Shown piece after piece: positions 1-64,000 of a DNA stretch of 64,000 nt. The notes beneath the pieces are model-generated. The model was not told the DNA's origin, ran no database searches, and saw nothing but the letters and a program-made list of their open reading frames with translations. The translations under genes and the position numbers were made by a program. This DNA is from Gammaproteobacteria bacterium (GTDB lineage: Bacteria; Pseudomonadota; Gammaproteobacteria; Ga0077536), in NCBI GenBank assembly GCA_016191285.1, contig JACPPA010000019.1, forward strand, positions 1 through 64,000. The letters are read 5' to 3'. The stretch's first letter is position 1. Each line of letters begins with the position of its first letter.

Positions 1-118
1 ACACCGCCGAAAACCACTGCCGCACAGCACAATCATCTCCACAGGAGGCGAACTCATGACCCCTTAAACCACGACCGCTAGCCCCGTCCAACCGGCCAAG
101 ATGATTGTCGTTGGACCG
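1..118 (+). mobile_element. Possible remnant of an insertion-sequence 5' end
   Basis: A strong AGGAGG motif near position 44 is followed by an ATG at 56, but a TAA stops translation after three codons. The same frame continues past the stop with residues TTTASPVQPAK and MIVVG, which resembles the start of IS110-type transposases. Similarity is then lost near position 118. The reading is from memory of the family and the stretch is very short. It could equally be an unrelated decayed gene. The left edge is cut by the window. Confidence 0.2.
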
Positions 119-429
119 GCCATCCTGATTGACGCCGTCCAGCTTTGGCGCCTTCTGATTGAGACTGGTCAAATCAAGAGATATTTCCAGCCAATCGAAG
201 CAATTCCGAATATCGGTGACGATTTCTCCATTTCGCTTGCTCTTGCTTTCGTCGTAGAAAGTTACTCCGTCTCTCTCGGGATTGGGCTTGCCCAGTAGCC
301 CTTGTTTCTCACGCTCTCAAGTGATGATGCGATATCTTGAGCGCGTCCGACAACGTCGAAAGGGGACCAGAGCAGATTGCCCGTGTAGACATCGTGCGGA
401 AGCTTCAATATAGCCTCGATGCTGCTCAT
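112..429 (-). pseudogene. Frameshifted hypothetical protein next to attC
   Basis: From an ATG at 429 a frame reads MSSIEAILKLPHDVYTG and ends at 262. The overlapping +1 frame reads LLGKPNPERDGVTFYDESK and then NGEIVTDIRNCFDWLEI from about 300 down to about 130. Both halves look like normal soluble protein, and they would join by a single-base shift near 310-322. This is best explained as one small gene broken by a frameshift and truncated by the IS-like remnant at its 3' side. It lies directly downstream of the attC site, where the next integron cassette gene would be. I do not recognise the family. Confidence 0.3.
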
Positions 430-447
430 TCTCGGCTTCCGTCTGTC

Positions 448-540
448 ACATAACGCTGGCGGTGAGCTGCGCCAGCCACAGATGTAAATGCGGAGCGGCA
501 CCGCGCACTGGCCGGTGTCAGCTCGACTGCCTGGTTAGGC
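448..540 (-). mobile_element. attC recombination site of an integron cassette
   Basis: On the minus strand the 93-bp element starts with the core GCCTAAC (540-534) and ends with GTTATGT (454-448). Between them two arms pair imperfectly: GGC..GGCGCAGCTC.ACCGC at 461-477 against GGCCGGTGTCAGCTCGACTGC at 510-531. One arm carries extra unpaired bases, as expected for a folded single-stranded attC. It lies 20 bp beyond the stop codon of the acetyltransferase pseudogene and in the same orientation, which is the usual cassette layout. Only one site is visible, so this may be a lone cassette or the edge of an array. The integrase is not in the window. Confidence 0.6.
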
Positions 541-559
541 GGCAACTTCATTCCCTTCT

Positions 560-1093
560 TCAGTCGGTTTTCAGTCGGACAATCGGGCGCTGTGGATTGT
601 GTCGCGCGACTTCCTCGAAGCCGGCTTTGTCGCACATCGACTTTGCGCTGAACCACATGAATCCATCACTTGACCTGGTCGGTTTATCGATGGGGTAAGC
701 CTCCACGATCTTGGCGCCCTTCTTTTTTGCGTACGCCACTACCGCTTTTAGTAGCGCTTGGGCGACGCCCTGGCCGCGAGATTCCGATGGAACAACAAAA
801 CAAATCACGGACCATACCGGTTGCTCGTCTACCGCTTCCATTACAGATGAGCGCTTGAGGCGACCGTACTCTTCGCGAGGCGCTAGCGAAACCCAGCCGG
901 CGGGCGTCTTTCCGCGATATCCGATGAGACCGGGAATACTTCCGCCTTCAACCAGGTCTTTCAGTGCCAGTCGGTTTGCATCCGCTCGGGCCTAGCCTGG
1001 CGTAAGCTCAGGTCGCTTCCCACTATACCGACATTCCATACACCAGCAGGCGCGAGCAAATGAGTGCGGCGCGCTGGTAGTTCGGGTGTGCAT
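560..1093 (-). pseudogene. GNAT-family N-acetyltransferase, interrupted by an in-frame stop
   Basis: The frame from about 1093 encodes an N-terminal part with the motif CWCMECR. A TAG follows at 992-994, and the same frame then continues with ADANRLALKDLVEGG, GLIGYRGKTPAGWVSLAPREE and the acetyl-CoA binding segment VPSESRGQGVAQALLKAVV, ending at 560. The pieces are collinear with one GNAT acetyltransferase type that has a Cys-Trp-Cys-Met motif near its start. Loss is therefore by one nonsense codon, not by rearrangement. The internal ATG at 841 could give only a 93-residue C-terminal half. The 5' end is uncertain: candidate ATGs are at 1093 and 1177. It appears to be the gene of an integron cassette whose attC is at 448-540. 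Confidence 0.6.
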
Positions 1094-1474
1094 TGGTAGC
1101 GGGACTGGCGAACACCGCACACTACGAACGCCTGCCGCATGGGTAATTGGATCGGACTTACTTTGCGTTGATTCCATTGCTATCGAGAGTCCAGCGAACG
1201 AAACCCAAACGGTTATTCATCAACCAAGTCCTGTGGTTCGCTCTGTGGTCCGTCGGTTGGTGCCTGTAGCCGAGTGGTTTATTGAAGGCAAAATATCGGA
1301 AACGGGAAATTCGTGTTCACCTCACATAATAAAGATGGCGATCGTGAAGTTTGCGCTAAACAGCCCGCGCCATCTTTCGAATTTGAAATTCAGTGATTGA
1401 TTTCAATCGGGAGGTCTTCGGTCTTTTTCATTTCAAATGCTACCTGGCATCCCGCATTTCGACGCCGCTGCCGA

Positions 1475-2029
1475 CTATATTTTTCGGCGGAGGAGGAGCA
1501 CAAAACCAGTCAACGTAGAGCCAAAGAGCCACACAGCGGCTGGCAGTGGCACCGGGGCCGAAGCTAACTGTCCACGTATCTCACCGACGGGAAAGCTCGC
1601 CGTATGCAGGTTAATGTAGTAGTCCCAAGGCGTTGCATTGATCAGTGCCCCAAGACCGAGACTCAAAGCCTTGTTCTGCCCATTCACCGCTACACTATTT
1701 GGAATCGCGAATGACCCGATTGTGACGGAGCCGGCCGAATCCGCATTGCCAGCAAGATCAAAAACAATCGCTCCCGATGCACCTGCCGCTGCGAAGTGGA
1801 CATGTGCCGCTGACGGAGTCCCTAGCAGGTTGAGGGCTAAGAGCGCGAAGCTAGCTGTGTTACCGACGTCATCGATTATCAGCTGAGCGGAGCCCGCAGC
1901 TGGCGAACTGTTCGCTGGGGTCTCCTGACGACCATCGAGGTTGAATGAATACGTCACGGTTGACGCGTTTACTCCTAGTGGTATCACCGTCAGAGCGCAA
2001 ATCGCAAAGAAGATTGATTTATTTTTCAT
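1475..2029 (-). CDS. PEP-CTERM (VPLP-type) sorted protein with CHRD domain
   Basis: A 184-residue secreted protein. The start at 2029 is chosen because GTGGAA lies just upstream and because the Sec signal (KNKSIFFAICALTVIPLGVNA) then sits at the N-terminus. Residues about 23-145 form a CHRD domain, seen in the segments FNLDGRQETP, AAHVHFAAAGASG and LHTASFPVGEIRGQL. The C-terminus is a sorting signal: VPLPAAVWLFGS, then a hydrophobic stretch, then LLRRKI. Proteins of this kind are cut by an exosortase and placed on the surface or in the EPS matrix. CHRD domains are of unclear biochemical role. No exosortase is in the window. A sigma-54 type promoter lies 60 bp upstream. Confidence 0.85.
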   Translation of the reverse strand: MKNKSIFFAICALTVIPLGVNASTVTYSFNLDGRQETPANSSPAAGSAQLIIDDVGNTASFALLALNLLGTPSAAHVHFAAAGASGAIVFDLAGNADSAGSVTIGSFAIPNSVAVNGQNKALSLGLGALINATPWDYYINLHTASFPVGEIRGQLASAPVPLPAAVWLFGSTLTGFVLLLRRKI

Positions 2030-2543
2030 ATCACAGTTCCACAACGAATGTTGAAGTGAAAGACAAAAAACGAGCCAGATGGAACGCAGCATACTCTGTG
2101 CCACAAAAAATAATTACCTTTATTTTCAAATAGTTGAGTTTTGTCTTACGGCAAGGCCGGCCGTTAGACGCAAGAAAATGTAAGAAACTTTGACAAACCT
2201 CACGCCCGGGGCCGTCTCAAACGGTCGCTTCTTCTTCCAATAAAATTCTTTTATTGTTTTAAGTCAGCGTCTTGTAGCTCCTCTATGGCTTGTAAAATTC
2301 CTGGACACCAAGGCCAGAGCAACCGCACCTACTACCACCCGATCTTTTTCCAATCCGAAAGGAGATCGCTTACAAACGCAAGCGAGATCGCCCCTGCGGG
2401 ATACAAGAAGCGTTACATCTTTGCAGAGTAGCGTCGCGGTCTCCGGCCACAACTGGCATAAACTGTGGCCACTGACACAGCGGGCGCGGCCGGCATGAAC
2501 CGTCGTCCCGCGTCTGGGTGGGATGCCTAGGCGGTACGCGCTT
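2030..2543. other. Intergenic region with AT-rich hairpin
   Basis: About 510 bp without a convincing gene lie between the PEP-CTERM gene and the polysaccharide export gene. The stretch holds the sigma-54 promoter at 2088-2103 and a perfect 8-bp inverted repeat with a 3-nt loop, CAATAAAA/TTTTATTG, at 2238-2256. Short open frames here lack ribosome binding sites and family resemblance. Confidence 0.5.
2088..2103 (-). promoter_or_regulatory. Sigma-54 (-24/-12) promoter of the PEP-CTERM gene
   Basis: The minus strand reads TGGCAC-AGAGT-ATGCT. The -24 half is identical to the consensus TGGCAC. The -12 half ATGCT differs from TTGCT at one base and keeps the essential GC. GG and GC are exactly 10 bp apart, as required. 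It would start transcription near 2077, giving a leader of about 48 nt before the ATG at 2029. Sigma-54 control of PEP-CTERM genes through the PrsK/PrsR two-component system is known in other floc-forming bacteria. Confidence 0.6.
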
Positions 2544-3305
2544 CTAGCGCTTGTTGATCACGCGGATGGTCTCGAGTTGTACCCAGGGGGTAAGTACGGT
2601 CGTCGCGCCCGTGATCGGACGCGTCAGGTAGTCCTCGATAATTCGAGCCGTCTGCGCCGACAATTTCTCGGGAACGAATACCACGTCCTCGGGTTCCAGC
2701 TTGATGCTGGCAAGCGCCATGTAAAAGCCGGGTTGGCCGCTTGGCTGCCCGCTCAAGAGCCGCGCGCGCACGTTGCCGTCCTCGCCAACCCGCAGGATCG
2801 CAACCGATGCCGTCTTGCCAGACAGCATCACGTCACCAGCGTTCGCGAGCGCTTCTGCAGCGGTCGACGCCGAGCGCATGGAAATCGCCCCTGGACGATT
2901 GACCCGGCCGAGGACATAGACTTGCGGCTCGCGAATCTTCGTGGGTATGACGGTGACCTCCGGCTCGACGAGGCGCTTCGACAGCAACTCCGTGAGGCGG
3001 GCGTCGAGCTCGGCGAGCGTCAAACCCGCCGCCTTGACCTCGTGAACTATCGGAAATGAGATATACCCGTCCGGTTGCACGGCGACACTTCGGTTGAGAT
3101 CGGGATGGCGCTGCACCACCACATCGAGGATGTCGTAAGCACCGAGAACGTAACGCCCTTTGTAGCGTGCCTTCAGCTCGAGCAACTCCGGCGCGGGAAG
3201 CATGGAATCCGGCGCCGTTTGCGGCATCGAGCATCCGGCTAGTAGCAGTGCGAGCGAACAAAGTCCGGCGGCGACACCCAATCGCGCCGGACGTGTCATT
3301 CTCAT
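2544..3305 (-). CDS. Polysaccharide export outer-membrane lipoprotein (Wza/PEP-CTERM EPS export type)
   Basis: A 253-residue lipoprotein. The signal peptide ends in the lipobox LLAGC with Cys25, so the mature protein is lipidated and probably in the outer membrane. Residues about 50-140 form the Poly_export domain (YVLGAYDILDVVV, VQPDGYISFP) and residues about 145-220 an SLBB-like domain (VYVLGRVNRPGAI, EPEDVVFVPEKL). The family forms the outer-membrane channel that releases capsule or EPS, working with the inner-membrane co-polymerase, here at 22440-24161. It is shorter than E. coli Wza (about 380 residues), as is common for exosortase-linked export proteins. It is divergent from the gene starting at 3554. 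Confidence 0.85.
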   Translation of the reverse strand: MRMTRPARLGVAAGLCSLALLLAGCSMPQTAPDSMLPAPELLELKARYKGRYVLGAYDILDVVVQRHPDLNRSVAVQPDGYISFPIVHEVKAAGLTLAELDARLTELLSKRLVEPEVTVIPTKIREPQVYVLGRVNRPGAISMRSASTAAEALANAGDVMLSGKTASVAILRVGEDGNVRARLLSGQPSGQPGFYMALASIKLEPEDVVFVPEKLSAQTARIIEDYLTRPITGATTVLTPWVQLETIRVINKR

Positions 3306-3553
3306 ATCCTAGAGCTCATGTCGTGGGATCCATCGGCTCGCGCGAACGCTCTTCGCCGACTGTGTCGTGAAATCTGCACGCTCATACCATGGTGACAAGT
3401 AACGAGATCGATCCTGTATCTGGTCTCGGCAACTTGTCATTTGCGTCGCGCAAAGGAGGCGCCGGGCTGATTGGGTATCATACTGGTTCATACACTCCTA
3501 CGGCGAGCCATATTCGGCAAAGTTGGCGACCGTCGCTGGAAAGGGAAACACCA

Positions 3554-5545
3554 ATGCGCGCATTCTCGTATCGACTTCAACGATTCACGATGACGGCGCG
3601 ACGGGCCGCCAGCGCATCCGGACGCTCGCGTCCCGGCAGGCAGTCGACGAGGCGGGGTTGGCTCCTCCTGAGCGCGGTCTTGCTCGTCACATTCGCGGAG
3701 ACGGGACTTGCCGCAGGGCTCGAGCTCGATTTCGAGCGAGTCCCGGATAGTCGCGCCTTCGATGTGTCGTTCGCGGCCACCGGCATCAAGCCCAACGAAG
3801 TCAGAGTACGGGTCAGCCACGGCAAGGTCGGTGAGGTCACCGCGTACACGGGGCGCCTGGGCGCCCGGATTGAGCCCGGCAGGACCGGTCGCATTGATGT
3901 CGAGATCGAAGTACCGTCACAACGCCTCGCGGCAACGCGCACGGCGTTGGTCCTCGGTTATATCCATGAGGATTGGAATCAGCCGGAGCCGGTCCCGGGA
4001 CTCGTGAACACACCGGCTTGGGAAGATGGAGCCGCAGTGTCTTCCGATGGCCTCTGGTTGGCCGTCCAGTATTTTCCGGTCGCTTTCAACTGCAGCATTA
4101 GTCGCCAACCCGACAGCAAGTACTGCCGCACCGCAGTCGGCCCGATTACGGGGCCGATGCGCCCCGATATGCCAGGAACGTCCAGGATCGACCAGCAAGG
4201 ACGTATCAAGAATGGGTGCCCCACAGTCGGGATAGAATCCTTGGCATTTCCGGTTCCACCGACCAGCCTATATCTATTCGCTCGGCGATCCGACGGCTCT
4301 TTCGGTAGCCCGAGTCCGATCTACTGGGACGGCGTGGACGGCTGCGTCTCACCCTACGGACCTGCGCTTTTGACGCGGGGTACGAATGACCTGATGCTGT
4401 TGTTCGCTTTCGATTCACCCTCTGACAGCGGTGCTGACGACAGTCACGGCGATCTGTTCGCCATCCGGCTCGATCCTCGCAAGGCGCGTGCAGTCGGCAG
4501 GACTGTGTCGAAGGGCGGCAAGCTCGTAGACGTCGATGTACGGGGCACCCGAATAGGCCGTCCCTCCAAGCAACACGAAGCGAACCCCGAGGGATGGACC
4601 CGTCCTGACGGCGGCTTAGTTGTCTTCTATGACGACGAAAACATTCGCGGTGATCTGTTCTACATCGAGAGTGACAAGGGATGGCTGGACGGCCAATGGA
4701 GCGAGGCACGGAGAATTCCGGCCCCGATTAGCACACCCGGAGTCGTGGAGTCGCAACCATTCTTCGATGGCAAGGAACTCTACTTCCGGCGCGAGACGAC
4801 TGTCTACAGGAGTCGCTATAAGGGCGGTGAGATGAGCGCGAGCTCGGCCTGGGCAGAGCCCGAGGAGGTTCTGAGCGGTGATCTCTCGGCAAGGGCTGAC
4901 GGAGAAATCCTTGGCGCAGGCGAACCGACCATAGCGACCTTCAACGGCAGACGCGAGTTGTACTTCGTCTTTGCCGAGCGAGCCTCCGACGGCAGTCTGA
5001 ATTTCGATGTTGGCCGGGTTCCGGAACGAGCAGGCAACCAGGTCGTAGGGGTCCCGGGAATAGCGCCGCGCATGCGCGCGGAGCTTCCCCTTGCCTCCAT
5101 GCAAGCTATCGAGGGCGGCATAGCGACGCGCATGGGTACGGGGGTCGAAGGCGCAGCCGGTGGCCAAGCCCTGGTCTGGGACTACGTGGTCAAGCCCAAC
5201 GCAAATGCGCTGCTGCTGTTGTCGCGTCCGAATATTTCAAGATCGAGTGATGAAATCACCCTGTCCGCCTATGCCAGTGAGGAAACGACACTCGGCCTAA
5301 TGGTGAGTGAAAAAGGTGGAGTCCGTTATGCCGTGCAGTTTTCCTGGCCATCTCGAAAGTGGCAAGTCAAGACCTTCAAGTGGGCCGACTTCGAATTTCA
5401 GGCACACGGCAACGAGGATAGCAGGGGGCGCCTAGAGCCGGGCGCCGTCGAGGCTTTACTGCTCATCGACGCGTCGGGAGCTCAGGGGAAATCAGGAAAT
5501 CGGACACTCCAAATCGACGGGCTGGCGATCGGGGGGCCACGGTAA
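3554..5545 (+). CDS. Secreted protein of unknown function, propeller-like core with C-terminal sandwich domain
   Basis: A 663-residue protein. The ATG at 3554 follows GGAAAGGGAA and is preferred over the upstream in-frame codon at 3389. An Arg-rich N-terminus leads into a hydrophobic segment at about 36-54 ending in LAAG, probably a signal peptide or signal anchor. The middle contains repeats reminiscent of PD40/WD40-like blades, such as DGSFGSPSPIYWDG, GDLFAIRLDP, GDLFYIESDKGW and DGKELYFRRETTVYRS. The last 150 residues look like a beta-sandwich of carbohydrate-binding type (LVWDYVVKPNANALLLLSR, LLLIDASG, NRTLQIDGLAI). It is divergent from the export lipoprotein, so a role in EPS handling at the surface is inferred from position only. 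I know of no named family. Confidence 0.75.
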   Translation: MRAFSYRLQRFTMTARRAASASGRSRPGRQSTRRGWLLLSAVLLVTFAETGLAAGLELDFERVPDSRAFDVSFAATGIKPNEVRVRVSHGKVGEVTAYTGRLGARIEPGRTGRIDVEIEVPSQRLAATRTALVLGYIHEDWNQPEPVPGLVNTPAWEDGAAVSSDGLWLAVQYFPVAFNCSISRQPDSKYCRTAVGPITGPMRPDMPGTSRIDQQGRIKNGCPTVGIESLAFPVPPTSLYLFARRSDGSFGSPSPIYWDGVDGCVSPYGPALLTRGTNDLMLLFAFDSPSDSGADDSHGDLFAIRLDPRKARAVGRTVSKGGKLVDVDVRGTRIGRPSKQHEANPEGWTRPDGGLVVFYDDENIRGDLFYIESDKGWLDGQWSEARRIPAPISTPGVVESQPFFDGKELYFRRETTVYRSRYKGGEMSASSAWAEPEEVLSGDLSARADGEILGAGEPTIATFNGRRELYFVFAERASDGSLNFDVGRVPERAGNQVVGVPGIAPRMRAELPLASMQAIEGGIATRMGTGVEGAAGGQALVWDYVVKPNANALLLLSRPNISRSSDEITLSAYASEETTLGLMVSEKGGVRYAVQFSWPSRKWQVKTFKWADFEFQAHGNEDSRGRLEPGAVEALLLIDASGAQGKSGNRTLQIDGLAIGGPR

Positions 5546-5623
5546 CGTCTACGGTGATGTGCGGAGCTCGGAGCTTTCCGACCGGATTTGATGGCGATTT
5601 CGGGCAAGCACTGGACGGTATCC

Positions 5624-6535
5624 TCAACTATACGGCTGGCGTCGCAGGACCCAGTGCCTGACGAACGTTCGTGCGAGCCCTTGCAACAAGAAGCGGATCG
5701 ACCCCTGTCTAAGAATGTGGCGGATACCGGCCAAGAACTTTCCTCCACTGCGTGCCATTTCGACGCCAATCAGCGTTGCATAGACGGCGCGACGGCTTCG
5801 GAGTTCGTCGGGAGTCAGCAGATGTGCGAAGCGCTCGACCACTGCGAGCGCTTCGCGGTGACTGGTGAGCCTGTTGCGTGCCGTGGCGCTGTCGGGATGG
5901 ACCCGGTATTCGCAGCATGGTTCCTGCACGCACAAAACTTGGAAGCGCTCCGCGATGGCGGTGAACAAGAAATAATCCTCGGCAAAGGTGAATTCCGATG
6001 GGATGGGCCCCACCGTATCGACGGCTTCACGACTTACCATCGCCGAGACGATCGGAACGATGTTTCCTTCCAGCAACAACTGCCGAACAATTTTACCTTC
6101 CGGAAGCAAGCGCCCGGCGTACCGGTAAGTAGTCTCGCCCTCGGCCCCATGCGCCGAAAACGACAGCGTTCGTGCATAGACGATGCCGACCGAGCCGGCG
6201 CAGTGTCGGCCGAGGCGTTCGATCTGGCGTGCTAGCTTGTCAGGAAACCAGCGATCGTCGCAGTCGAGAAACGCAATCCAGCGGCCCGAGGCCCTCGTGA
6301 TGGCCTCGTTACGGCCCTCGGCAAGCGACATGCGCCGCGAGGCACAATAGAAGTGAAAGCGAGCATCGCCGACACCGCGTACGATGCTCTCACTCTGGTC
6401 CTCCGACTGGTTGTCCCAAAAAATCAACTCCCAGTCAGCGAAGGATTGCGCGACCAAGCTATCGAGCGCCTCTTGTAGATACGCGGCACTGTTGAAGCCG
6501 TTCATGACGACCGAGACGAACGGGGCGCGGGACAT
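5624..6535 (-). CDS. Family 2 glycosyltransferase
   Basis: A 303-residue GT-A fold glycosyltransferase that would add one sugar of the EPS repeat at the cytoplasmic face of the membrane. The N-terminus SVVMNGFNSAAYLQEALDSL and the segment WELIFWDNQSED are the nucleotide-sugar binding part. The metal-binding acidic motif is FLDCDDRW (Asp91 to Asp94). There is no membrane segment. GGAG lies about 10 nt before the ATG. It is the last gene of a minus-strand group with the aminotransferase (6569-7699) and another GT2 (7701-8750). Its donor sugar cannot be told from the sequence. Confidence 0.85.
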   Translation of the reverse strand: MSRAPFVSVVMNGFNSAAYLQEALDSLVAQSFADWELIFWDNQSEDQSESIVRGVGDARFHFYCASRRMSLAEGRNEAITRASGRWIAFLDCDDRWFPDKLARQIERLGRHCAGSVGIVYARTLSFSAHGAEGETTYRYAGRLLPEGKIVRQLLLEGNIVPIVSAMVSREAVDTVGPIPSEFTFAEDYFLFTAIAERFQVLCVQEPCCEYRVHPDSATARNRLTSHREALAVVERFAHLLTPDELRSRRAVYATLIGVEMARSGGKFLAGIRHILRQGSIRFLLQGLARTFVRHWVLRRQPYS

Positions 6536-6568
6536 TCGGTCCGGTCTCCTCGTCTACGCGCCGCCGCG

Positions 6569-7699
6569 TCAGAGTTCGTTACAGAATGCGGCTATCGCGG
6601 TGACGTCCTCGGCGGCGACACCGAGGTGAAGAGGCAGGCTCAAGACCTCGGCAAATAGCAGCTCCGCCCCTGGAAATTCAGCGCTGTCGGCAAACGCGCT
6701 CAAATGATGGCCGGGACGATAGTGAACGCGGGTCTCGTACCCCGCCGCACCGAGCCGCCGCCTGAGCTCGTCGCGTCGCCGAGCCCGCACGCGAACGGGC
6801 ATGATATGTGGAACAGTATCGTCGCCAAAGTCCAGTGGCGAAACCAATTGCGCGCCAGCGAGCTGCCGTCGGTATTGCCTTGCCAGCGCAACCCGCACGG
6901 GTTTGAGTTCACTCTCGAAGCGAGCGAGCTGGACCCGGCCCACTGCCGCCGCAAGATCGGGCATGTGAAAGCGCCATCCCTTCCTCAAGACATCGGGACT
7001 GCCATCTGCAAAGCGCTTGGCGTCCGGCTCTAGACCCAAGCTGCGCATGGCCCGCGATCTCGCAGCGATCTGGGCGTTGGCGGTGACGACAGCACCACCC
7101 TCGCCGGAAGTAATATTCTTGATGGGGTCGAAGCTGAAACAAACAATGTCGCCGAAGCTCCCGACCCTGCGACCATGATCGCGACTCCCAAATGCGTGCG
7201 CGGCATCCTCGATTACACGCAGACCGTGTTCCTCCGCGAAGGCGTAGATGTCGTCGAGGGAGCCGGGATTGCCGGCATAGTGCACGGGCATGACGGCCTT
7301 GACGGCAGGCCGCAGCCGCTGGCGCGCATTCGCGAGATCGATGAGCCCGGTTGCCGGATCGACATCGCAGAGTCTCGGCCAGCCACCACCAGTGACGATG
7401 GCCTGGAACGTGGCCACAAAAGTGAAGGTGGGTACAAGTACTTCGTCACCTGGGCGCAAGTCGAGCGCCGCGACCGCTAGATGCAATGCGCTGGTGCCGG
7501 TGTTCACGCACACCACCTGACGGCTGCCCCCGAAATACGTCGCCAGCTCTTGCTCAAATGCCCGTGTTTCAGGCCCCATGCCTAGATATCCAGAAGCCAT
7601 CACTCTCGCGACAGCCTCAAGCTCAGCGGCGGTGAGATGCGGCCGGCTCGTCGCGACACCTCGGGACGGTTCGGCCAAGGGGGACAGTGGTGAGTCCAT
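6569..7699 (-). CDS. DegT/DnrJ/EryC1/StrS sugar aminotransferase
   Basis: A 376-residue PLP enzyme of the family that transfers an amino group to keto-sugar nucleotides. The GT motif VNTGTSALHLAV and FTFVATFQA bind cofactor phosphate, IEDAAHAFGS holds the PLP-stacking Asp, and Lys194 in FSFDPIKNITSGEGG is the Schiff-base lysine. Because this Lys is kept, the protein is an aminotransferase and not a PMP-dependent dehydratase of the RfbH/ColD type. Its ATG lies one base after the TGA of the upstream glycosyltransferase, so the two are translationally coupled. A possible substrate is the 4-keto-6-deoxyhexose made by rfbG at 24238-25254, but that is inference. Confidence 0.85.
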   Translation of the reverse strand: MDSPLSPLAEPSRGVATSRPHLTAAELEAVARVMASGYLGMGPETRAFEQELATYFGGSRQVVCVNTGTSALHLAVAALDLRPGDEVLVPTFTFVATFQAIVTGGGWPRLCDVDPATGLIDLANARQRLRPAVKAVMPVHYAGNPGSLDDIYAFAEEHGLRVIEDAAHAFGSRDHGRRVGSFGDIVCFSFDPIKNITSGEGGAVVTANAQIAARSRAMRSLGLEPDAKRFADGSPDVLRKGWRFHMPDLAAAVGRVQLARFESELKPVRVALARQYRRQLAGAQLVSPLDFGDDTVPHIMPVRVRARRRDELRRRLGAAGYETRVHYRPGHHLSAFADSAEFPGAELLFAEVLSLPLHLGVAAEDVTAIAAFCNEL

Positions 7700-7700
7700 A

Positions 7701-8750
7701 TCACTCGACCGAGCGACCTTGGCTCGGCGAAGGTACCCTCAGCGCCCTTGCGACCGCGCTTGACGAGCCCGGCCACGGCTCGCCGCGGCGACCAAACTGA
7801 CGACAGATGAATCGGAGGCAGGCCAGATGTTGACCGACCCGGCTACGTGAGAACTCACTGCCGCGATACAGACTCACAAAGTTGTACCCCACCACGCGAA
7901 TGCTCAATCCCACAAGCACAATGACGTCGAAAATCCAGGCCGGCTGACCGGGCTGATAGTGAAAGTAGAGCGCGCGCAGTTGCCGGAACCACAGGATGGA
8001 GAAGCCGGGGTGCTTCTGCTGGCGGGTGCTCGCACCCTCGAAGTGCGTGACACGAATTCTAGGGAGATGGACAACCCGATAGCCGTGGTCGCGCATCCGG
8101 CAGCACCACTCGACATCTTCGCCGTACATGAACACCTGATCGTCGAACACTCCAACATCGTCGAGACAGGACCTGCGAACCAGCATTGCCGCGCCACTCA
8201 CCCAGTCGACATCTACCCCGGCTGAATCTTGTCGGTACAGAAAATAGGGTGGAAACCAAGCGGTGCTCAAGCGCCCCAGGAACCAATAGAGACCAAGCAT
8301 ACTACGCCAGGTCGGGCGAAACCCAGCATCCCCCAACCTATGCCGCGCCTCGGCGTCGGTCAGGTACGCGCCGCTCGCGGCAATCCGAGAGTCTCGCTCC
8401 ATTTCGCCCAGCCAGCGCTTCAGCGTCGCGGCATCCTCTAGTCGCGCATCAGGATTGATAATCAGTAGATACCGGCCACGCGCTCGTTCGAATGCGAGGT
8501 TGTTGGCGCGAGCAAAGCCGACGTTTTGGTGGTTGCGCACCAGCGCCACGTCCGGGTAGGTCTCTACGACCATGTCCGCCGAGGCATCCTCGGACGCGTT
8601 GTCGACCACGACAATGTGTAGCGGCACGTGTTTCGCTGCTGATTCGAGGCGCGCTAAACACTCCCGCAATAATTCACGGGTGTTCCAGTTGATCACCACA
8701 GCGGTGACCACAACTTCGGAATTATTTGACCCGTCGTCGTTTTCGATCAT
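7701..8750 (-). CDS. Family 2 glycosyltransferase, rhamnosyltransferase-like
   Basis: A 349-residue protein of the WbbL/rhamnosyltransferase type. VVINWNTRELLRECL opens the GT-A domain, followed by IVVVDNASEDAS and the pattern NVGFARANNLAF. The metal-site motif is IINPDARL (Asp101). GEDVEWCCRMRDHGYRV near residue 215 is the usual acceptor-side ED motif of the family. A short hydrophobic stretch near 270-290 may touch the membrane. AAGAG lies before the ATG. It is the first gene of the minus-strand group 8750-5624 and is divergent from the sugar transferase. Rhamnose specificity is a family tendency and not shown. Confidence 0.85.
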   Translation of the reverse strand: MIENDDGSNNSEVVVTAVVINWNTRELLRECLARLESAAKHVPLHIVVVDNASEDASADMVVETYPDVALVRNHQNVGFARANNLAFERARGRYLLIINPDARLEDAATLKRWLGEMERDSRIAASGAYLTDAEARHRLGDAGFRPTWRSMLGLYWFLGRLSTAWFPPYFLYRQDSAGVDVDWVSGAAMLVRRSCLDDVGVFDDQVFMYGEDVEWCCRMRDHGYRVVHLPRIRVTHFEGASTRQQKHPGFSILWFRQLRALYFHYQPGQPAWIFDVIVLVGLSIRVVGYNFVSLYRGSEFSRSRVGQHLACLRFICRQFGRRGEPWPGSSSAVARALRVPSPSQGRSVE

Positions 8751-8971
8751 GCTCTTACAGGGCTGTCGCGCGAACTACATATCGACTGTTTACTATTGTG
8801 TCGGCGACGTACTACTGGTCGGCGATTTGTTGCCTTGGACACGGTATAGTCTTTACGCTTGAGTTGTAAAATTTGAAGCGGTCTCCCCACGAACGCAACG
8901 CCCAGAATTAGGGCCATTGGATCGAAAATCTTGCTTATCCTATCTGATGCTCCAACTGTCCGTGGGCGTGA

Positions 8972-9793
8972 ATGAAAGCGATCAACCGAGGTATGTCGAA
9001 CGAGACTGAAGAGGTACCAACCATGCCGATTCGAATGCCATTGGCCAAGCGCTTGCTCGATCTCGTTGGAGCAGTGGCCTTGTTGCCAGCCTGGGGATCT
9101 GTACTGCTAGTCATCGGGTTGTTGAATCTGCTCGTCAACGGGCGTCCGGCGTTCTACATTTCCACGCGGCGCGTGTACGGCCGGGAGTCCGGACCAGTGA
9201 TCAAGTTCCGAACTATGGTTCGCGACGCGGACAAGATTGCCAACCGCGGAACCGTACCGATCACCGATCAGCGTTTTTTGAACATCGGGCTCGACTCACC
9301 ACTCTACACGCCGCTTGGGCGCATCATCGAGCGATATTTCCTAACCGAGGTGCCCCAGTTCCTGAACGTTCTTACCGGCAGCATGTCCCTGATAGGCAAT
9401 CGCCCCCTGCCGGAGGACGTGATCGCGTCTTTAAAGAAAGCCTACCCGGACGCCGAGCTCCGATTTTCGACTCGTTGCGGTCTGAGCGGCCCGGTGCAGC
9501 TCGTCGGGCGCGATATCATCGACGATGGCGACCGGCTCCGCCTCGAGATCGCCTATGCGCGCAGATGTGTGCAGGCCTATTCCATAACGCTCGACATCAT
9601 GCTGGCCATTTACACCGCACTCATTCTCCTGCGTATCAAGAATCCCATGGACGTGGACGCAGTGGCCGCGCGTCTCGACACCTGGGCCGAGCCCTTTGGT
9701 TTTGGCACGACTGCGGAACTGATCGAGTCGCACGCGACCGATTCCTCAACGATGCGCAAGACCACGAGACCCTCACGCAAGCGTGCGCCCTAG
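8972..9793 (+). CDS. Initiating sugar transferase (undecaprenyl-phosphate sugar-1-phosphate transferase)
   Basis: A 273-residue membrane enzyme that starts EPS assembly by moving a sugar-1-phosphate onto undecaprenyl phosphate. It has one hydrophobic helix at about 31-55, then the conserved motifs KFRTM (78-82), LTGSMSLIGNRPLP (134-147) and CGLSGPVQL near 171. This is the short form without the extra membrane helices of WcaJ. A second hydrophobic stretch (TLDIMLAIYTALILL) is near 210. Start choice is uncertain: AGAGG lies 8 nt before an in-frame ATG at 9023 and is better placed than any signal for 8972. It opens a plus-strand group with the next three genes. Confidence 0.85.
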   Translation: MKAINRGMSNETEEVPTMPIRMPLAKRLLDLVGAVALLPAWGSVLLVIGLLNLLVNGRPAFYISTRRVYGRESGPVIKFRTMVRDADKIANRGTVPITDQRFLNIGLDSPLYTPLGRIIERYFLTEVPQFLNVLTGSMSLIGNRPLPEDVIASLKKAYPDAELRFSTRCGLSGPVQLVGRDIIDDGDRLRLEIAYARRCVQAYSITLDIMLAIYTALILLRIKNPMDVDAVAARLDTWAEPFGFGTTAELIESHATDSSTMRKTTRPSRKRAP

Positions 9794-9878
9794 GTCAACC
9801 TCGCCGCTCTCGACGGGCTCATCTGCCCGGTGGAAATAGGTTCGTCGCAGACCTTGTCCCAGTCGATAATTATTGCCC

Positions 9879-10871
9879 ATGATGCCTAGAGTCTACGTCG
9901 GTATCCCAACACGCAATCGTCCCGAGTTCGTTCGTAACGCCATGCGCAGTGTGCTCGATCAGACCTACACCAACCTGCGCGTGCTGGTGACCGACAACGA
10001 TTCGGACTCCGAGATTGCCGACGATGTCCGGAAGTTCATCGCGAACCTGGCCGATCCGCGCATCGCCTATGTCTACAATCCGGTCGCGGACGGCGAGCGC
10101 GGTCAGACCTTGTACAACTTCTCGCGCTGTGAGGAACCGTATTTCTTGCTACTGCACGACGACGACCGGCTACAGCCCACGCTGGTCGAGCGCGCCGTCG
10201 AGACGCTGGAGGCTGATCCGCGCCTGGCATTCTTCTCTACTGCCCAGAATCTCATCGACGAGCAAGACGCGGTGCTACTCGAAGAGAGCGTGCGCTACAA
10301 CCAATGGCTCGGCCGCCATCGCTTGCCAAGCGGGCCGGTCACCAACGTGCTCGAGGTCATCCTGCAAGGCGGTGCATTCTCAATGTCGGGTACCGTGTTC
10401 CGGCAAACCACGATGGCGCGACTTGGCTTCGTCGATCCCGGCGGCGGCGGGTTTCCGATCGACATGATTACTTACCTGCGCATCGGCGAAGACGGACAGC
10501 TTGGGTACTTCGCGAGCGAGCGTCTGGTTGATTATCGTTGGCACGCAGGACAGTCCAGAGTCAAACACGAGAATTGGACCTTCAACGAGTGGATGATCGA
10601 AAAGTACGTCGTGCAACTCGAAACGAGACGCTACCATGGTCGCGCCGAGCAGCTCCGGCGTCGTCTGCTGAGTCTAGGCCTTTGCCGGCTCGGAATCGTC
10701 CGTCACGTCGCGAACGACACCGGCGCCGCCCGCGCGCTATTCCGAAGAGCCGTTGCGATCTCACCTTCCACCTGGCAGGGTTGGGCATATTGTGGCATCG
10801 GCCATCTGTTACCGTTCGCGATTGCACCCAAGTGGGGGAGGCGCGTGACGCTCAGACACGACGCAGCCTGA
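9879..10871 (+). CDS. Family 2 glycosyltransferase
   Basis: A roughly 330-residue GT-A glycosyltransferase. It begins PRVYVGIPTRNRPEFVRNA, with DNDSDSEIADDV as the nucleotide site and LLLHDDDRLQP as the metal-binding motif. WHAGQSRVKHENW near residue 225 lies in the C-terminal acceptor region. The C-terminal 70 residues resemble a short TPR-like helical tail (RLLSLGLCRLGIVRHVAND, ARALFRRAVAISPSTW). ATG codons at 9879 and 9882 follow a TTG at 9873; none has a clear ribosome binding site. It follows the initiating transferase by 85 bp and may add the second sugar. Confidence 0.82.
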   Translation: MMPRVYVGIPTRNRPEFVRNAMRSVLDQTYTNLRVLVTDNDSDSEIADDVRKFIANLADPRIAYVYNPVADGERGQTLYNFSRCEEPYFLLLHDDDRLQPTLVERAVETLEADPRLAFFSTAQNLIDEQDAVLLEESVRYNQWLGRHRLPSGPVTNVLEVILQGGAFSMSGTVFRQTTMARLGFVDPGGGGFPIDMITYLRIGEDGQLGYFASERLVDYRWHAGQSRVKHENWTFNEWMIEKYVVQLETRRYHGRAEQLRRRLLSLGLCRLGIVRHVANDTGAARALFRRAVAISPSTWQGWAYCGIGHLLPFAIAPKWGRRVTLRHDAA

Positions 10872-10939
10872 GCCATCCTAGGACTTGAGACCGCCCCGTT
10901 TTTGTCCATTGCATCCGCCGACCGGAAAGCGACCGAACC

Positions 10940-12133
10940 ATGAGCCAATCCTTGCGCCGACTTCGAATCGCAATCCTGGGGGACCGGGGTATCCCTGCCC
11001 GCTACGGAGGATTTAGCACATTAGTGGAGGAGATCTCGGTCCAGCTTGTCGCGGAACACGATATCGAAGTTGTCGTGTACTGCCGAAGCCAGTATTACCC
11101 TGAGGGCACGCCGAACTACAAGGGAGTTCGCCTCGTGTACATACCCGTTGTGCGCAACAAATACCTGGAAAGTGTACTCCACACGGTGGTGTCGACCATC
11201 CACAGTCTGTTTCTTCGTTTCGATGCGGTGCTACTTCTGGATCCGGCCAACGCACCGAATCTGCTCATCCTGCGTCTGCTTGGCGCACCTGCCGCGCTAC
11301 ACACCGACGGCCTCGGCTCCAAGCGCAAGAAATGGGGGCGGATCGCGCGCGCTTATTATAAATTCTCGGAGCGGCTCGCCACCTGGCTCGCCAACGAACT
11401 GGTTTCCGACTCCATTGCGATGAAGGACTACTACCTGCGGAACTACGGTGCGGACTCGACATTCTTGCCCTACGGGTGCGAGGCTGGTGTCTACGCCCCG
11501 CCTGAGTGTCTGGAGAGATTCGGCCTCGCGCCTCGTTCGTACTATCTGGTGGTGACACGTATCGAGCCGGATAACAACACCGATCTCATCATTCGTGAGT
11601 ATCGCAATCTCGAGACCGAACGCCCACTGGTTATTGTCGGTGGCGCGCGCTACCCCAGCGTTTTCTCGCGCCAGATCGAGGCAGAAGCGGACGGCAGCGT
11701 GCGCGTGCTGGGCGGGGTTTATGATGCTGAATTGCTGAACTCGCTCTACCGCAATGCCTTCGTTTACCTACACGGCCACGAGGTGGGCGGCACCAATCCG
11801 TCATTGTTACGAGCGATGTCGGCAGGCGCCTGCTGTGCCGCGTTGGACACGACGTTCTCGCGTGAGGTGCTGGGTGAGAGCGGTTGCTTCTTCGGCTTCC
11901 AAGCCGGCTCCATGGCGCAACTGCTGCGGACACTCGAGGAAACGCCTGTGCGTGTGAACGAAGTCGGCGCCGCGCTGCGCAAGCGAGCGCGCCGGGAATA
12001 CCGTTGGGATGCCGTGACCGCGGGTTACGCCGAACTCTTTAGAGCGATGATCGAAAAGCGCAAGCCGGGCCACGTGTACCGACCTGAAGCCTACTCGTCG
12101 CGAACGCCACCGACTGCTGCGGTGGGCGTTTGA
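10940..12133 (+). CDS. DUF1972-type family 4 glycosyltransferase
   Basis: A 397-residue GT-B enzyme. The N-terminal half is the DUF1972 type, with IAILGDRGIPARYGGFSTLVEE and the hinge sequence LHTDGLGSKRKKWG. The C-terminal half is Glycos_transf_1, with YYLVVTRIEPDNNTDLIIRE, IVGGARYPSVFS and HGHEVGGTNPSLLRAMSAG, in which the Glu contacts the nucleotide-sugar phosphate. Proteins of this arrangement act in EPS and O-antigen loci, often as rhamnosyl- or mannosyltransferases. It has no membrane segment. It sits between a GT2 and the flippase in a plus-strand group. Confidence 0.87.
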   Translation: MSQSLRRLRIAILGDRGIPARYGGFSTLVEEISVQLVAEHDIEVVVYCRSQYYPEGTPNYKGVRLVYIPVVRNKYLESVLHTVVSTIHSLFLRFDAVLLLDPANAPNLLILRLLGAPAALHTDGLGSKRKKWGRIARAYYKFSERLATWLANELVSDSIAMKDYYLRNYGADSTFLPYGCEAGVYAPPECLERFGLAPRSYYLVVTRIEPDNNTDLIIREYRNLETERPLVIVGGARYPSVFSRQIEAEADGSVRVLGGVYDAELLNSLYRNAFVYLHGHEVGGTNPSLLRAMSAGACCAALDTTFSREVLGESGCFFGFQAGSMAQLLRTLEETPVRVNEVGAALRKRARREYRWDAVTAGYAELFRAMIEKRKPGHVYRPEAYSSRTPPTAAVGV

Positions 12134-12233
12134 ACAACGGACGACTCTTCCGAGCCGGCACTGGCGCGGAGCCTGTTCCCGCGGGTACCTTCGAACGACT
12201 TTCGAATTTCCCGACACAACTTCGCTTGTCGCG

Positions 12234-13667
12234 TTGAACGGGTCGCGCAATTACCTGCGGAACGTTCTGGCTCACGGCGCGAGCCGCGTATTGAACATGG
12301 GCGGCGGGTTTTTCTGTTTCGTGGTGTTTGCGCGCGTGCTCGGCTCGGGCGCGCTGGGACAGTTGGCCTTTGTCATGGCCTTCGTAACGATTGCCGGCAA
12401 CATCGCCGACTTCGGCACTAACTCCGCGCTCGCAAAGAGTCTGGCCGAGCATCGCGATCGCGATCCCGGGGCATGGCTCGGTAACTACTTGCTGGTCCGC
12501 GCCGCGCTCGCCCTGCTGACGGTGATCCTCGGCGTGTTCGCCAGCCTTGCCGTGGGAGGTGAGCTACTCGGCGCCATGCTTCTGGGCTGTCTGGCGACTC
12601 CCTTCATGGCGGCTCGATTCTTCGAATCGTTGTTCCAGATATTCGACCGTCCGCAATTTTCCATCTACGCCGCGCTGGTCTTAGGCGGGTGCCAGGTCGC
12701 GCTCTGCACAGGTTTCCTGCTGCTCGGCGCCGGACTTACTGGCTACATGGTGGCCTTTGCCACCAGCCAGCTCGTCTATTTCGTCGTCGCCCTGTCGCTC
12801 AGTCACGCACTCGTGATGCCGCGCATTTCCTGGCGTCCCGAGCTCTCCGTCGAACTGTTCAAGTTGGCAAAGCCCATGGGTGTCTCCGCCCTTGTCATGG
12901 CGGCCTACTCTCGTGCCGACGTGTTTATGCTTACCTATTGGCGATCGAGCAAGGAGGTGGGGCTGTACAACGCTTCCTACCGGTTGCTGGATCTGAGCAT
13001 CGCCGTGGCAGTGACCGCGGCGCTGCCGCTGGTACCGATCCTCGCCCAGCGGCTGCACCGAAACCGGGAAGATACCCGCGTCCTGTGTACCGAACTGATG
13101 GGTTTCGTCGCGACCGCACTGTTGCCTGTCGCCATTCTTACGGCGTTACTGGCAAGCGCGATCTTGAAACAGGTCTACGGCTCCGAGTTCACCCAGTCGG
13201 CACCGGTCTTGAGTATTTTCGCGTGGTTGTTCATGGCGACGGGATACTGGATGATTGCGTCCAGCATCAATCTGGCCGCTGGCAACTTGTGGTATAACTA
13301 CTGGCTCACTCCACTGGCTGCCGCCGTCAACGTGGGCATCAACATCTTCTTGATACCTCGTCATGGCATCGTCGGCGCAGCAGTCGGAACGGCCACGAGC
13401 ACCCTGCTCACGTTGACGGTCGTGATGTGGAATGTGCACCGTAGTGTCGGCAACATCCACGAACCGAGGTTGTGGCTGAAGTTGCTGGTCTGCGGGACGG
13501 CGCTGTTTCTCGCCGAGCAATGGGCGCGCGACGTCGCACCCGATATCCACCCAACCGTGACCGCCGGGTGCGGGTTTGCTCTCTATGCCAGTTTGGCGTG
13601 GATGCTCGGGCTGGTTCCGGTGAATCGTCTAGGCAAAGTAATGACCGCCCGCCGCGACGGACGTTGA
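12234..13667 (+). CDS. Wzx-like lipid-linked oligosaccharide flippase
   Basis: A 477-residue integral membrane protein with about 12-14 hydrophobic segments, in the MOP superfamily (Polysacc_synt). The N-terminus LAHGASRVLNMGGGFFCFVV and SGALGQLAFVMAFVTIAGNI, with NSALAKSLAEHR soon after, is typical, as is the mid-protein SRADVFMLTYWRSSKEVGLY. It would move the undecaprenyl-linked repeat unit across the inner membrane. The only start giving this N-terminus is TTG at 12234. The 100 bp before it contain no better codon with a binding site, so translation may be weak. It is convergent with the radical SAM gene ending at 13693. Confidence 0.85.
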   Translation: MNGSRNYLRNVLAHGASRVLNMGGGFFCFVVFARVLGSGALGQLAFVMAFVTIAGNIADFGTNSALAKSLAEHRDRDPGAWLGNYLLVRAALALLTVILGVFASLAVGGELLGAMLLGCLATPFMAARFFESLFQIFDRPQFSIYAALVLGGCQVALCTGFLLLGAGLTGYMVAFATSQLVYFVVALSLSHALVMPRISWRPELSVELFKLAKPMGVSALVMAAYSRADVFMLTYWRSSKEVGLYNASYRLLDLSIAVAVTAALPLVPILAQRLHRNREDTRVLCTELMGFVATALLPVAILTALLASAILKQVYGSEFTQSAPVLSIFAWLFMATGYWMIASSINLAAGNLWYNYWLTPLAAAVNVGINIFLIPRHGIVGAAVGTATSTLLTLTVVMWNVHRSVGNIHEPRLWLKLLVCGTALFLAEQWARDVAPDIHPTVTAGCGFALYASLAWMLGLVPVNRLGKVMTARRDGR

Positions 13668-13692
13668 AGTTCGCGACGTCACAGCACAGCTG

Positions 13693-15762
13693 TTACACCG
13701 CTTGAAGTTGAGGGTCGGCCGGAACGGTGTGCAAAACGATATCGCGCTCCAGAGCGTTGAAGCTCACGCGCCGCAACAGCATACCTAAACCGGAATTCGA
13801 CAACCCCCAGACTGCGACCGCTTGCTTGAGCTCCTTGGCATGTGCGTCGCTCAAACGGAACTCAGCTTCGACGTTGATCGGCAGGCGATACTTGCCGGTC
13901 TCGGCGGGACAACCATCACCAAGCCAGCTTGCGATGTCGTAACGTACACTAGTGGCCACCGGTCGCGTTAGCTGCTCCGCGGTCATACCGGTGACCGAGC
14001 GCATGACGATGAAGCGCCCAAAGTCGCTCCAAAATTCCTCGAAGTCGGGCACGCGCTCGCGTGCGCCGTGATCGACGAGCAGCTGCTTGGCCGTCGCCAA
14101 CGCGACAGCCGCAAACGGGTTCCACGCCCGCAGCCGCGCGATGGCTGAGTACTTGTAGACGATGTTGTCGCCGATCTCGCCCTGACTGAGCTTCTCGATA
14201 TTTTCCGGCGTGTCGTAGAAAGCCTTCAGCTCCTCTGGAGAATTGAAAAGCTCGCCCCGCGTCTCGCGCAGGAACGCCGCCAGATACTCACCCACTTCTC
14301 CCGCGTCTGCCGTCACCGCGTCGAAGAGTCGCAGGAACAGATCGGAGCGCTTGACCGCGAGCGACTCGCAGAACTCGAACAAGGTGTCCAGACGACCCTG
14401 ATTCACGTATACGCCGCACACGAAGTGATAGGCGCGTGCCCGTAGGTAGTGTTCGAAGGACAGCGAGTCGGTCGACACAACGATCTCTTCGGGCTCGAAG
14501 ACCGCATCTCCGTCGTAGACACCGAAGCTCTTCTGCGCCATCCGATACTTAGTCTTGAAGGAGAACTTCGCCCTCGAGTCGGTCCGCTCAAGCTCGGTGC
14601 CCTTAAGCAGAAGACACTGGAAGTTGTGGACGCGAGCGACTCCCGCATCGATCATCTTGGTGAGACTGGCTAGGTGCGTCTCCAACGTCTCGCCCGGTAG
14701 GGCGAGAATGAGATCGGAGCTGGACTTCAGGCCGCGGCCGCGAATGTGTACATTGAGGGACGAGTAGGCATCGAGCCTGATGTTCTCACGCTTGATATTC
14801 CGCAGAACATCCTCGTCGAGCGATTGAACCGATTGCCACAGCACCAGCGCTCCACCGACCCGCTCCATTGACTCGATGACTCGCTCCGGACGATTTTTGC
14901 CGGTGGTCGCGTCGATGTACGAGGGCCAGCCGAAGTCATGCTGCGCATTGCCGAGGTAACCTGAAATCTCGGGGTCGCGCGCATACATGCCGTAGTTGGG
15001 ATCCGCAATACGCAGCACGCCCATCGACGGACACTTCGCTTTAATTCGCTTACCGATGTACTGAATCTCTTCACGCAACCGTTCCTTGTCGAAGTATGTG
15101 ACCCGGTTGTAGTACTTCGTGCCCTGCACGCAGAAAGTGCAGGTGAAGGGGCAGCCGCGATTGGTCTCCCACAAGGGCGCCAACTTGCCATCGAAAAACT
15201 CGTCCATGATCCCAGTGAGCCAGGGCGAAGGAATATCGTCGAGGTTACGTGTGCGCTTGACAATGTCGTGACGTATCAGCTCGTCACTGCGGCGATAGAT
15301 GCTAGAGGCGATGTCGCGCTGGCTGAGCGCACGAAAGGACAGTCCGCAATCAGCGAAGTGCTGGACGATCTCGGCCGCCAGGAAATCGCCTTCGCCGAGC
15401 ACGTACCAATCCAGCTCGGGGCGTTCGGCGAGAAAGGTCCGCTGACGCTCCGGTTCGTCGTGGATATTCGGCCCGCCCATCACCACCAGCGTGTCGGGTT
15501 TCATGGCTTTGGCCATTCGCGCGAAATAACGCGAGATCTGCTCGTTCCAGGTGTAGTTGCTAAGCATTAGCACGTCGGGTGCTTGCTGCCGCATGGCGCT
15601 CAAGAGTCGGTCCGGATAGGCGAACACACGCGCATCGCAGTCCGCGCCCAGATCGCGATCCATTACCGCCTTCATGTAGCCGACGTTGAGGGGCATAGCG
15701 TCGCTTGCCAGGACATTCATATAGTTATGCCGCAAATCGGCGAGGTAAACGACAATACTCAT
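13693..15762 (-). CDS. Cobalamin-binding-type radical SAM protein, paralogue A
   Basis: A 689-residue protein. Residues 1-165 form a Rossmann-like B12-binding-type domain (LADLRHNYMNV, SDAMPLNVGYMKAVMD, MLSNYTWNEQ, VMGGPNIHDEP, VLGEGDF). The radical SAM core follows, with Cys204, Cys208 and Cys211 in NRGCPFTCTFCVQG binding the 4Fe-4S cluster and LRIADPNYGMYARD and LILALPGETLETHL as later core strands. From about 430 there is a roughly 250-residue C-terminal extension that I do not recognise. Such enzymes methylate or rearrange unactivated carbons. It is clearly homologous to the next gene, which lies 96 bp upstream. A substrate in polysaccharide or lipid carrier is inferred from context only. 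Confidence 0.85.
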   Translation of the reverse strand: MSIVVYLADLRHNYMNVLASDAMPLNVGYMKAVMDRDLGADCDARVFAYPDRLLSAMRQQAPDVLMLSNYTWNEQISRYFARMAKAMKPDTLVVMGGPNIHDEPERQRTFLAERPELDWYVLGEGDFLAAEIVQHFADCGLSFRALSQRDIASSIYRRSDELIRHDIVKRTRNLDDIPSPWLTGIMDEFFDGKLAPLWETNRGCPFTCTFCVQGTKYYNRVTYFDKERLREEIQYIGKRIKAKCPSMGVLRIADPNYGMYARDPEISGYLGNAQHDFGWPSYIDATTGKNRPERVIESMERVGGALVLWQSVQSLDEDVLRNIKRENIRLDAYSSLNVHIRGRGLKSSSDLILALPGETLETHLASLTKMIDAGVARVHNFQCLLLKGTELERTDSRAKFSFKTKYRMAQKSFGVYDGDAVFEPEEIVVSTDSLSFEHYLRARAYHFVCGVYVNQGRLDTLFEFCESLAVKRSDLFLRLFDAVTADAGEVGEYLAAFLRETRGELFNSPEELKAFYDTPENIEKLSQGEIGDNIVYKYSAIARLRAWNPFAAVALATAKQLLVDHGARERVPDFEEFWSDFGRFIVMRSVTGMTAEQLTRPVATSVRYDIASWLGDGCPAETGKYRLPINVEAEFRLSDAHAKELKQAVAVWGLSNSGLGMLLRRVSFNALERDIVLHTVPADPQLQAV

Positions 15763-15858
15763 CCTGACAACCTTCTCGAATTATTGCTTCGTAACGGTAG
15801 CGATCGCGCTTATCGGCGCGCGATCTGCCTCATTTGTTTCCCACTGAATACATCTCCC

Positions 15859-17949
15859 CTAGGCCACCGCGACGCCTTCGGGCTCCGCCACATGGGGAAA
15901 CTCGCAGGTTCGAATCTGTGACGTCACGCGAATGCGGGTGACGAGCTTCGTCAGTCCCGCAAGTCCGCTGCTCCAGACCCTAAACGCCGATTCCAGTTCG
16001 CGCGCACCTTCCTCACTTAAACGAAACGTCATCGCGCGCCGCTTGCCGTTACGATAATTGGAAGTCTCGTGTGGAAAGCCATCCGCGATCCAGCGCGGAA
16101 TGTCGAAATTCAGGGTCGTGCTCACGGGTCGGAGTACCTCGTCCAAGCTGTCGCCCGAGGCGTGCTTGCATTCGACGTACGAATGAAAGTCGTTCCACAG
16201 CTGGTTGAAGTCGGGATAGCGCTCCGCCGCGCCCGCCGCGAGCACCAATTGCCTAGTCGCTTCCAGCGCCGCGGCGCATATAGCCTTCCACACGAAGAAG
16301 GAGGCCTTGGCCCGGTACTTGTACATGAGGTTATCGCCGATCTCGGCTCGGCCCAGGCGCTCGAAGTTATCGGGGTGAGCATAGAAGGCCTCGCACGATT
16401 CTCGAGTCTCGAACAGCTCCCCCACCGTCTCGCCTACGAAGCCGTCGAGCAGCTCGCGGATCGGGTCAGAAGTCGCCGTCTCCAGGGCTCGCAACATCTC
16501 CTGCAGCCATTTTGACGGCTTGATATCCATCTCTGCGGCAAAGGCCACGACATCGGCGAACCATGAGTCATTCCAGAACACGCTGAAGGTCATGTGATGC
16601 TTGCGGCATTCGACGTAATCGTCGAATGGCAAAGTGTCCGAGCCGACGATGATCTCTTCGATATCGAACACCTTCTCGCCACCATAGATTCCGTAGTTCT
16701 TCGGCAGCACTCTGAAGCGGGTGAGAAATTGGTACCGCTCGCGAACCTCGACAGTCTCCAGGTCGGATCCCTTGAGCACCATGGCCTGGAAACAATGGGC
16801 CTGGTCGGTGCCCGCGTCGATGAGCTGGTAGAGCCCGCGCAAGTGTGACTTCTTGGTCTCGCCGGGCAAGCCGAGAATCAGGTCAGAGTTCGAACGAAGA
16901 CCACGCCCACGCACGTGCACCATGATCTTCTGATACGCGTCCAGCTTGATATTGGAGCGGTCGATGTTGCGCAAGACCTCGTCGTCTAGCGACTGCACGG
17001 CCTGATAAAGGACCAGCGCGCCGTTGACTTTCTCCAGGCATTCGATGATGCGCTCGGGCTTGTTCTTGCCAGTGGTTGCGTCGATGAACGTGGGCCAGCC
17101 GTAACGCTTCTGCATCTGACCGATCATCTCGGCGATCGCGACGTCGCGGCTATACATTCCAAAGTTGGGATCGGCTATGCGCAGAGTGCCCATCTCGGGT
17201 GAGCGCTCGTGGATGGTGCGCGCGATGTACTCGATCTCCGCGCGCAGGCGCTCGAGATCGAAATGCGTGACCTTGTTGTAGAACTCGGTGCCCTGGACAC
17301 AGAACTTGCATTTAAATGGGCAGCCGCGGTTGGTCTCCAACATCGGCGCTAGACGGCCATCGAAGAACTCGTCCATCGCCCCGCTCAGATACGGCGAAAC
17401 GATATCGTCCAAGGAACGCAATCGTGCACGCGTTTCGCTACGGACCAGTTCACCGTTGCGCCTATACACGCTCGATGGCAGTTCGCGCTCCATCAGGCGA
17501 GCGATCGACCGGCCAGAGTCGACGAAGGCATCGACAATTTCGGCCGCGGTGAAATCCGCCTCGCCGTGAATGTAGAGGTCAATCTCCGGGTGCGTCGCGA
17601 CATATTCAAGCTGGCGCACCGGTTCCTTGGAAATGTTTGGTCCACCCATAATCGCCAAGACATCTGGGTTGTATTTCTTGACCCTTCGCAGAAAAAAATG
17701 CCCGAGCGACTCGTTCCACATGTAGTTGCCGACCATGAGCACGTGTGGCGGGCGGGCTTCGATCGCTTGCAGGAGCACGTCTGGATAGGCGAAGATCCGG
17801 ACTTGAACATCACGAGCGGCGAACTTCTCGTCCATGACGGCTTTGATGTAGCCGACACCGAGAGGCATGGCGTCCACGGACACGACGCCACTATAGTTGT
17901 GTCGAAGATCCGCCGCGTAGACGATTGTCCCGGGGTTCGTGTTCTTCAT
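15859..17949 (-). CDS. Cobalamin-binding-type radical SAM protein, paralogue B
   Basis: A 696-residue protein. The ATG at 17949 follows GAGGCAGGA and aligns with the start of paralogue A; the longer open frame to 18225 is not supported. The layout is the same as in paralogue A: a B12-type domain (AADLRHNYSGVVSVDAMPLG, MGGPNISKEP, IHGEADFTAAEI), then Cys210, Cys214 and Cys217 in NRGCPFKCKFCVQG, LRIADPNFGMYSRD, LILGLPGETKKSHL, and an unrecognised C-terminal extension. The two proteins agree nearly throughout, so they arose by tandem duplication and both keep the cluster cysteines. Different substrates or successive steps on one substrate are both possible. Confidence 0.85.
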   Translation of the reverse strand: MKNTNPGTIVYAADLRHNYSGVVSVDAMPLGVGYIKAVMDEKFAARDVQVRIFAYPDVLLQAIEARPPHVLMVGNYMWNESLGHFFLRRVKKYNPDVLAIMGGPNISKEPVRQLEYVATHPEIDLYIHGEADFTAAEIVDAFVDSGRSIARLMERELPSSVYRRNGELVRSETRARLRSLDDIVSPYLSGAMDEFFDGRLAPMLETNRGCPFKCKFCVQGTEFYNKVTHFDLERLRAEIEYIARTIHERSPEMGTLRIADPNFGMYSRDVAIAEMIGQMQKRYGWPTFIDATTGKNKPERIIECLEKVNGALVLYQAVQSLDDEVLRNIDRSNIKLDAYQKIMVHVRGRGLRSNSDLILGLPGETKKSHLRGLYQLIDAGTDQAHCFQAMVLKGSDLETVEVRERYQFLTRFRVLPKNYGIYGGEKVFDIEEIIVGSDTLPFDDYVECRKHHMTFSVFWNDSWFADVVAFAAEMDIKPSKWLQEMLRALETATSDPIRELLDGFVGETVGELFETRESCEAFYAHPDNFERLGRAEIGDNLMYKYRAKASFFVWKAICAAALEATRQLVLAAGAAERYPDFNQLWNDFHSYVECKHASGDSLDEVLRPVSTTLNFDIPRWIADGFPHETSNYRNGKRRAMTFRLSEEGARELESAFRVWSSGLAGLTKLVTRIRVTSQIRTCEFPHVAEPEGVAVA

Positions 17950-18341
17950 TCCTGCCTCGTTCAGATTAGTCCCAAACCAACCCCTCACTGCATCGGGAGC
18001 CGGCCCTCGCGAGATCTGATTGTAACGAAGAACCGCCTGCGAGAATGTAACGGTTCGATAACTGTTTCGAATTCCGCCAAAGCCGCCAAGACAGTCTAAG
18101 GAAACGCTGAAAAAGTCCCTCCTGGACTTTGCAGAGATCGGCAGTAGTACGCTAAAGATTGTCGCGAGCCGGGGCCTACAAGATTTCGGAGGGAATCTGG
18201 AGATGGGTTCCGGTGCGCGGCGCACCTGTTTTGTGTAGCGCGCAGCTTGCGCCGCCTGGATTCGGAGTCGCCCCGACGACCAAACTCAAGCCGCACACGA
18301 TCAAGCGCACCGGCGGTGGGAGGGCGAGAATTCTCCGTTTG
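17950..18341. other. Intergenic region, no gene seen
   Basis: About 390 bp without a supportable gene. It contains an IS-end-like sequence at 18096-18118 described separately. Open frames through it lack ribosome binding sites. Confidence 0.5.
18096..18118 (+). mobile_element. IS5-like terminal sequence remnant
   Basis: CTAA is followed by GGAAACGCTGAAAAAGTCC, which resembles the terminal inverted repeat of IS5-family elements adjoining a YTAR-type target. No transposase and no opposite end are present, so at most this is a solo end or an excision scar. The identification is from memory and weak. Confidence 0.22.
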
Positions 18342-18677
18342 TCAGAGAAGATGCGGCATACGCAGACGAGCGACGGCCCCCTGCGGGTGAAGTTTCACGA
18401 CATCGTCGAACGTCTCGTAAACGCCATCGAGTTCGGCGATATTTTTGGTTTCGGTTTGCCTCGCCCCCGTAGTCAGGCCGCGTGCCGGTGTTCCGTTACC
18501 GGATGCTCGTCTGAGCTCGCCGTTGCCTGCGGCAAATCCCGCCGCGCCAGAAAAAATGACTGCGGCCAAACTCAGGGTGACGCCACGAGCAAATGGCGAA
18601 GCCATGACCGTCAGCAAGGCGAGAATTATTAAAAGCCATGCCAAAGACGAGCGAGACGGCGCATATGATCGGAGCAT
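18342..18677 (-). CDS. Small hypothetical membrane protein
   Basis: A 111-residue protein with an unusually clear start: GGAGG lies four bases before the ATG at 18677. Residues about 11-48 are hydrophobic (SLAWLLIILALLTVMASPF, then GVTLSLAAVIFSGAAGFAAG) and could form two membrane helices or a signal peptide plus one helix. The remainder is polar (RGLTTGARQTETKNIAE, YETFDDVVKLHPQ) and probably faces the periplasm or cytoplasm. It lies between the radical SAM paralogues and the acyltransferases, on the same strand. I recognise no family. It could be a small EPS-locus accessory protein. Confidence 0.5.
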   Translation of the reverse strand: MLRSYAPSRSSLAWLLIILALLTVMASPFARGVTLSLAAVIFSGAAGFAAGNGELRRASGNGTPARGLTTGARQTETKNIAELDGVYETFDDVVKLHPQGAVARLRMPHLL

Positions 18678-18839
18678 ATAACCTCCAGGGCAGGGTGAAA
18701 TTTCGCGGACACTCGAAGCCGGTATCGGCTATCCGGTTCTAGCGCTTTAGCTGGAATACTGCGGAAACTGCGAACCAGTGCCTGTTTCGACGCTATAGGC
18801 GAATTGTGAGACGCGACAGCCGGGGCGACGTTTACCTGA

Positions 18840-19499
18840 CTACTTGCCGGCGCGCGACAAACCGGCGCTTCCGGCGTGAGATCGCCGCTGAACGCGAACG
18901 CGGCTAGCGTCGGTTAATACCTTTGAACCAGTAGCGACGTCCATCGTCACCATGGCGCGAAAACTGATTTCTACGTCGTCTCCAATCTCTACTGGACCGA
19001 TGATCGCGGCATCCGCACCCAGATGCACCCGGTCGCCGATTGTTGGCGCCCGGGCGAGCCCACCGCCCACCGGCACATCGTCCGCGGTGCAAGTGGCATA
19101 GGCATATAAGGTCAGATCCCGGCCCGCCACGGCATGGAAATGGAGACCAGCAGGGTGCCGAATTGACCAGCCTCCGGCGACGCAGCTTGCGGGAGAAATC
19201 GTGGTCTTGAATACCAGACGGTTGCAGGCGGCGAGCAGTCCCGGCAATAACGGCATCCGGTTGGCTCGCGCCCAGTGGGCCAACCGGTGAATCACCAGAC
19301 AGGCGACTGCGGGATCCAGCAGCGCGCTCACACATCGCCGTGGCGTGACTGCGCGCTTCGAGTCGATTTCCGCTCGGTCCCAATAGCGGCGAATGTCTTG
19401 CTCGAGTTCGGCCACCACATTCGCCAAGTGGCGATGCCCGCGCTCTACACAAATGCGCAACTCCCGCCTCGCGAGCGAGTTCACTGTCGGCCGGGTCAC
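18840..19499 (-). CDS. Left-handed beta-helix acyltransferase, serine acetyltransferase-like (copy 1)
   Basis: A 219-residue protein. The N-terminal half is helical (LEQDIRRYWDR, VACLVIHRLAHWARANRMP), as in serine acetyltransferases. The C-terminal half carries hexapeptide turns, including PTIGDRVHLGADAAIIGPVEIGDDVEI and SFRAMVTMDVATGS. Translation starts at a GTG that directly follows the TAA of the upstream gene, so the pair is coupled. In an EPS locus the likely task is O-acetylation of a sugar with acetyl-CoA; a cysE role is less likely because two diverged copies lie together here. The usual catalytic His of the hexapeptide domain is not obvious in the sequence. Confidence 0.7.
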   Translation of the reverse strand: MTRPTVNSLARRELRICVERGHRHLANVVAELEQDIRRYWDRAEIDSKRAVTPRRCVSALLDPAVACLVIHRLAHWARANRMPLLPGLLAACNRLVFKTTISPASCVAGGWSIRHPAGLHFHAVAGRDLTLYAYATCTADDVPVGGGLARAPTIGDRVHLGADAAIIGPVEIGDDVEISFRAMVTMDVATGSKVLTDASRVRVQRRSHAGSAGLSRAGK

Positions 19500-20069
19500 T
19501 TAGCGCGCGCGGCGGCTGACACGAACGCGTGGCGTCGATGGCTCGACCACGCTGTCGTCCGGCACGTCCTTGCGCACCACACAACCAGGCGCAATGGTGA
19601 CGTTGTTGCCGACGCGCAATGCTCCGAGCACACCAGCATGAGCGCCAATGGTCACGTTGTCGCCGACCACGGGCAGACCGGGACCGGCTCCTCTATCCTC
19701 GACACTCCCCATCTCGCCGCCAAGGCCGGCCAGCGTGCCCACGGAAAAATTCCGGCCAGCCTTGCCACAGACGGTGACGGCAACTGGGGCAGTCACCAGC
19801 CACCCGCCCCCGATGTCCGAACTCGGTGGGAGATCGGCGCCGGTGACGACCAGATTGAGGTGATAAACCAGACGTGCAATCCTTCTGTGTCCGCAGCAGT
19901 GAAGCCAGTGCGCCCAACGTTGTAGCCACACGCATAGGTAGCGGGTTTCGAGGAGCAGGCACAGAGGTTCGCTTTGATGGTACTCGCGAAGCCAGCCACG
20001 CAGCCGGGTCCGATCGGCGGCCAACCGACCACGCGTGGTCGCGAGATCGATCGGTGTCACTTGCGTCAT
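19500..20069 (-). CDS. Left-handed beta-helix acyltransferase, serine acetyltransferase-like (copy 2)
   Basis: A 189-residue protein. The start at 20069 is chosen because its ATG overlaps the TGA of the upstream polymerase/ligase gene (ATGA), a coupling signal. The N-terminal helical part contains LREYHQSEPLCLLLETR. The C-terminal hexapeptide part contains GLPVVGDNVTIGAHAGVLGALRVGNNVTIAPGCVV, the classical left-handed beta-helix pattern ending in a KDVP loop. It is paralogous in layout to copy 1 but diverged. It probably acetylates a sugar of the polysaccharide. Acceptor and acyl donor are not visible. Confidence 0.75.
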   Translation of the reverse strand: MTQVTPIDLATTRGRLAADRTRLRGWLREYHQSEPLCLLLETRYLCVWLQRWAHWLHCCGHRRIARLVYHLNLVVTGADLPPSSDIGGGWLVTAPVAVTVCGKAGRNFSVGTLAGLGGEMGSVEDRGAGPGLPVVGDNVTIGAHAGVLGALRVGNNVTIAPGCVVRKDVPDDSVVEPSTPRVRVSRRAR

Positions 20070-21739
20070 TGCCCGAGCCAGCCCCGCCGAGTATCGGTTG
20101 CGGGGGAACGCGTGACCATCCAGACGCGCGCGAAGCAACCAGGGTCATCGCGCGCCACGCAGGCATGCGCGGCGCGCGCGGCGCTGCTCTCATGCGTGCG
20201 TCGCCAGTATCCGATGGCCAGAATCAATGCGACGACGAACCAGAACATGCGCCCCCCAACTTCCATACGAACGAAAAAACTCACCAGACCGTCGAGCATG
20301 ACGGCGCCGAACCCACTCAGCAGACCGACGTTCATTGCATGCAGAAATCCGTCCTTCAGCTTCAGATTGTTGAGTCCGACGAACAGAACCTGCAGATGAA
20401 TGAGGACGAACACCGCCATTCCCACGGTGCCCTGCTCGGCCCAGGTCAACAGCCAGGTGCTGTGCACCACGGGAACATTCTCGCCATAGAAGCCCGTCAT
20501 GCCCTCATAGGTCCTGAAGCGAGTGTAGGGCGGTTGCGCAAAGACGTAGCTGTTGAGGCCAAGGCCGAATATAGGCTTGTCCAAGATGATGCGTTTGGCG
20601 GTCTCCACGAACTCCATCCGCGAGCGCCACGATTCCGGATCACTGTACTGAATACGCTCGATGATCTTAGGACTGGCGGCAAGTCCCACCACGCCTATCA
20701 GACTGATAACCACCGCCCGCGCGATGAGGAATCGACGCCGCGATGATCGATGCAGGAAGCCGAGCGTCAGCGTGCCGACAAGCGCCGCCGCAAAGCAAAT
20801 CCAGCCACTTCTCGAGAGTGTGAGTAAAAGGCCAACCTGTCCCGCGATCAGTATGCAGACGAACAGGCCCTTCAACAGCATGCCGATCGGCGAGAACAAC
20901 AATGCGACACCGAGCGGCATGATGAGCGCTAGATAACCCGCGAACTGGTTTGGGTGCCCCATCAGTCCGCCGGGCCGGCGAATCACGAAATCGCCTTTTA
21001 GGGTGGCTTGGCCCAACTCTTCGACATTCTTCTCCGTTTCCTCGCCGACGAACTCCAGCCCGAACTGCGACCCGGACGCATACGAGGCGACCGAGAAGAC
21101 ACTCTGAATCAGCACGCCAAGCAAGAGCGCGAATGCGACATGCAGGAACTGCTTCCTGCGCTTTAGCTCGTTGATCAACACCAGCAATAAGATCAGATAT
21201 TTGGACATCCGCACCATTTCGTGCGCGGCCGGTGTCTTGAACGGGCCAGTTGCCAAGGTGACCAGGCCAAGCGCGATCATGAACAGCCACAGCTTCGCAA
21301 GCAGCGGTACGCGGTAGCCTTGCAACCGGGCCTTGCGCCAGTCGTTGAACTGATAAGCCGCCAACATGAGAACGAACGGCGCGCCCGCGTCCAACAGGAA
21401 CGACCCAGAACCACCCTGGTGCCCTATCGGCATGAAATTTTTGCCGAGCTTCAAGGGTGCGAACATCACCACCGCATACAGCACGAACAGGCGCCGGTTG
21501 CCGGAGAGCAGAACACCCAAGGCCCCGATCAGCCCGAGAATCAGCCCGACGACGAACTTCATATCGGTGAACGCGAAGGTAGTCGTGACAACTGCAAAGA
21601 GGGCGACGAGAACGGCAACGGCCGCAAGCGTGATGGCGTTGACAACGGGCGAGCGAGCGAACGGCCACAGGGCCTGCGTCGCCCGCGCCCGGCTAAAACT
21701 AGAGAGATTGTAAGACTGTAGCCACCCGCCGGTTGCCAT
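20066..21739 (-). CDS. O-antigen polymerase/ligase-like membrane protein (Wzy/WaaL family)
   Basis: A 557-residue integral membrane protein with about 11-12 hydrophobic segments. The diagnostic Wzy_C region is around residues 290-420: LALIMPLGVALLFSP, LLTLSRSGWICFAAALVG, then a long periplasmic loop with KPIFGLGLNSYVFAQPPYTR and VPVVHSTWLLTWAEQGTVG. It would polymerise undecaprenyl-linked repeats or join them to an acceptor; sequence alone does not separate the two roles. The last 45 residues are polar and Arg-rich and may be cytoplasmic. It starts three bases after the stop of the CpsD-like gene and overlaps the next gene by ATGA, so 24161-18840 is probably one operon. Confidence 0.85.
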   Translation of the reverse strand: MATGGWLQSYNLSSFSRARATQALWPFARSPVVNAITLAAVAVLVALFAVVTTTFAFTDMKFVVGLILGLIGALGVLLSGNRRLFVLYAVVMFAPLKLGKNFMPIGHQGGSGSFLLDAGAPFVLMLAAYQFNDWRKARLQGYRVPLLAKLWLFMIALGLVTLATGPFKTPAAHEMVRMSKYLILLLVLINELKRRKQFLHVAFALLLGVLIQSVFSVASYASGSQFGLEFVGEETEKNVEELGQATLKGDFVIRRPGGLMGHPNQFAGYLALIMPLGVALLFSPIGMLLKGLFVCILIAGQVGLLLTLSRSGWICFAAALVGTLTLGFLHRSSRRRFLIARAVVISLIGVVGLAASPKIIERIQYSDPESWRSRMEFVETAKRIILDKPIFGLGLNSYVFAQPPYTRFRTYEGMTGFYGENVPVVHSTWLLTWAEQGTVGMAVFVLIHLQVLFVGLNNLKLKDGFLHAMNVGLLSGFGAVMLDGLVSFFVRMEVGGRMFWFVVALILAIGYWRRTHESSAARAAHACVARDDPGCFARVWMVTRSPATDTRRGWLGQ

Positions 21740-21742
21740 GGG

Positions 21743-22399
21743 CTAACCCGCGAGGACGAGGCCCACACGCGAGGCGCCGCAATCGAGCAGAATGTCGCGT
21801 GCCTGCTCGATGCGCGAAACCCGGGTCTTCCCTTCAAGGACCACCACCAAAGCTGCCTCGCAGAGCGAAGCGAAGGCGAGCGAACGTCCACCGGATACGA
21901 CGCTGGCACCTTGCACCAAGACGAAATCGGCGGTCTCCGTGGCGATATCGAGGAACGCGCGCAGGCGTTTGGATGGCGCCGATGCCACATAACCGTTCGT
22001 CGGTCGCCCGGCCGGCAACCAGGATACCAGCAGGTTGGTGGTTGGCAACGTCGCTGCGCGAAGTTGCTGTTGCTCGAGCGCATCCTCCTCCAGCAGCTCG
22101 ATGAGACCCGAAGCGAAGGCGTCACCCAGCAATGAGCCAATGCCCTGCCTGCCGAAGGTGCCATCGACCATCAACACGCTCCGCCCATACTCCTCGGCAA
22201 GACTGAGCGCGATCTCGGCACAAGCTTCCACGCCGACTCTGTCATCATCGGCGCCGGCAACGAATATCGCACAGGCGCGATCTTCATTCGCAAGCTGACG
22301 ATCGAGCCTCAATGCAAGCTGACTCGCCGTGCCACGATGTTTGAGATCATCGGCGCGCTGGCCTCCGAGTCCGAGCAAAGACCGCCAACGCCCTACCAT
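21743..22399 (-). CDS. CpsD/CapB-like protein with degenerate P-loop (probable pseudo-kinase)
   Basis: A 218-residue protein of the bacterial tyrosine kinase/ParA fold, placed right after its usual partner, the chain-length regulator. The fold order is visible: first strand CAIFVAGADDDRVGVEACAE, then SVLMVDGTFGRQGIGSLLGD, then NLLVSWLPAGRPTNG, then DFVLVQGASVV. The Walker A sequence, normally GEGKS/GKT, is ADDDRVGVE with no Lys-Ser/Thr, and the second motif reads VDGT in place of the usual DAD. ATP binding and kinase activity are therefore unlikely. No Tyr cluster is present at the C-terminus, which ends VGLVLAG. It may act as a structural partner only. GGAGG lies before the ATG. Confidence 0.75.
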   Translation of the reverse strand: MVGRWRSLLGLGGQRADDLKHRGTASQLALRLDRQLANEDRACAIFVAGADDDRVGVEACAEIALSLAEEYGRSVLMVDGTFGRQGIGSLLGDAFASGLIELLEEDALEQQQLRAATLPTTNLLVSWLPAGRPTNGYVASAPSKRLRAFLDIATETADFVLVQGASVVSGGRSLAFASLCEAALVVVLEGKTRVSRIEQARDILLDCGASRVGLVLAG

Positions 22400-22439
22400 C
22401 AGTGCACGCCTCCGGCGAGGGTGAAATGTCTCGCGCCGC

Positions 22440-24161
22440 TCATGACCCGCGCAACCTGTCGATCGCGCGCTGCGGGGCGGGGTGGGAATGGGAGTACCCG
22501 AGCGCCGATCCGGCGCGAGAAGAATCGTCGATCTCGATGGTTCCGAAAACTGGTAGATCCTGGCGTAAGGCGAGCCGGTCGCGGGTCACGACATTGGAGA
22601 TCATGTCGAGGAACAATCCAAGCCCGATCCCTGTGAGGACCCCGACCAGGATAGCCACCATCATGAACAACTTCTCTTTTGGCCAGACCGGCTTGGCAGG
22701 CGGGAGCGAGTAGTCGATGATCTTGAACGTCGATGGCGCGCTTAGGGCAGTGGCGAGCGAGACTTCGGCCATCATGAGGCGCTCCCTCAGCAGCTTGTGG
22801 CGAGTCCCACTGGTGTTGAGGTCTTGCTGCAACAGGGCGCTCTCAGCTTTCAGCTTCGGCAGCGCCGCGAGCTGTGCGCCGATCTTGGCGTATGTCCCCC
22901 GTCTCGTTGCGAGCTCAGCCTCGGTTCCGGCCATCGACTTCAAGAGATCTTGCCGCGTTTGGCGCAGCCGCAGGTGGTTCTCGTTCTTGGCTCGCGTCGT
23001 AGCGTGCTTGCGCTCGTCCGGCTCGGCGTCGATCGCGGCGCGGGTCTCCGCAATCAACGCCTTTAGCTCGCGGACCTCGGGCGAGTCTTCATGCATGCGG
23101 GTCAAGGTCTGACGCAGGTTGTTATTAAGCTCAAAGAGATGTGCACGCATCTGCTCTTTGACTCCGCTTGCCTGTACAGTGCTGCTCAGCTCGAGTTCCT
23201 CCGGCTCCTTGGTGAGCTCCGCCGTAACCACCTCCATGGCTTGCCTCTGGCTCGAGAGCTGGGCCTCCAGTTTCGCCAGCCCGAGGCCCAGCTCAACCCA
23301 CTGCCCCATCAATACTTCGTCCTTCTGGAAACCGAGCAGTAACGCGTTTCGGGTCTCGAATTCCTCGATCGCCCGTTGCGATCGAATAAGTCCCTGTCTT
23401 GCCTTCTCAACTTCTTGGCCCAGCGACTTATATGACTCCCGTGCCTCTTCCGCGAACTGGCGACGCCGATCGGCGATAAACTCGTCGATCAGGGTATTCG
23501 CATACTCGGCCACCCGCGGCGACGGGCCTTGCACGATCAAATTACCGACATGAGTACCCGGAATTGGGGTAAGGCTTGCTCCAGCCCGGAAATCACGCAC
23601 CGTCCTCGCGAGTTCCTTCATTCCCGGGCTCAACGCATAAGGATTGGGCTCCTTCGGAAAAAACCATTCCTTGATTCGACGGTACTGGTTACCGATCCAG
23701 GACTGTTCCCACAAGTACAGCGTATGTTCGAGCGGAGGATGATAGACGTCGTCATAGCTTAGCTTGAGCTTTTCCACCACTTTGCGCACGACCGGGAATG
23801 CAGTCGCCAACTCGATATCCGAGTCGAGATCGTTCTTGCGGAATGTCGACCAGAGCTTATAGTACTCCTCTCTGACCACATCCTTGTCGCTCTCCGCGAG
23901 TACCATCACCTTGGCTTCGTATACTGGCGGGTAGAGTTTGAAATAGGCTTGCATCAGTCCCGCCGACGCGAGGCCGCAGAGCAAGATGAGGAGCTTGTGC
24001 CCGCGGATACACGCGAGCAATTGATGCAAGGCGCCGCGGACGTCGAAATCGTCAAGATCGTTTGCCGGACGCGCATCGTAGGTCACTCCCGATAGGCTGC
24101 CGCGCGAACCTGGTGTGCCAGGTGGCCTCGCGGGTTCAGGCACTAGGTGGTGATCGGTCAT
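22440..24161 (-). CDS. Polysaccharide co-polymerase / chain-length regulator (Wzz-GNVR type)
   Basis: A 573-residue inner-membrane protein. A cytoplasmic N-terminus of about 50 residues precedes TM1 (LLILLCGLASAGLMQAYFKL). A large periplasmic part with long coiled coils follows (about 235-420, e.g. EVEKARQGLIRSQRAIEEFE, LFELNNNLRQTLTRMHEDSP). The conserved Pro-rich segment PPAKPVWPKEKL leads into TM2 (LFMMVAILVGVLTGIGLGLF). There is no fused kinase domain; the separate gene at 21743 takes that place. The family sets chain length and docks with the outer-membrane exporter, here 2544-3305. GGAAAG lies before the ATG. It is first in the probable operon running to 18840. Confidence 0.85.
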   Translation of the reverse strand: MTDHHLVPEPARPPGTPGSRGSLSGVTYDARPANDLDDFDVRGALHQLLACIRGHKLLILLCGLASAGLMQAYFKLYPPVYEAKVMVLAESDKDVVREEYYKLWSTFRKNDLDSDIELATAFPVVRKVVEKLKLSYDDVYHPPLEHTLYLWEQSWIGNQYRRIKEWFFPKEPNPYALSPGMKELARTVRDFRAGASLTPIPGTHVGNLIVQGPSPRVAEYANTLIDEFIADRRRQFAEEARESYKSLGQEVEKARQGLIRSQRAIEEFETRNALLLGFQKDEVLMGQWVELGLGLAKLEAQLSSQRQAMEVVTAELTKEPEELELSSTVQASGVKEQMRAHLFELNNNLRQTLTRMHEDSPEVRELKALIAETRAAIDAEPDERKHATTRAKNENHLRLRQTRQDLLKSMAGTEAELATRRGTYAKIGAQLAALPKLKAESALLQQDLNTSGTRHKLLRERLMMAEVSLATALSAPSTFKIIDYSLPPAKPVWPKEKLFMMVAILVGVLTGIGLGLFLDMISNVVTRDRLALRQDLPVFGTIEIDDSSRAGSALGYSHSHPAPQRAIDRLRGS

Positions 24162-24237
24162 CGTTGCTTTCCACGATTCGAGTTTGCGGCAGGCACGAAA
24201 CCGCCCGCCAAAGTCGTTGTGCCCGGCGCTCCATGTT

Positions 24238-25254
24238 CTAATCGAGGTCTAGGTAGCAGCGGTACCAGGCCACTGTCTCATCGAGCCGGGCCGCGACGGT
24301 CGCCTCTGGCGACCACTCAAGGTCGCGCCTTGCAGCCTCATATGACAGGTATTGGTTGGCAATTTCTGCCTTTGCCTCGTCGAGGATTAGGGGGCGCAAA
24401 TCCCGCCGGCCAGTGGCGTTCAGGATTAGCTCTACAAGCTGCAATACGGATAGCTGCTCACCGGTCCCGAAATTAAACGCGCGCCCTTTGATGGCATCAC
24501 GATCGAGCCGCTCGGCGAGATGAAGATACCCAGAGACGACATCGTCGATGAAGATGTAGTCGCGCACCGGCGTTCCATCGCTGCGAATAATTGGCCGTTC
24601 ACCGCGCAAAGCCGAGCGAATGGTTCCCGGAATGACCCTGCTGAAATTGACATCCCGCGGTCCAAAAATGTTCCCGCACCGGGTCACGCCGACTGGGAGT
24701 CCGAAAGTGTGTGCATAGGTGAGCGCGATTAAGTCCGCGCAACTCTTGGAGACATCGTAAGGATGCCGCCCCGCAAGCGCGTGCTCTTCGGTGTATGGAA
24801 GCGTCCGATGATCGCCGTAAGCCTTGTCGCTGGAGGCGACGACCACTCGCGCGACGAGTGGGCTGCGCCGACAGGCCTCCAACACGCTCCAGGTGCCCTG
24901 GATATTGGTTTCGAAGGTGGCGACGGGGTTGCGATTGGCCACACCGACTATCGCCTGGGCCGCCAAATGAAATACACAGGACACTTCGTACTCGTTGAGC
25001 ACGCGTTCGATGGTCCCCTGATCTTGCACCTCGCCGCGGACGACGACGATCCGGGAGTCGATGGCTTCGCGATGCAACGGACTCCACGGCACCTGATCTC
25101 GGACCAGGCCGACAACCTCGGCGCCGCGGTCCACCAATACCTGAGTCAACCGTGCGCCCAGAAACCCGCTGCAGCCGGTGACGAGAACGGAGCGGCCTCG
25201 CCAAAAGCCCGCATGCGTTTCCCCGACCTCAGCGCCCCCCCCGATATCGGTCAC
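24238..25254 (-). CDS. rfbG: CDP-glucose 4,6-dehydratase-like NAD-dependent sugar dehydratase
   Basis: A 338-residue short-chain dehydrogenase/epimerase fold enzyme. [17 protein letters not shown] is the NAD-binding glycine motif (TGxxGFxG), [11 protein letters not shown] carries the catalytic Ser/Asp-Lys pattern of 4,6-dehydratases, and YDVSK is the active-site Tyr-Lys. [20 protein letters not shown] and [18 protein letters not shown] match the CDP-glucose dehydratase type. The product would be CDP-4-keto-6-deoxyglucose, the entry point to dideoxy and branched sugars. Its start overlaps the end of the rfbF-like gene by 26 bp. The later enzymes of a known dideoxyhexose route are not adjacent. 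Confidence 0.82.
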
Positions 25255-25990
25255 TCGGCTCCTCCGGCTGGCTGCTTGGTTTCAGTGTTGTCTGACGGGG
25301 GCGAACCCAGGGGATTGCCCCCCCCTCGATGAGTTCCTCGAACTCGCGCTGATCCTTGAAGCTATCCATTGACTTCCAGAATCCGTCGTGCTTGTACGCG
25401 AATGCGTGACCTCCCGCGACCAGCGCGGGAAGCACCTCGCGCTCGAGATCGTTGCCACGCCAATGCTTGAACACCGCGCTTTCGAAAACGAAGTAGCCCG
25501 CGTTCATCCAGTGCTCGCGCATCACTGGCTTCTCGCGTATGCGGATCACGCGGCCGTCACCATCGATATCAACCACCCCATACTGTGAATACAACGGAAC
25601 GCAGGTCATCGTCGCGAGCCCCTGGTGGCCAACATGGTAGTCGACCACTTCATCGAGGGCCACGTCAGCAAGTCCGTCTCCGTAGGCGACGAAGAATCGT
25701 TCACCCACCAGGTCCCGGCACGCGTAAACACGGTCGGCCGTGTTGGCACTCTCGCCGGTATCCACGATCTGCACATTGGCGCCTATGTCCTTGCCCTGGA
25801 AGTAGTCGTCGAGAACGCTCTTGCGATGGCCCGCGGCCAGTAGGAAATCGTTGTACCTGTACCGCATGAAAGTACGCATGACCTGCACCAGGATCGGCGC
25901 GCCGGCGACGGGCATCATGGGTTTGGGCAGGAACTCGCTGAATGGAAACGCCCGCACGCCTTGGCCCCCACACAAGATCAATACCTTCAC
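25229..25990 (-). CDS. rfbF: Glucose-1-phosphate cytidylyltransferase-like nucleotidyltransferase
   Basis: A 253-residue nucleotidyltransferase that would make CDP-glucose from glucose-1-phosphate and CTP. The GTG at 25990 is chosen because GAGGTG lies five bases upstream and [11 protein letters not shown] then forms the N-terminus; the open frame to 26155 is a read-back. Key motifs are [20 protein letters not shown] (nucleotide binding), [12 protein letters not shown] (metal-binding Asp), [19 protein letters not shown] and [17 protein letters not shown] near the end. The tail after about residue 225 is Pro/Arg-rich and overlaps rfbG. Pairing with rfbG supports CDP-sugar synthesis. Confidence 0.82.
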
Positions 25991-26364
25991 GAACACCTCA
26001 CTGATACGCTGAACCCGGCGCCTCGGGGTCGTTTGCTGGCGGTTGGGTTGCTGACTCTCCGTGTTGCGGGACGCAGCTATCGCCAATCGCGCCTTAGCTG
26101 AAGACCGCGTCGTTCGGGGTCTCGGACCCGGCTCTTGCTCGGGTCTATGCTCCACTTTCGCGCTCGCAGCTTACCGAGTTCCAATCCGCACCGCGCGCAA
26201 ACGTTTGTGGACAATGTTTGCGCAGTGTTGCATCAAAGCCATTTGGGACACAAGAATCGTTCCTGCGGGGATTGGGAATGTCGGCTAGGCATTCGCCTGG
26301 AACATGGGGTTTGCGGTTTGATGTGGCCGAATAGGCTAAACGTGGCGCCACTGGCATGTGAAAT
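25991..26364. other. Intergenic region with inverted repeat
   Basis: About 370 bp upstream of rfbF without a gene. It holds the inverted repeat at 26195-26223 and ends at the REP-like element at 26365-26453. Short frames here have no support. Confidence 0.45.
26195..26223. promoter_or_regulatory. Inverted repeat, possible operator
   Basis: GCGCAAAC and GTTTGCGC form a perfect 8-bp inverted repeat separated by 13 bp, with the smaller palindrome CAAACGTTTG inside. The spacing and size suit a dimeric regulator binding upstream of the CDP-sugar genes, but no regulator gene is in the locus. Confidence 0.3.
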
Positions 26365-26453
26365 GTCGTTGCGAGGAGCGCGCAGCGCGACATGGCAATG
26401 CATAACGCTTCGATGCTCCGAAGCGTGGATTGGTTCGCTCCGCTCGCAATGAC
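26365..26453. repeat. REP/MITE-like palindromic repeat
   Basis: An 89-bp element has ends that form an inverted repeat: GTCGTTGCGAGGAGCG at the left and CGCTCGCAATGAC at the right. Internal hairpin parts are GCGCGCAGCGCG and CTTCGATGCTCCGAAG. The terminal motif GTCATTGCGAGCG is a widespread kind of dispersed palindromic repeat in environmental bacteria. Only this copy was seen here. It lies directly before the hydroxylase gene. Confidence 0.55.
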
Positions 26454-26497
26454 GATTGGCCGTGCTTTTACACGGCCTGATCAGCGAGGATGTCGAG

Positions 26498-27244
26498 ATG
26501 AAATTGATTCTGGAGCGACTTCTGACGTGTGCTGCGGACATGGCACGCATTGCGAGCGAAGCGCTGATTCGCGCTACGGATGCGGCGCGCGACGAGGTCT
26601 ATTTCGAAGTCGAGCAGTTCCCATGGGCGCGCGAGCTCGAACGCCATTGGCCGGAAATTCGTGCCGAGCTGGATCAGCTGCTGGAGGCACGAAGCCGTAT
26701 CCCGACCTTTCAGGAAGTCTCCCCGGAGCAGCACGCCGTAAGCAACGACGAGCGCTGGAGAACCTACTTCTTTTATGTATTCGGCACCTGCATCGACGGC
26801 AACTGCCAACGCTGCCCCCGAACCGCCGAGCTGTTGGCAACGGTCCCGGGGCTCGGCAACGCGATGTTCTCTGTCCTGCTCCCCGGCAAGTACATTCCCG
26901 AGCATCGTGGCCCCTACAAGGGTCTGCTTCGCTACCATCTTGCGTTGCGGGTCCCCGAGTCGACCGAAAGCTGCTGGATCGACGTCAAGGGAGAGCGCAG
27001 GCATTGGCGCGAAGGCGAGTCGCTGATATTCGACGACAGCTTCGTGCACAGCGCGGGCAACGATTCCGGCGCGATTCGGGTGGTGCTGTTCCTCGATTTC
27101 CCGCGCCCGCTGCCCCCGCTAGTGGCAACTGTCAACCGGTTCATGATCGCCCTCATCGGCGTGACGGCGTTCTCGCGCCGACCGATCGCCTACCTCAATG
27201 ACAGCGCCACGACAAACACGACTACCAAGGGGGCGCTCGACTAA
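26498..27244 (+). CDS. Aspartyl/asparaginyl beta-hydroxylase family dioxygenase (AspH/LpxO-like)
   Basis: A 248-residue Fe(II)/2-oxoglutarate dioxygenase. The ATG at 26498 follows GAGGA at a 7-nt distance. The core is LLPGKYIPEHRGPYKG with His136 as a likely iron ligand, LLRYHLALRVP, W..GE as REGESLIFDDSFVHSAGN with His184 as the second ligand, and Arg194 in AIRVVLFLDF for 2-oxoglutarate. A Cys cluster CIDGNCQRCP at 98-107 precedes it. Relatives hydroxylate Asp/Asn residues or the 2-position of lipid A acyl chains. Between EPS genes a role in modifying an acyl or amino-acid substituent is inferred. It is convergent with the radical SAM gene at 27281. Confidence 0.8.
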   Translation: MKLILERLLTCAADMARIASEALIRATDAARDEVYFEVEQFPWARELERHWPEIRAELDQLLEARSRIPTFQEVSPEQHAVSNDERWRTYFFYVFGTCIDGNCQRCPRTAELLATVPGLGNAMFSVLLPGKYIPEHRGPYKGLLRYHLALRVPESTESCWIDVKGERRHWREGESLIFDDSFVHSAGNDSGAIRVVLFLDFPRPLPPLVATVNRFMIALIGVTAFSRRPIAYLNDSATTNTTTKGALD

Positions 27245-27280
27245 TCGCGCCACTGGCAAACCCCCCAGCCGGGCGGGAGG

Positions 27281-28309
27281 TCACGCGGCTCGCAGACTGC
27301 GCGGCAATAGACGGCACGTCGCGCACGGCATGTCATCGCGTAGCGGCGCACGTCCGGCCAGCATCTTCTGCAAATAACGATAGTCGCGGCCTGCCATCAG
27401 ATCTGCGAGCGGGGTCTCGAAGGCGTTGCCGAACGCGCGCGAATTGTTGAAACAACATCCGAGGAGATCGCCATTCCAGTTAACCTGCGGTTCGTCCCAG
27501 ACCTGATGGCAGAAGCCCAGATTGTCGGCGAGCGAGTCGAGAACCACATCTGTGCTGGTGGCTAGGTCGATGCGAGCGCGCTCCGCTGTTCGCCGCGGCT
27601 GGCGGATCGGTGAGTAGTCGGCGGCGAGATTGCGGATGGCCCGAAACTTCATGCCCCGCGCCTCGGCCATCGCGCGCGCCGCATCGATCTCGTCCTCGTT
27701 GTGACCGAAGACGATGAACTGCCAGGTCAGTGCGGGAAACTCACTTGCATACTTTCGCTTGAAGTGGTTGATGCACTCGACATTCGCGAGCACTCGAGCG
27801 AGATCGCCGTTGATGCGGAAGGTGGCGTAACTCGCGCTTGATGCGCCATCGATGGAGATCGTGAGCGCACGCACGCCGCAGCGCACAACCGCTTCCAGCG
27901 CGCTCTCGGTGGCCGTGTTCAGATTTACGCCATTGGCGACCGTTACCGGCACGCCGCCAACTCGAGTTCGTTCGAGAAGGTCGGTGAGACGGCGATTCAG
28001 GAAGATCTCGCCCCAGTTCGAGATCTCCAGCAAGCGGATCCGGCCCGCTTTGCCGAGAAATCGCGACAGGTCGTCGGGCGCGAGTTCGCCCCACGCCACG
28101 ATGCCCGAGCGAGTTTCGCCATGCGCAGTTGCGCAGGTCGGGCATTTGAGCTGGCATTTGCTGCACACCTCCAACCGAACCTTGCGGCCGAGTAGCACCG
28201 CCTCCAAGGAGCAGAGGACGGCATAGGCGGATGACCATCCGAGCCACTGCAGTAGAATCCGACGAATCGTCCCCTTCAGCCTGGGCAGCAGCATGCCTGG
28301 ATCCGCCAC
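27281..28309 (-). CDS. Radical SAM/SPASM domain protein
   Basis: A 342-residue radical SAM enzyme. The cluster motif is Cys52, Cys56 and Cys59 in CSKCQLKCPTC, followed by LLEISNWGEIFLN (a variant of the GGEP region), TISIDGASSASYATFR and NLAADYSPIRQPR. The C-terminal part has further cysteines (LGFCHQVWDEP, GDLLGCCFNN, MPCATCRLLP) that fit a SPASM-type auxiliary cluster domain. A leading hydrophobic segment (about 20-40) may bind it to the membrane. It starts 15 bp after the end of the next radical SAM gene, in the same operon. The substrate is unknown; SPASM enzymes act on peptides and on some sugars or aglycones. Confidence 0.82.
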   Translation of the reverse strand: MADPGMLLPRLKGTIRRILLQWLGWSSAYAVLCSLEAVLLGRKVRLEVCSKCQLKCPTCATAHGETRSGIVAWGELAPDDLSRFLGKAGRIRLLEISNWGEIFLNRRLTDLLERTRVGGVPVTVANGVNLNTATESALEAVVRCGVRALTISIDGASSASYATFRINGDLARVLANVECINHFKRKYASEFPALTWQFIVFGHNEDEIDAARAMAEARGMKFRAIRNLAADYSPIRQPRRTAERARIDLATSTDVVLDSLADNLGFCHQVWDEPQVNWNGDLLGCCFNNSRAFGNAFETPLADLMAGRDYRYLQKMLAGRAPLRDDMPCATCRLLPRSLRAA

Positions 28310-28324
28310 TCGCCACGCGCGCCT

Positions 28325-29467
28325 TTAGCTCGGTGGCACGGAAAGGGAACTCGCTGGCTCCAGCCCGCGCCGGGCCCTGAAGAGCTTCACGCCCATCTTC
28401 ACCTTGTCCGCAAGGGTCTTCTGCGAAAGGCAGGTAAACAGGCACAGCTTGCCGCAGCCGATGGTTTCCCCGCGCACCGCGCGAGCTTTCTCGCCATACC
28501 AAATGTCGCGCGCGGATTGATGGCGAATATTGCCGACGACCGGGTAAAAGAAGCAGAGCTCGACATCGCCATTGGTGCGGATGAAGAAATCGCGCAAGCC
28601 GACTCGGCAGGCACCGATCTTGGCCGGCGCGCGCTCTTCGCGGAAGTGCGGGGCCATCAACCTCAGGATCGCCGGCTGGTTGACGATCGCGTGCCCACGG
28701 GCGTGCATGTCACACAGCAACTCGGTGACCCGCTCGAGGTCGGCTAGATCCTTCTCGGTATCCACCCACAGTTCGTCATAGGTCTCCTGCGTGGAGCGAT
28801 GCATGGGCTGGAAATTAACTGCGCTCGCCCCGGCACGCTCCGCCCAGTGCACAATGTCGGGCATCTTGCGGAAGTTGGCCTTGTTGATCGTCGGCTTGAC
28901 GATGATCGGGAAATCGATGCCCTGCGCGTGCTGTTCCGCGCGAAGGTGGTTGATACCCGCGCTTAGGGTATCGAATAAGCCGGGCCAGCCACGCAGGTAG
29001 TCATGCGTCGCGGCGTCCGGTCCGTCGCACGAGATGTTCACATTGAGCGGTCGCGCGGCTACGGTACGCGCGGCAGTTTTGCGCGAGAAAGCTGAGCCGT
29101 TGGTCGTCACGCCGGCCTCGATGTCCTGTTCGCGGCACCACCCGAGCAAATCGATAAATCCCTTTTTCATGAAGGGCTCGCCGCCGCTGAAGCTGATCGA
29201 GTACTTGCCCACGAACTCCTTGATGTCGAGTAGCGCGTGCTGCCACTGCTCGATGGTCATCTCGGACTGATAGCTCTCCAGGCGCCAGAAGTCGCAGTAG
29301 CGACAGCGCACGTTGCAGCGTTCGTTGACCAGGCCGTAGAAAGAGATCGGGCGCGTCAGATCGGGCCCGGCACGAAGATAGATTTCCTCGGCGAGATGAT
29401 TACGGGCGTGCTGAACGGCCAGTCGACTCAGTGAGTTCAGTTGCACTGAAGGCGTCTCCCCCGTCAC
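28325..29467 (-). CDS. Radical SAM/SPASM domain protein
   Basis: A 380-residue radical SAM enzyme. Cys51, Cys55 and Cys58 in NERCNVRCRYCDFW bind the catalytic cluster. SISFSGGEPFMKKGF is the GGEP motif, followed by VTTNGSAFSRK, NVNISCDGPDAATHD and IIVKPTINKANFRKMP. The C-terminal region carries IGACRVGLRDFFIRTNGDVELC and IGCGKLCLFTCLSQ, a SPASM or twitch-type cysteine set. It is first of a two-gene minus-strand operon with 27281-28309 and is divergent from the GT9 gene at 29569. Its relation to polysaccharide synthesis is by position only. Confidence 0.83.
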   Translation of the reverse strand: MTGETPSVQLNSLSRLAVQHARNHLAEEIYLRAGPDLTRPISFYGLVNERCNVRCRYCDFWRLESYQSEMTIEQWQHALLDIKEFVGKYSISFSGGEPFMKKGFIDLLGWCREQDIEAGVTTNGSAFSRKTAARTVAARPLNVNISCDGPDAATHDYLRGWPGLFDTLSAGINHLRAEQHAQGIDFPIIVKPTINKANFRKMPDIVHWAERAGASAVNFQPMHRSTQETYDELWVDTEKDLADLERVTELLCDMHARGHAIVNQPAILRLMAPHFREERAPAKIGACRVGLRDFFIRTNGDVELCFFYPVVGNIRHQSARDIWYGEKARAVRGETIGCGKLCLFTCLSQKTLADKVKMGVKLFRARRGLEPASSLSVPPS

Positions 29468-29568
29468 CTGTCGACGACGGTGTTGTTCATGGATCGAAGC
29501 GGTACACTTGCACGAGCCCTAAGCATAGCACTTGAAACTCTGCATCCCGTTACAATCGTCAAAGGCGC

Positions 29569-30735
29569 ATGATGGCCAGGACGATAACGGGCTTGCCACC
29601 GAAAGCCCATCACGGAATGGACAACCCCACTGTGCCGAGACTCCTGGTATTCGAACTCAGATTGGTGGGCGATGCCGTGATGAGTCTGTCGTTCATTCGC
29701 GCGGCACAGGCTCGTTTCGAGGTTCATGTCTGTTGTTCGTCTGCCGCGGAGGCCATATTCCGCATGGTTCTGCCCGCCGAGTGCGTGCACAGCTGGAATC
29801 CGCCATGGCACGCTGGGCCGCGTTCGAGATTCTCGCCGCTCGACGCCTTGAGAGCGATTCGCGCCGTGGTGCGCTGCCTTGCCGGGCTGGGGGCATCTCA
29901 CGCGGTCTGCGCCTGGTGCGACCCGCGTATCGGTTTGCTGATGGGCCTGACCGGCGCGTCGACGCGCATCGGCTTTGCCTGCCACCACGACAATTTCTAC
30001 GGCCGTCATCTGCCCTGGCGCCGACGCCAGCTCATAATCGCCCGGGCGATGGAGGGGATCGCGCACCTGGCCTTCATGCGACCCCTGCTGACGCAGCGTT
30101 TGTTCCGGCGGAAATTCGCGCAGCATCACGTCGAAGACTGGCGCCAAGTAGCCGCTGCGCTTGATCTGGAACTGGACACGACGCGGCCCACGCTGAGCCG
30201 GTCGGTAACGCGCCGTGACTCTCTGCCCATCGAGAATTCCTTGCCGTCTTCCGCCAAGCGGCCTCGCATCGTCATTCATCCCGGCGCCAGCGAAGCGCAG
30301 AAGCGCTGGCCTCTCAAGCACTTCGTAGAACTCGGCCATGCGCTCTCGAAACGTTACGACGTCAGCTTCATCGAGCCACCCGAGCTGACTCTGGATACGA
30401 TGATTCGCAATCATTTCCCGGTTATTTCCGTCGACAGCCTCGCCGAGCTTACCGACCACCTATGGGAGGTCGACGCCCTGATCGGCAACGACGCGGGTGT
30501 CGGACATCTCGCGGATGCCGTGGGCAAACCGGTCATCGCGATCTTCATCTCCAGCGACCCCGAGCATTTCGCCCCGAACTCGAGCCGCGAGCGCGTGATT
30601 TCCTTTGACGGAGCCTGCGACGTGCGGCCTTGTTTCGGCCGCTGCACCAAACGGGCGCTGCTGTGCTTTGCTCCGCTCACCTACGAGGCCGTCTCGACAC
30701 GCGTGATGGCGAAGCTCGAGCGGCTGTTCGCTTGA
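29569..30735 (+). CDS. Family 9 glycosyltransferase (heptosyltransferase-like)
   Basis: A 372-388-residue GT-B enzyme of the heptosyltransferase family. LLVFELRLVGDAVMSLSFIR is the N-terminal acceptor-side strand, RIVIHPGASEAQKRWPLKHF is the nucleotide-side strand with the conserved WP, and ALIGNDAGVGHLADAVGKPV is the family GND(A/S)G motif. Start is uncertain between 29569 (weak AAAGG) and the in-frame ATG at 29617, which begins nearer the domain. The family uses ADP-heptose or related sugars, usually for the LPS core, but members also occur in EPS loci. It is transcribed alone on the plus strand. Confidence 0.8.
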   Translation: MMARTITGLPPKAHHGMDNPTVPRLLVFELRLVGDAVMSLSFIRAAQARFEVHVCCSSAAEAIFRMVLPAECVHSWNPPWHAGPRSRFSPLDALRAIRAVVRCLAGLGASHAVCAWCDPRIGLLMGLTGASTRIGFACHHDNFYGRHLPWRRRQLIIARAMEGIAHLAFMRPLLTQRLFRRKFAQHHVEDWRQVAAALDLELDTTRPTLSRSVTRRDSLPIENSLPSSAKRPRIVIHPGASEAQKRWPLKHFVELGHALSKRYDVSFIEPPELTLDTMIRNHFPVISVDSLAELTDHLWEVDALIGNDAGVGHLADAVGKPVIAIFISSDPEHFAPNSSRERVISFDGACDVRPCFGRCTKRALLCFAPLTYEAVSTRVMAKLERLFA

Positions 30736-31159
30736 CCCTGGCGGCTCGGCGCCGAGCCGTTTCAGGTTGGACGGCATCAGCCGCCTGCCGTGGGCATTGC
30801 GATCGTAGCGCGGAACCATCGAAATTCTGGCCATTTGAAGTTGCTCGTTGCCGAGTTTAGAACCGCCCTCGCTGCACGCCGAGAACTACGTGGTAAGTGC
30901 GCAGGATACGAAATTCCTTCGCAGATCGGTTAGCAGGGAGAGCTAGAATCGAGCCGACTTTGCAGTTGTTTGCGAGTTCGAACCAAGTGTGCGCGGGCGT
31001 CGAGCCTACTGGGGGCGGGCGCCCGGTCGATGCGTTCAGTGTTGCGCATTTTCACGGCAGCCGATTGCGTCAAAGGCCTGGCGAGAGTGCGCGTAGCGCC
31101 TGCTCGCGGGCGCGGCGTGGACACCTCGAACGCCGGCGGGGTGTCCGGGACGGACGGCG
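30736..31159. other. Intergenic region, no gene seen
   Basis: About 420 bp lie between two converging genes. A perfect palindrome sits at its left edge (see 30743-30758). Frames in it lack binding sites and family resemblance. Confidence 0.5.
30743..30758 (+). terminator. Perfect GC palindrome after the GT9 gene
   Basis: GGCTCGGCGCCGAGCC is a 16-bp perfect palindrome starting 8 bp after the GT9 stop and followed by GTTTC. It could form a hairpin with a small loop. The T-run is poor, so it is only a weak terminator candidate. Confidence 0.3.
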
Positions 31160-32314
31160 TTATAAGCATGGCCACTCGCGACTCATTGCGCCCAAAGGGC
31201 GATCCGCAGCCAACAGAAGCTGCATGAGCTGGCGCGCGCTGTGCTCCCAACTATAGCGTTGCGCTATGGTCTCGGCTATACGCTGGAGTCGCCCTCTACC
31301 CTTTTCCTCCAACGCCTGCGCGATCGCATCACGCAAGGATGAGCCAGCTAGAGGATCCACGTGATAAGGGGAGAAGAAATCGAACTCGGCCATGGCGGTA
31401 CGGTTCGAGCAGACCACGGGCGCACCTGCCATCGCCGCCTCCAGCGGGGGAATACCGAATCCTTCGGCAAGCGAGGGATAGACGAACAACCGGGCGTTGT
31501 TCAGTAGCGTCGCTTTTTCCGCCTCCGATACCGACTCGAGGTGGTGAATATGCCGCAGGACCCTACTATCGAGCGATCCGAGGACCTTGTGCAGAGAAGG
31601 ATCGGCGATGCTCCGCGTGCCTACGAACACGAGTGAATATCCGCGCTCTAGCAAACCGAGTTCGAGCACTGCATTGAGCAATCCGAGGTGGTTCTTACGT
31701 GGCTCCATCCGGCTTAGAAACAGCAGGTAGGGCCTGCTCCGATCCCATGGTGCACTGCGCGAGGGTTCTGTTTCGCGCCGTGCTCCCGCTCCACCCGCGA
31801 CCCCGTTCGTAATGACGTGGATGCGATCGAGATCGATATCGTAGAAATGATGCAACTCGCGGCGCGAGAAATCGGACACTGTGGTCAACAGGTCGGCTGC
31901 TCGCGCGGCCGACCTGAACAGAGAGTGCTTGGGCAAGCGGTAACCGAGTGGAAAATATTCCGGATGGCGCTCAAAGAGGATGTCGTGGGTGGTGATCATA
32001 TGGCGGCACCGCTTTAACGGCGGCGCGACGTATTGAAAGTGCGCCCAGTCTATGGCGTTGTCAGAAATGAGCTGGGGAAACTCAAGACCCAGGCGACGGT
32101 AGCGGTTCGCGGACTCCAGGCGTAGGTAATGCACGTGGCGGTGCTCGCCGAGACGCGCGCGCGGCACCTCCGGCCGACGGGCGGCGAAGTAGAATTCGAT
32201 GTCGTTTGAAAAGAGCCGGATCGCCTCTTGATAGATTTGCTCGAGATAGGTACGAGACCCCTGAAACACACCTTCGAGTGCGTGCGCGTCGACAAGTAGG
32301 CGCAATTTCCTCAT
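31160..32314 (-). CDS. Family 4 (GT1-type) glycosyltransferase
   Basis: A 384-residue GT-B glycosyltransferase. The N-terminal half starts LRLLVDAHALEGVFQGSRTYL and contains MITTHDILFERHPEYFP and LLTTVSDFSRREL. The C-terminal half has YLLFLSRMEPRKNHLGLLNA, LVFVGTRSIADP, and FVYPSLAEGFGIPPLEAAMAGAPVV, in which the E-x7-E pattern binds the donor phosphate. It is homologous to mannosyltransferases that act on lipid-linked intermediates. It is the last clear member of the polysaccharide locus. The next gene on the same strand, 42 bp away, is a core-metabolism aminotransferase. Confidence 0.85.
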   Translation of the reverse strand: MRKLRLLVDAHALEGVFQGSRTYLEQIYQEAIRLFSNDIEFYFAARRPEVPRARLGEHRHVHYLRLESANRYRRLGLEFPQLISDNAIDWAHFQYVAPPLKRCRHMITTHDILFERHPEYFPLGYRLPKHSLFRSAARAADLLTTVSDFSRRELHHFYDIDLDRIHVITNGVAGGAGARRETEPSRSAPWDRSRPYLLFLSRMEPRKNHLGLLNAVLELGLLERGYSLVFVGTRSIADPSLHKVLGSLDSRVLRHIHHLESVSEAEKATLLNNARLFVYPSLAEGFGIPPLEAAMAGAPVVCSNRTAMAEFDFFSPYHVDPLAGSSLRDAIAQALEEKGRGRLQRIAETIAQRYSWEHSARQLMQLLLAADRPLGAMSREWPCL

Positions 32315-32356
32315 TGTTGATCATTCATCTGCCAGTACGCGGGCGCCCGGTCCGGA

Positions 32357-33559
32357 TCACGAAAGCCATCGCTTTCCTCCCATGGTCGCAGCCGGGAAAC
32401 TCCCACGCAGGTATTCCTGCGCCGCGGCGACACCGGCACCCGGCTCCACCATGATGCCGCAGTCGCGTAATACCATTTCAGTGCCGGCGACGGCGCTGAC
32501 GATCATCAATTCATTCAAATCGCCAAGGTGTCCAATTCGAAACACCTTGCCGGCGACCTGCGCCAAGCCCATGCCGAGCGACAGGTTGTAGCGTTGGTAG
32601 GCGTGGTTGACGACTTGTGCGCTATCGAAACCATCGGGAACGCAGATGGTGCTGACGGTATTCGAATACCACTTGGGATCTTTCGCGCAGAGTTTTAGCT
32701 TCCACGCGGCTACGGCGCGGCGCACGGCCTCGCCGAAGCGATAGTGCCGTGCGTAGACGTTGGCCAGGCCTTCTTCGAACAGCATATTGATCGATTCACG
32801 CAGGCCGTGAATCAGCGTCATCGCCGGCGTATATGGAAACCACCCGCCTTCGTTCATGCGCAGCATGTCACCGAAGTCGAAGTAGGCGCGGCGAAGCTGA
32901 GCGTTTTTGCAGGCTTCGAGTGCTTTTTGACTGACGCCGACAATGCCGAGCCCGGTGGGCAGCATGAAGCCTTTTTGTGAGCCGGCCACCGCGAGATCGA
33001 CGCCCCATTCCTCCATCCGAAACTCAATGCAACCGATTGAGCTGACGCCATCTACATACAACAGCGCTGGATGCTTCAGATCATCGAGCACCTTGCGCAC
33101 GCCATGAATATCGCTCGTGACCCCAGTCGCGGTTTCATTATGGGTGGCCAACACCGCTTTGATTTTATGCTGCTTATCGGCGGCCAAGATTTCACGATAC
33201 TTATCGAGCGGCACTCCAGTGCCCCATTCGCAGTCGACCGCCTCAACCTCGAGGCCGAGGCGGCGACACATTTCGATCCATAAATGACTGAATTGGCCGA
33301 TGCGGGCCTGCAACACCTTATCACCCGGTGACAAGGTGTTGGTCATCGCGGCTTCCCACCCACCCGTACCCGACGACGGGAAAATGAACACCCTGCCAGT
33401 TTTCGTACCGAAGATCGGTTTTAGATCTTCAAACAACGGCAAGACGGTTTGCGGACAATCGATCCGGCGATGGTCTTCGAGCGGCACATCCATCGCGCGC
33501 CGGACGCGCTCGGGGATATTGGTCGGTCCTGGAATAAATAAGAAATTACGGCCGGGCAT
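32357..33559 (-). CDS. Serine-glyoxylate aminotransferase (class V)
   Basis: A 400-residue PLP enzyme. FLFIPGPTNIPERVRRAM is the family opening, RVFIFPSSGTGGWEAAMTNT binds cofactor phosphate, LLYVDGVSSIGCIEF holds the PLP-binding Asp, and GSQKGFMLPTGLGI contains the Schiff-base lysine. The C-terminal HLGDLNELMIVSAVAGTEM matches serine-glyoxylate transaminases (SgaA type), which turn serine and glyoxylate into hydroxypyruvate and glycine. GGAGA lies seven bases before the ATG. No serine-cycle genes are beside it. Alanine-glyoxylate or a broader specificity cannot be excluded. Confidence 0.85.
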   Translation of the reverse strand: MPGRNFLFIPGPTNIPERVRRAMDVPLEDHRRIDCPQTVLPLFEDLKPIFGTKTGRVFIFPSSGTGGWEAAMTNTLSPGDKVLQARIGQFSHLWIEMCRRLGLEVEAVDCEWGTGVPLDKYREILAADKQHKIKAVLATHNETATGVTSDIHGVRKVLDDLKHPALLYVDGVSSIGCIEFRMEEWGVDLAVAGSQKGFMLPTGLGIVGVSQKALEACKNAQLRRAYFDFGDMLRMNEGGWFPYTPAMTLIHGLRESINMLFEEGLANVYARHYRFGEAVRRAVAAWKLKLCAKDPKWYSNTVSTICVPDGFDSAQVVNHAYQRYNLSLGMGLAQVAGKVFRIGHLGDLNELMIVSAVAGTEMVLRDCGIMVEPGAGVAAAQEYLRGSFPAATMGGKRWLS

Positions 33560-33749
33560 GGCGGTTTCTCCGGTTGGGGCCTGTCACCGGAAATCAATCT
33601 CTGCCAGCGTCAGAAGGATTCCAATCGGATTGGGGCGAAAAGCGTCTGGAATGCCGAAGGGTGGCCGTTATTGACCGCAGCTTCGACCTCTAAAATTGAG
33701 GTCGGGACTCTACACGCACGAGCTGGTCGCTGCCAAGGTTTTTCGCCGC

Positions 33750-34940
33750 TTAGTTGCGACCAAGCGCCTGATCAAGATCACTGATCAAGTCGGCGGCGTC
33801 TTCGAGTCCAATCGACAGTCGCACCAAGGAATCCGTGATGCCCATCGACTCGCGCTGTTCCGCTTTCAAGCGGCCATGCGTGGTGGTTGCCGGATGCGTG
33901 ATAATGCTGCGACTGTCACCGAGGTTGCCGGTGATCGTGAACAGCTTGGTGTGATCGACGACCTGCCACGCGGCGGCGCGCGCACCGCGCATGGTGAACG
34001 ACACCACGCCGCCGAAGGCGCGTTGCTGACGTTCGGCAAGCGCATGCTGCGGATGATCCGCCAATCCCGGATAGAACACGCGCTCGACGCGTGGATGTTG
34101 GATGAGCCACGACGCAATGTGTTGCGCGCTCGCGCTGTGTGCCTCCATGCGCAACTTCAAAGTTTCTAGCCCTTTGAGGAAGACCCAGGCATTAAACGGA
34201 CTCATGCTGGGACCGGCGGCGCGTAATAACGGGAAAAACTTATCGCGAATACGTTCTGCGGTGGTCACGATCGCGCCACCCACGCAACGACCTTGGCCAT
34301 CGAGATATTTGGTCGCCGAGTGCACCACCACATCGGCCCCCAAGCGCAGCGGTTGCTGCAAAACCGGCGTGCACAAACAATTATCGACCACCAGCAAACA
34401 GTTCGGGTGGCCGTGGGCAAGCGCCGCCAAGGCGGCGACGTCGGCGATTTCGTTAAGCGGATTGGACGGCGTTTCAAGAAACAACAGCCGCGTGCGCGAG
34501 GTAATCGCGCGCGCCCAAGCGTTCATATCGGTCAGATCGACAAAGGTCGTCTGGACGCCGAATTTCGCCAACATCTGCAACAAGCCGGTGGTGGTGCCGA
34601 AGATGCTGCGCGAGCTCACGATATGATCGCCGCTTTCGAGCAGCCCCAGGATCGTCGTCAGAATTGCGCTCATGCCGGACGCAGTCGCGATACACGCTTC
34701 GCCCGCTTCGAGCGCGGCGAGCCGCTCTTCAAACGAACGCACGGTTGGATTGGTGAACCGCGAATAGATGTTGCCGTCGGCTTCACCGGCGAAGACCGCC
34801 GCGGCCTGGGCCGCCGATTCAAAACTAAAACTTGAAGTCAGAAAAATAGGATCGCTGTTTTCAAGTTCGTTGGTTTGATGCACGCCGGCGTGTGCGCCAA
34901 TAGTGCCTAAACCGAGCTTCGCGATTGAATCCGGGGACAT
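33750..34940 (-). CDS. metZ: O-succinylhomoserine sulfhydrylase
   Basis: A 396-residue Cys/Met-metabolism PLP enzyme that makes homocysteine directly from an acylated homoserine and sulfide. NIYSRFTNPTVRSFEERLAA, IATASGMSAILTTI, LFLETPSNPLNEIAD and the Schiff-base motif VVHSATKYLDGQGRCVGG are as in MetZ. The C-terminal TITGNLGDSRSIITHPATTTHG binds substrate carboxylate. In Pseudomonas and relatives metZ lies next to purF, as here. A strong GAGGAAACGG lies before the ATG. A promoter at 35087-35115 leaves a leader of about 140 nt that may regulate it. Confidence 0.92.
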   Translation of the reverse strand: MSPDSIAKLGLGTIGAHAGVHQTNELENSDPIFLTSSFSFESAAQAAAVFAGEADGNIYSRFTNPTVRSFEERLAALEAGEACIATASGMSAILTTILGLLESGDHIVSSRSIFGTTTGLLQMLAKFGVQTTFVDLTDMNAWARAITSRTRLLFLETPSNPLNEIADVAALAALAHGHPNCLLVVDNCLCTPVLQQPLRLGADVVVHSATKYLDGQGRCVGGAIVTTAERIRDKFFPLLRAAGPSMSPFNAWVFLKGLETLKLRMEAHSASAQHIASWLIQHPRVERVFYPGLADHPQHALAERQQRAFGGVVSFTMRGARAAAWQVVDHTKLFTITGNLGDSRSIITHPATTTHGRLKAEQRESMGITDSLVRLSIGLEDAADLISDLDQALGRN

Positions 34941-35080
34941 TGCCGTTTCCTCACTGCAACCAAAATTTTAAGAAAGCCCGGTGGCCACGCCGCGCTTTCG
35001 ATCGGACTTGAACGCGATCGAGGTTTTTCAAGCAGTGACGCGGGCGCGACAAAAGCGGTGGGAAAACACGCATCGCTTTA
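34941..35080 (-). promoter_or_regulatory. Structured leader of metZ, possible riboswitch or attenuator
   Basis: The transcript between the predicted start near 35080 and the metZ ATG can fold into several stems: AAAGCG/CGCTTT early, TCGATCG/CGATCGA with a 10-nt loop in the middle, and AAAGC...GCTTT around the palindrome GTGGCCAC, followed by CTTAAAATTTT. The last resembles an intrinsic terminator or a shield of the start. SAM-sensing leaders are common before metZ in other proteobacteria, but I cannot match this one to a named class. Confidence 0.35.
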
Positions 35081-35086
35081 GCCGTT

Positions 35087-35115
35087 TTTATATAGCGCCC
35101 GCAAGCTGAACTCAA
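35087..35115 (-). promoter_or_regulatory. Sigma-70 type promoter of metZ
   Basis: The minus strand reads TTGAGT, 17 bp, TATAAA. The -35 has one mismatch, the spacing is optimal and the -10 is near consensus. It lies about 150 bp before metZ and just after the purF 3' end. Confidence 0.5.
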
Positions 35116-35172
35116 ATCGGCGCGTCAAGGGCGCGGAAGATAGTAGGGGCGCTACGGCTTGTCAATTCGCAC

Positions 35173-35200
35173 TCCCCTCTCCCGCGAGAGGAGAGAGGGG
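35173..35200 (-). terminator. Hairpin downstream of purF
   Basis: CCCCTCTC and GAGAGGGG type arms (minus strand CCCCTCTCTCCTCTCGCGGGAGAGGGG) begin four bases after the purF stop. It would form a GC-rich stem at the end of the long leuB-to-purF gene run. There is no T-tract on the minus strand, so it may stabilise the 3' end instead of terminating. Similar CCCCTCTCCCGCGAG sequences occur as dispersed repeats in other genomes. Confidence 0.4.
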
Positions 35201-35203
35201 ATT

Positions 35204-36721
35204 TTAGCGAGCCTCAAGGGCATCCAGATCCTGCAACGAGTTGCTGGCCGCCGCGCGTTTGGCCTTGGCTTCGTCCGAGCGTTGCGATTCCACGTGATTC
35301 AAATAGACCTCACTGACATCGCCCGTGACATAACAGCCGTTGAAACAAGATAAATCGAAGCCCTCGACCAGCGGATTGCCGCGCCGGGCGCATTCAACCA
35401 GATCATCCAGATCCTGATAGATCAGCCGATCGGCGCCGAGAATGCGCGCGATATCCTCGGTCGAGCGCTTGTGCGCGATGAGTTCCTCACCGGTCGGCAT
35501 ATCGATGCCATAGACATTCGGGAACGCGACCGGCGGGGCCGCGGACGCGAAATAAACGCGACGCGCGCCGGCGTCACGCGCCATTTCGATGATCTGCGAC
35601 GAGGTGGTGCCGCGCACGATCGAATCATCCACCAGCAAGACATTTTTGCCTTCGAATTCGAGATCGATGGCATTCAATTTTTGGCGTACCGATTTACGCC
35701 GCATCGCCTGGCCCGGCATGATGAAGGTGCGTGGAATGTACCGATTCTTAATGAACCCTTCACGGTAATCCACATCCAGCGTATGCGCGAGTTCGAGCGC
35801 CGCGGTCCGCGACGTGTCAGGAATGGGAATAACGACATCGATATCGTGCTCACCCCATTCGCGCTTGATTTTGCGCGCTAGCGCTTCGCCCATGCGCATG
35901 CGCGCCTTATGCACCGAGATGCCGTCGATGATCGAATCCGGACGCGCGAGATACACATGCTCAAATATGCACGGCGTTAACCGCGGCGCCGGCGCGCATT
36001 GCTGGGTGGTCAACTCGCCCTCCTTGCTGATAAACACCACTTCGCCCGGCGCGACATCGCGCGTGAGTTTGAAGCCGAGCACATCGATAGCGACACTTTC
36101 CGAGGCGATGATGTATTCGACGCCTTGAGGTGTATCGCGCTTGCCGAACACAATGGGCCGAATGCCGTAGGGATCGCGAAAGCCGATAATGCCAACACCC
36201 GTGATCATCGCGACCGCCGCGTAGCCGCCGCGACAGCGTTGATGCACCTGCGCGATCGCCTGAAAAATATCTTCGGGTCCAATGCGGCGTTTGCCGAAGC
36301 GCTGCAATTCATGCGCGAATACATTCAATAGGACTTCCGAATCGGAATCAGTATTGATGTGGCGCAAACTGTCCTGAAACAACTCGCGCTTGAGCTGATC
36401 GGAATTGGTTAAGTTCCCGTTGTGCCCGAGCGCGATGCCATAGGGTGAATTGACGAAAAAAGGTTGCGCTTCAGCGGTCGACGAAGCGCCGGCGGTGGGA
36501 TAGCGCACATGGCCGATGCCCATGCGTCCCTTCAGGTTGATCATGTGCCTGGTATGGAACACGTCCCGCACCAAGCCATTGGATTTACGCAAATACACCC
36601 GACCGTCTTCGTAGGTCGCGATGCCGGCCGCATCTTGGCCACGATGCTGAAGCACGGTCAACCCGTCATAGAGACTCTGATTGACGGCGCCGCGAGCGAC
36701 GATCCCGATGATTCCACACAT
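35204..36721 (-). CDS. purF: Amidophosphoribosyltransferase
   Basis: A 505-residue enzyme of the first step of purine synthesis, making phosphoribosylamine from PRPP and glutamine. [11 protein letters not shown] gives Cys2 as the N-terminal nucleophile of the glutaminase domain after Met removal. [13 protein letters not shown] and [18 protein letters not shown] line that site. The PRPP motif is [19 protein letters not shown] near residue 365. The C-terminus has extra residues ([16 protein letters not shown]) as in pseudomonads. It starts right after cvpA, the usual order. Confidence 0.95.
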
Positions 36722-36724
36722 AGA

Positions 36725-37276
36725 TCAGGGTGCTCGTTTAACGGTGGGTGGGGCGACGAGGACTGGTTCAGGGCTCGCCGTCTCATACGAGAAATGCTTG
36801 GCGAATTCAGGCGGCAACCAGTGGACGGCGTAGCGCGCCAGTTGTTCGAAATGATCGAGCAGGCGTGATTCCTTCCACCACGGATCGCGCGGCACCGGCG
36901 TTAGCCCGGCGAGGGCGACCAACACCGTGACAATCGCAATCCCACGCGCCAGTCCAAAAAACATGCCGAGCAGGCGATCGGTACCGCTTAAGCCGGTGCT
37001 ATCGATCAGCTTCCCAAGCAAAAAATTGAATACGCCAAACACCAGTAACACGCCTAACAACAGCAGGCCAAAGGCCACGGCCATGCGCACTGACGGCAGA
37101 CTAACCGCCCCCGCAAAGTGGGCGCTGACCGGACCGGCGAACTTGAACGCGACCCAGCCCGCGACAACCCAGGCGACGAGAGATAACACTTCGCGCACCA
37201 GACCGCGAAACAAGCTCAACACCGCCGAGATGCCGAGCACCGAAAGAATAAAGATATCGATCCAATTCAGTGTCAT
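36725..37276 (-). CDS. cvpA: CvpA family inner-membrane protein
   Basis: A 183-residue protein with four hydrophobic segments. It starts MTLNWIDIFILSVLGISAV at 37276; the longer open frame is a read-through of upstream sequence. The conserved SLFRGLVREVLSLVAWVVAG and LLGMFFGLARGIAIVTVLV are characteristic of CvpA. It is needed for colicin V release and envelope integrity in E. coli; the mechanism is unsettled. It is co-located with purF as in most gammaproteobacteria, three bases apart, and follows the SPOR-domain gene. Confidence 0.9.
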   Translation of the reverse strand: MTLNWIDIFILSVLGISAVLSLFRGLVREVLSLVAWVVAGWVAFKFAGPVSAHFAGAVSLPSVRMAVAFGLLLLGVLLVFGVFNFLLGKLIDSTGLSGTDRLLGMFFGLARGIAIVTVLVALAGLTPVPRDPWWKESRLLDHFEQLARYAVHWLPPEFAKHFSYETASPEPVLVAPPTVKRAP

Positions 37277-37287
37277 GTGGAAGGCAC

Positions 37288-37950
37288 CTATTCGTTGCGC
37301 ACTACCATACCCGAATATCCCAGCTGCTGATGCACACGGGTGTGCAGACGCTCGGCGTCGGTCCGCTCGTGAGTGGGTCCTACCCACACACGGAACGATG
37401 GTTTACTCGCCGTGCGCAGTGGCGCGATAAAACCGGCAAAGCCTGCTTTACGCAATTTTGCCAGCAATCCCTTCGCATTGTCTTCGCTCGCAAAGCTGCC
37501 GAGTTGTACCACCCATGCGCCGGTCGCGGCCGGCGGTGCTGCCTTGTTAGGCACGGCCGGCAGCGCTGCCAGTTTGGATGCCGGAGGTGGCGCGGCGGGT
37601 GCCGGGGAATTAACAACTGTCGCCGTAGTCGCCACACCTACCTGCGGTCGCTCCGTTTCGCGTGCAATGGTTGGGACGGTCGGCGCCACCTTCGCGCGCG
37701 ATCCCGCCCGCGCCGCCAATTCATCCGGCGTCGCCGTCAAGCCAGACGTGATATCGCCGTCGACTATCGGATCGATCGGCAACGACGCCGACGATGCGTC
37801 ATCCCGTGGCATCGGCGCCAAGTTGGGTGGCGGCGTGACTTCGGGCGCGGCAGGCCCGTGATCAAGAAAGGTGGGGATAAAGATCACCGCCAAGGCCACC
37901 ATGACCGCGGCGCCGACGACGCGTTGTTTAAGTTGCGGTTCCATGGTCAA
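37288..37950 (-). CDS. dedD: SPOR domain protein, DedD-like
   Basis: A 220-residue cell-division protein. A short cytoplasmic start (EPQLKQRVVGA) leads into one membrane helix (AVMVALAVIFIPTFL). A Pro/Ala-rich linker of about 110 residues follows, then a C-terminal SPOR domain from about 145 (WVVQLGSFASEDNAKGLLAK, FRVWVGPTHERTDAERL). SPOR domains bind glycan strands lacking stem peptides at the septum. It lies between folC and cvpA, the dedD position. An alternative ATG is at 37944. Confidence 0.88.
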   Translation of the reverse strand: MTMEPQLKQRVVGAAVMVALAVIFIPTFLDHGPAAPEVTPPPNLAPMPRDDASSASLPIDPIVDGDITSGLTATPDELAARAGSRAKVAPTVPTIARETERPQVGVATTATVVNSPAPAAPPPASKLAALPAVPNKAAPPAATGAWVVQLGSFASEDNAKGLLAKLRKAGFAGFIAPLRTASKPSFRVWVGPTHERTDAERLHTRVHQQLGYSGMVVRNE

Positions 37951-37965
37951 TCACGGGGCCGTCAA

Positions 37966-39279
37966 CTAAGCGTCAGCGGTGGGCTCGGCGCGCGCCAAGC
38001 ACTGCAACACTTCGCCGACGGTAATAAACGAACCCACCACTAAAATTCGCTGGCCCGCGGCGCTATGCTCGAGGGCGCCAGCATAGGCCGCGGCCACCGA
38101 CGCGTACTGCGTCGACGGCGCGCGCCGACTTAACGTAGTCCAGGTCTCGTACAGTTCATGACTGGTCGCACCATGCCGCGCGCTGACGGTGGCAAGATGC
38201 CAATGGTCAACCACTTTGCTGAGCGACTGCATCGCGCTCGCCCGATCCTTCGTGCTCAACATGCCTAAGATTACATGCGTCTTCGCCACCGCGGGCAAGG
38301 TCATCAGGGTCGCGACGAAATACTCGACGGCCTGCGCGTTATGCGCCACATCTAAAATGAAGTCAACCGCGCCAGGGAGACGCTGGAAGCGTCCGGGTAA
38401 AACGGTGGTCGCTAACGCACGCATGATCTGATCTTTGCTGACCGGATGCCGGCCGTGCAGGCGTTCAACTGCTTTCAACACCCCGGATGCATTCCGTAAT
38501 TGATAACCGCCGACCAGGCTCGGTTTCGGCAGATGATCGAGCACGCAGTCTCCCGACCACCAGGTCCACTGCCCGTCATCGTCAACAAAATAGAAGCTTT
38601 GACCGAGTAGATCCAACGGCGCGCCGCGCGCCGCCGCCGCGTCGATCAAAGAGTGTGGCACTTGCGGATCCGAGCAGATCGCCGGTCGCCCGGCGCGCAT
38701 GATGCCGGCTTTCTCGCGCGCAATGGCTTCGCGCGTATGCCCCAGCCATTCGACGTGATCGATATCGAGCGTCGCGATCACGGCCACATCGGCGTCCACT
38801 ACATTCACGGCATCCAAGCGTCCCCCCATCCCGACTTCCAGAATAGCGAGATCGAGTGCCGCGCCGGCAAAGAGTTGTAACGCGGTCAAGGTGCCGAATT
38901 CGAATACCGTGAGCGGGATCTGCTCGCGCGCCACCTCTACGGCCGCGAAGGCCTCGCAGATGTGCGCATCGTCGACCGGCTCATGCATGATTTGAATGCG
39001 TTCGTTATAACGCACGAGATGCGGCGAGGTATAAGTCGCCACGCGATAACCGGCTTCGCGATAAATCCGCTCCAACATCGCGACCGTCGAACCCTTGCCA
39101 TTAGTCCCGCCGACCGTGATCACCGTGTACGGTGGTGGCAACAAACCCATGCGCTCCGCGACCGCACGGCAACGTTCTAAATCGAGTTCGATGTCCTTGG
39201 GGTGCAACGATTCCTGCCACGCCAGCCACTCGGCAAGCGTACGCGTTGCCCGTGGATTAGCCGCGGTAACTTCCGTCAT
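37966..39279 (-). CDS. folC: Bifunctional dihydrofolate synthase / folylpolyglutamate synthase
   Basis: A 437-residue Mur-ligase-like ATP enzyme that joins glutamate to dihydropteroate and adds further glutamates to folates. The P-loop is VITVGGTNGKGSTVAML, TYTSPHLVRYNERIQ is the omega-loop region, and EVGMGGRLDAVNVVDADVAVI and TLDIDHVEWLGHTREAIARE carry the metal-binding His and Lys. The C-terminal FILDVAHNAQAVEYF is the FolC signature. Its stop directly adjoins the accD stop-start boundary (39279/39280), so it is tightly coupled to accD. It is the usual neighbour of dedD. Confidence 0.93.
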   Translation of the reverse strand: MTEVTAANPRATRTLAEWLAWQESLHPKDIELDLERCRAVAERMGLLPPPYTVITVGGTNGKGSTVAMLERIYREAGYRVATYTSPHLVRYNERIQIMHEPVDDAHICEAFAAVEVAREQIPLTVFEFGTLTALQLFAGAALDLAILEVGMGGRLDAVNVVDADVAVIATLDIDHVEWLGHTREAIAREKAGIMRAGRPAICSDPQVPHSLIDAAAARGAPLDLLGQSFYFVDDDGQWTWWSGDCVLDHLPKPSLVGGYQLRNASGVLKAVERLHGRHPVSKDQIMRALATTVLPGRFQRLPGAVDFILDVAHNAQAVEYFVATLMTLPAVAKTHVILGMLSTKDRASAMQSLSKVVDHWHLATVSARHGATSHELYETWTTLSRRAPSTQYASVAAAYAGALEHSAAGQRILVVGSFITVGEVLQCLARAEPTADA

Positions 39280-40173
39280 CTAGCGTACAGCGCCCGGCGG
39301 CGCGCCGTGCGACTGCGGTGTTTCGGCATGGGTGAAGATGCTGAGCAAAGAACCGACCCGTCCTCGTAATTCGCGCCGATCGCAAATCAAATCCACGGCG
39401 CCATGCGCCAATAAGAATTCGCTGCGCTGAAATCCTTCGGGCAATACCTGACGCACGGTTTGTTCGATGACGCGCGGCCCCGCAAAGCCAATCAGCGCAT
39501 TCGGTTCGGCGATGATGAGGTCGCCGAGCGTGGCCAAGCTCGCGGAAACGCCACCCATGGTCGGATCGGTAAGCACTGAAATATACGGCAGACGATGTTG
39601 CTTGAGATCCGCGAGCACGGCGCTGGTCTTCGCCATTTGCATCAGCGACACCAACGCTTCTTGCATGCGCGCGCCGCCACTCGCGGCAAAACAGATAAAC
39701 GGGATCCGCTCTTCGATCGCACGCCGCACGCCGCGCACGAAGCGTTCGCCGACCACCGATCCCATCGAGCCCCCCATGAAACCAAATTCAAACGCCGCGG
39801 CGACCACCGGCATGCCGGTTAGCGTGCCGCGCATTACCACCAAGGCGTCCGTCTCGCCGGTTTCCTTCTGCGCGCTCACCAGACGATCGCGATAGCGCTT
39901 GGTGTCCTTGAATTTCAAGAAATCGACCGGCGCGAGGTTGGCGCCGATTTCCTGCGTCGCGCCGGGATCAAGGAAGCTCGCGAGCCGTTTGCGCGCCGCG
40001 ATTCGAATATGGTGGCCGCATTTAACGCAGACGTCGAGGTTGCGTTCGAGCTCGGCGCGATACAGCACGGCCTTACACGCGGGACAGCTGCTCCAGACGC
40101 CTTCGGGAATGGATTTTTTCGCCGAACCCTCGGTCCGGATCCGTGAAGGTAGCAGCTTTTTAAACCAATTCAT
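39280..40173 (-). CDS. accD: Acetyl-CoA carboxylase carboxyltransferase subunit beta
   Basis: A 297-residue subunit of the enzyme making malonyl-CoA for fatty acids. A four-Cys zinc ribbon at about 31-56 ([24 protein letters not shown]) precedes the crotonase-like carboxyltransferase fold, with [20 protein letters not shown] and [17 protein letters not shown] as core motifs. It pairs with AccA, which is not in the window. It lies between trpA and folC, as in Pseudomonas and Xanthomonas. The ribosome binding site before the ATG is weak. Confidence 0.95.
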
Positions 40174-40188
40174 GCGCGCGCGACGAAG

Positions 40189-41010
40189 CTATGCCGTATG
40201 GCACGCGTCGAGCGCCGAACGCAGGCCAGCGGCAAAACCTTCGAGCGCCTGCGCGGTGGCCGCGATCGAGCCCTGGTTCTGTTCGATGATTTCGACCAAC
40301 GCACTGCCGACAATCACCGCATCGCACAGTGGCGCAAGGGCCGCAGCCGTCGCCGCGGATTTCACCCCAAAGCCGACGCCCACGGGCAAACTGGTCGCGG
40401 CCCGAATTTCTCCGATTTTGGCCGCGACCTCATCGGTGGCGAAGGTTTTGCCGCCAGTCACGCCTTTGACGGAAACGTAATAAACAAAGCCCGAAGCGCG
40501 TTCGCACACCGCGCGGATGCGTGTCGCGTCGGAGGTCGGCGCCAAGAGATAGATATGATCCAGCCCAGCGCGTTCGAACTCGGCATGACAGCTGGCCGCT
40601 TCTTCGGGTGGCAGGTCAACGGTTAATACGCCATCGACGCCGACCGCCGCCGCCTGTCGCGAAAACTCGGTATAGCCCATGCGTTCGATCGGATTTAAAT
40701 AGCCCATCAGCACCACTGGGGTGGTTTGATCGGTTGCGCGAAACGCGGTTACCAACGCGAGCACTTTGCGCAAAGTCATGCCGCCGTCGAGCGCCCGCTC
40801 GCTGGCGCGCTGGATGATGGGGCCGTCCGCCATCGGATCGGAGAATGGCACGCCTAGTTCGATAATATCCGCGCCCCCGCGCACCAAGGCATGCATGCCG
40901 GCAAGAGTAATCTCGGGTGTTGGATCGCCTGCGGTAATAAAGGTCACGAGACCCTTACGGTCATGTTGCCTTAGGTCGGCGAATCGCTGCTTTATTCTGC
41001 TCGTTGTCAT
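40189..41010 (-). CDS. trpA: Tryptophan synthase alpha subunit
   Basis: A 273-residue TIM-barrel subunit that cleaves indole-3-glycerol phosphate. LVTFITAGDPTPEITL holds the first conserved strand, ADIIELGVPFSDPMADGPII contains the catalytic Glu and the loop, and VDGVLTVDLPPEEA contains the second catalytic Asp. LLAPTSDATRIRAV and GVGFGVKSAATA are phosphate-site motifs. The partner subunit TrpB is encoded 33 bp upstream. The spacing and direction fit one trpFBA-accD-folC transcript. Confidence 0.95.
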   Translation of the reverse strand: MTTSRIKQRFADLRQHDRKGLVTFITAGDPTPEITLAGMHALVRGGADIIELGVPFSDPMADGPIIQRASERALDGGMTLRKVLALVTAFRATDQTTPVVLMGYLNPIERMGYTEFSRQAAAVGVDGVLTVDLPPEEAASCHAEFERAGLDHIYLLAPTSDATRIRAVCERASGFVYYVSVKGVTGGKTFATDEVAAKIGEIRAATSLPVGVGFGVKSAATAAALAPLCDAVIVGSALVEIIEQNQGSIAATAQALEGFAAGLRSALDACHTA

Positions 41011-41042
41011 GGGCGCTAGATTTTTTTTCGATCGCGGATTGC

Positions 41043-42284
41043 TTACAACGAGATCCCGGCGCGTGCAGCGACGGTTGGGATGTCTTTGTCGCCGCGGCCG
41101 GATAGATTCACCACGAGAATTTGATTAGGCCGCATACGCGGCGCGAGTTTCGCCGCATAGGCCAGGGCGTGACTCGATTCCAGCGCGGGCATGATGCCTT
41201 CGGTCAGCGTCAAGGCGCGGAAAGCATCGAGTGCTTCGGTATCGGTAATGGCGACGTAGCGCGCGCGGCCACTATCCTTCAACCACGCATGCTCAGGCCC
41301 AACTCCAGGGTAATCGAGGCCGGCCGACACCGAGTGCGTCTCGATGATCTGGCCGTCATCGTCTTGCATCAGATAGGTTCGATTGCCGTGCAATACCCCT
41401 GGCGCGCCGGCATTCAGCGGCGCGGAATGGCGACCGGTTTCGATGCCATCTCCGGCGGCTTCAACGCCGATCAATTCGACGTTTGCATCGGTCAGAAAGG
41501 GGTAGAAGATCCCCATTGCATTCGATCCACCACCGACGCAGGCCACGATGGTATCCGGCAAGCGACCGGCTTGAGCCAGACATTGGCGCCGGGTTTCGCG
41601 CCCGATAATCGCTTGGAAATCGCGCACCATCATGGGGTACGGATGCGGCCCGGCAACCGTACCGATAATGTAGAAGGTGTCATCGACGTTGCTAACCCAA
41701 TCGCGCAAGGCTTCATTTAGTGCGTCTTTGAGGGTCTTCGAGCCGGAGTATACGGGCGTCACTTCGGCGCCCAATAATTTCATGCGAAACACATTAATCG
41801 ATTGGCGTTGAATATCGCTCGCACCCATGTAGACGCGGCATTGCATGCCAAAGCGCGCGGCCACGGTCGCGGTGGCGACGCCGTGTTGCCCGGCGCCGGT
41901 TTCGGCGATCACGCGCGCTTTGTTCATCCGGCGCGCGAGCAGCGCCTGGCCGACGGTATTGTTAATCTTATGCGCGCCAGTGTGATTCAGGTCTTCGCGC
42001 TTGAGATAAATTTGCGCGCCACCCAATTCACGCGACCAGCGTTCTGCGAAATAAAGCGGCGAGGGTCGACCGACGTAATGCGTTAGATCGTGATCGAGCT
42101 CGGCCTGGAACTCGGGATCGATACGGTGGCGTTGGTAGGCCGCATCGAGCGCCGCCAACGGACCCATCAATGTCTCGGACACGAACTTGCCACCGTACGG
42201 TCCGAAGTGCCCGCGGCTATCCGGTAATTCGGTTAATGCATTGCCGCCATCCGCGAGAGGCGCCGAATTATGCGTCGCGTTCAA
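41043..42284 (-). CDS. trpB: Tryptophan synthase beta subunit
   Basis: A 413-residue PLP enzyme joining indole with serine. The N-terminus [20 protein letters not shown] is typical, the Schiff-base Lys lies in [17 protein letters not shown], the catalytic Glu in [12 protein letters not shown], and the phosphate loop is [32 protein letters not shown] is the C-terminal signature. Its start overlaps the end of trpF by 17 bp. It is a standard TrpB1 and not the TrpB2 type. Confidence 0.96.
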
Positions 42285-42918
42285 AGTTTTTTACCTCGGT
42301 AATAAACGCCTGCATTTTCACCGGATCCTTGATGCCCTTGCTGGATTCTATGCCACCGCTTACGTCGACGGCATACGGCCGCACGATGCTAAGCGCTTCA
42401 GCGACATTGGCCGCCGATAATCCGCCGGCCAGGATGACTGGAAAATCGCGCGACGCGGGGATTCGCGACCAATCGAAGACGCGACCGGTGCCGCCGGGAA
42501 GCACGGGATCGTAGGTATCGACGAGTAGCGCGCGCGCGGTTCGATACGTCGTGGCTAACGCTGGGAGATCCAAACCCGGCTCCATGCGGACTACTTTTAC
42601 GTAGGGCCGTGGGCTTGCAGCACACTCGGCCGCGGTTTCCCGTCCGTGAAACTGCACGACATCGATACCGGTGGTCGCGACAATTTCCCTTAACTCGGCA
42701 AGGGGCGCATTCACAAATAAACCGACCGTGCTCACGAACGGCGGCAGGGCGCGGACGATCTCGCGCGCCACCTGCGGCGTGATCCAGCGTGGACTCGCTT
42801 GATAAAACACAAAGCCGAGCGCGTCCACGCCGAGCTCGACCGCGCTCAAGGCATCGATAAGCCGCGTGATTCCGCAGAACTTTATGCGAGTGCGGGGACA
42901 CGAACTCATCTCAGCCAT
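42268..42918 (-). CDS. trpF: Phosphoribosylanthranilate isomerase
   Basis: A roughly 216-residue TIM-barrel enzyme of tryptophan synthesis. [18 protein letters not shown] contains the catalytic Cys, VVQFHGRE the middle motif, LLVDTY the catalytic Asp, and [19 protein letters not shown] the phosphate-binding end. ATG codons at 42918 and 42909 are both possible; the longer frame to 43038 runs into truA and is not needed. It sits between truA and trpB as in Pseudomonas and Xanthomonas. Confidence 0.93.
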
Positions 42919-43025
42919 TAAATCCAGGGAACGAAAGCGCGGCATTATCCCACCACGCATCCGCCGCAGTACAGATGCAGATACTCGCGAACTCGGATCG
43001 ATTTGGGACCCAGCGCCGATCTCGC

Positions 43026-43817
43026 CTAGCGCGAACACTCGTCGAACGGGCTCCGCACCGGTGCCTCGGGGATTTCGAATCGCTCTGGATAACGCGCGCC
43101 AAGAAAGTACAGTCCGGCGGCCGGCGCCGTCATCCCCGCCTCCCGTCGATCGCGCGCCTTAAGCACTGCTTCAACCCAGTTTGGCGAACGGTGACCCCTG
43201 CCGACTTCGAACAACGTACCCATGATGTTGCGCACCATGTGTTGTAGAAAGGCATTCGCCTCGATATCGAATTGGAAGTAATCCCCGACTTGAGTAAGCG
43301 CCAGATTCAGCACCGTGCGCACGGCGTGTTTGGCCTGACACCCAGCGGCGCGAAAACTCGAAAAATCGTGTTCTCCCACCAGCGCGCGCGCGGCGTCCAC
43401 CATCGGGGTGAGCATCAGAGGCTGACATTCCCAGGTGACCCGGTTCGCCCACAGCGCCGCCCGCGTCGCGCGGTTGCAGACGACGTAGCGATAGCGGCGC
43501 GAGGTCGCGGAATAGCGGGCGTGGAAATCTTCCGGAACGGGCCGGGCCCACTGCACGCTGATATCGGGTGGCAAATTGGCGTTGGCGCCCAGCGTCCACG
43601 CGCGGGGAGATCGCTCCACCGGCGCTTCGAAATGGACGACTTGATGGTAAGCATGAACGCCGGTGTCGGTGCGCCCAGCGCACAGCACCGTGATCGGACT
43701 GGCCGCCACTCGCGACAGCGCTGCCTCGACACCGACTTGAACCGAGCGCACGCCCGACTGTGTCTGCCAGCCGTGAAATCCGCTGCCATCGTATTCAATC
43801 CCAAGCGCGATCTTCAT
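43026..43817 (-). CDS. truA: tRNA pseudouridine synthase A (positions 38-40)
   Basis: A 263-residue enzyme isomerising uridines in the anticodon arm of tRNAs. GIEYDGSGFHGWQTQ opens the fold, the catalytic Asp lies in VLCAGRTDTGVHAYHQVVHF, and RYRYVVCNR and FSSFRAAGCQAKHAVRT are family motifs. NAFLQHMVRNIMGTLFEVGRG near the end is strongly conserved. It lies between fimV and trpF, the order found in pseudomonads. Confidence 0.95.
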   Translation of the reverse strand: MKIALGIEYDGSGFHGWQTQSGVRSVQVGVEAALSRVAASPITVLCAGRTDTGVHAYHQVVHFEAPVERSPRAWTLGANANLPPDISVQWARPVPEDFHARYSATSRRYRYVVCNRATRAALWANRVTWECQPLMLTPMVDAARALVGEHDFSSFRAAGCQAKHAVRTVLNLALTQVGDYFQFDIEANAFLQHMVRNIMGTLFEVGRGHRSPNWVEAVLKARDRREAGMTAPAAGLYFLGARYPERFEIPEAPVRSPFDECSR

Positions 43818-43960
43818 GCCGCGTCCACGCGAGGCCGACCCGGAAACGTCCGGGTAACGGTGGTGTCATTGATGGATTGGGGGCGCTCGCGCTCGCGAGT
43901 GCCGGTCGACCTAGGCGCAAACCGGCGCGGTCTGGCTCTTGAGACACAGACCGCTCGACA

Positions 43961-46900
43961 TCAGCTAATTTGAGTCAGCAACTTGCGCGCCTCGTCGCGC
44001 TGCGAATCGGTGCCGTCAGCCACTACTTCGTCCAAAATGGTCCGTGCGCCGTCGTTGTCTCCGAGCTCGATATACGCTTTGGCCAAATTGAGCTTGGTAT
44101 CGGTTTCATCGGACGCACTTTGGTATTCCAGATCGCGATCACGCGGCATCGCCACGGCCCGTTCGACCCCACCGCGCTCACCGAAGCCGAGTTCGGTGCG
44201 GTCGAGCGCCAAGGTATCCATCTCGTTGAATCCACTTCCGTCGTCCAGGCCAAAATCGAGATCGATGCCCTCGCTGTCCATCGGTTCGAGCGCGAGATCC
44301 AGAATACTGTCGTCGTGCTTATCATCGTCTAGATCGAGGCCGGCAATCGACGCTTCCATCGAGCGCGTGAGATCTTCCAAGGATTCGTTCACGCCTTCGA
44401 CCGGTAACATCCCACTTCGCGCGGCATGCGATTTTGGCAATTCCAATGTATCGTCAATCGCTAGGCTTTCGAAATCGGTGGTGTCCTGCAACGCCAGATC
44501 GAATTCGATATCCGACTCCGATCCGCCGGCGAGTGCCGCGTCGTCCGCGAAATCCATATTGGCCAACGCCGGGTTTTGCAACGACAAACTCAAATCCGCC
44601 TGCGCTGCCTGTTCGCCATCTAAGGGCGACTCCGACTCAATGGTTAGATCGTATTCGGGGATCTCATGACCGGCATCTGCGTCGGCGCCGGGTGCGGCGG
44701 CCGAAAGCGCGAGACCATCGATATTAAAATCGAGGCTTAGATCATCATCAGCCGCCGTGAGCGTCGGTCCCACGTCGATGGGACCCATCGCCGGCGCCAC
44801 GGTGTCGCTGATATCGAATTCGACATTCGCATCGTCCGACAGCGCATTGACCGTCGGCGACTCCGTCCGCTCAATGCCCCGGCGCGGCGTTGTCACATCG
44901 AGAAGATCTTGCGGCGTGTCGAAGGCGCCATGCGCAGTCTTCGTCACATCGAGCAAATCGAGAGTGTGGATGCTTGTCGCGTCACCCAACTCAAGCGTAT
45001 CGGACGCCGTTTTGCCGTGACTCGAGATATCGAATACATCGCCCGCGGCAACGTCTTGTGTGCGGTCCATGGTCGCCGTTAAGTCGAGCACTCCGCCGTG
45101 CCCAACATCAGTCGAAGTCGCGGTCAGATCGATGACGTCGTCCCCAACCTCTAATTCGCCGGCGGTGACGTCGAGCACCGGGCCAGGTAACTCTGACGGA
45201 CTCCCGGTATCGCCGAGGTCGAAATCTAAACTCGGTGCAGACTCGGCACGCGGTTCATTGGTTAGCCCAACTTGAGTCGCCGCCAATAGCGAATCGCCGG
45301 CTAGCGCGACCGCCGCGCCACTCGCCGCGCTGGTGATATCAACAAAGGTTTTCGACGCCGTGCCGCTGTCCGACGCGGTGTCGACCGCTGATCCCGGCGC
45401 GAATAGCGCACGCTCGGGCGACATTTCCGACCACATCGCGAGCGCGTTTTCCCACAGCGGGCTCGCGTCGCCTACCGCATCGTGCAACTCACGCGCCGCG
45501 GCTTCGTAGGATCGTTTATTGTTGGCGGAGTAGTAGATTTCGAGGAGTCGAAGCTTGTACTTATGCTCGCCAGGATGATCGGCGATCGCTTTCTTAACAA
45601 GTTCTTCGGCTTGATCGAAGCGCTCATAGGCAAGGTAGACGTTAACTTCTTCGAGTGGGTCTTCTTGCGGACGAGCATGTAACTGTTCGGTGCTGGCTTC
45701 AAGCGTGCGCTGGAATTTCTCATCATCGGCACCCATGGTCGCGGCACCCAGCGTGTCGGCAACCGTCAGGTCGTCCTGCGTCATTAATAGATCGTCGGCC
45801 GCCGGCAGTGGCGCGTGGGCCACGCCGGCGGGGATGCGGGTGGTCGCGGCTGTGTCGCCTAGTGGCTTATCGCCACGGCCGCCAAGTAGTGCTTTGCCAA
45901 TACCGATAGCAAGTAAGAGCAGCAATGATCCAGCGATTCCGAGAATGGTCAACAAACCACCGGGTACCGCGTTTCTAATATGCTCGGGAATGAAACCGCC
46001 GATCGCCTCAAGCGGGCCACCGACGCTCGCCGGTGGCGCTTCCGCGGCGACGACTGGAGTCGGCGCCGGCGTGGTGGGCACCACCGCTGGCGGCGGTTCT
46101 GGCGTGGGAGGGGGGGTCGGTGTCGCCGTCGTGATTTCAGGCGCCGGAGTTGTTGCAGTCGCACCGGCGCCTGGTGTGCCAAGCCGCGCTTGCAGTGCGG
46201 CCAGTTCATCGTCTTTGACTTTCACTTGGCGTTGCAAGAGATCGATAATTTGATCGGCCTCGGCCAGCTTCGCCTGAAGGTCAGTGTTTTCCTGTGTTTT
46301 AGTATCGAGCGATTCAGTCGCAAGTTCGTGACCAGTGCTCGCTGCGGCGCCAGCGACTGGGGGTTTTACCGTCCCATCATCAGCTTTGGGCGCGGCAAGT
46401 TCGAGGTGCGAAGCGGACTCTTTTACACCGGACTCCGATGTCTCGGTTGTCGCGGTCGAACGTGGTGTAGGTTGTGGTGCCGATTCAGCCGCAGTTGCCG
46501 GGGTGCGGCTCACTCCTTGGCGATACTCCTGCCACAACTGATGCTGGCGCTGCATTTCTTGGATCGCGTCGTGCTGGCTAAGGCTTGCGAGGTCCGCACT
46601 CGACGGCATGTGCAACACGGCGCCGCGCTTCAGCACATTAACGTTGTTATTTCCGAAGGCCCGCGGATTGGCGCGCAACAAGGCCAACATCATCTGCTGG
46701 ACCGATACCGAGTCTGGTCGATGCGCGTTGGCGAGCGACCACGCGGTATCGTTCGCTTGAACTGGACCCAGGTCCCCAGCGGGGGCTATGGTCGATGCCG
46801 GACTTGCAGCTGCCGGCATTACAGGATTCTGAGTACTCGCGGCCGTCACCGGCGCCTCTGACAAGGGCCGCGGCGCCGAAGCCATCGGCGCGATTACGGC

Positions 46901-47308
46901 GCGCCGATTACGGTCGTAGAGCGGCGGGTCCAGCAGTACCGTGTACTCGCGGATCATGCGGCCGTTCGCCCAATTTAACTCTAACAAGAAGTTCAAAAAG
47001 GGTTCGCGGACCGGATCTTTGGTGGTGATCCGAACGAAATCTGGCCCGGTATCCGAGCTCACTGCCTCGAATCTCAGACCGAGTAGGACTGCGTCACGAC
47101 TGACATGCGCGCGTTCGAATTGCGCGGCATCCGCCAATTTGACCTGCAGCGCGTCGAAGTCCTGAGCGGTAGCGCCGAGAATTTCGATGCGTGCGTTGAA
47201 CGGCTCGTTGAGGGCCGATTTAGTCGTTAGCGTACCTAGGCCAAGCCCGAACACCGTCGGACTTAGCAGGGCCGTCAGGGCAACGGCAACGGCTCTCTTC
47301 CGTAGCAT
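43961..47308 (-). CDS. fimV: FimV/TspA-like polar hub protein
   Basis: An 1115-residue inner-membrane protein linked to type IV pili, polarity and peptidoglycan. The signal peptide is about 1-21. The FimV N-terminal domain follows (LGLGTLTTKSALNEPFNARI), then a LysM-like domain near 183-240 (VQANDTAWSLANAHRPDSVS), a coiled coil at 339-376 and a Pro/Thr-rich linker. One membrane helix is at 452-474 (LLTILGIAGSLLLLLAIG). The cytoplasmic part has a TPR-like segment (553-620), a very acidic region with repeated LDVT/LDLT-type motifs (about 709-1037), and the conserved C-terminal TPR motif TKLNLAKAYIELGDNDGART. AGGAAG precedes the ATG. It has the same neighbours as in Pseudomonas (asd, truA). Confidence 0.92.
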   Translation of the reverse strand: MLRKRAVAVALTALLSPTVFGLGLGTLTTKSALNEPFNARIEILGATAQDFDALQVKLADAAQFERAHVSRDAVLLGLRFEAVSSDTGPDFVRITTKDPVREPFLNFLLELNWANGRMIREYTVLLDPPLYDRNRRAVIAPMASAPRPLSEAPVTAASTQNPVMPAAASPASTIAPAGDLGPVQANDTAWSLANAHRPDSVSVQQMMLALLRANPRAFGNNNVNVLKRGAVLHMPSSADLASLSQHDAIQEMQRQHQLWQEYRQGVSRTPATAAESAPQPTPRSTATTETSESGVKESASHLELAAPKADDGTVKPPVAGAAASTGHELATESLDTKTQENTDLQAKLAEADQIIDLLQRQVKVKDDELAALQARLGTPGAGATATTPAPEITTATPTPPPTPEPPPAVVPTTPAPTPVVAAEAPPASVGGPLEAIGGFIPEHIRNAVPGGLLTILGIAGSLLLLLAIGIGKALLGGRGDKPLGDTAATTRIPAGVAHAPLPAADDLLMTQDDLTVADTLGAATMGADDEKFQRTLEASTEQLHARPQEDPLEEVNVYLAYERFDQAEELVKKAIADHPGEHKYKLRLLEIYYSANNKRSYEAAARELHDAVGDASPLWENALAMWSEMSPERALFAPGSAVDTASDSGTASKTFVDITSAASGAAVALAGDSLLAATQVGLTNEPRAESAPSLDFDLGDTGSPSELPGPVLDVTAGELEVGDDVIDLTATSTDVGHGGVLDLTATMDRTQDVAAGDVFDISSHGKTASDTLELGDATSIHTLDLLDVTKTAHGAFDTPQDLLDVTTPRRGIERTESPTVNALSDDANVEFDISDTVAPAMGPIDVGPTLTAADDDLSLDFNIDGLALSAAAPGADADAGHEIPEYDLTIESESPLDGEQAAQADLSLSLQNPALANMDFADDAALAGGSESDIEFDLALQDTTDFESLAIDDTLELPKSHAARSGMLPVEGVNESLEDLTRSMEASIAGLDLDDDKHDDSILDLALEPMDSEGIDLDFGLDDGSGFNEMDTLALDRTELGFGERGGVERAVAMPRDRDLEYQSASDETDTKLNLAKAYIELGDNDGARTILDEVVADGTDSQRDEARKLLTQIS

Positions 47309-47448
47309 GCTGCGCTTCCTTAGTCGAAAGTGTTTTGTTTGCTAATCACTGGGCCATTCTATGCGCCGCTCATGGCCGACACCGATCTCCGATGTCGCGC
47401 TTCGTTATTACCTACGAACAAACTTTATGAATGCTTGTTAACTATAAC

Positions 47449-48471
47449 TTATAAATAGCTTTTCACCAATATTTCAGCGATCTGGATGCTATTGAGCGCG
47501 GCGCCCTTTCGAACGTTGTCCGCGACCACCCACAAATTCAATCCGCGCGGATGTGAAATATCCTCGCGAATTCGCCCCACGAACACCGCATCGACCTGGG
47601 CTGCATCAGTGACCGCCGTGGGGTAACCACCGTCGCGCCGCTCGTCAATGACCTTGACTCCAGGCGCCTTGGATAGGAGAGCGCGTGCGGCCTCCGCAGT
47701 TAATTTGCGGCGGGTTTCGATATGGATCGCCTCTGAATGACCGAAGAAAACCGGGACGCGAACGGCCGTCGGATTTACCAAAATATCCAGATCGCCCATG
47801 ATTTTTTGGGTCTCCCACACTATCTTCATTTCTTCTTTGGTGTAGCCATTGTCTTGAAACGTGTCAATTTGCGGCAGGCAATTGAAGGCAATCTGCTTGG
47901 GGTAGACCTTGGTTGCGATCGGGGTTGCATTTAACAGCGCCGCAGTCTGCGTGGCGAGCTCTTCAATCGCCTCCTTGCCCGTCCCCGACACGGCTTGATA
48001 GGTACACACATTGATCCGCTCGATACCGGCCGCATCGTAGATCGGCTTTAGCGCGACCAGCATTTGAATGGTCGAACAATTCGGGTTGGCGATGATGCCG
48101 CGATTGGTATAGCCGGCGACCGCCGCTGGGTTGACCTCCGGAACCACCAATGGGATATCGTCGTCGTAGCGGAATTGCGACGTATTATCGATGACCACGC
48201 AGCCCGCCGCCGCCGCCTTCGGCGCATAAATCTTGGACACCGAGGCGCCCGGCGAGAACAAACCAATGTGCACGGTGCTGAAATCAAAAGTCTCGAGATC
48301 GCGCACTTTTAAATAAGTGTCGTTAAATGGGATACGGTTGCCTGCGGAGCGCGCGCTTGCGACTGCGTAGACATCGCCGAACGGGAATTTTCGTTCGGCC
48401 AGAATCGACAACATCGACTCGCCCACGGCACCCGTGGCGCCGACTACCGCGACATTAAACTTTTTGGCCAT
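47449..48471 (-). CDS. asd: Aspartate-semialdehyde dehydrogenase
   Basis: A 340-residue NADP enzyme reducing aspartyl phosphate, the branch point to lysine, diaminopimelate, threonine and methionine. FNVAVVGATGAVGESMLSIL binds the cofactor, SARSAGNRIPF and FSPGASVSKIYAP are substrate loops, and GIIANPNCSTIQMLVALKPI contains the catalytic Cys near 132. GHSEAIHIETRRKLT contains the catalytic-site His. It is the shorter Gram-positive/pseudomonad type (about 340 residues), not the 367-residue E. coli type. It adjoins leuB and fimV as in Pseudomonas. Confidence 0.94.
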   Translation of the reverse strand: MAKKFNVAVVGATGAVGESMLSILAERKFPFGDVYAVASARSAGNRIPFNDTYLKVRDLETFDFSTVHIGLFSPGASVSKIYAPKAAAAGCVVIDNTSQFRYDDDIPLVVPEVNPAAVAGYTNRGIIANPNCSTIQMLVALKPIYDAAGIERINVCTYQAVSGTGKEAIEELATQTAALLNATPIATKVYPKQIAFNCLPQIDTFQDNGYTKEEMKIVWETQKIMGDLDILVNPTAVRVPVFFGHSEAIHIETRRKLTAEAARALLSKAPGVKVIDERRDGGYPTAVTDAAQVDAVFVGRIREDISHPRGLNLWVVADNVRKGAALNSIQIAEILVKSYL

Positions 48472-48500
48472 GAATAAACTCGTAATAAATTGACTGCGCC

Positions 48501-49577
48501 CTAGCGCAACGCGTTCAGGACTTCACGCCCCATTTGCCGAGTGCCAATGGTCGTTGTGCCTGGTGTCGCAAGATCCGCGGTGCGCAGACCCGCCTTGAGC
48601 ACGCTCGCGACCGCCTGTTCTACCCGTTCCGCCTGCGCCGCTTGATTTAGCGAATAGCGGAGCAGCATCGCGACCGACAAAATCGTCGCCAGCGGATTCG
48701 CCAGATCGCGGCCCGCGATATCCGGCGCCGAACCGTGAATCGGTTCGAACATGCCCTTGTTGTTGGCGTCCAACGACGCCGAAGGAAGCATGCCAATCGA
48801 GCCCGTCAACATCGACGCGAGGTCCGATAGGATGTCGCCAAACAGATTGCCCGTCACGATCACGTCGAATTGCTTCGGCGCACGAACCAATTGCATGGCG
48901 GCATTATCGACATACATATGCGTGACACTGACCCGCGGATAGTCGCGGGCAACTTCCGTGACGACTTCGCGCCACAATTCGGTAGTTTCCAACACATTGG
49001 CTTTATCGACCGAGCACAGGCGGCGCTGGCGTTTTTCCGCGATGCCAAACGCGCTATGCGCGATCCGGCGAATTTCGGTCTCGGAATAGATCATCGTGTT
49101 GCGCCCGATCCGTTCGCCGGCCGCGGTGGTTTCGACGCCCCGTGGTTGACCGAAATAAATATCGCCGGTTAATTCGCGCACGATCATCAAATCGAGATCG
49201 GCGACAACTTCAGCCTTCAACGACGAGGCTTGCGCCAAAGCGGGATAGAGCACCGCAGGCCGCAAATTGCAGAATAAATCGAGACTCGATCGCAGACGCA
49301 GAAGGCCGCGCTCGGGACGCAGCGCGCGGTCGATCTTGTCCCACTTAGGTCCGCCGACCGCGCCGAGCAGAATGGCGTCCGCAGCGCGCGCTAGCGCCAG
49401 CGTCGAGTCAGGTAGCGGCTCACCGTGCGCATCGATCGCGGCACCACCCATCAAGGCCGGCTCTAATTCGACGTCGAGACCAAAGCGCTCGCGGAGCGCC
49501 AACAATACGTCGGTCGCGGCCCCGACGATTTCCGGCCCGATACCGTCGCCACTGATTACTAAAATTTTCTGCGCCAT
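48501..49577 (-). CDS. leuB: 3-isopropylmalate dehydrogenase
   Basis: A 358-residue NAD enzyme of leucine synthesis. The ATG at 49577 gives the expected start [19 protein letters not shown]; the frame to 49604 is a read-back. GAVGGPKWD, the substrate loop [36 protein letters not shown] and the NAD site [19 protein letters not shown] are present. leuA, leuC and leuD are not within the window. It is divergent from dapC with about 120 bp between; TATACT near 49661 may be a -10 element for dapC. Confidence 0.94.
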
Positions 49578-49697
49578 GCGAATTCGGCGAAAAAAAGGGC
49601 GCAAAGGATACCGTAAACTTAAACCTCCTGCGATACCGATGCCGGGGACGCGTGCTTTCTCTATACTACGTCGTGCCTAACCCTCACCCGCGATGCC

Positions 49698-50894
49698 ATG
49701 AACCCTGGATTGAGATTACTCGAACCGTATCCGTTTGAACGCCTGGCTGCGCTGCGCGCCGACCTCGAGCCCAATCCCGAATTGAGTCCGATCAACCTGT
49801 CGATCGGCGAACCGCAACATCCGACGCCGCCGTTTATCCACGACGCCTTGATCGCGAACCTCGCGACCACCGCCAAATATCCAGCGACCAAGGGTGGCGA
49901 CGAACTGCGAGCAACCATCGCGTCCTGGCTCGGCGCGCGTTTCAAGCTGCCCGCTACCGCGATTGATCCGACGCGCATGGTATTGCCCGTCAACGGCACG
50001 CGCGAGGCCTTGTTCGCGGCCGCCCAGTGTTTTGCTAAACGCGACGCCGATTCCTGCGTGGCCATGCCTAATCCGTTTTACCAAATCTACGAGGGCGCGG
50101 CATTACTTGCCGGCACGCGTCCTTACTTCATGCCGTGTCCCGCTGAGCGCGGATTTCTGCCCGACTTCGGCGCCGTGCCGGTGACAGTCTGGAAACGTTG
50201 CGCGTTCGTTTATATCTGTTCGCCTGCAAATCCGTCAGGCGCGGTATTGCCGTTGGCCGAACTCGGAAAGCTCATCGAGCTCGCCGATCGTCACGATTTC
50301 GTGGTCATCGCCGACGAATGCTATTCCGAACTCTACGCCGCCGAAAATGAGCCACCGCCCGGCTTGTTACAAGCTGCTTGGAATGGCGGCTCCACCGATT
50401 TTCGGCGCTGCCTGGTGATGCATAGCCTATCGAAGCGCTCCAATGCGCCTGGCCTGCGCTCCGGGTTCGTGGCTGGCGACCCGGCACTCATCGAGGCGTT
50501 CTTGCGCTACCGCACCTACCATGGCTCGGCGATGCCGTTCCATGTGCAAGCGGCGAGTATCGCGGCGTGGCGCGACGAAGCCCACGTGCGTGAAAATCGA
50601 CGACTTTATCGCGCGAAATTTCATGCGGTGACCGCCGTCCTCGCGGATACCTTGAACGTGCCGATTCCGGCCGGCGGTTTTTATCTATGGCCACCGCTTC
50701 CGATGGATGATCTCACGGTGTGCCGCGCGCTCATTGAACAGGCCAATGTGACCACGCTGCCCGGCCAATTCCTCGCTCGCGCGGTCGATGGCTGCAATCC
50801 CGGCCAAGGGCGGTTACGTATTGCGCTGGTCGCCGATGAAGCGAGTTGTACTGAAGCTGCGCGCCGTATCCGCCAGGTGCTTAGAGATTTATGA
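49698..50894 (+). CDS. dapC: Succinyldiaminopimelate transaminase
   Basis: A 398-residue class I PLP aminotransferase of the succinylase route to meso-diaminopimelate. [18 protein letters not shown] is the family start, [18 protein letters not shown] follows, and [19 protein letters not shown] contains the Schiff-base Lys. Identification as DapC is supported by dapD 13 bp downstream and in the same direction. It begins after a TATACT element near 49661. Together with dapD, asd and dapB this window holds four of the lysine/DAP genes. Confidence 0.9.
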
Positions 50895-50907
50895 CGAAGG
50901 ACAATCC

Positions 50908-51729
50908 ATGCAAGGCATAGCGACTGTGATTAATGCGGCCTTTGAACGCCGCGCCGACTTCAATCCAAGTAGCGCAGAACCCGCGATTCGCGCGGCGGTT
51001 GATGAGTGCTTGAGTCTGCTCGAAAGCGGCGCGCTGCGGGTCGCCGAGAAAAAATCTGGGACATGGGTGGTCAATGAATGGGCCAAGAAAGCCGTGTTGT
51101 TGTCGTTTCGCTTGAATGACAATCAGGTCGTTGCGGGCGGCTATACGAATTTCTATGACAAGGTCGCGCTGAAGTTCGACGGTCTAACGGCCGAGGAATT
51201 TCGACGGATTGGCGTGCGGGTGGTGCCGCCGGCGACGGTGCGTCGCGGAACCTTCATCGGATCCGGCGTGGTGCTGATGCCGAGCTATGTCAATATCGGC
51301 GCCTATGTTGATTCCGGCACGATGGTCGATACCTGGGCGACGGTTGGCTCGTGCGCCCAAATCGGCAAGAACGTGCATCTGTCAGGCGGGGTCGGCATCG
51401 GCGGCGTACTCGAGCCGTTGCAAGCGGCGCCGACGATCATCGAAGACAATTGCTTTATCGGCGCCCGCTCCGAAGTGGTCGAAGGCGTTATCGTCGGCGA
51501 AGGCTCGGTGATTTCGATGGGCGTCTATCTCGGGCAAAGCACCAAAATATACGACCGCGGCACCGGCCAGGTCTCGACTGGCGTGATCCCACCGGGTTCA
51601 GTGGTCGTCTCCGGCAACCTGCCGGCCGTCGATGGCACGCACAGTCTTTATTGCGCGGTGATCGTGAAAAAAGTGGATGCGAAGACGCGCGAGAAAGTCG
51701 GGATCAATGAACTGTTGCGCGATATTTAA
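50908..51729 (+). CDS. dapD: Tetrahydrodipicolinate N-succinyltransferase
   Basis: A 273-residue left-handed beta-helix enzyme transferring succinyl from succinyl-CoA in DAP/lysine synthesis. The ATG at 50908 follows GAAGGA at seven bases; the longer frame runs into dap[23 protein letters not shown] and [17 protein letters not shown] precede the hexapeptide region ([59 protein letters not shown]). It is full length for DapD. It converges on glmM, 21 bp away. Confidence 0.95.
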
Positions 51730-51750
51730 ACAGCGTTAGAGTCCTCTTCG

Positions 51751-53127
51751 CTACGCGGCACAGGGCTGCGAGTTTTCACCAACGGCTCGCTTAACTGCCG
51801 CGGCTAACGCCTGCACCACTTCGTCAACTAATTTGGCATCTTGACCTTCCGCCATCACGCGAATGACGGGCTCGGTACCCGACGGTCGCAGCAGTATTCG
51901 CCCGCGCGCTCCCAGGCGTTGCTCGGCATCATGCAACGCTTGCTTGACCATCGGAAGTTTAAGTACATCCTGACGCGAGGAGATCTGCACATTGACAAGC
52001 GTCTGCGGGAATTTGCTCATGCCACGCTTGAGCACTGCCAGCGGCTGCTCGGCGGCAAGCATCGATTCCAGCACTTGCAGCGCGGAAACGATCCCATCAC
52101 CGGTCGTCGTTAGATCGAGGCAGATAATATGACCGGAGGATTCACCACCCACCGTCCATCCGTTATAGGTGAGCATTTCCATGATGTGGCGATCGCCCAC
52201 CTTCGCGCGCTTCAATTCCAAGCCTAAGGTCTGGAGCGCGAGCTCGAGGCCAAGATTGCTCATTTGCGTACCGACCACAGCGCCGCGCAAGCGGCCGAGC
52301 TTTTGACGATGGCGGGCGATGATGAACGTGAGCTCGTCGCCGTCGAGCACGTCGCCGGCGGCATCGACCATGATCAGGCGATCGCCATCACCATCCAGGG
52401 CAATTCCGACGTCGGCGCCTTCCGCGACAACCGCCCTGCATAAAGCCTCTGGCGCAGTGGCGCCGACCTCGTGATTAATATTAAAGCCGTCAGGCTTATT
52501 GCCCATCGCGATGACTTTCGCGCCGAGTTCTTCGAGCACGGCAGGGGCCACATGATAGGTCGCGCCATGCGCGCAATCGACGACGATTTTAAGGCCCTTA
52601 AGATCCAGTCCAGACCCTAGAGTGCTCTTACAGAACTCGATATAGCGTCCGGCCGCGTCGGTCACACGATGCGCCTTTCCGAGCGCGCGCGACGCCGCGG
52701 TCTCAAACGGCTTGTCCAATTCCGCTTCAATTTCACACTCAACGTCGTCGGCCAGTTTATGGCCGACGGCAGAGAAAAATTTGATGCCGTTGTCTTCGAA
52801 TCCATTATGCGAGGCGCTGATGACAATGCCGGCTTGGGCGTGGAAGGTGCGAGTTAAATACGCGATACCCGGTGTCGGCATCGGGCCCAGCAAATGGATA
52901 TCGACGCCGGCCGCCGAAAGGCCCGCCTCTAACGCCGACTCGAACATATAACCTGAAACACGGGTGTCTTTGCCGATGAGTACTTTGGGCCGCCCGGCCG
53001 TGCCGCGCGCGAGAACGCGACCGGCGGCCCAGCCCAATTTCATGACAAAGTCGGGCGTGATAGGAGATTGTCCGACGCGGCCGCGAATGCCGTCGGTCCC
53101 GAAATAATTGCGTATAGATTTTGGCAT
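51751..53127 (-). CDS. glmM: Phosphoglucosamine mutase
   Basis: A 458-residue enzyme turning glucosamine-6-phosphate into glucosamine-1-phosphate for cell-wall and LPS precursors. [15 protein letters not shown] opens domain 1. The phosphoserine loop is [19 protein letters not shown] (Ser near 101), the metal loop is [13 protein letters not shown], and the C-terminal [15 protein letters not shown] binds substrate phosphate. GAGGGG lies five bases before the ATG. In Pseudomonas and E. coli folP lies between ftsH and glmM; here only 158 bp separate them and folP is missing. Confidence 0.96.
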
Positions 53128-53285
53128 GGAGCCCCTCTTCGAGTTTCAAGGTGGCCAGTTAAGACCATGCGAACCTAACGGCCGAATCCTTCCAACCTAT
53201 AGCGGTTGCGCGCGCACAACCGTCCTTAGAACCTCAATCCGCGGCCGTACGGCCTAGCCATGTACGTTCGCGTGGCGAACTCGGG

Positions 53286-55211
53286 TCAGTGTTGGCTTGG
53301 CGCGGGTTCGCCTAAAGCGGCATCTGGCCCTTGAGCCCCCTGCGTGTTCGTGATCGGCGTCGCGCCCGCGGTGCCCCCTTGATCTTCGTCGTCCCAGTTT
53401 TTCGGCGCGCGCACTACTTTACCAGCCATGATGTCATCGATCTGCTCGCTGTCGAGCGTCTCGTATTTGATCAACGCCTCGGACATCGCGTGCAATTTCA
53501 CTAAATTGTTTTCAAGAATTTGGCGCGCCCTCGCGTAATTGCGGTCGACAATTTTCCGCACTTCTTCGTCAATGATATGCGCGGTTCCGTCGGACACCAT
53601 TTTGTGTTGGGTGATCGAATGACCGAGGAACACCTCGCCTTCGTCGTCGCTATAGGTCATCGGACCCAAGCGTTCGGATAAGCCCCAGCGGGTCACCATG
53701 TTGCGCGCGATATCGGTCACTCGTTCGATGTCATTCGACGCCCCGGTCGTTACCGAATCGCGACCAAAGACGATTTCTTCCGCTAATCGGCCGCCGAACA
53801 GACTCGCGATCGAACTCTCGAGGCGTTCCTTGGTGTAGCTCAGACGATCTTCTTCCGGCAAAAACATCGTTACCCCAAGCGCCCGACCGCGCGGGATAAT
53901 CGAGACCTTGTAAACCGGATCGTGCGAGGGCAGGCTGCGCCCGACAATGGCGTGCCCGGCTTCGTGATAGGCAGTCAGGCGCTTTTCAGCTTCGCTCATC
54001 ACCATCGAACGCCGCTCGGCGCCCATCATGATTTTGTCTTTAGCCTTCTCGAATTCGTGCATGTCGACCAGACGCTTATTCCCGCGCGCCGCGAACAACG
54101 CCGCTTCGTTCACTAGATTGGCCAAATCAGCGCCGGAAAAACCCGGCGTCCCGCGCGCCAAGATGCTCGGCTTAACGTCATCCGCAATCGGCACCTTGCG
54201 CATGTGCACTTTCAAGATCTGCTCGCGGCCCCGTACATCCGGCAACGGCACCACAACTTGTCGATCGAAGCGTCCTGGCCGCAACAAGGCGGGATCGAGA
54301 ACGTCGGGGCGATTGGTCGCGGCAATAACAATGACGCCTTCGTTGCCTTCGAAACCATCCATCTCGACCAACAGCTGATTTAACGTCTGTTCGCGCTCAT
54401 CGTGGCCACCGCCGAGTCCGGCGCCGCGGTGCCGGCCGACCGCGTCGATTTCGTCGATGAAAATGATGCACGGCGCGTGCTTTTTCGCTTGTTCAAACAT
54501 ATCGCGGACGCGCGACGCGCCAACGCCGACGAACATCTCGACGAAATCGGAGCCCGAAATGGTAAAGAACGGCACCTTGGCTTCGCCGGCGATCGCCTTG
54601 GCCAGCAGCGTCTTGCCGGTGCCTGGCGGTCCGACCATGAGCACGCCGCGCGGGATCTTGCCACCTAGTTTTTGGAATTTGCCGGGGTCGCGTAGGAAAT
54701 CGACCAATTCCTTGACCTCTTCCTTGGCTTCGTCAACGCCGGCCACATCATTAAAAGTAATGCGGACCTGATCATCGCTCAGCATTCGTGCCCGGCTCTT
54801 GCCGAATGACAAGGCGCCGCGGCCGCTGCCGCCGCCCTGCATTTGGCGCATCAGATAAATCCACACCGCGATCAACAACAGGAACGGGAACCATGAAATG
54901 AAGATTTGCATCAAGATGCCCTGCCGATCGGGCGGCTGGGCTTCAATACGCACATTGTGATCGAGCAACAGACCAATCATTGGGCCGTTGTCGGATTCTG
55001 GGCTATAGGTAAATACCTTGGAGCCATCATGCAACTCAATTTCCACGGTCGGCCCATCCAAGGTCGCTTTAGCGACCTGTCCGTTTTTGACCGACGCGAT
55101 GAAGTCCGAATAATCGATCGGGCGCGCCACACCGTGGCGCGGGGTGAAATTCTGGAACACCAGCATCAGGACCAGGGCGATCACCGCCCATAAAGCCAGG
55201 TTTCTTGCCAT
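53286..55211 (-). CDS. ftsH: ATP-dependent zinc metalloprotease FtsH
   Basis: A 641-residue membrane AAA+ protease that removes damaged or unassembled membrane proteins and regulators such as LpxC. Two helices (about 4-22 and 105-122) flank a periplasmic domain. The AAA module has [20 protein letters not shown] (Walker A), [17 protein letters not shown] (Walker B) and the second region of homology near [18 protein letters not shown]. The zinc site is [11 protein letters not shown] near residue 415. The tail is low-complexity. GAGGA precedes the ATG. It follows rlmE as in most gammaproteobacteria. Confidence 0.97.
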
Positions 55212-55278
55212 CTTAGCGATTTCCTCGCGCGCGCACTCGACTCATGGTGACCACCCTTAAACCCTCTCGTGTCGCAAA

Positions 55279-55899
55279 CTATAGTCGAAAACCAGTCGCG
55301 ACTACGTAGAACTCATTCGATTGACGACGTGACGCCTCTGGTTTGCGTCTCGCCACACGCTCGAAATGCAGACTCAAGGTGCGGACGAAAGCATCGGTTC
55401 CGGCATATTGAAACAGCTTCATTAGAAGAGTCCCGCGCAGCCGCAAAAAGTTCCGGGCCACACTCAAAGCCTGCTCCGCCAGGGCGAGCGACCGGGCTTC
55501 GTCGCTGGCTCGTATCCCACTAAGGTTGGGGGCCATATCGGATAAAACAAGGTCAGCCAGCCGCTCGCCGAGCAAATGCTTGATCGCCACTTCGGTCGAG
55601 TCGTCGAGCGCGTCACCGCAGATAAAATTAACATGGGCGATCGGCGGCATCGGTAGGATATCGACCGCGACGACCAATCCCGCAGGGCCGACAAGCGGGC
55701 CGACCACCTGGCTCCAGCCACCGGGACTCGCGCCAAGGTCGAGCACCACCTGCCCGGGTCGGCACAGCCGGTCGCGTTCGATGAGCTCCTTGAGTTTGAA
55801 CGCGGCGCGCGAGCGATAGCCGGCCGCCTCGCGTCGTTTGACAAAGGGATCGCGCGACTGGGTCGCGTACCAGCGATTGCTTGAGGCGCGGCGCGACAT
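55279..55899 (-). CDS. rlmE: 23S rRNA 2'-O-ribose U2552 methyltransferase
   Basis: A 206-residue FtsJ/RrmJ methyltransferase. The N-terminus contains RDPFVKRREAAGYRSRAAFKL with a catalytic Lys. VVLDLGASPGGWSQVVGPLV is the SAM-binding motif, DLVLSDMAPNLSG carries the catalytic Asp, and LLMKLFQYAGTDAF carries the second catalytic Lys. It modifies U2552 of the ribosomal A-loop. It sits between greA and ftsH; the yhbY gene often found here is absent. Confidence 0.95.
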   Translation of the reverse strand: MSRRASSNRWYATQSRDPFVKRREAAGYRSRAAFKLKELIERDRLCRPGQVVLDLGASPGGWSQVVGPLVGPAGLVVAVDILPMPPIAHVNFICGDALDDSTEVAIKHLLGERLADLVLSDMAPNLSGIRASDEARSLALAEQALSVARNFLRLRGTLLMKLFQYAGTDAFVRTLSLHFERVARRKPEASRRQSNEFYVVATGFRL

Positions 55900-55944
55900 G
55901 CGGGTTGCTGCTAGCGACGCCGAGCCAGCCGACTGAATGCGGCG

Positions 55945-56421
55945 TTAAATATACGCAATCGACACGACTTCGTATTCAACGGCGCCGCTTGGCACTTGCA
56001 CCACTACCGTGTCGCCTTCCATTTTGCCGATCAACCCGCGCGCGACGGGTGAATTGATCGAAACCAGGCGCGCTTTGATATCGGCTTCGTCCTCACCGAC
56101 GATACGGTAGGTGACTTCCGCATTGGTCCCGACATTCAACAACGCCACGGTGGCGCCGAATACGACCTTGCCGTGCGCGTTGACTCGCGTGACATCGATG
56201 ATCTCGGCGGTTGCCAGTTTGCTTTCAATGTCGGCGATTCGCCCTTCGACAAAACTCTGCTGTTCGCGCGCGGCGTGATATTCAGCATTTTCTTTGAGAT
56301 CGCCCAGCGCACGGGCTTCGGCGATGGCGGCGATAATCCGCGGCCGCTCCACGGTTTTTAAGCGCTGCAATTCTTCACGCAAATGTTGCGCGCCCGCCGC
56401 GGTCATGGGCGACTTAATCAT
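55945..56421 (-). CDS. greA: Transcription elongation factor GreA
   Basis: A 158-residue factor that rescues arrested RNA polymerase by stimulating RNA cleavage. Residues 1-75 form the coiled coil ([37 protein letters not shown]), whose tip holds the acidic pair near residue 41 (Asp-Leu-Lys-Glu-Asn). The C-terminal domain has [13 protein letters not shown] and [14 protein letters not shown]. Its ATG overlaps the TGA of carB (ATGA), so translation is coupled to carB. Confidence 0.95.
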
Positions 56422-59400
56422 GTCACGAATTCCTTATGCAATTGTTGCAGGCAGCGCACGGATTCCTCCTTCGGCGCCGCGAGGGCCATCACGGCGGCCG
56501 TCGCGCCGGCCATGGTCGTAGTGTAGGCAATCTTACGTTGCAGGGCACTGCTGCGCAGCGTGAAGGAGTCAGCGATCGCCTGCTCGCCTTCGGTGGTGTT
56601 GATGATGAAATCGACTTCGTCGTTTTTGATCATATCGACGATATGCGGCTGTCCTTCCATGACCTTATTCACCGCCTGCGCCACGATTCCCGCATCGACC
56701 AATACTTTTGCGGTGCCGCGCGTGGCAAGGATGCGAAAACCAGCCGCCGCCAGGGCGCGCGCCAAGGCGACGACCAGCGGTTTATCCCGCTCACGCACAC
56801 TCACAAAGGCCGTGCCACGTTCCGGCAACGTCATGCCCGCCGCCTGCTGGGATTTGGCGAAAGCTTCGCCGAATGTCGTGCCCACTCCCATCACCTCACC
56901 AGTCGATTTCATCTCCGGCCCGAGCAGCGGGTCGACGCCGGGAAATTTCGCGAACGGAAACACCGCTTCCTTGACCGAAAAATAACTTGGCCGGCGTTCG
57001 CTGGTGAAGCCAATCATCGGTAGCGACTGTCCAATCATGCATAACGCCGCGATTTGCGCGAGCGGTTTGCCAATTGCCTTGGATACGAAAGGCACCGTCC
57101 GCGACGCGCGCGGATTCACTTCGAGCACATAGATCTGCTCGCCCTGAATCGCGAATTGCGTGTTCATCAACCCAATCACGTTCAGCCCCTTGGCCATCAC
57201 GGTGACCTGCCGCCGCAATTCGGCTTGCACCGCGGGCGACAGGGTATGGGGTGGCAAGGCGCACGCGGAGTCGCCGGAATGAATGCCGGCTTGCTCGATG
57301 TGCTCCATCACGCCGCCAATGACCACCCTATCGCCATCACACAGGGCATCAACGTCGACTTCGATCGCGTGATCAAGAAAGCGATCGAGAAGCACCGGCG
57401 AATCGTTCGAGACCGCGAACGCTTGGCGCATGTAGCGCGCGAGCTGCGCCGGGTTGTAGACGATTTCCATCGCGCGCCCGCCTAACACATAGGAGGGCCG
57501 CACGACCAACGGATAACCGATCTCGTCCGCCGCCGCGAGCGCCGCGTCCGCGGAGCGCGCGGTGCGATTGGGCGGTTGCAATAAATCCACTTGACGCAAG
57601 AACTGTTGGAAGCGTTCGCGATCTTCCGCGAGATCGATCGAGTCGGGCGAAGTCCCGATGATGGGCACACCAGCTGCCGCCAGCGCGCGGGCAAGTTTGA
57701 GCGGGGTTTGACCGCCAAATTGCACGATCACGCCGAACGGCTTTTCGATCGCGACGACTTCCAACACGTCTTCCAACGTCAGCGGTTCGAAGTAGAGGCG
57801 ATCGGAGGTATCGTAATCCGTCGACACGGTCTCCGGATTACAGTTGATCATTATCGACTCAAGCCCGGCCGCGCGAATGGCCTGGGCTGCCTGCACGCAG
57901 CAATAATCAAACTCGATGCCCTGACCGATCCGGTTTGGCCCGCCACCGAGCACGATGACTTTTTTACGTTTGGTCGGCCGCGCCTCGCATTCTTCTTCAT
58001 ATGTCGAATACAGGTAAGCGGTGGTTGCATCGAATTCGGCGGCGCACGAATCGACGCGCTTGTAAACCGGGCGCAGCCCAAGGCGGTGCCGTAACGCACG
58101 CACCGTGGATTCAGATTCCCCCAGCAGCCGCGCCAACCGTGCATCGGCGAACCCCTTGCGCTTCAAGCGGCGAAACGTGCCCGCATCGAGCGCCGCCAGG
58201 CCGCCGCGACGCACTGCGGCCTCGTCGTCGATCAAGTCTTCGATCTCGGCCAAGAACCAGCGGTCGATCTTCGTCAGCTCAAATATTTCATCGCGCGACA
58301 TACCCGCGCGAAACGCGTCGCCCACATACCAAATTCGCTCGGATCCCGCCATCGACAGCTCACGCATCAACCTGCCGTGATCCGCTTCGCCCCGCGGAAG
58401 TTTCTCGTCCAGGCCACTCACCCCGGTTTCTAAACCACGCAACGCTTTCTGAAAAGACTCTTGAAATGTGCGCCCGATCGCCATGACCTCGCCGACCGAT
58501 TTCATTTGGGTGGTCAAGCGATCCTGCGCCTGCGGAAATTTCTCAAACGTGAAGCGCGGGATCTTGGTCACGACATAATCGATAGTGGGCTCGAACGAGG
58601 CTGGCGTTGCGCCGCCGGTGATTTCATTGGCGAGTTCATCGAGGGTATAGCCCACCGCGAGTTTGGCTGCGACTTTCGCAATCGGGAATCCGGTGGCCTT
58701 GGACGCGAGCGCCGAGGAACGCGAAACCCGCGGATTCATTTCGATGACGACCAAGCGTCCGTCGGTGGGATTAACCGCGAACTGCACGTTCGAGCCGCCG
58801 GTTTCGACGCCGATTTCGCGCAACACCGCGACCGACGCGTCGCGCATGATCTGATATTCCTTGTCGGTCAAGGTCTGCGCGGGCGCCACGGTGATCGAGT
58901 CACCGGTATGGATCCCCATCGGATCCACGTTTTCGATCGAACACACGACGATGCAGTTGTCTTTGCGGTCGCGAACCACTTCCATCTCGAATTCTTTCCA
59001 ACCCAGCACCGATTCTTCGATCAGAACTTCGCGGCTGGGCGACGCATCGAGACCGCGATTGATAATCTCGGCGAATTCTTCCCGGTTGTAAGCAATACCC
59101 CCACCGGTTCCGCCCAATGTAAACGATGGCCGAATCACCACCGGGAATCCAAAGCTCGCTAGCGCGCGTTCGGCTTCCTCCAAACCGTGCACCGCCACCG
59201 AGGCGGGTGTCGCGAGCCCAATGCGTCCCATCGCTTGGCGAAACTGCTCACGATCTTCCGCCATTTCGATCGCACGTTGCGAAGCGCCAATCAACTGTAC
59301 GTTGTACTTCGCCAACACGCCTTCGCGGGCCAGATCGAGCGCGCAATTGAGCGCCGTTTGTCCGCCCATGGTCGGCAGCACGGCGTGCGGACGCTCCACT

Positions 59401-59636
59401 TCGATGATCTTGGCGACCGTTTGCCAGCGCACCGGTTCGATGTAGGTCGCGTCAGCCGTTTCCGGATCGGTCATGATCGTGGCCGGATTCGAGTTGACCA
59501 ATACGATTCGATAGCCTTCCTGGCGCAAGGCCCGGCACGCCTGAGTTCCCGAATAATCAAATTCACACGCCTGGCCGATGACGATCGGGCCGGCGCCGAT
59601 GATGAGAATACTGTCGATGTCAGTGCGCTTTGGCAT
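56418..59636 (-). CDS. carB: Carbamoyl-phosphate synthase large subunit
   Basis: A 1072-residue enzyme supplying carbamoyl phosphate for arginine and pyrimidines. It has two homologous ATP-grasp halves: the first with [20 protein letters not shown] and [19 protein letters not shown], the second with [20 protein letters not shown] and [20 protein letters not shown]. The last 140 residues form the MGS-like regulatory domain ([20 protein letters not shown]), which binds UMP/ornithine in E. coli. It lies 14 bp after carA and overlaps greA by four bases. Confidence 0.97.
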
Positions 59637-59650
59637 GGTTCGCTAAGTCT

Positions 59651-60790
59651 TCATGCAGCACGCTGACGGCGCATGAGATCGATGAATTGATCAAACAAGG
59701 CGCGCACGTCATGGGGGCCTGGGCTCGCTTCTGGATGGCCTTGGAAACTGAACGCCGGCGCACGCGTATGCGCCAGGCCTTGAAGCGAACCATCGAACAA
59801 CGAGCGATGGGTGGCCATCAAGGAGTCCGGCAAACTCGCTTCAGCTACCGCAAAACCGTGATTTTGACTGGTAATTAGCACTTGCCCGGTGCGTAAATCC
59901 TGCACTGGATGGTTCGCGCCATGGTGTCCGAATTTCATTTTTTCGGTGCGCGCGCCGCATGCCAGACCTAATAGCTGATGACCGAGGCAGATCCCAAAGA
60001 GCGGGACACCCGCTTCGAGAATTTCGCGAATAGCGGCGACGGCGTACGTGCAGGGTTCCGGATCGCCGGGTCCATTCGACAAAAAGACGCCGTCGGGATT
60101 GCGGGCCAGGATCTCGCGTGCCGGCGTGGTGGCCGGGAACACTTCAACTTCACACCCGCGTTCGGCCAGTAGTCGCAGAATGTTACGCTTTATACCGAAG
60201 TCGTACGCGGCGACTCGCCACTGCGGACTGCCTTGCGGTTGGCCAAACTTGTCGCCGGCGAGCTGCCACGCGCCCTCACGCCAGAGATAGGATTCGGCGG
60301 TCGTCACCGTGCGCGCCAGATCCGCGCCCTTGAGCCCAGGAAATTCGCGCGCCCGCGCGGTGGCGTCTTCAGCATCGATTTCGTTACCGGCCATGACGCA
60401 GCCATTTTGTGCGCCATTGGCGCGCAGCAGACGGGTGAGCTTGCGCGTATCGATATCCGCGATCGCGACCACCCGTTCGACGCGTAAGTAATCTTCGAGC
60501 GATTGCGTGGACCGCCAATTGCTTGCGAAGCGCGAACTGTCGCGCACAATTAAGCCTGCTGCAAAGACACGTCTAGCCTCGCAATCCCGTGGGTTTATGC
60601 CCACATTTCCAATATGCGGATAAGTCAGGGTTATCAGCTGCTGGCAGTAGGACGGGTCGGTTAGGATTTCTTGATAACCCGTAATGGCGGTGTTGAATAC
60701 CACTTCGCCAACGGCCACCCCAGTCGCGCCGATCGCCCGGCCGTAAAAGGTCGTCCCGTCCGCTAACGCTAGGATTGCTGGTTTCGTCAC
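59651..60790 (-). CDS. carA: Carbamoyl-phosphate synthase small subunit
   Basis: A 379-residue glutaminase subunit that feeds ammonia to CarB. The N-terminal CPSase domain contains [19 protein letters not shown] and [17 protein letters not shown]. The class I glutaminase domain has [19 protein letters not shown] and [17 protein letters not shown] with the catalytic Cys, plus the His and Glu of [15 protein letters not shown]. Translation starts at GTG (60790). Usually dapB is directly upstream; here three other genes intervene. Confidence 0.96.
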
Positions 60791-60929
60791 TGGTATTGGC
60801 CGCTAGAAAGCGCGCGTGGCTAGTGCACCACACGAGCCCGATGGGTTCTTAGCATTGTACTTGACGGCATCCAGGCACGAAAGAGTACAAGGGCACTCAA
60901 TCGTTGCCCGCAGACCGAAGTGTGCGACG

Positions 60930-61892
60930 TTAAGCCGAAGTCGCGCGGGTCGCCTGCCTGCGTCGCGCCTGGCTGCTGATTTCAACCGCGATTTCGAGCG
61001 CCCGCTTGCCATCTTCGCCGGAGACCGCGGGCGCGACGCCGCCGCGAATGGCCTGCACGAAGGACGTGATCTCGTCCATTAGCACATCGGTTCGAATCAA
61101 TTCCTGCGTTTCGGAATTGACGTCGCGCGGTAAGCTCTTGTGGCCTTGCTTATCGATTTGCCCAACCGACAGACTGTGATTCAAATAATCGGCCAGGATG
61201 TAGGAATCGGCTTGGTAGACGCTCATCATTCGCACTGGCTCACGGTTAACCCGGCTCGCCGCCAGCTCGGCGACGCAACCGTTGGCGAAAGTGAGCGTGG
61301 TGTAGGCGATATCAAGATCGCCGGTCACGACGGTAGCGCCGCGTGCGTAGATCTCGCGCACTGGACTGTCGACTATGCTCGCGACGATATCGATATCGTG
61401 AATCATGAGGTCGAGCACTACATCAACGTCAGTGCCGCGTTTCATGTATTTCGACAGCCGCTGCGCTTCGATCCGGCGCGGGTTAGTCAAAAGCTTGCGG
61501 ATGGCGAGGACGGCCGGATTAAAACGTTCGAGGTGGCCGACTTGAAATACGCGGTGCTGCGCGCGTGCCAATTCGATGAGCTGTTGGGCTTCGAGCACGG
61601 TTTGCGTGACTGGCTTTTCGACGAGCACATGCACGCCCGCTTCCAAACACGTCTTCGCGGTCGCGAAGTGGGTCGGCGGCGGAGTCACGATCGAAACGAG
61701 GTCGATCCGACCAACCAGTGACGCCCAATCCGGAAATGCCGGTATCGCGTAACGTGCGCTGATCTCCGCCGCGCGCGTCGGATCCGTATCGATGACGCCG
61801 ATAACTTCGACCTGCGGCAACGCAAGGTACTTTTGCACGTGGAAGTTACCGAGGTAACCAACGCCGATCACTGCTGCGCGAAGTTTGGTCAT
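60930..61892 (-). CDS. Gfo/Idh/MocA family NAD(P)-dependent oxidoreductase
   Basis: A 320-residue dehydrogenase. The Rossmann part has AAVIGVGYLGNFHVQKYLAL, VIGVIDTDPTRAAEISARY and VLVEKPVTQTVLEAQQLIE, with the conserved Glu-Lys-Pro. The C-terminal part has RLSKYMKRGTDVDVVLDLMIHDIDI, which contains the substrate-site Asp and His. The pattern is close to UDP-N-acetylglucosamine 3-dehydrogenase (GnnA), which with GnnB makes the 3-amino sugar for lipid A, but no gnnB or lpx gene is next to it. It lies between the anti-sigma gene and carA. Confidence 0.8.
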   Translation of the reverse strand: MTKLRAAVIGVGYLGNFHVQKYLALPQVEVIGVIDTDPTRAAEISARYAIPAFPDWASLVGRIDLVSIVTPPPTHFATAKTCLEAGVHVLVEKPVTQTVLEAQQLIELARAQHRVFQVGHLERFNPAVLAIRKLLTNPRRIEAQRLSKYMKRGTDVDVVLDLMIHDIDIVASIVDSPVREIYARGATVVTGDLDIAYTTLTFANGCVAELAASRVNREPVRMMSVYQADSYILADYLNHSLSVGQIDKQGHKSLPRDVNSETQELIRTDVLMDEITSFVQAIRGGVAPAVSGEDGKRALEIAVEISSQARRRQATRATSA

Positions 61893-62048
61893 GTCGTTTG
61901 CCTGCCAATCTCTCGACCCTGGAACGCGATCTGCGGATCATCTGACCGATGGCAGCACAGAGGTACTAGCACAGGTGGTGCTCGCACCTTAACAATGAAT
62001 GGCGGGACTTGCCTAGCCCACCGAGTCGCAACTCGGCAGGCGGTGCAC

Positions 62049-62726
62049 TTACCAGTTCGCGAAATCGTTGACCTTGGTGGTGAACGTCGGCTCGGCAAAA
62101 ATAACGCGACCGGAATAGCGGAGCTTACGGATCGCCTCCACGATTGCGGTCGGGCTGGCACTGTGCGCAAATGCCAAGGTGTAAACACCCTGCGGGGTGG
62201 GGCCTTCAACAACATCGGCGCCGACCGCGAGCAATAACGCGCGCAATTGGCGTTCTGTAATATCGTCATAAAATACTAGACGTACTTGCGGCCCATGCGC
62301 AGCGGCCACCGCTTCGCGCGGCTGGTTCAGCATGCTGTAGCCAGCGTTTCGCAACCACGCAGTGCTGGTATCGGTGTTATCGGAGACCCAACCGAGTAAT
62401 CCGGTTACGACCATTAAGATGGCCGCCGCCGCCCATGGCATTTGTCGTGCGTGGCGTTTTTGTTCGATGCGTAAGGTCAAACGCCGCAGCGCGTCTTCAC
62501 ACTCGACGTTGAGTCTCGGCGCCGCCGTATATTGTGCAAGTCGTCCCAGCAGTTCGACTTCGCGCCGGCACACCAGGCAGTGCTTTAAATGCGTGTCAAC
62601 ACGCGCCGCCTCCGCACCGCGTAACGTGCCATTCACATGCCACGGCAAAACGGCCCACACCGCCCGATGTTCAGCATCAAACGGGAGCACTGAGGGGATC
62701 TCTTGCTGCTCGTGCGCTTCGTACAT
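62049..62726 (-). CDS. Zinc-finger anti-sigma factor with periplasmic prodomain-like part
   Basis: A 225-residue membrane protein. The N-terminal ZAS-type zinc finger is HLKHCLVCRREV (His-x3-Cys-x2-Cys, residues 46-53), preceded by WHVNGTLRGAEAARVDTH. One membrane helix lies at about 97-115 (PWAAAAILMVVTGLLGWV). The C-terminal part (VRLVFYDDITERQLRALLL, GADVVEGPTPQGVYTLAF) resembles the prodomain of subtilisin-like proteases of fervidolysin type. Its gene lies 15 bp after the ECF sigma gene, the usual anti-sigma position. It probably holds the sigma factor at the membrane until an envelope signal. Confidence 0.8.
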   Translation of the reverse strand: MYEAHEQQEIPSVLPFDAEHRAVWAVLPWHVNGTLRGAEAARVDTHLKHCLVCRREVELLGRLAQYTAAPRLNVECEDALRRLTLRIEQKRHARQMPWAAAAILMVVTGLLGWVSDNTDTSTAWLRNAGYSMLNQPREAVAAAHGPQVRLVFYDDITERQLRALLLAVGADVVEGPTPQGVYTLAFAHSASPTAIVEAIRKLRYSGRVIFAEPTFTTKVNDFANW

Positions 62727-62741
62727 GATTTCAATCGCTCT

Positions 62742-63344
62742 TCATTTTCCGACTATCGCGCCCAGTAGACGGCGCAAGTGGGTTCGGGCATGGAACATCC
62801 GGGTTTTTACGGTGTTCACTGGGCAACCCACGATATCGGCAATTTCTTCGTAGGAATAATCCATTAAATACGTTAATTCGACGACGCTACGATGCGCCGG
62901 CGACAAGCGAGTCAGCGCGTGATTGAGATGGCGATTAAGCTCGGCCTCATTCACCTCGGCGGCGAGATCGACATCCGCCGCGAGTTCGTTGATAAGGTCT
63001 AGCGTCTCGGTGGGAAAGCGGCGGTCGCGTTCTAGCCGCTTCAACGCCTTTTTATAGGCGATTCCGAAGATCCACGTTGACACTTTCGAACGTCCCGCGA
63101 AGGTCGAACCCGCCGACCACACCGTGTACATCGTGTCGTTGACGACTTCTTCAGCCAGTTCGCGGTGGTTCACCATCCGCCCGAGGAAATCCATCAGACG
63201 GGGATAATAGCGACGGTAAAGCGCGGCAAATGCCTCGCGGTCACCGCCAATTACCGCCACTAGCGCCGCGCTATCAAGCACCTCGCCGCTGATGTTTTCG
63301 GCCTTCGACGCCGGCTGTTTTAGCCCTACGCCATGCTTATCCAT
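62742..63344 (-). CDS. ECF-type RNA polymerase sigma factor
   Basis: A 200-residue sigma-70 family protein with only regions 2 and 4. Region 2 is DREAFAALYRRYYPRLMDFL, ELAEEVVNDTMYTVWSAG and KVSTWIFGIAYKKALKRLER. Region 4 is ALTRLSPAHRSVVELTYLMD and SYEEIADIVGCPVNTVKTRM, a helix-turn-helix that reads the -35 element. The first 28 residues are a variable extension. It forms an operon with the anti-sigma gene. I see no clear matching -35/-10 pair upstream to show autoregulation. Confidence 0.88.
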   Translation of the reverse strand: MDKHGVGLKQPASKAENISGEVLDSAALVAVIGGDREAFAALYRRYYPRLMDFLGRMVNHRELAEEVVNDTMYTVWSAGSTFAGRSKVSTWIFGIAYKKALKRLERDRRFPTETLDLINELAADVDLAAEVNEAELNRHLNHALTRLSPAHRSVVELTYLMDYSYEEIADIVGCPVNTVKTRMFHARTHLRRLLGAIVGK

Positions 63345-63535
63345 TAACTGACTACTCCACAGTCCAGACTGGTATTCGCATCGCTCACGCCCAAACCCAA
63401 TTAACTCTCTCGTGCTGGTTTAGTGCCGCAAGCGCAGCATTCGGTTCATTTGACAGTCTGACCGTAACGCGCTCCGGTTAGAAACCGATAAGTTGCAATA
63501 ATTGATTAAGACGGGGGTTGGATAAGGCCCGCTTT

Positions 63536-64000
<465 letters not shown>

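Follow-up and report, generated by a model that had tools for sequence, protein, structure and literature searches.

Two radical SAM genes in a polysaccharide locus

The window, that is the whole 64-kb stretch of DNA that was analysed, carries on its minus strand two neighbouring ORFs: P1 (13693..15762, 689 aa), a B12-binding/radical SAM protein with the architecture of TokK and CysS, and its homologue P2 (15859..17949, 696 aa when counted from the ATG), located 96 bases upstream of P1. The longest ORF of P2 starts from a GTG at 18225, and homologues begin near the ATG. The two proteins share 49% identity and 67% positives across 688 alignment columns. The first-pass annotation of this DNA had described two ORFs that align along their length and have intact cysteines; both are indeed found, uninterrupted, and each has a complete CxxxCxxC motif.

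Many of the surrounding genes are related to the synthesis and export of a cell-surface polysaccharide. On the plus strand are found a polyprenyl-phosphate sugar transferase (Bac_transf, 8972..9793) and a Wzx-type flippase (12234..13667) that is convergent with P1. The minus strand encodes a Wza-type export protein (2544..3305), two hexapeptide acyltransferase-like proteins (18840..19499 and 19500..20138), a membrane protein of the Wzy_C/O-antigen ligase family (20066..21739), a Wzz-like chain length determinant (22440..24161), an RfbG-like NAD-dependent sugar-nucleotide dehydratase (24238..25254) and an RfbF-like sugar-1-phosphate nucleotidyltransferase (25229..26155). The best NCBIfam model of the RfbG-like protein is CDP-glucose 4,6-dehydratase (TIGR02622), with 192.6 bits for a cut-off of 278; the protein also carries an Asp-Lys motif (SSDKAYG) that we take to be typical of CDP-glucose dehydratases. 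In the same way, the RfbF-like protein has glucose-1-phosphate cytidylyltransferase as its best model, below the cut-off. The genome encodes further B12-binding domains and carries two cobalamin riboswitches, but CobS was not found in it, so that B12 must come by salvage or import.

Domain architecture and predicted fold

Residues 1-185 of P1 (15208..15762, minus strand) form a cobalamin-binding Rossmann domain, with PF02310 above its cut-off at residues 15-127 (45 bits). The boundary at 185 was set by analogy with residues 1-185 of CysS (partial text of PMC12846815), and the P1 model aligns with the solved methylases from residue 1. In P2, PF02310 matches the same region below its cut-off (25.5 bits vs 32.1). 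The radical SAM domain of P1 comprises residues 186-430 (14473..15207, minus strand), delimited from PF04055 at residues 200-362 and from the model; PF04055 is above its cut-off in both proteins. The initial assignment to B12-type radical SAM proteins is supported.

TokK (E 5e-41) and CysS (E 1.5e-37) are the top two of the six matches obtained with P1 in a sequence search of the PDB, and a profile search also retrieves them (E 1e-70 and 4e-58). The best NCBIfam model for both proteins is the KedN5 subfamily NF033712 (E 9e-58 for P1, 2e-59 for P2), whose best-matching stretch stops at position 505 (P1) or 398 (P2) of its 624 positions. The scores are only 195.9 and 201.7 bits for a cut-off of 700, and membership of this subfamily, although considered, is not claimed; the earlier remark that this family may have no described function is fair as regards the subfamily that contains P1 and P2. 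The AprD4-type diol dehydratase model NF033070 gives 22.5 bits with P2, for a cut-off of 500, and is absent from the matches of P1 to 24 families at E<=1.

The fold was predicted for P1, and P2 was interpreted by alignment. The full-length model of P1 (pLDDT 86) matches CysS end to end (Z 34.2, 583 of 628 residues), as well as TokK (Z 27.4, 613 of 661 residues). MgmA (Z 22.8), AprD4 (22.7), OxsB (21.7) and TsrM (21.4) rank lower.

The C-terminal extension

Beyond the radical SAM core, about 250 residues had been noticed and termed unrecognised; about 260 are found in P1 (residues 431-689; 13696..14472, minus strand), and the corresponding putative domain of P2 (15862..16641, minus strand) is assigned from its alignment row. 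The term holds for sequence searches: the extension alone has no match in Pfam at E<=10 for either protein, nor in the PDB, searched by sequence at the same threshold, for P1. It does not hold for the fold. The isolated P1 domain, modelled with a pLDDT of 88.4, gives a structural list headed by five CysS and TokK entries (VIA-align, Z 10.2-10.7), matching CysS 408-631 and TokK 430-672 with 190-210 of its 259 residues aligned. The next matches are to TglHI (Z 8.0 and 7.5). The higher TglHI score (8.0) and that of NGO1945 (Z 6.2) are at or under the level that calls for caution. Foldseek returned no match for the isolated extension at E<=0.001 (best E 0.013), and in its order NGO1945 comes seventh, above the third CysS entry.

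A new conserved domain limited to this core, which had been named as a sign of novelty, is therefore rejected: according to the structure prediction for P1, the extension essentially matches a characterised domain with known chemistry, the result that had been named as refuting the idea. It is best read as the third domain of TokK and CysS, overlooked by sequence searches. In CysS, this domain helps to shape the substrate channel and bears residues that contact the substrate (partial text of PMC12846815).

Cluster motif and pocket residues

In the alignment, the CxxxCxxC motif is CPFTCTFC in P1 (residues 204-211; 15130..15153, minus strand) and CPFKCKFC in P2 (residues 210-217, with C210, C214 and C217; 17299..17322, minus strand). 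Trp72 of P1 (15547..15549, minus strand) and Trp78 of P2 (17716..17718, minus strand) align with the lower-axial tryptophan of TokK (W76) and CysS (W75). A tryptophan occupies this position under the cobalt in all 28 family rows and in both further rows.

Another tryptophan, two residues past the last cluster cysteine (TokK W215, CysS W206), adjoins SAM and cobalamin; it is a trait of those two enzymes and not of the whole class B of cobalamin (Cbl)-dependent radical SAM methylases. It is replaced by Gln in P1 and P2, as in 9/9 close rows, and by Glu in the relative L163. This suggests that the active site of P1 and P2 is no simple copy of theirs. TsrM also has a Glu there (partial text of PMC9692996). 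Seven core pocket positions mapped from CysS carry identical residues in P1 and P2. Since several mapped pocket positions fall within residues 281-350 of the P1 model, where the block pLDDT is just 61-79, the mapping rests on the sequence alignment.

Relationship between the two genes

The genes had been called a tandem duplication. Their tandem arrangement stands, but a recent local duplication is rejected: a clade of P1 and P2 fails on two trees (p-AU 4.4e-5 and 6.5e-4), one of 28 rows (L009 and L010 left out), whose deep part is unsure owing to the long-branch rows L063, L068, L072 and L073, and one of 17 selected rows that omits these four and for which a long-branch warning persists. N-terminal ORF overhangs were trimmed before the trees were built, and L164 was used without its N-terminus. 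Compared with P1, genes from Planctomycetota and from another proteobacterial genome stand nearer to P2; P1 belongs to a divergent lineage, so far found only in the host's own bacterial family. P2 is the widespread form and P1 a separate old lineage. A search of plasmids gave one distant relative, at 30%.

The divergence is unequal along the proteins: P1 and P2 share 60% identity in the radical SAM domain and 34% in the C-terminal domain, and the C-terminal domain of P1 is just 34-36% identical to those of P2, L055 and L054. Considering this difference together with the seven shared pocket residues, it is possible that the two proteins perform two related steps or use two substrates, as had been suggested from the sequence.

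Linkage to RfbF/RfbG-like genes

Among loci on stretches of at least 11 kb, an RfbG-like gene (at least 49% identity) with an adjacent RfbF-like gene is found in 5/6 loci of the close family (the window, G401, L055, L163 and L164, the exception being L054) vs 2/17 loci of the distant family. The one-sided Fisher p is 0.003 for a count made after the pattern had been noticed. Leaving out the window, the source of the query, changes it to 0.009 (4/5 close loci), and leaving out the sister genome G401 as well gives 0.028; the value is 0.022 when, in addition, the four Streptomyces and the sister pair L060/L062 are each given a single count. Only two close relatives, L163 and L164, were gathered after the link was noticed, and both have the RfbF/RfbG-like genes. 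In L055 and L164, the radical SAM, nucleotidyltransferase and dehydratase genes are adjacent and share a strand, and a fused nucleotidyltransferase/hexapeptide/sugar-transferase gene lies directly upstream in L054, L058 and L163. Furthermore, between the window and L001 (genome G401), the two radical SAM genes (84.5 and 83.5% identity) and the RfbG-like (85%) and RfbF-like (84%) genes exceed the other assigned genes compared (64-76%).

Eight loci shorter than 11 kb (L006, L010, L056, L057, L058, L059, L066 and L070) were left out of the count, as were short overlapping loci that repeat the same genes (L012-L052), viral loci and ungathered relatives in G578, G604, G673, G685, G001 and G017. Among these short loci, L070 has an RfbG-like match at 30%. 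G405 has two family members on short contigs, one (L056) next to an acyl-CoA dehydrogenase-like gene, an alpha/beta hydrolase and an amidohydrolase, the other (L057) next to a sulfotransferase and a ferrochelatase; a search of this genome for an RfbG-like gene at E<=1e-40 was negative. In G402 and G404, the RfbG-like gene is on a different contig from the radical SAM gene, the latter contig being just 8.4 kb long in G404. As genes of the relatives were called by a rough script (ORF and GC frame), statements on neighbours rest on genes checked with Pfam or BLAST, except for L064.

Proposed function and alternatives

The presence of C-methylase-like enzymes within a cell-surface polysaccharide cluster suggests that they probably methylate one of its sugars. 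We lean, by a small margin of confidence, towards P1 and P2 being three-domain Cbl radical SAM C-methylases of the TokK/CysS type that add a branch to a sugar in a Wzx/Wzy exopolysaccharide. Each would combine a Cbl-binding Rossmann domain, a radical SAM barrel and a helical C-terminal domain closing the substrate channel, and the most likely target would be an unactivated carbon of a polymer sugar. This sugar would probably come from the RfbF/RfbG-like CDP-hexose branch and be methylated either at the sugar-nucleotide stage or once it is on the lipid carrier. By analogy with TokK and CysS, one SAM would methylate cob(I)alamin; a second SAM would be cleaved at the [4Fe-4S] cluster, giving a 5'-deoxyadenosyl radical that abstracts a hydrogen from the sugar; the methyl of methylcobalamin would then pass to the sugar radical. 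As an old separate lineage with the same core pocket and a diverged C-terminal domain, P1 would probably add a second methyl group, at a related position or on a related unit. The methylation chemistry is suggested by the family, and we infer the sugar substrate and the division of labour from the locus context only.

Methylases of this type could nevertheless act on something other than a sugar, either an amide- or ester-linked acid on the polymer or, if its genes share the locus by chance, a small secondary metabolite. This is unlikely, but deserves serious attention, since the solved relatives take carbapenam and pantetheine-linked aminobenzoate (partial text of PMC12846815). Distant relatives adjoin carbamoyltransferase, GNAT and other radical SAM genes (on an annotated Azospirillum plasmid, and similarly in L064 from unaided reading), the neighbours of L056 are catabolic genes, and the window itself has its two hexapeptide acyltransferase-like genes. 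However, the scan of 20 neighbours in the window reported no family of NRPS, PKS or carrier proteins, and the genes that recur beside the close family, the RfbG-like dehydratase among them, are sugar-nucleotide and polysaccharide genes.

Conversely, the substrate could be a sugar and the reaction not a methylation: 1,2-diol dehydration as in AprD4, epimerisation or an OxsB-like ring contraction, with or without cobalamin. AprD4, which is not known to use cobalamin, acts on a sugar and has a close fold (416 of 453 residues aligned), and the Gln/Glu found in place of the TokK/CysS tryptophan past the last cysteine would fit such a change. We nonetheless judge this improbable: the full-length scores of CysS and TokK are higher than that of AprD4, both enzymes match the isolated C-terminal domain as well, the AprD4 model scores far below its cut-off with P2, and the tryptophan under the cobalt is invariant. 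The divergence of P1, its diverged C-terminal domain and its occurrence so far in only one bacterial family could even suggest a decoy or a regulatory partner devoid of its own catalysis. This is very improbable, as P1 has its three cysteines, its tryptophan under the cobalt and the same residues as P2 at the seven mapped pocket positions, and its conservation between the window and L001 is on a par with that of P2.

If the sugar C-methylase reading is extended to the relatives, a broader and more tentative proposal, to which we give somewhat less than an even chance, is that of a cross-phylum subfamily of Cbl radical SAM C-methylases dedicated to exopolysaccharides, branching a CDP-hexose-derived sugar of Wzx/Wzy polymers; the host lineage would have gained another enzyme, separate since ancient times, that shares the core pocket and differs in its channel-closing domain, leading to two C-methylations. 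If true, structural polysaccharides would bear B12-dependent C-methyl sugars and the supply of B12 would shape the cell surface. The question raised is whether bacteria branch exopolysaccharide sugars by B12 radical chemistry.

Comparison with known systems

Among the open-access matches listed, seen as titles and beginnings of abstracts, none concerns a role of B12 radical SAM enzymes in making exopolysaccharide or O-antigen, which is weak evidence of absence given that the subscription literature lies mostly outside this scope. To our knowledge, the substrates of TokK/CysS-type enzymes are all carrier- or pantetheine-bound acids, none being a sugar.

CysS, the O-alkyl C-methylase of cystobactamid (PDB 9n1b, 9n1c and 9n1d), has the same three-domain order as P1 and resembles it in the full-length fold, the C-terminal domain on its own, the tryptophan under the cobalt and CxxxCxxC. 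However, it shares only about 21% identity with P1 in the structural alignment, and where it has W188, W206, F238 and W271, the two window proteins alike have Ala, Gln, Arg and Asp. Furthermore, its aminobenzoate substrate is pantetheine-linked (partial text of PMC12846815), and it acts outside polysaccharide loci, whereas P1 and P2 are encoded within one. TokK, which with ThnK represents the carbapenem C6 methylases (PDB 7kdx and 7kdy), is the top PDB sequence match of P1 and is similar in full-length fold, C-terminal domain and W76 equivalent, but it acts on a carbapenam, and its W215 and R280 align with Gln and Asp.

Sugar C-methylation has precedents in the wider class, in GenK, MoeK5 and GenD1; the latter two methylate sugar units. 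MoeK5, GenK and GenD1, from moenomycin and gentamicin synthesis, are named in the methylating subgroup of Cbl radical SAM enzymes (partial text of PMC8992657), and GenK methylates C-6' of gentamicin X2 (partial text of PMC4039129). These enzymes, likened here to P1 and P2 by description and not by sequence, belong to the same class but to antibiotic pathways. The kind of enzyme is known, and its exopolysaccharide setting is apparently new.

Two Related Proteins and the Predicted Fold of the C-Terminal Domain

The minus strand of the window encodes two B12-type radical SAM proteins, P2 (15859-17949, 696 aa) and, downstream of it, P1 (13693-15762, 689 aa). Their ORFs are arranged head to tail, 96 bases apart, and their products share 49% identity over 688 columns. 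Both proteins exceed the cut-off for the radical SAM Pfam domain, while the B12-binding domain scores above cut-off in P1 and below it in P2; this identity and these domains bear out the side-by-side paralogues described in the first-pass annotation. Scanning of both proteins against Pfam at E ≤ 1 gave no domain besides these two. The top NCBIfam model is KedN5, with scores far below its cut-off, and the top PDB sequence matches of P1 are TokK and CysS, two cobalamin (Cbl)-dependent radical SAM methylases of solved structure.

The C-terminal extension (P1 residues 431-689; 13696-14472) was initially regarded as unrecognised and as a possible new domain. At the sequence level the former holds, since the extension alone has no Pfam match in P1 or P2 and no PDB sequence match in P1. 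A profile of 14 relatives takes the alignment with TokK as far as profile position 476, short of spanning the extension. By predicted fold, however, the extension appears recognisable. A full-length model of P1, the protein covered by structure prediction, was built from 14 aligned rows and has a mean pLDDT of 86; from residue 431, 23 of the 26 ten-residue blocks lie at pLDDT 84-96, and core residues 281-350 at 61-79. VIA-align superimposes model residues 1-678 on CysS (Z 34.2, rmsd 3.9, 583 residues) and 1-680 on TokK (Z 27.4, rmsd 3.8, 613 residues), and Foldseek concurs (TokK, E 1e-36).

To guard against a full-length match driven by the core alone, residues 431-689 were folded separately (pLDDT 88). 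The top five VIA-align entries then cover residues 408-631 of CysS and 430-672 of TokK (190-210 residues matched at Z 10.2-10.7 and rmsd 3.9-4.8), bearing in mind that Z below 8, or below about 13 for helical bundles, may reflect merely a common arrangement. In Foldseek the first six chains likewise come from TokK and CysS, with a best E of 0.013 and none at E ≤ 0.001. A chance match is disfavoured because the leading entries come from the expected enzymes, lie in their corresponding domain and occupy the matching place in the chain. The extension also bears a weak likeness to TglHI (Z 8.0) and NGO1945 (Z 6.2), which score lower in VIA-align. According to PMC12846815, this domain of CysS (residues 433-630) contributes one helix of the substrate channel as well as Asp607, His617 (by docking) and a mobile loop that bears Phe485. 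As modelled in P1, and by alignment with P1 in P2, the extension is best read as the known third domain of a known kind of enzyme. The idea of a new domain is abandoned, since the structural comparison places the CysS and TokK third domain first.

PF02310 also matches other ORFs of the genome, three of them above cut-off (open frames of 1261, 1151 and 175 aa); these three could represent methionine synthase and acyl-CoA mutases. Together with two cobalamin riboswitches and the lack of any CobS match in the genome, this indicates that the bacterium makes use of B12, which it probably obtains by import or salvage.

Origin and Distribution

In both trees, neither rooted by an outgroup, P2 groups with a homologue from a Proteobacteria MAG (L057, genome G405) with full support, and with L055, whose phylum is that of the Planctomycetota MAG L002 (support 100/98 in one tree, 87/88 in the other). 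P1 and its orthologue in the sister locus L001 fall outside the other close relatives, whose grouping has support of 93/97 and 90/88 (not starred). For both sets of rows, the AU test rejects a single clade uniting the P1 and P2 types of the window and L001 (28 rows, p-AU 4.4e-5; 17 rows, p-AU 6.5e-4). Local tandem duplication, first proposed for these adjoining paralogues, is thus set aside in favour of two old lineages placed side by side, through either an old duplication with losses or transfer.

Among 36 genomes of the window's order, four have a match at a threshold of 1e-30. The pair is present in just two of these, the window's genome and G019, which seems to be the same assembly as L001; each of the remaining two has a single distant match. 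Close relatives, here those of about 48% identity or higher, are otherwise absent from the 369 genomes of the class and 299 of the phylum searched. They occur in 2 of 392 genomes from the phylum of G402 and in 4 of 397 from the class of G404, a set of four that includes G402 and G404 themselves.

More distant members of the B12 radical SAM family are common on IMG/VR viral contigs: L083-L162 (26-34% identity) are the best 80 of at least 314 relatives confirmed among at least 600 pattern stretches. A distant branch of the family is found on the Azospirillum oryzae plasmid NZ_CP054615.1 (L165), beside genes annotated as carbamoyltransferase, GNAT and other radical SAM proteins; the neighbourhood of locus L064, judged from manual ORF reading, is similar.

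Polysaccharide Gene Neighbourhood

P1 and P2 are surrounded by genes for Wza, glycosyltransferases, a DegT aminotransferase, a sugar transferase, a flippase, two hexapeptide transferases, Wzy/ligase, Wzz, RfbG- and RfbF-like proteins, and a protein without Pfam match (21743-22399), kinase-like by position only. At the edge of this locus, two more radical SAM/SPASM proteins adjoin each other (27281-28309 and 28325-29467, minus strand), far under all NCBIfam cut-offs shown.

Comparable settings exist elsewhere. L055 carries, on one strand, rSAM, RfbF-like, RfbG-like, GT2 and DUF1972-GT4 genes, and L164 the order rSAM, RfbF-like, RfbG-like, Wza, Wzz-like, homologue of 21743 and Wzy, in which the Wzz-like gene and the 21743 homologue are named solely from BLAST matches to the window. 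In L054 (11239-12978), L058 (3019-5130) and L163 (6526-8517), a fusion of nucleotidyltransferase, hexapeptide repeats and polyprenyl-phosphate sugar transferase directly precedes the rSAM gene; in L163 the rSAM gene is followed by RfbF- and RfbG-like genes that begin 2.6 and 3.3 kb downstream.

Among loci on stretches of at least 11 kb, an RfbG-like (at least 49% identity) and an RfbF-like gene accompany 5 of 6 close-relative loci versus 2 of 17 distant ones. Leaving out the window, positive by construction because its genes are the query, 4 of 5 close loci remain (one-sided Fisher p 0.009), and 3 of 4 without the sister genome G401 as well (p 0.028), in a count of non-independent rows made after the pattern was noticed; of the close relatives, just L163 and L164 were fetched after that. 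Against this linkage, G405 has no RfbG-like gene at E ≤ 1e-40, L056 lies among catabolic genes, and the RfbG-like gene of G402 is on a different contig.

Active Site and Comparison with Known Methylases

Pocket positions were mapped by alignment to stretches of TokK and CysS. All 28 family rows, and two added later, keep the Trp that lies under cobalt. Differences occur at positions in contact with substrate or cofactors: CysS W188, W206, F238, W271, L272, S273 and H371 correspond to Ala, Gln, Arg, Asp, Ala, Thr and Phe in P1 and P2 alike; TokK has W215 and R280 where CysS has W206 and W271, and P1 and P2 have Gln and Asp. Across the 11 close rows compared, there is no variation in the Arg, Asp, second Ala and Thr; the first Ala differs in two rows, and the Gln and the Phe in one row each. 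By sequence, the pocket would therefore be unlike that of both solved enzymes but the same in P1 and P2. With a CDP-sugar as substrate, R251, D284 and T286 of P1 are the predicted contacts. Beside the cluster motif, both P1 rows have Trp198, as does TokK at this position; the nine other close rows have Leu or Ile. Identity between P1 and P2 is 53% in the Cbl domain, 60% in the radical SAM domain and 34% in the C-terminal domain. Fixed differences separate the two P1 rows from the other nine at 22 positions, and 14 of these lie in the C-terminal domain. The shared core pocket and the diverged C-terminal domain support a guess that P1 performs a distinct second step.

Family and predicted fold make it very probable that P1 and P2 are methylases. 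If so, their gene neighbourhood tips the balance towards a role in sugar or exopolysaccharide modification. The enzymes are thus best placed with the known kind that includes TokK and CysS, third domain included, in a pathway setting that is apparently new.
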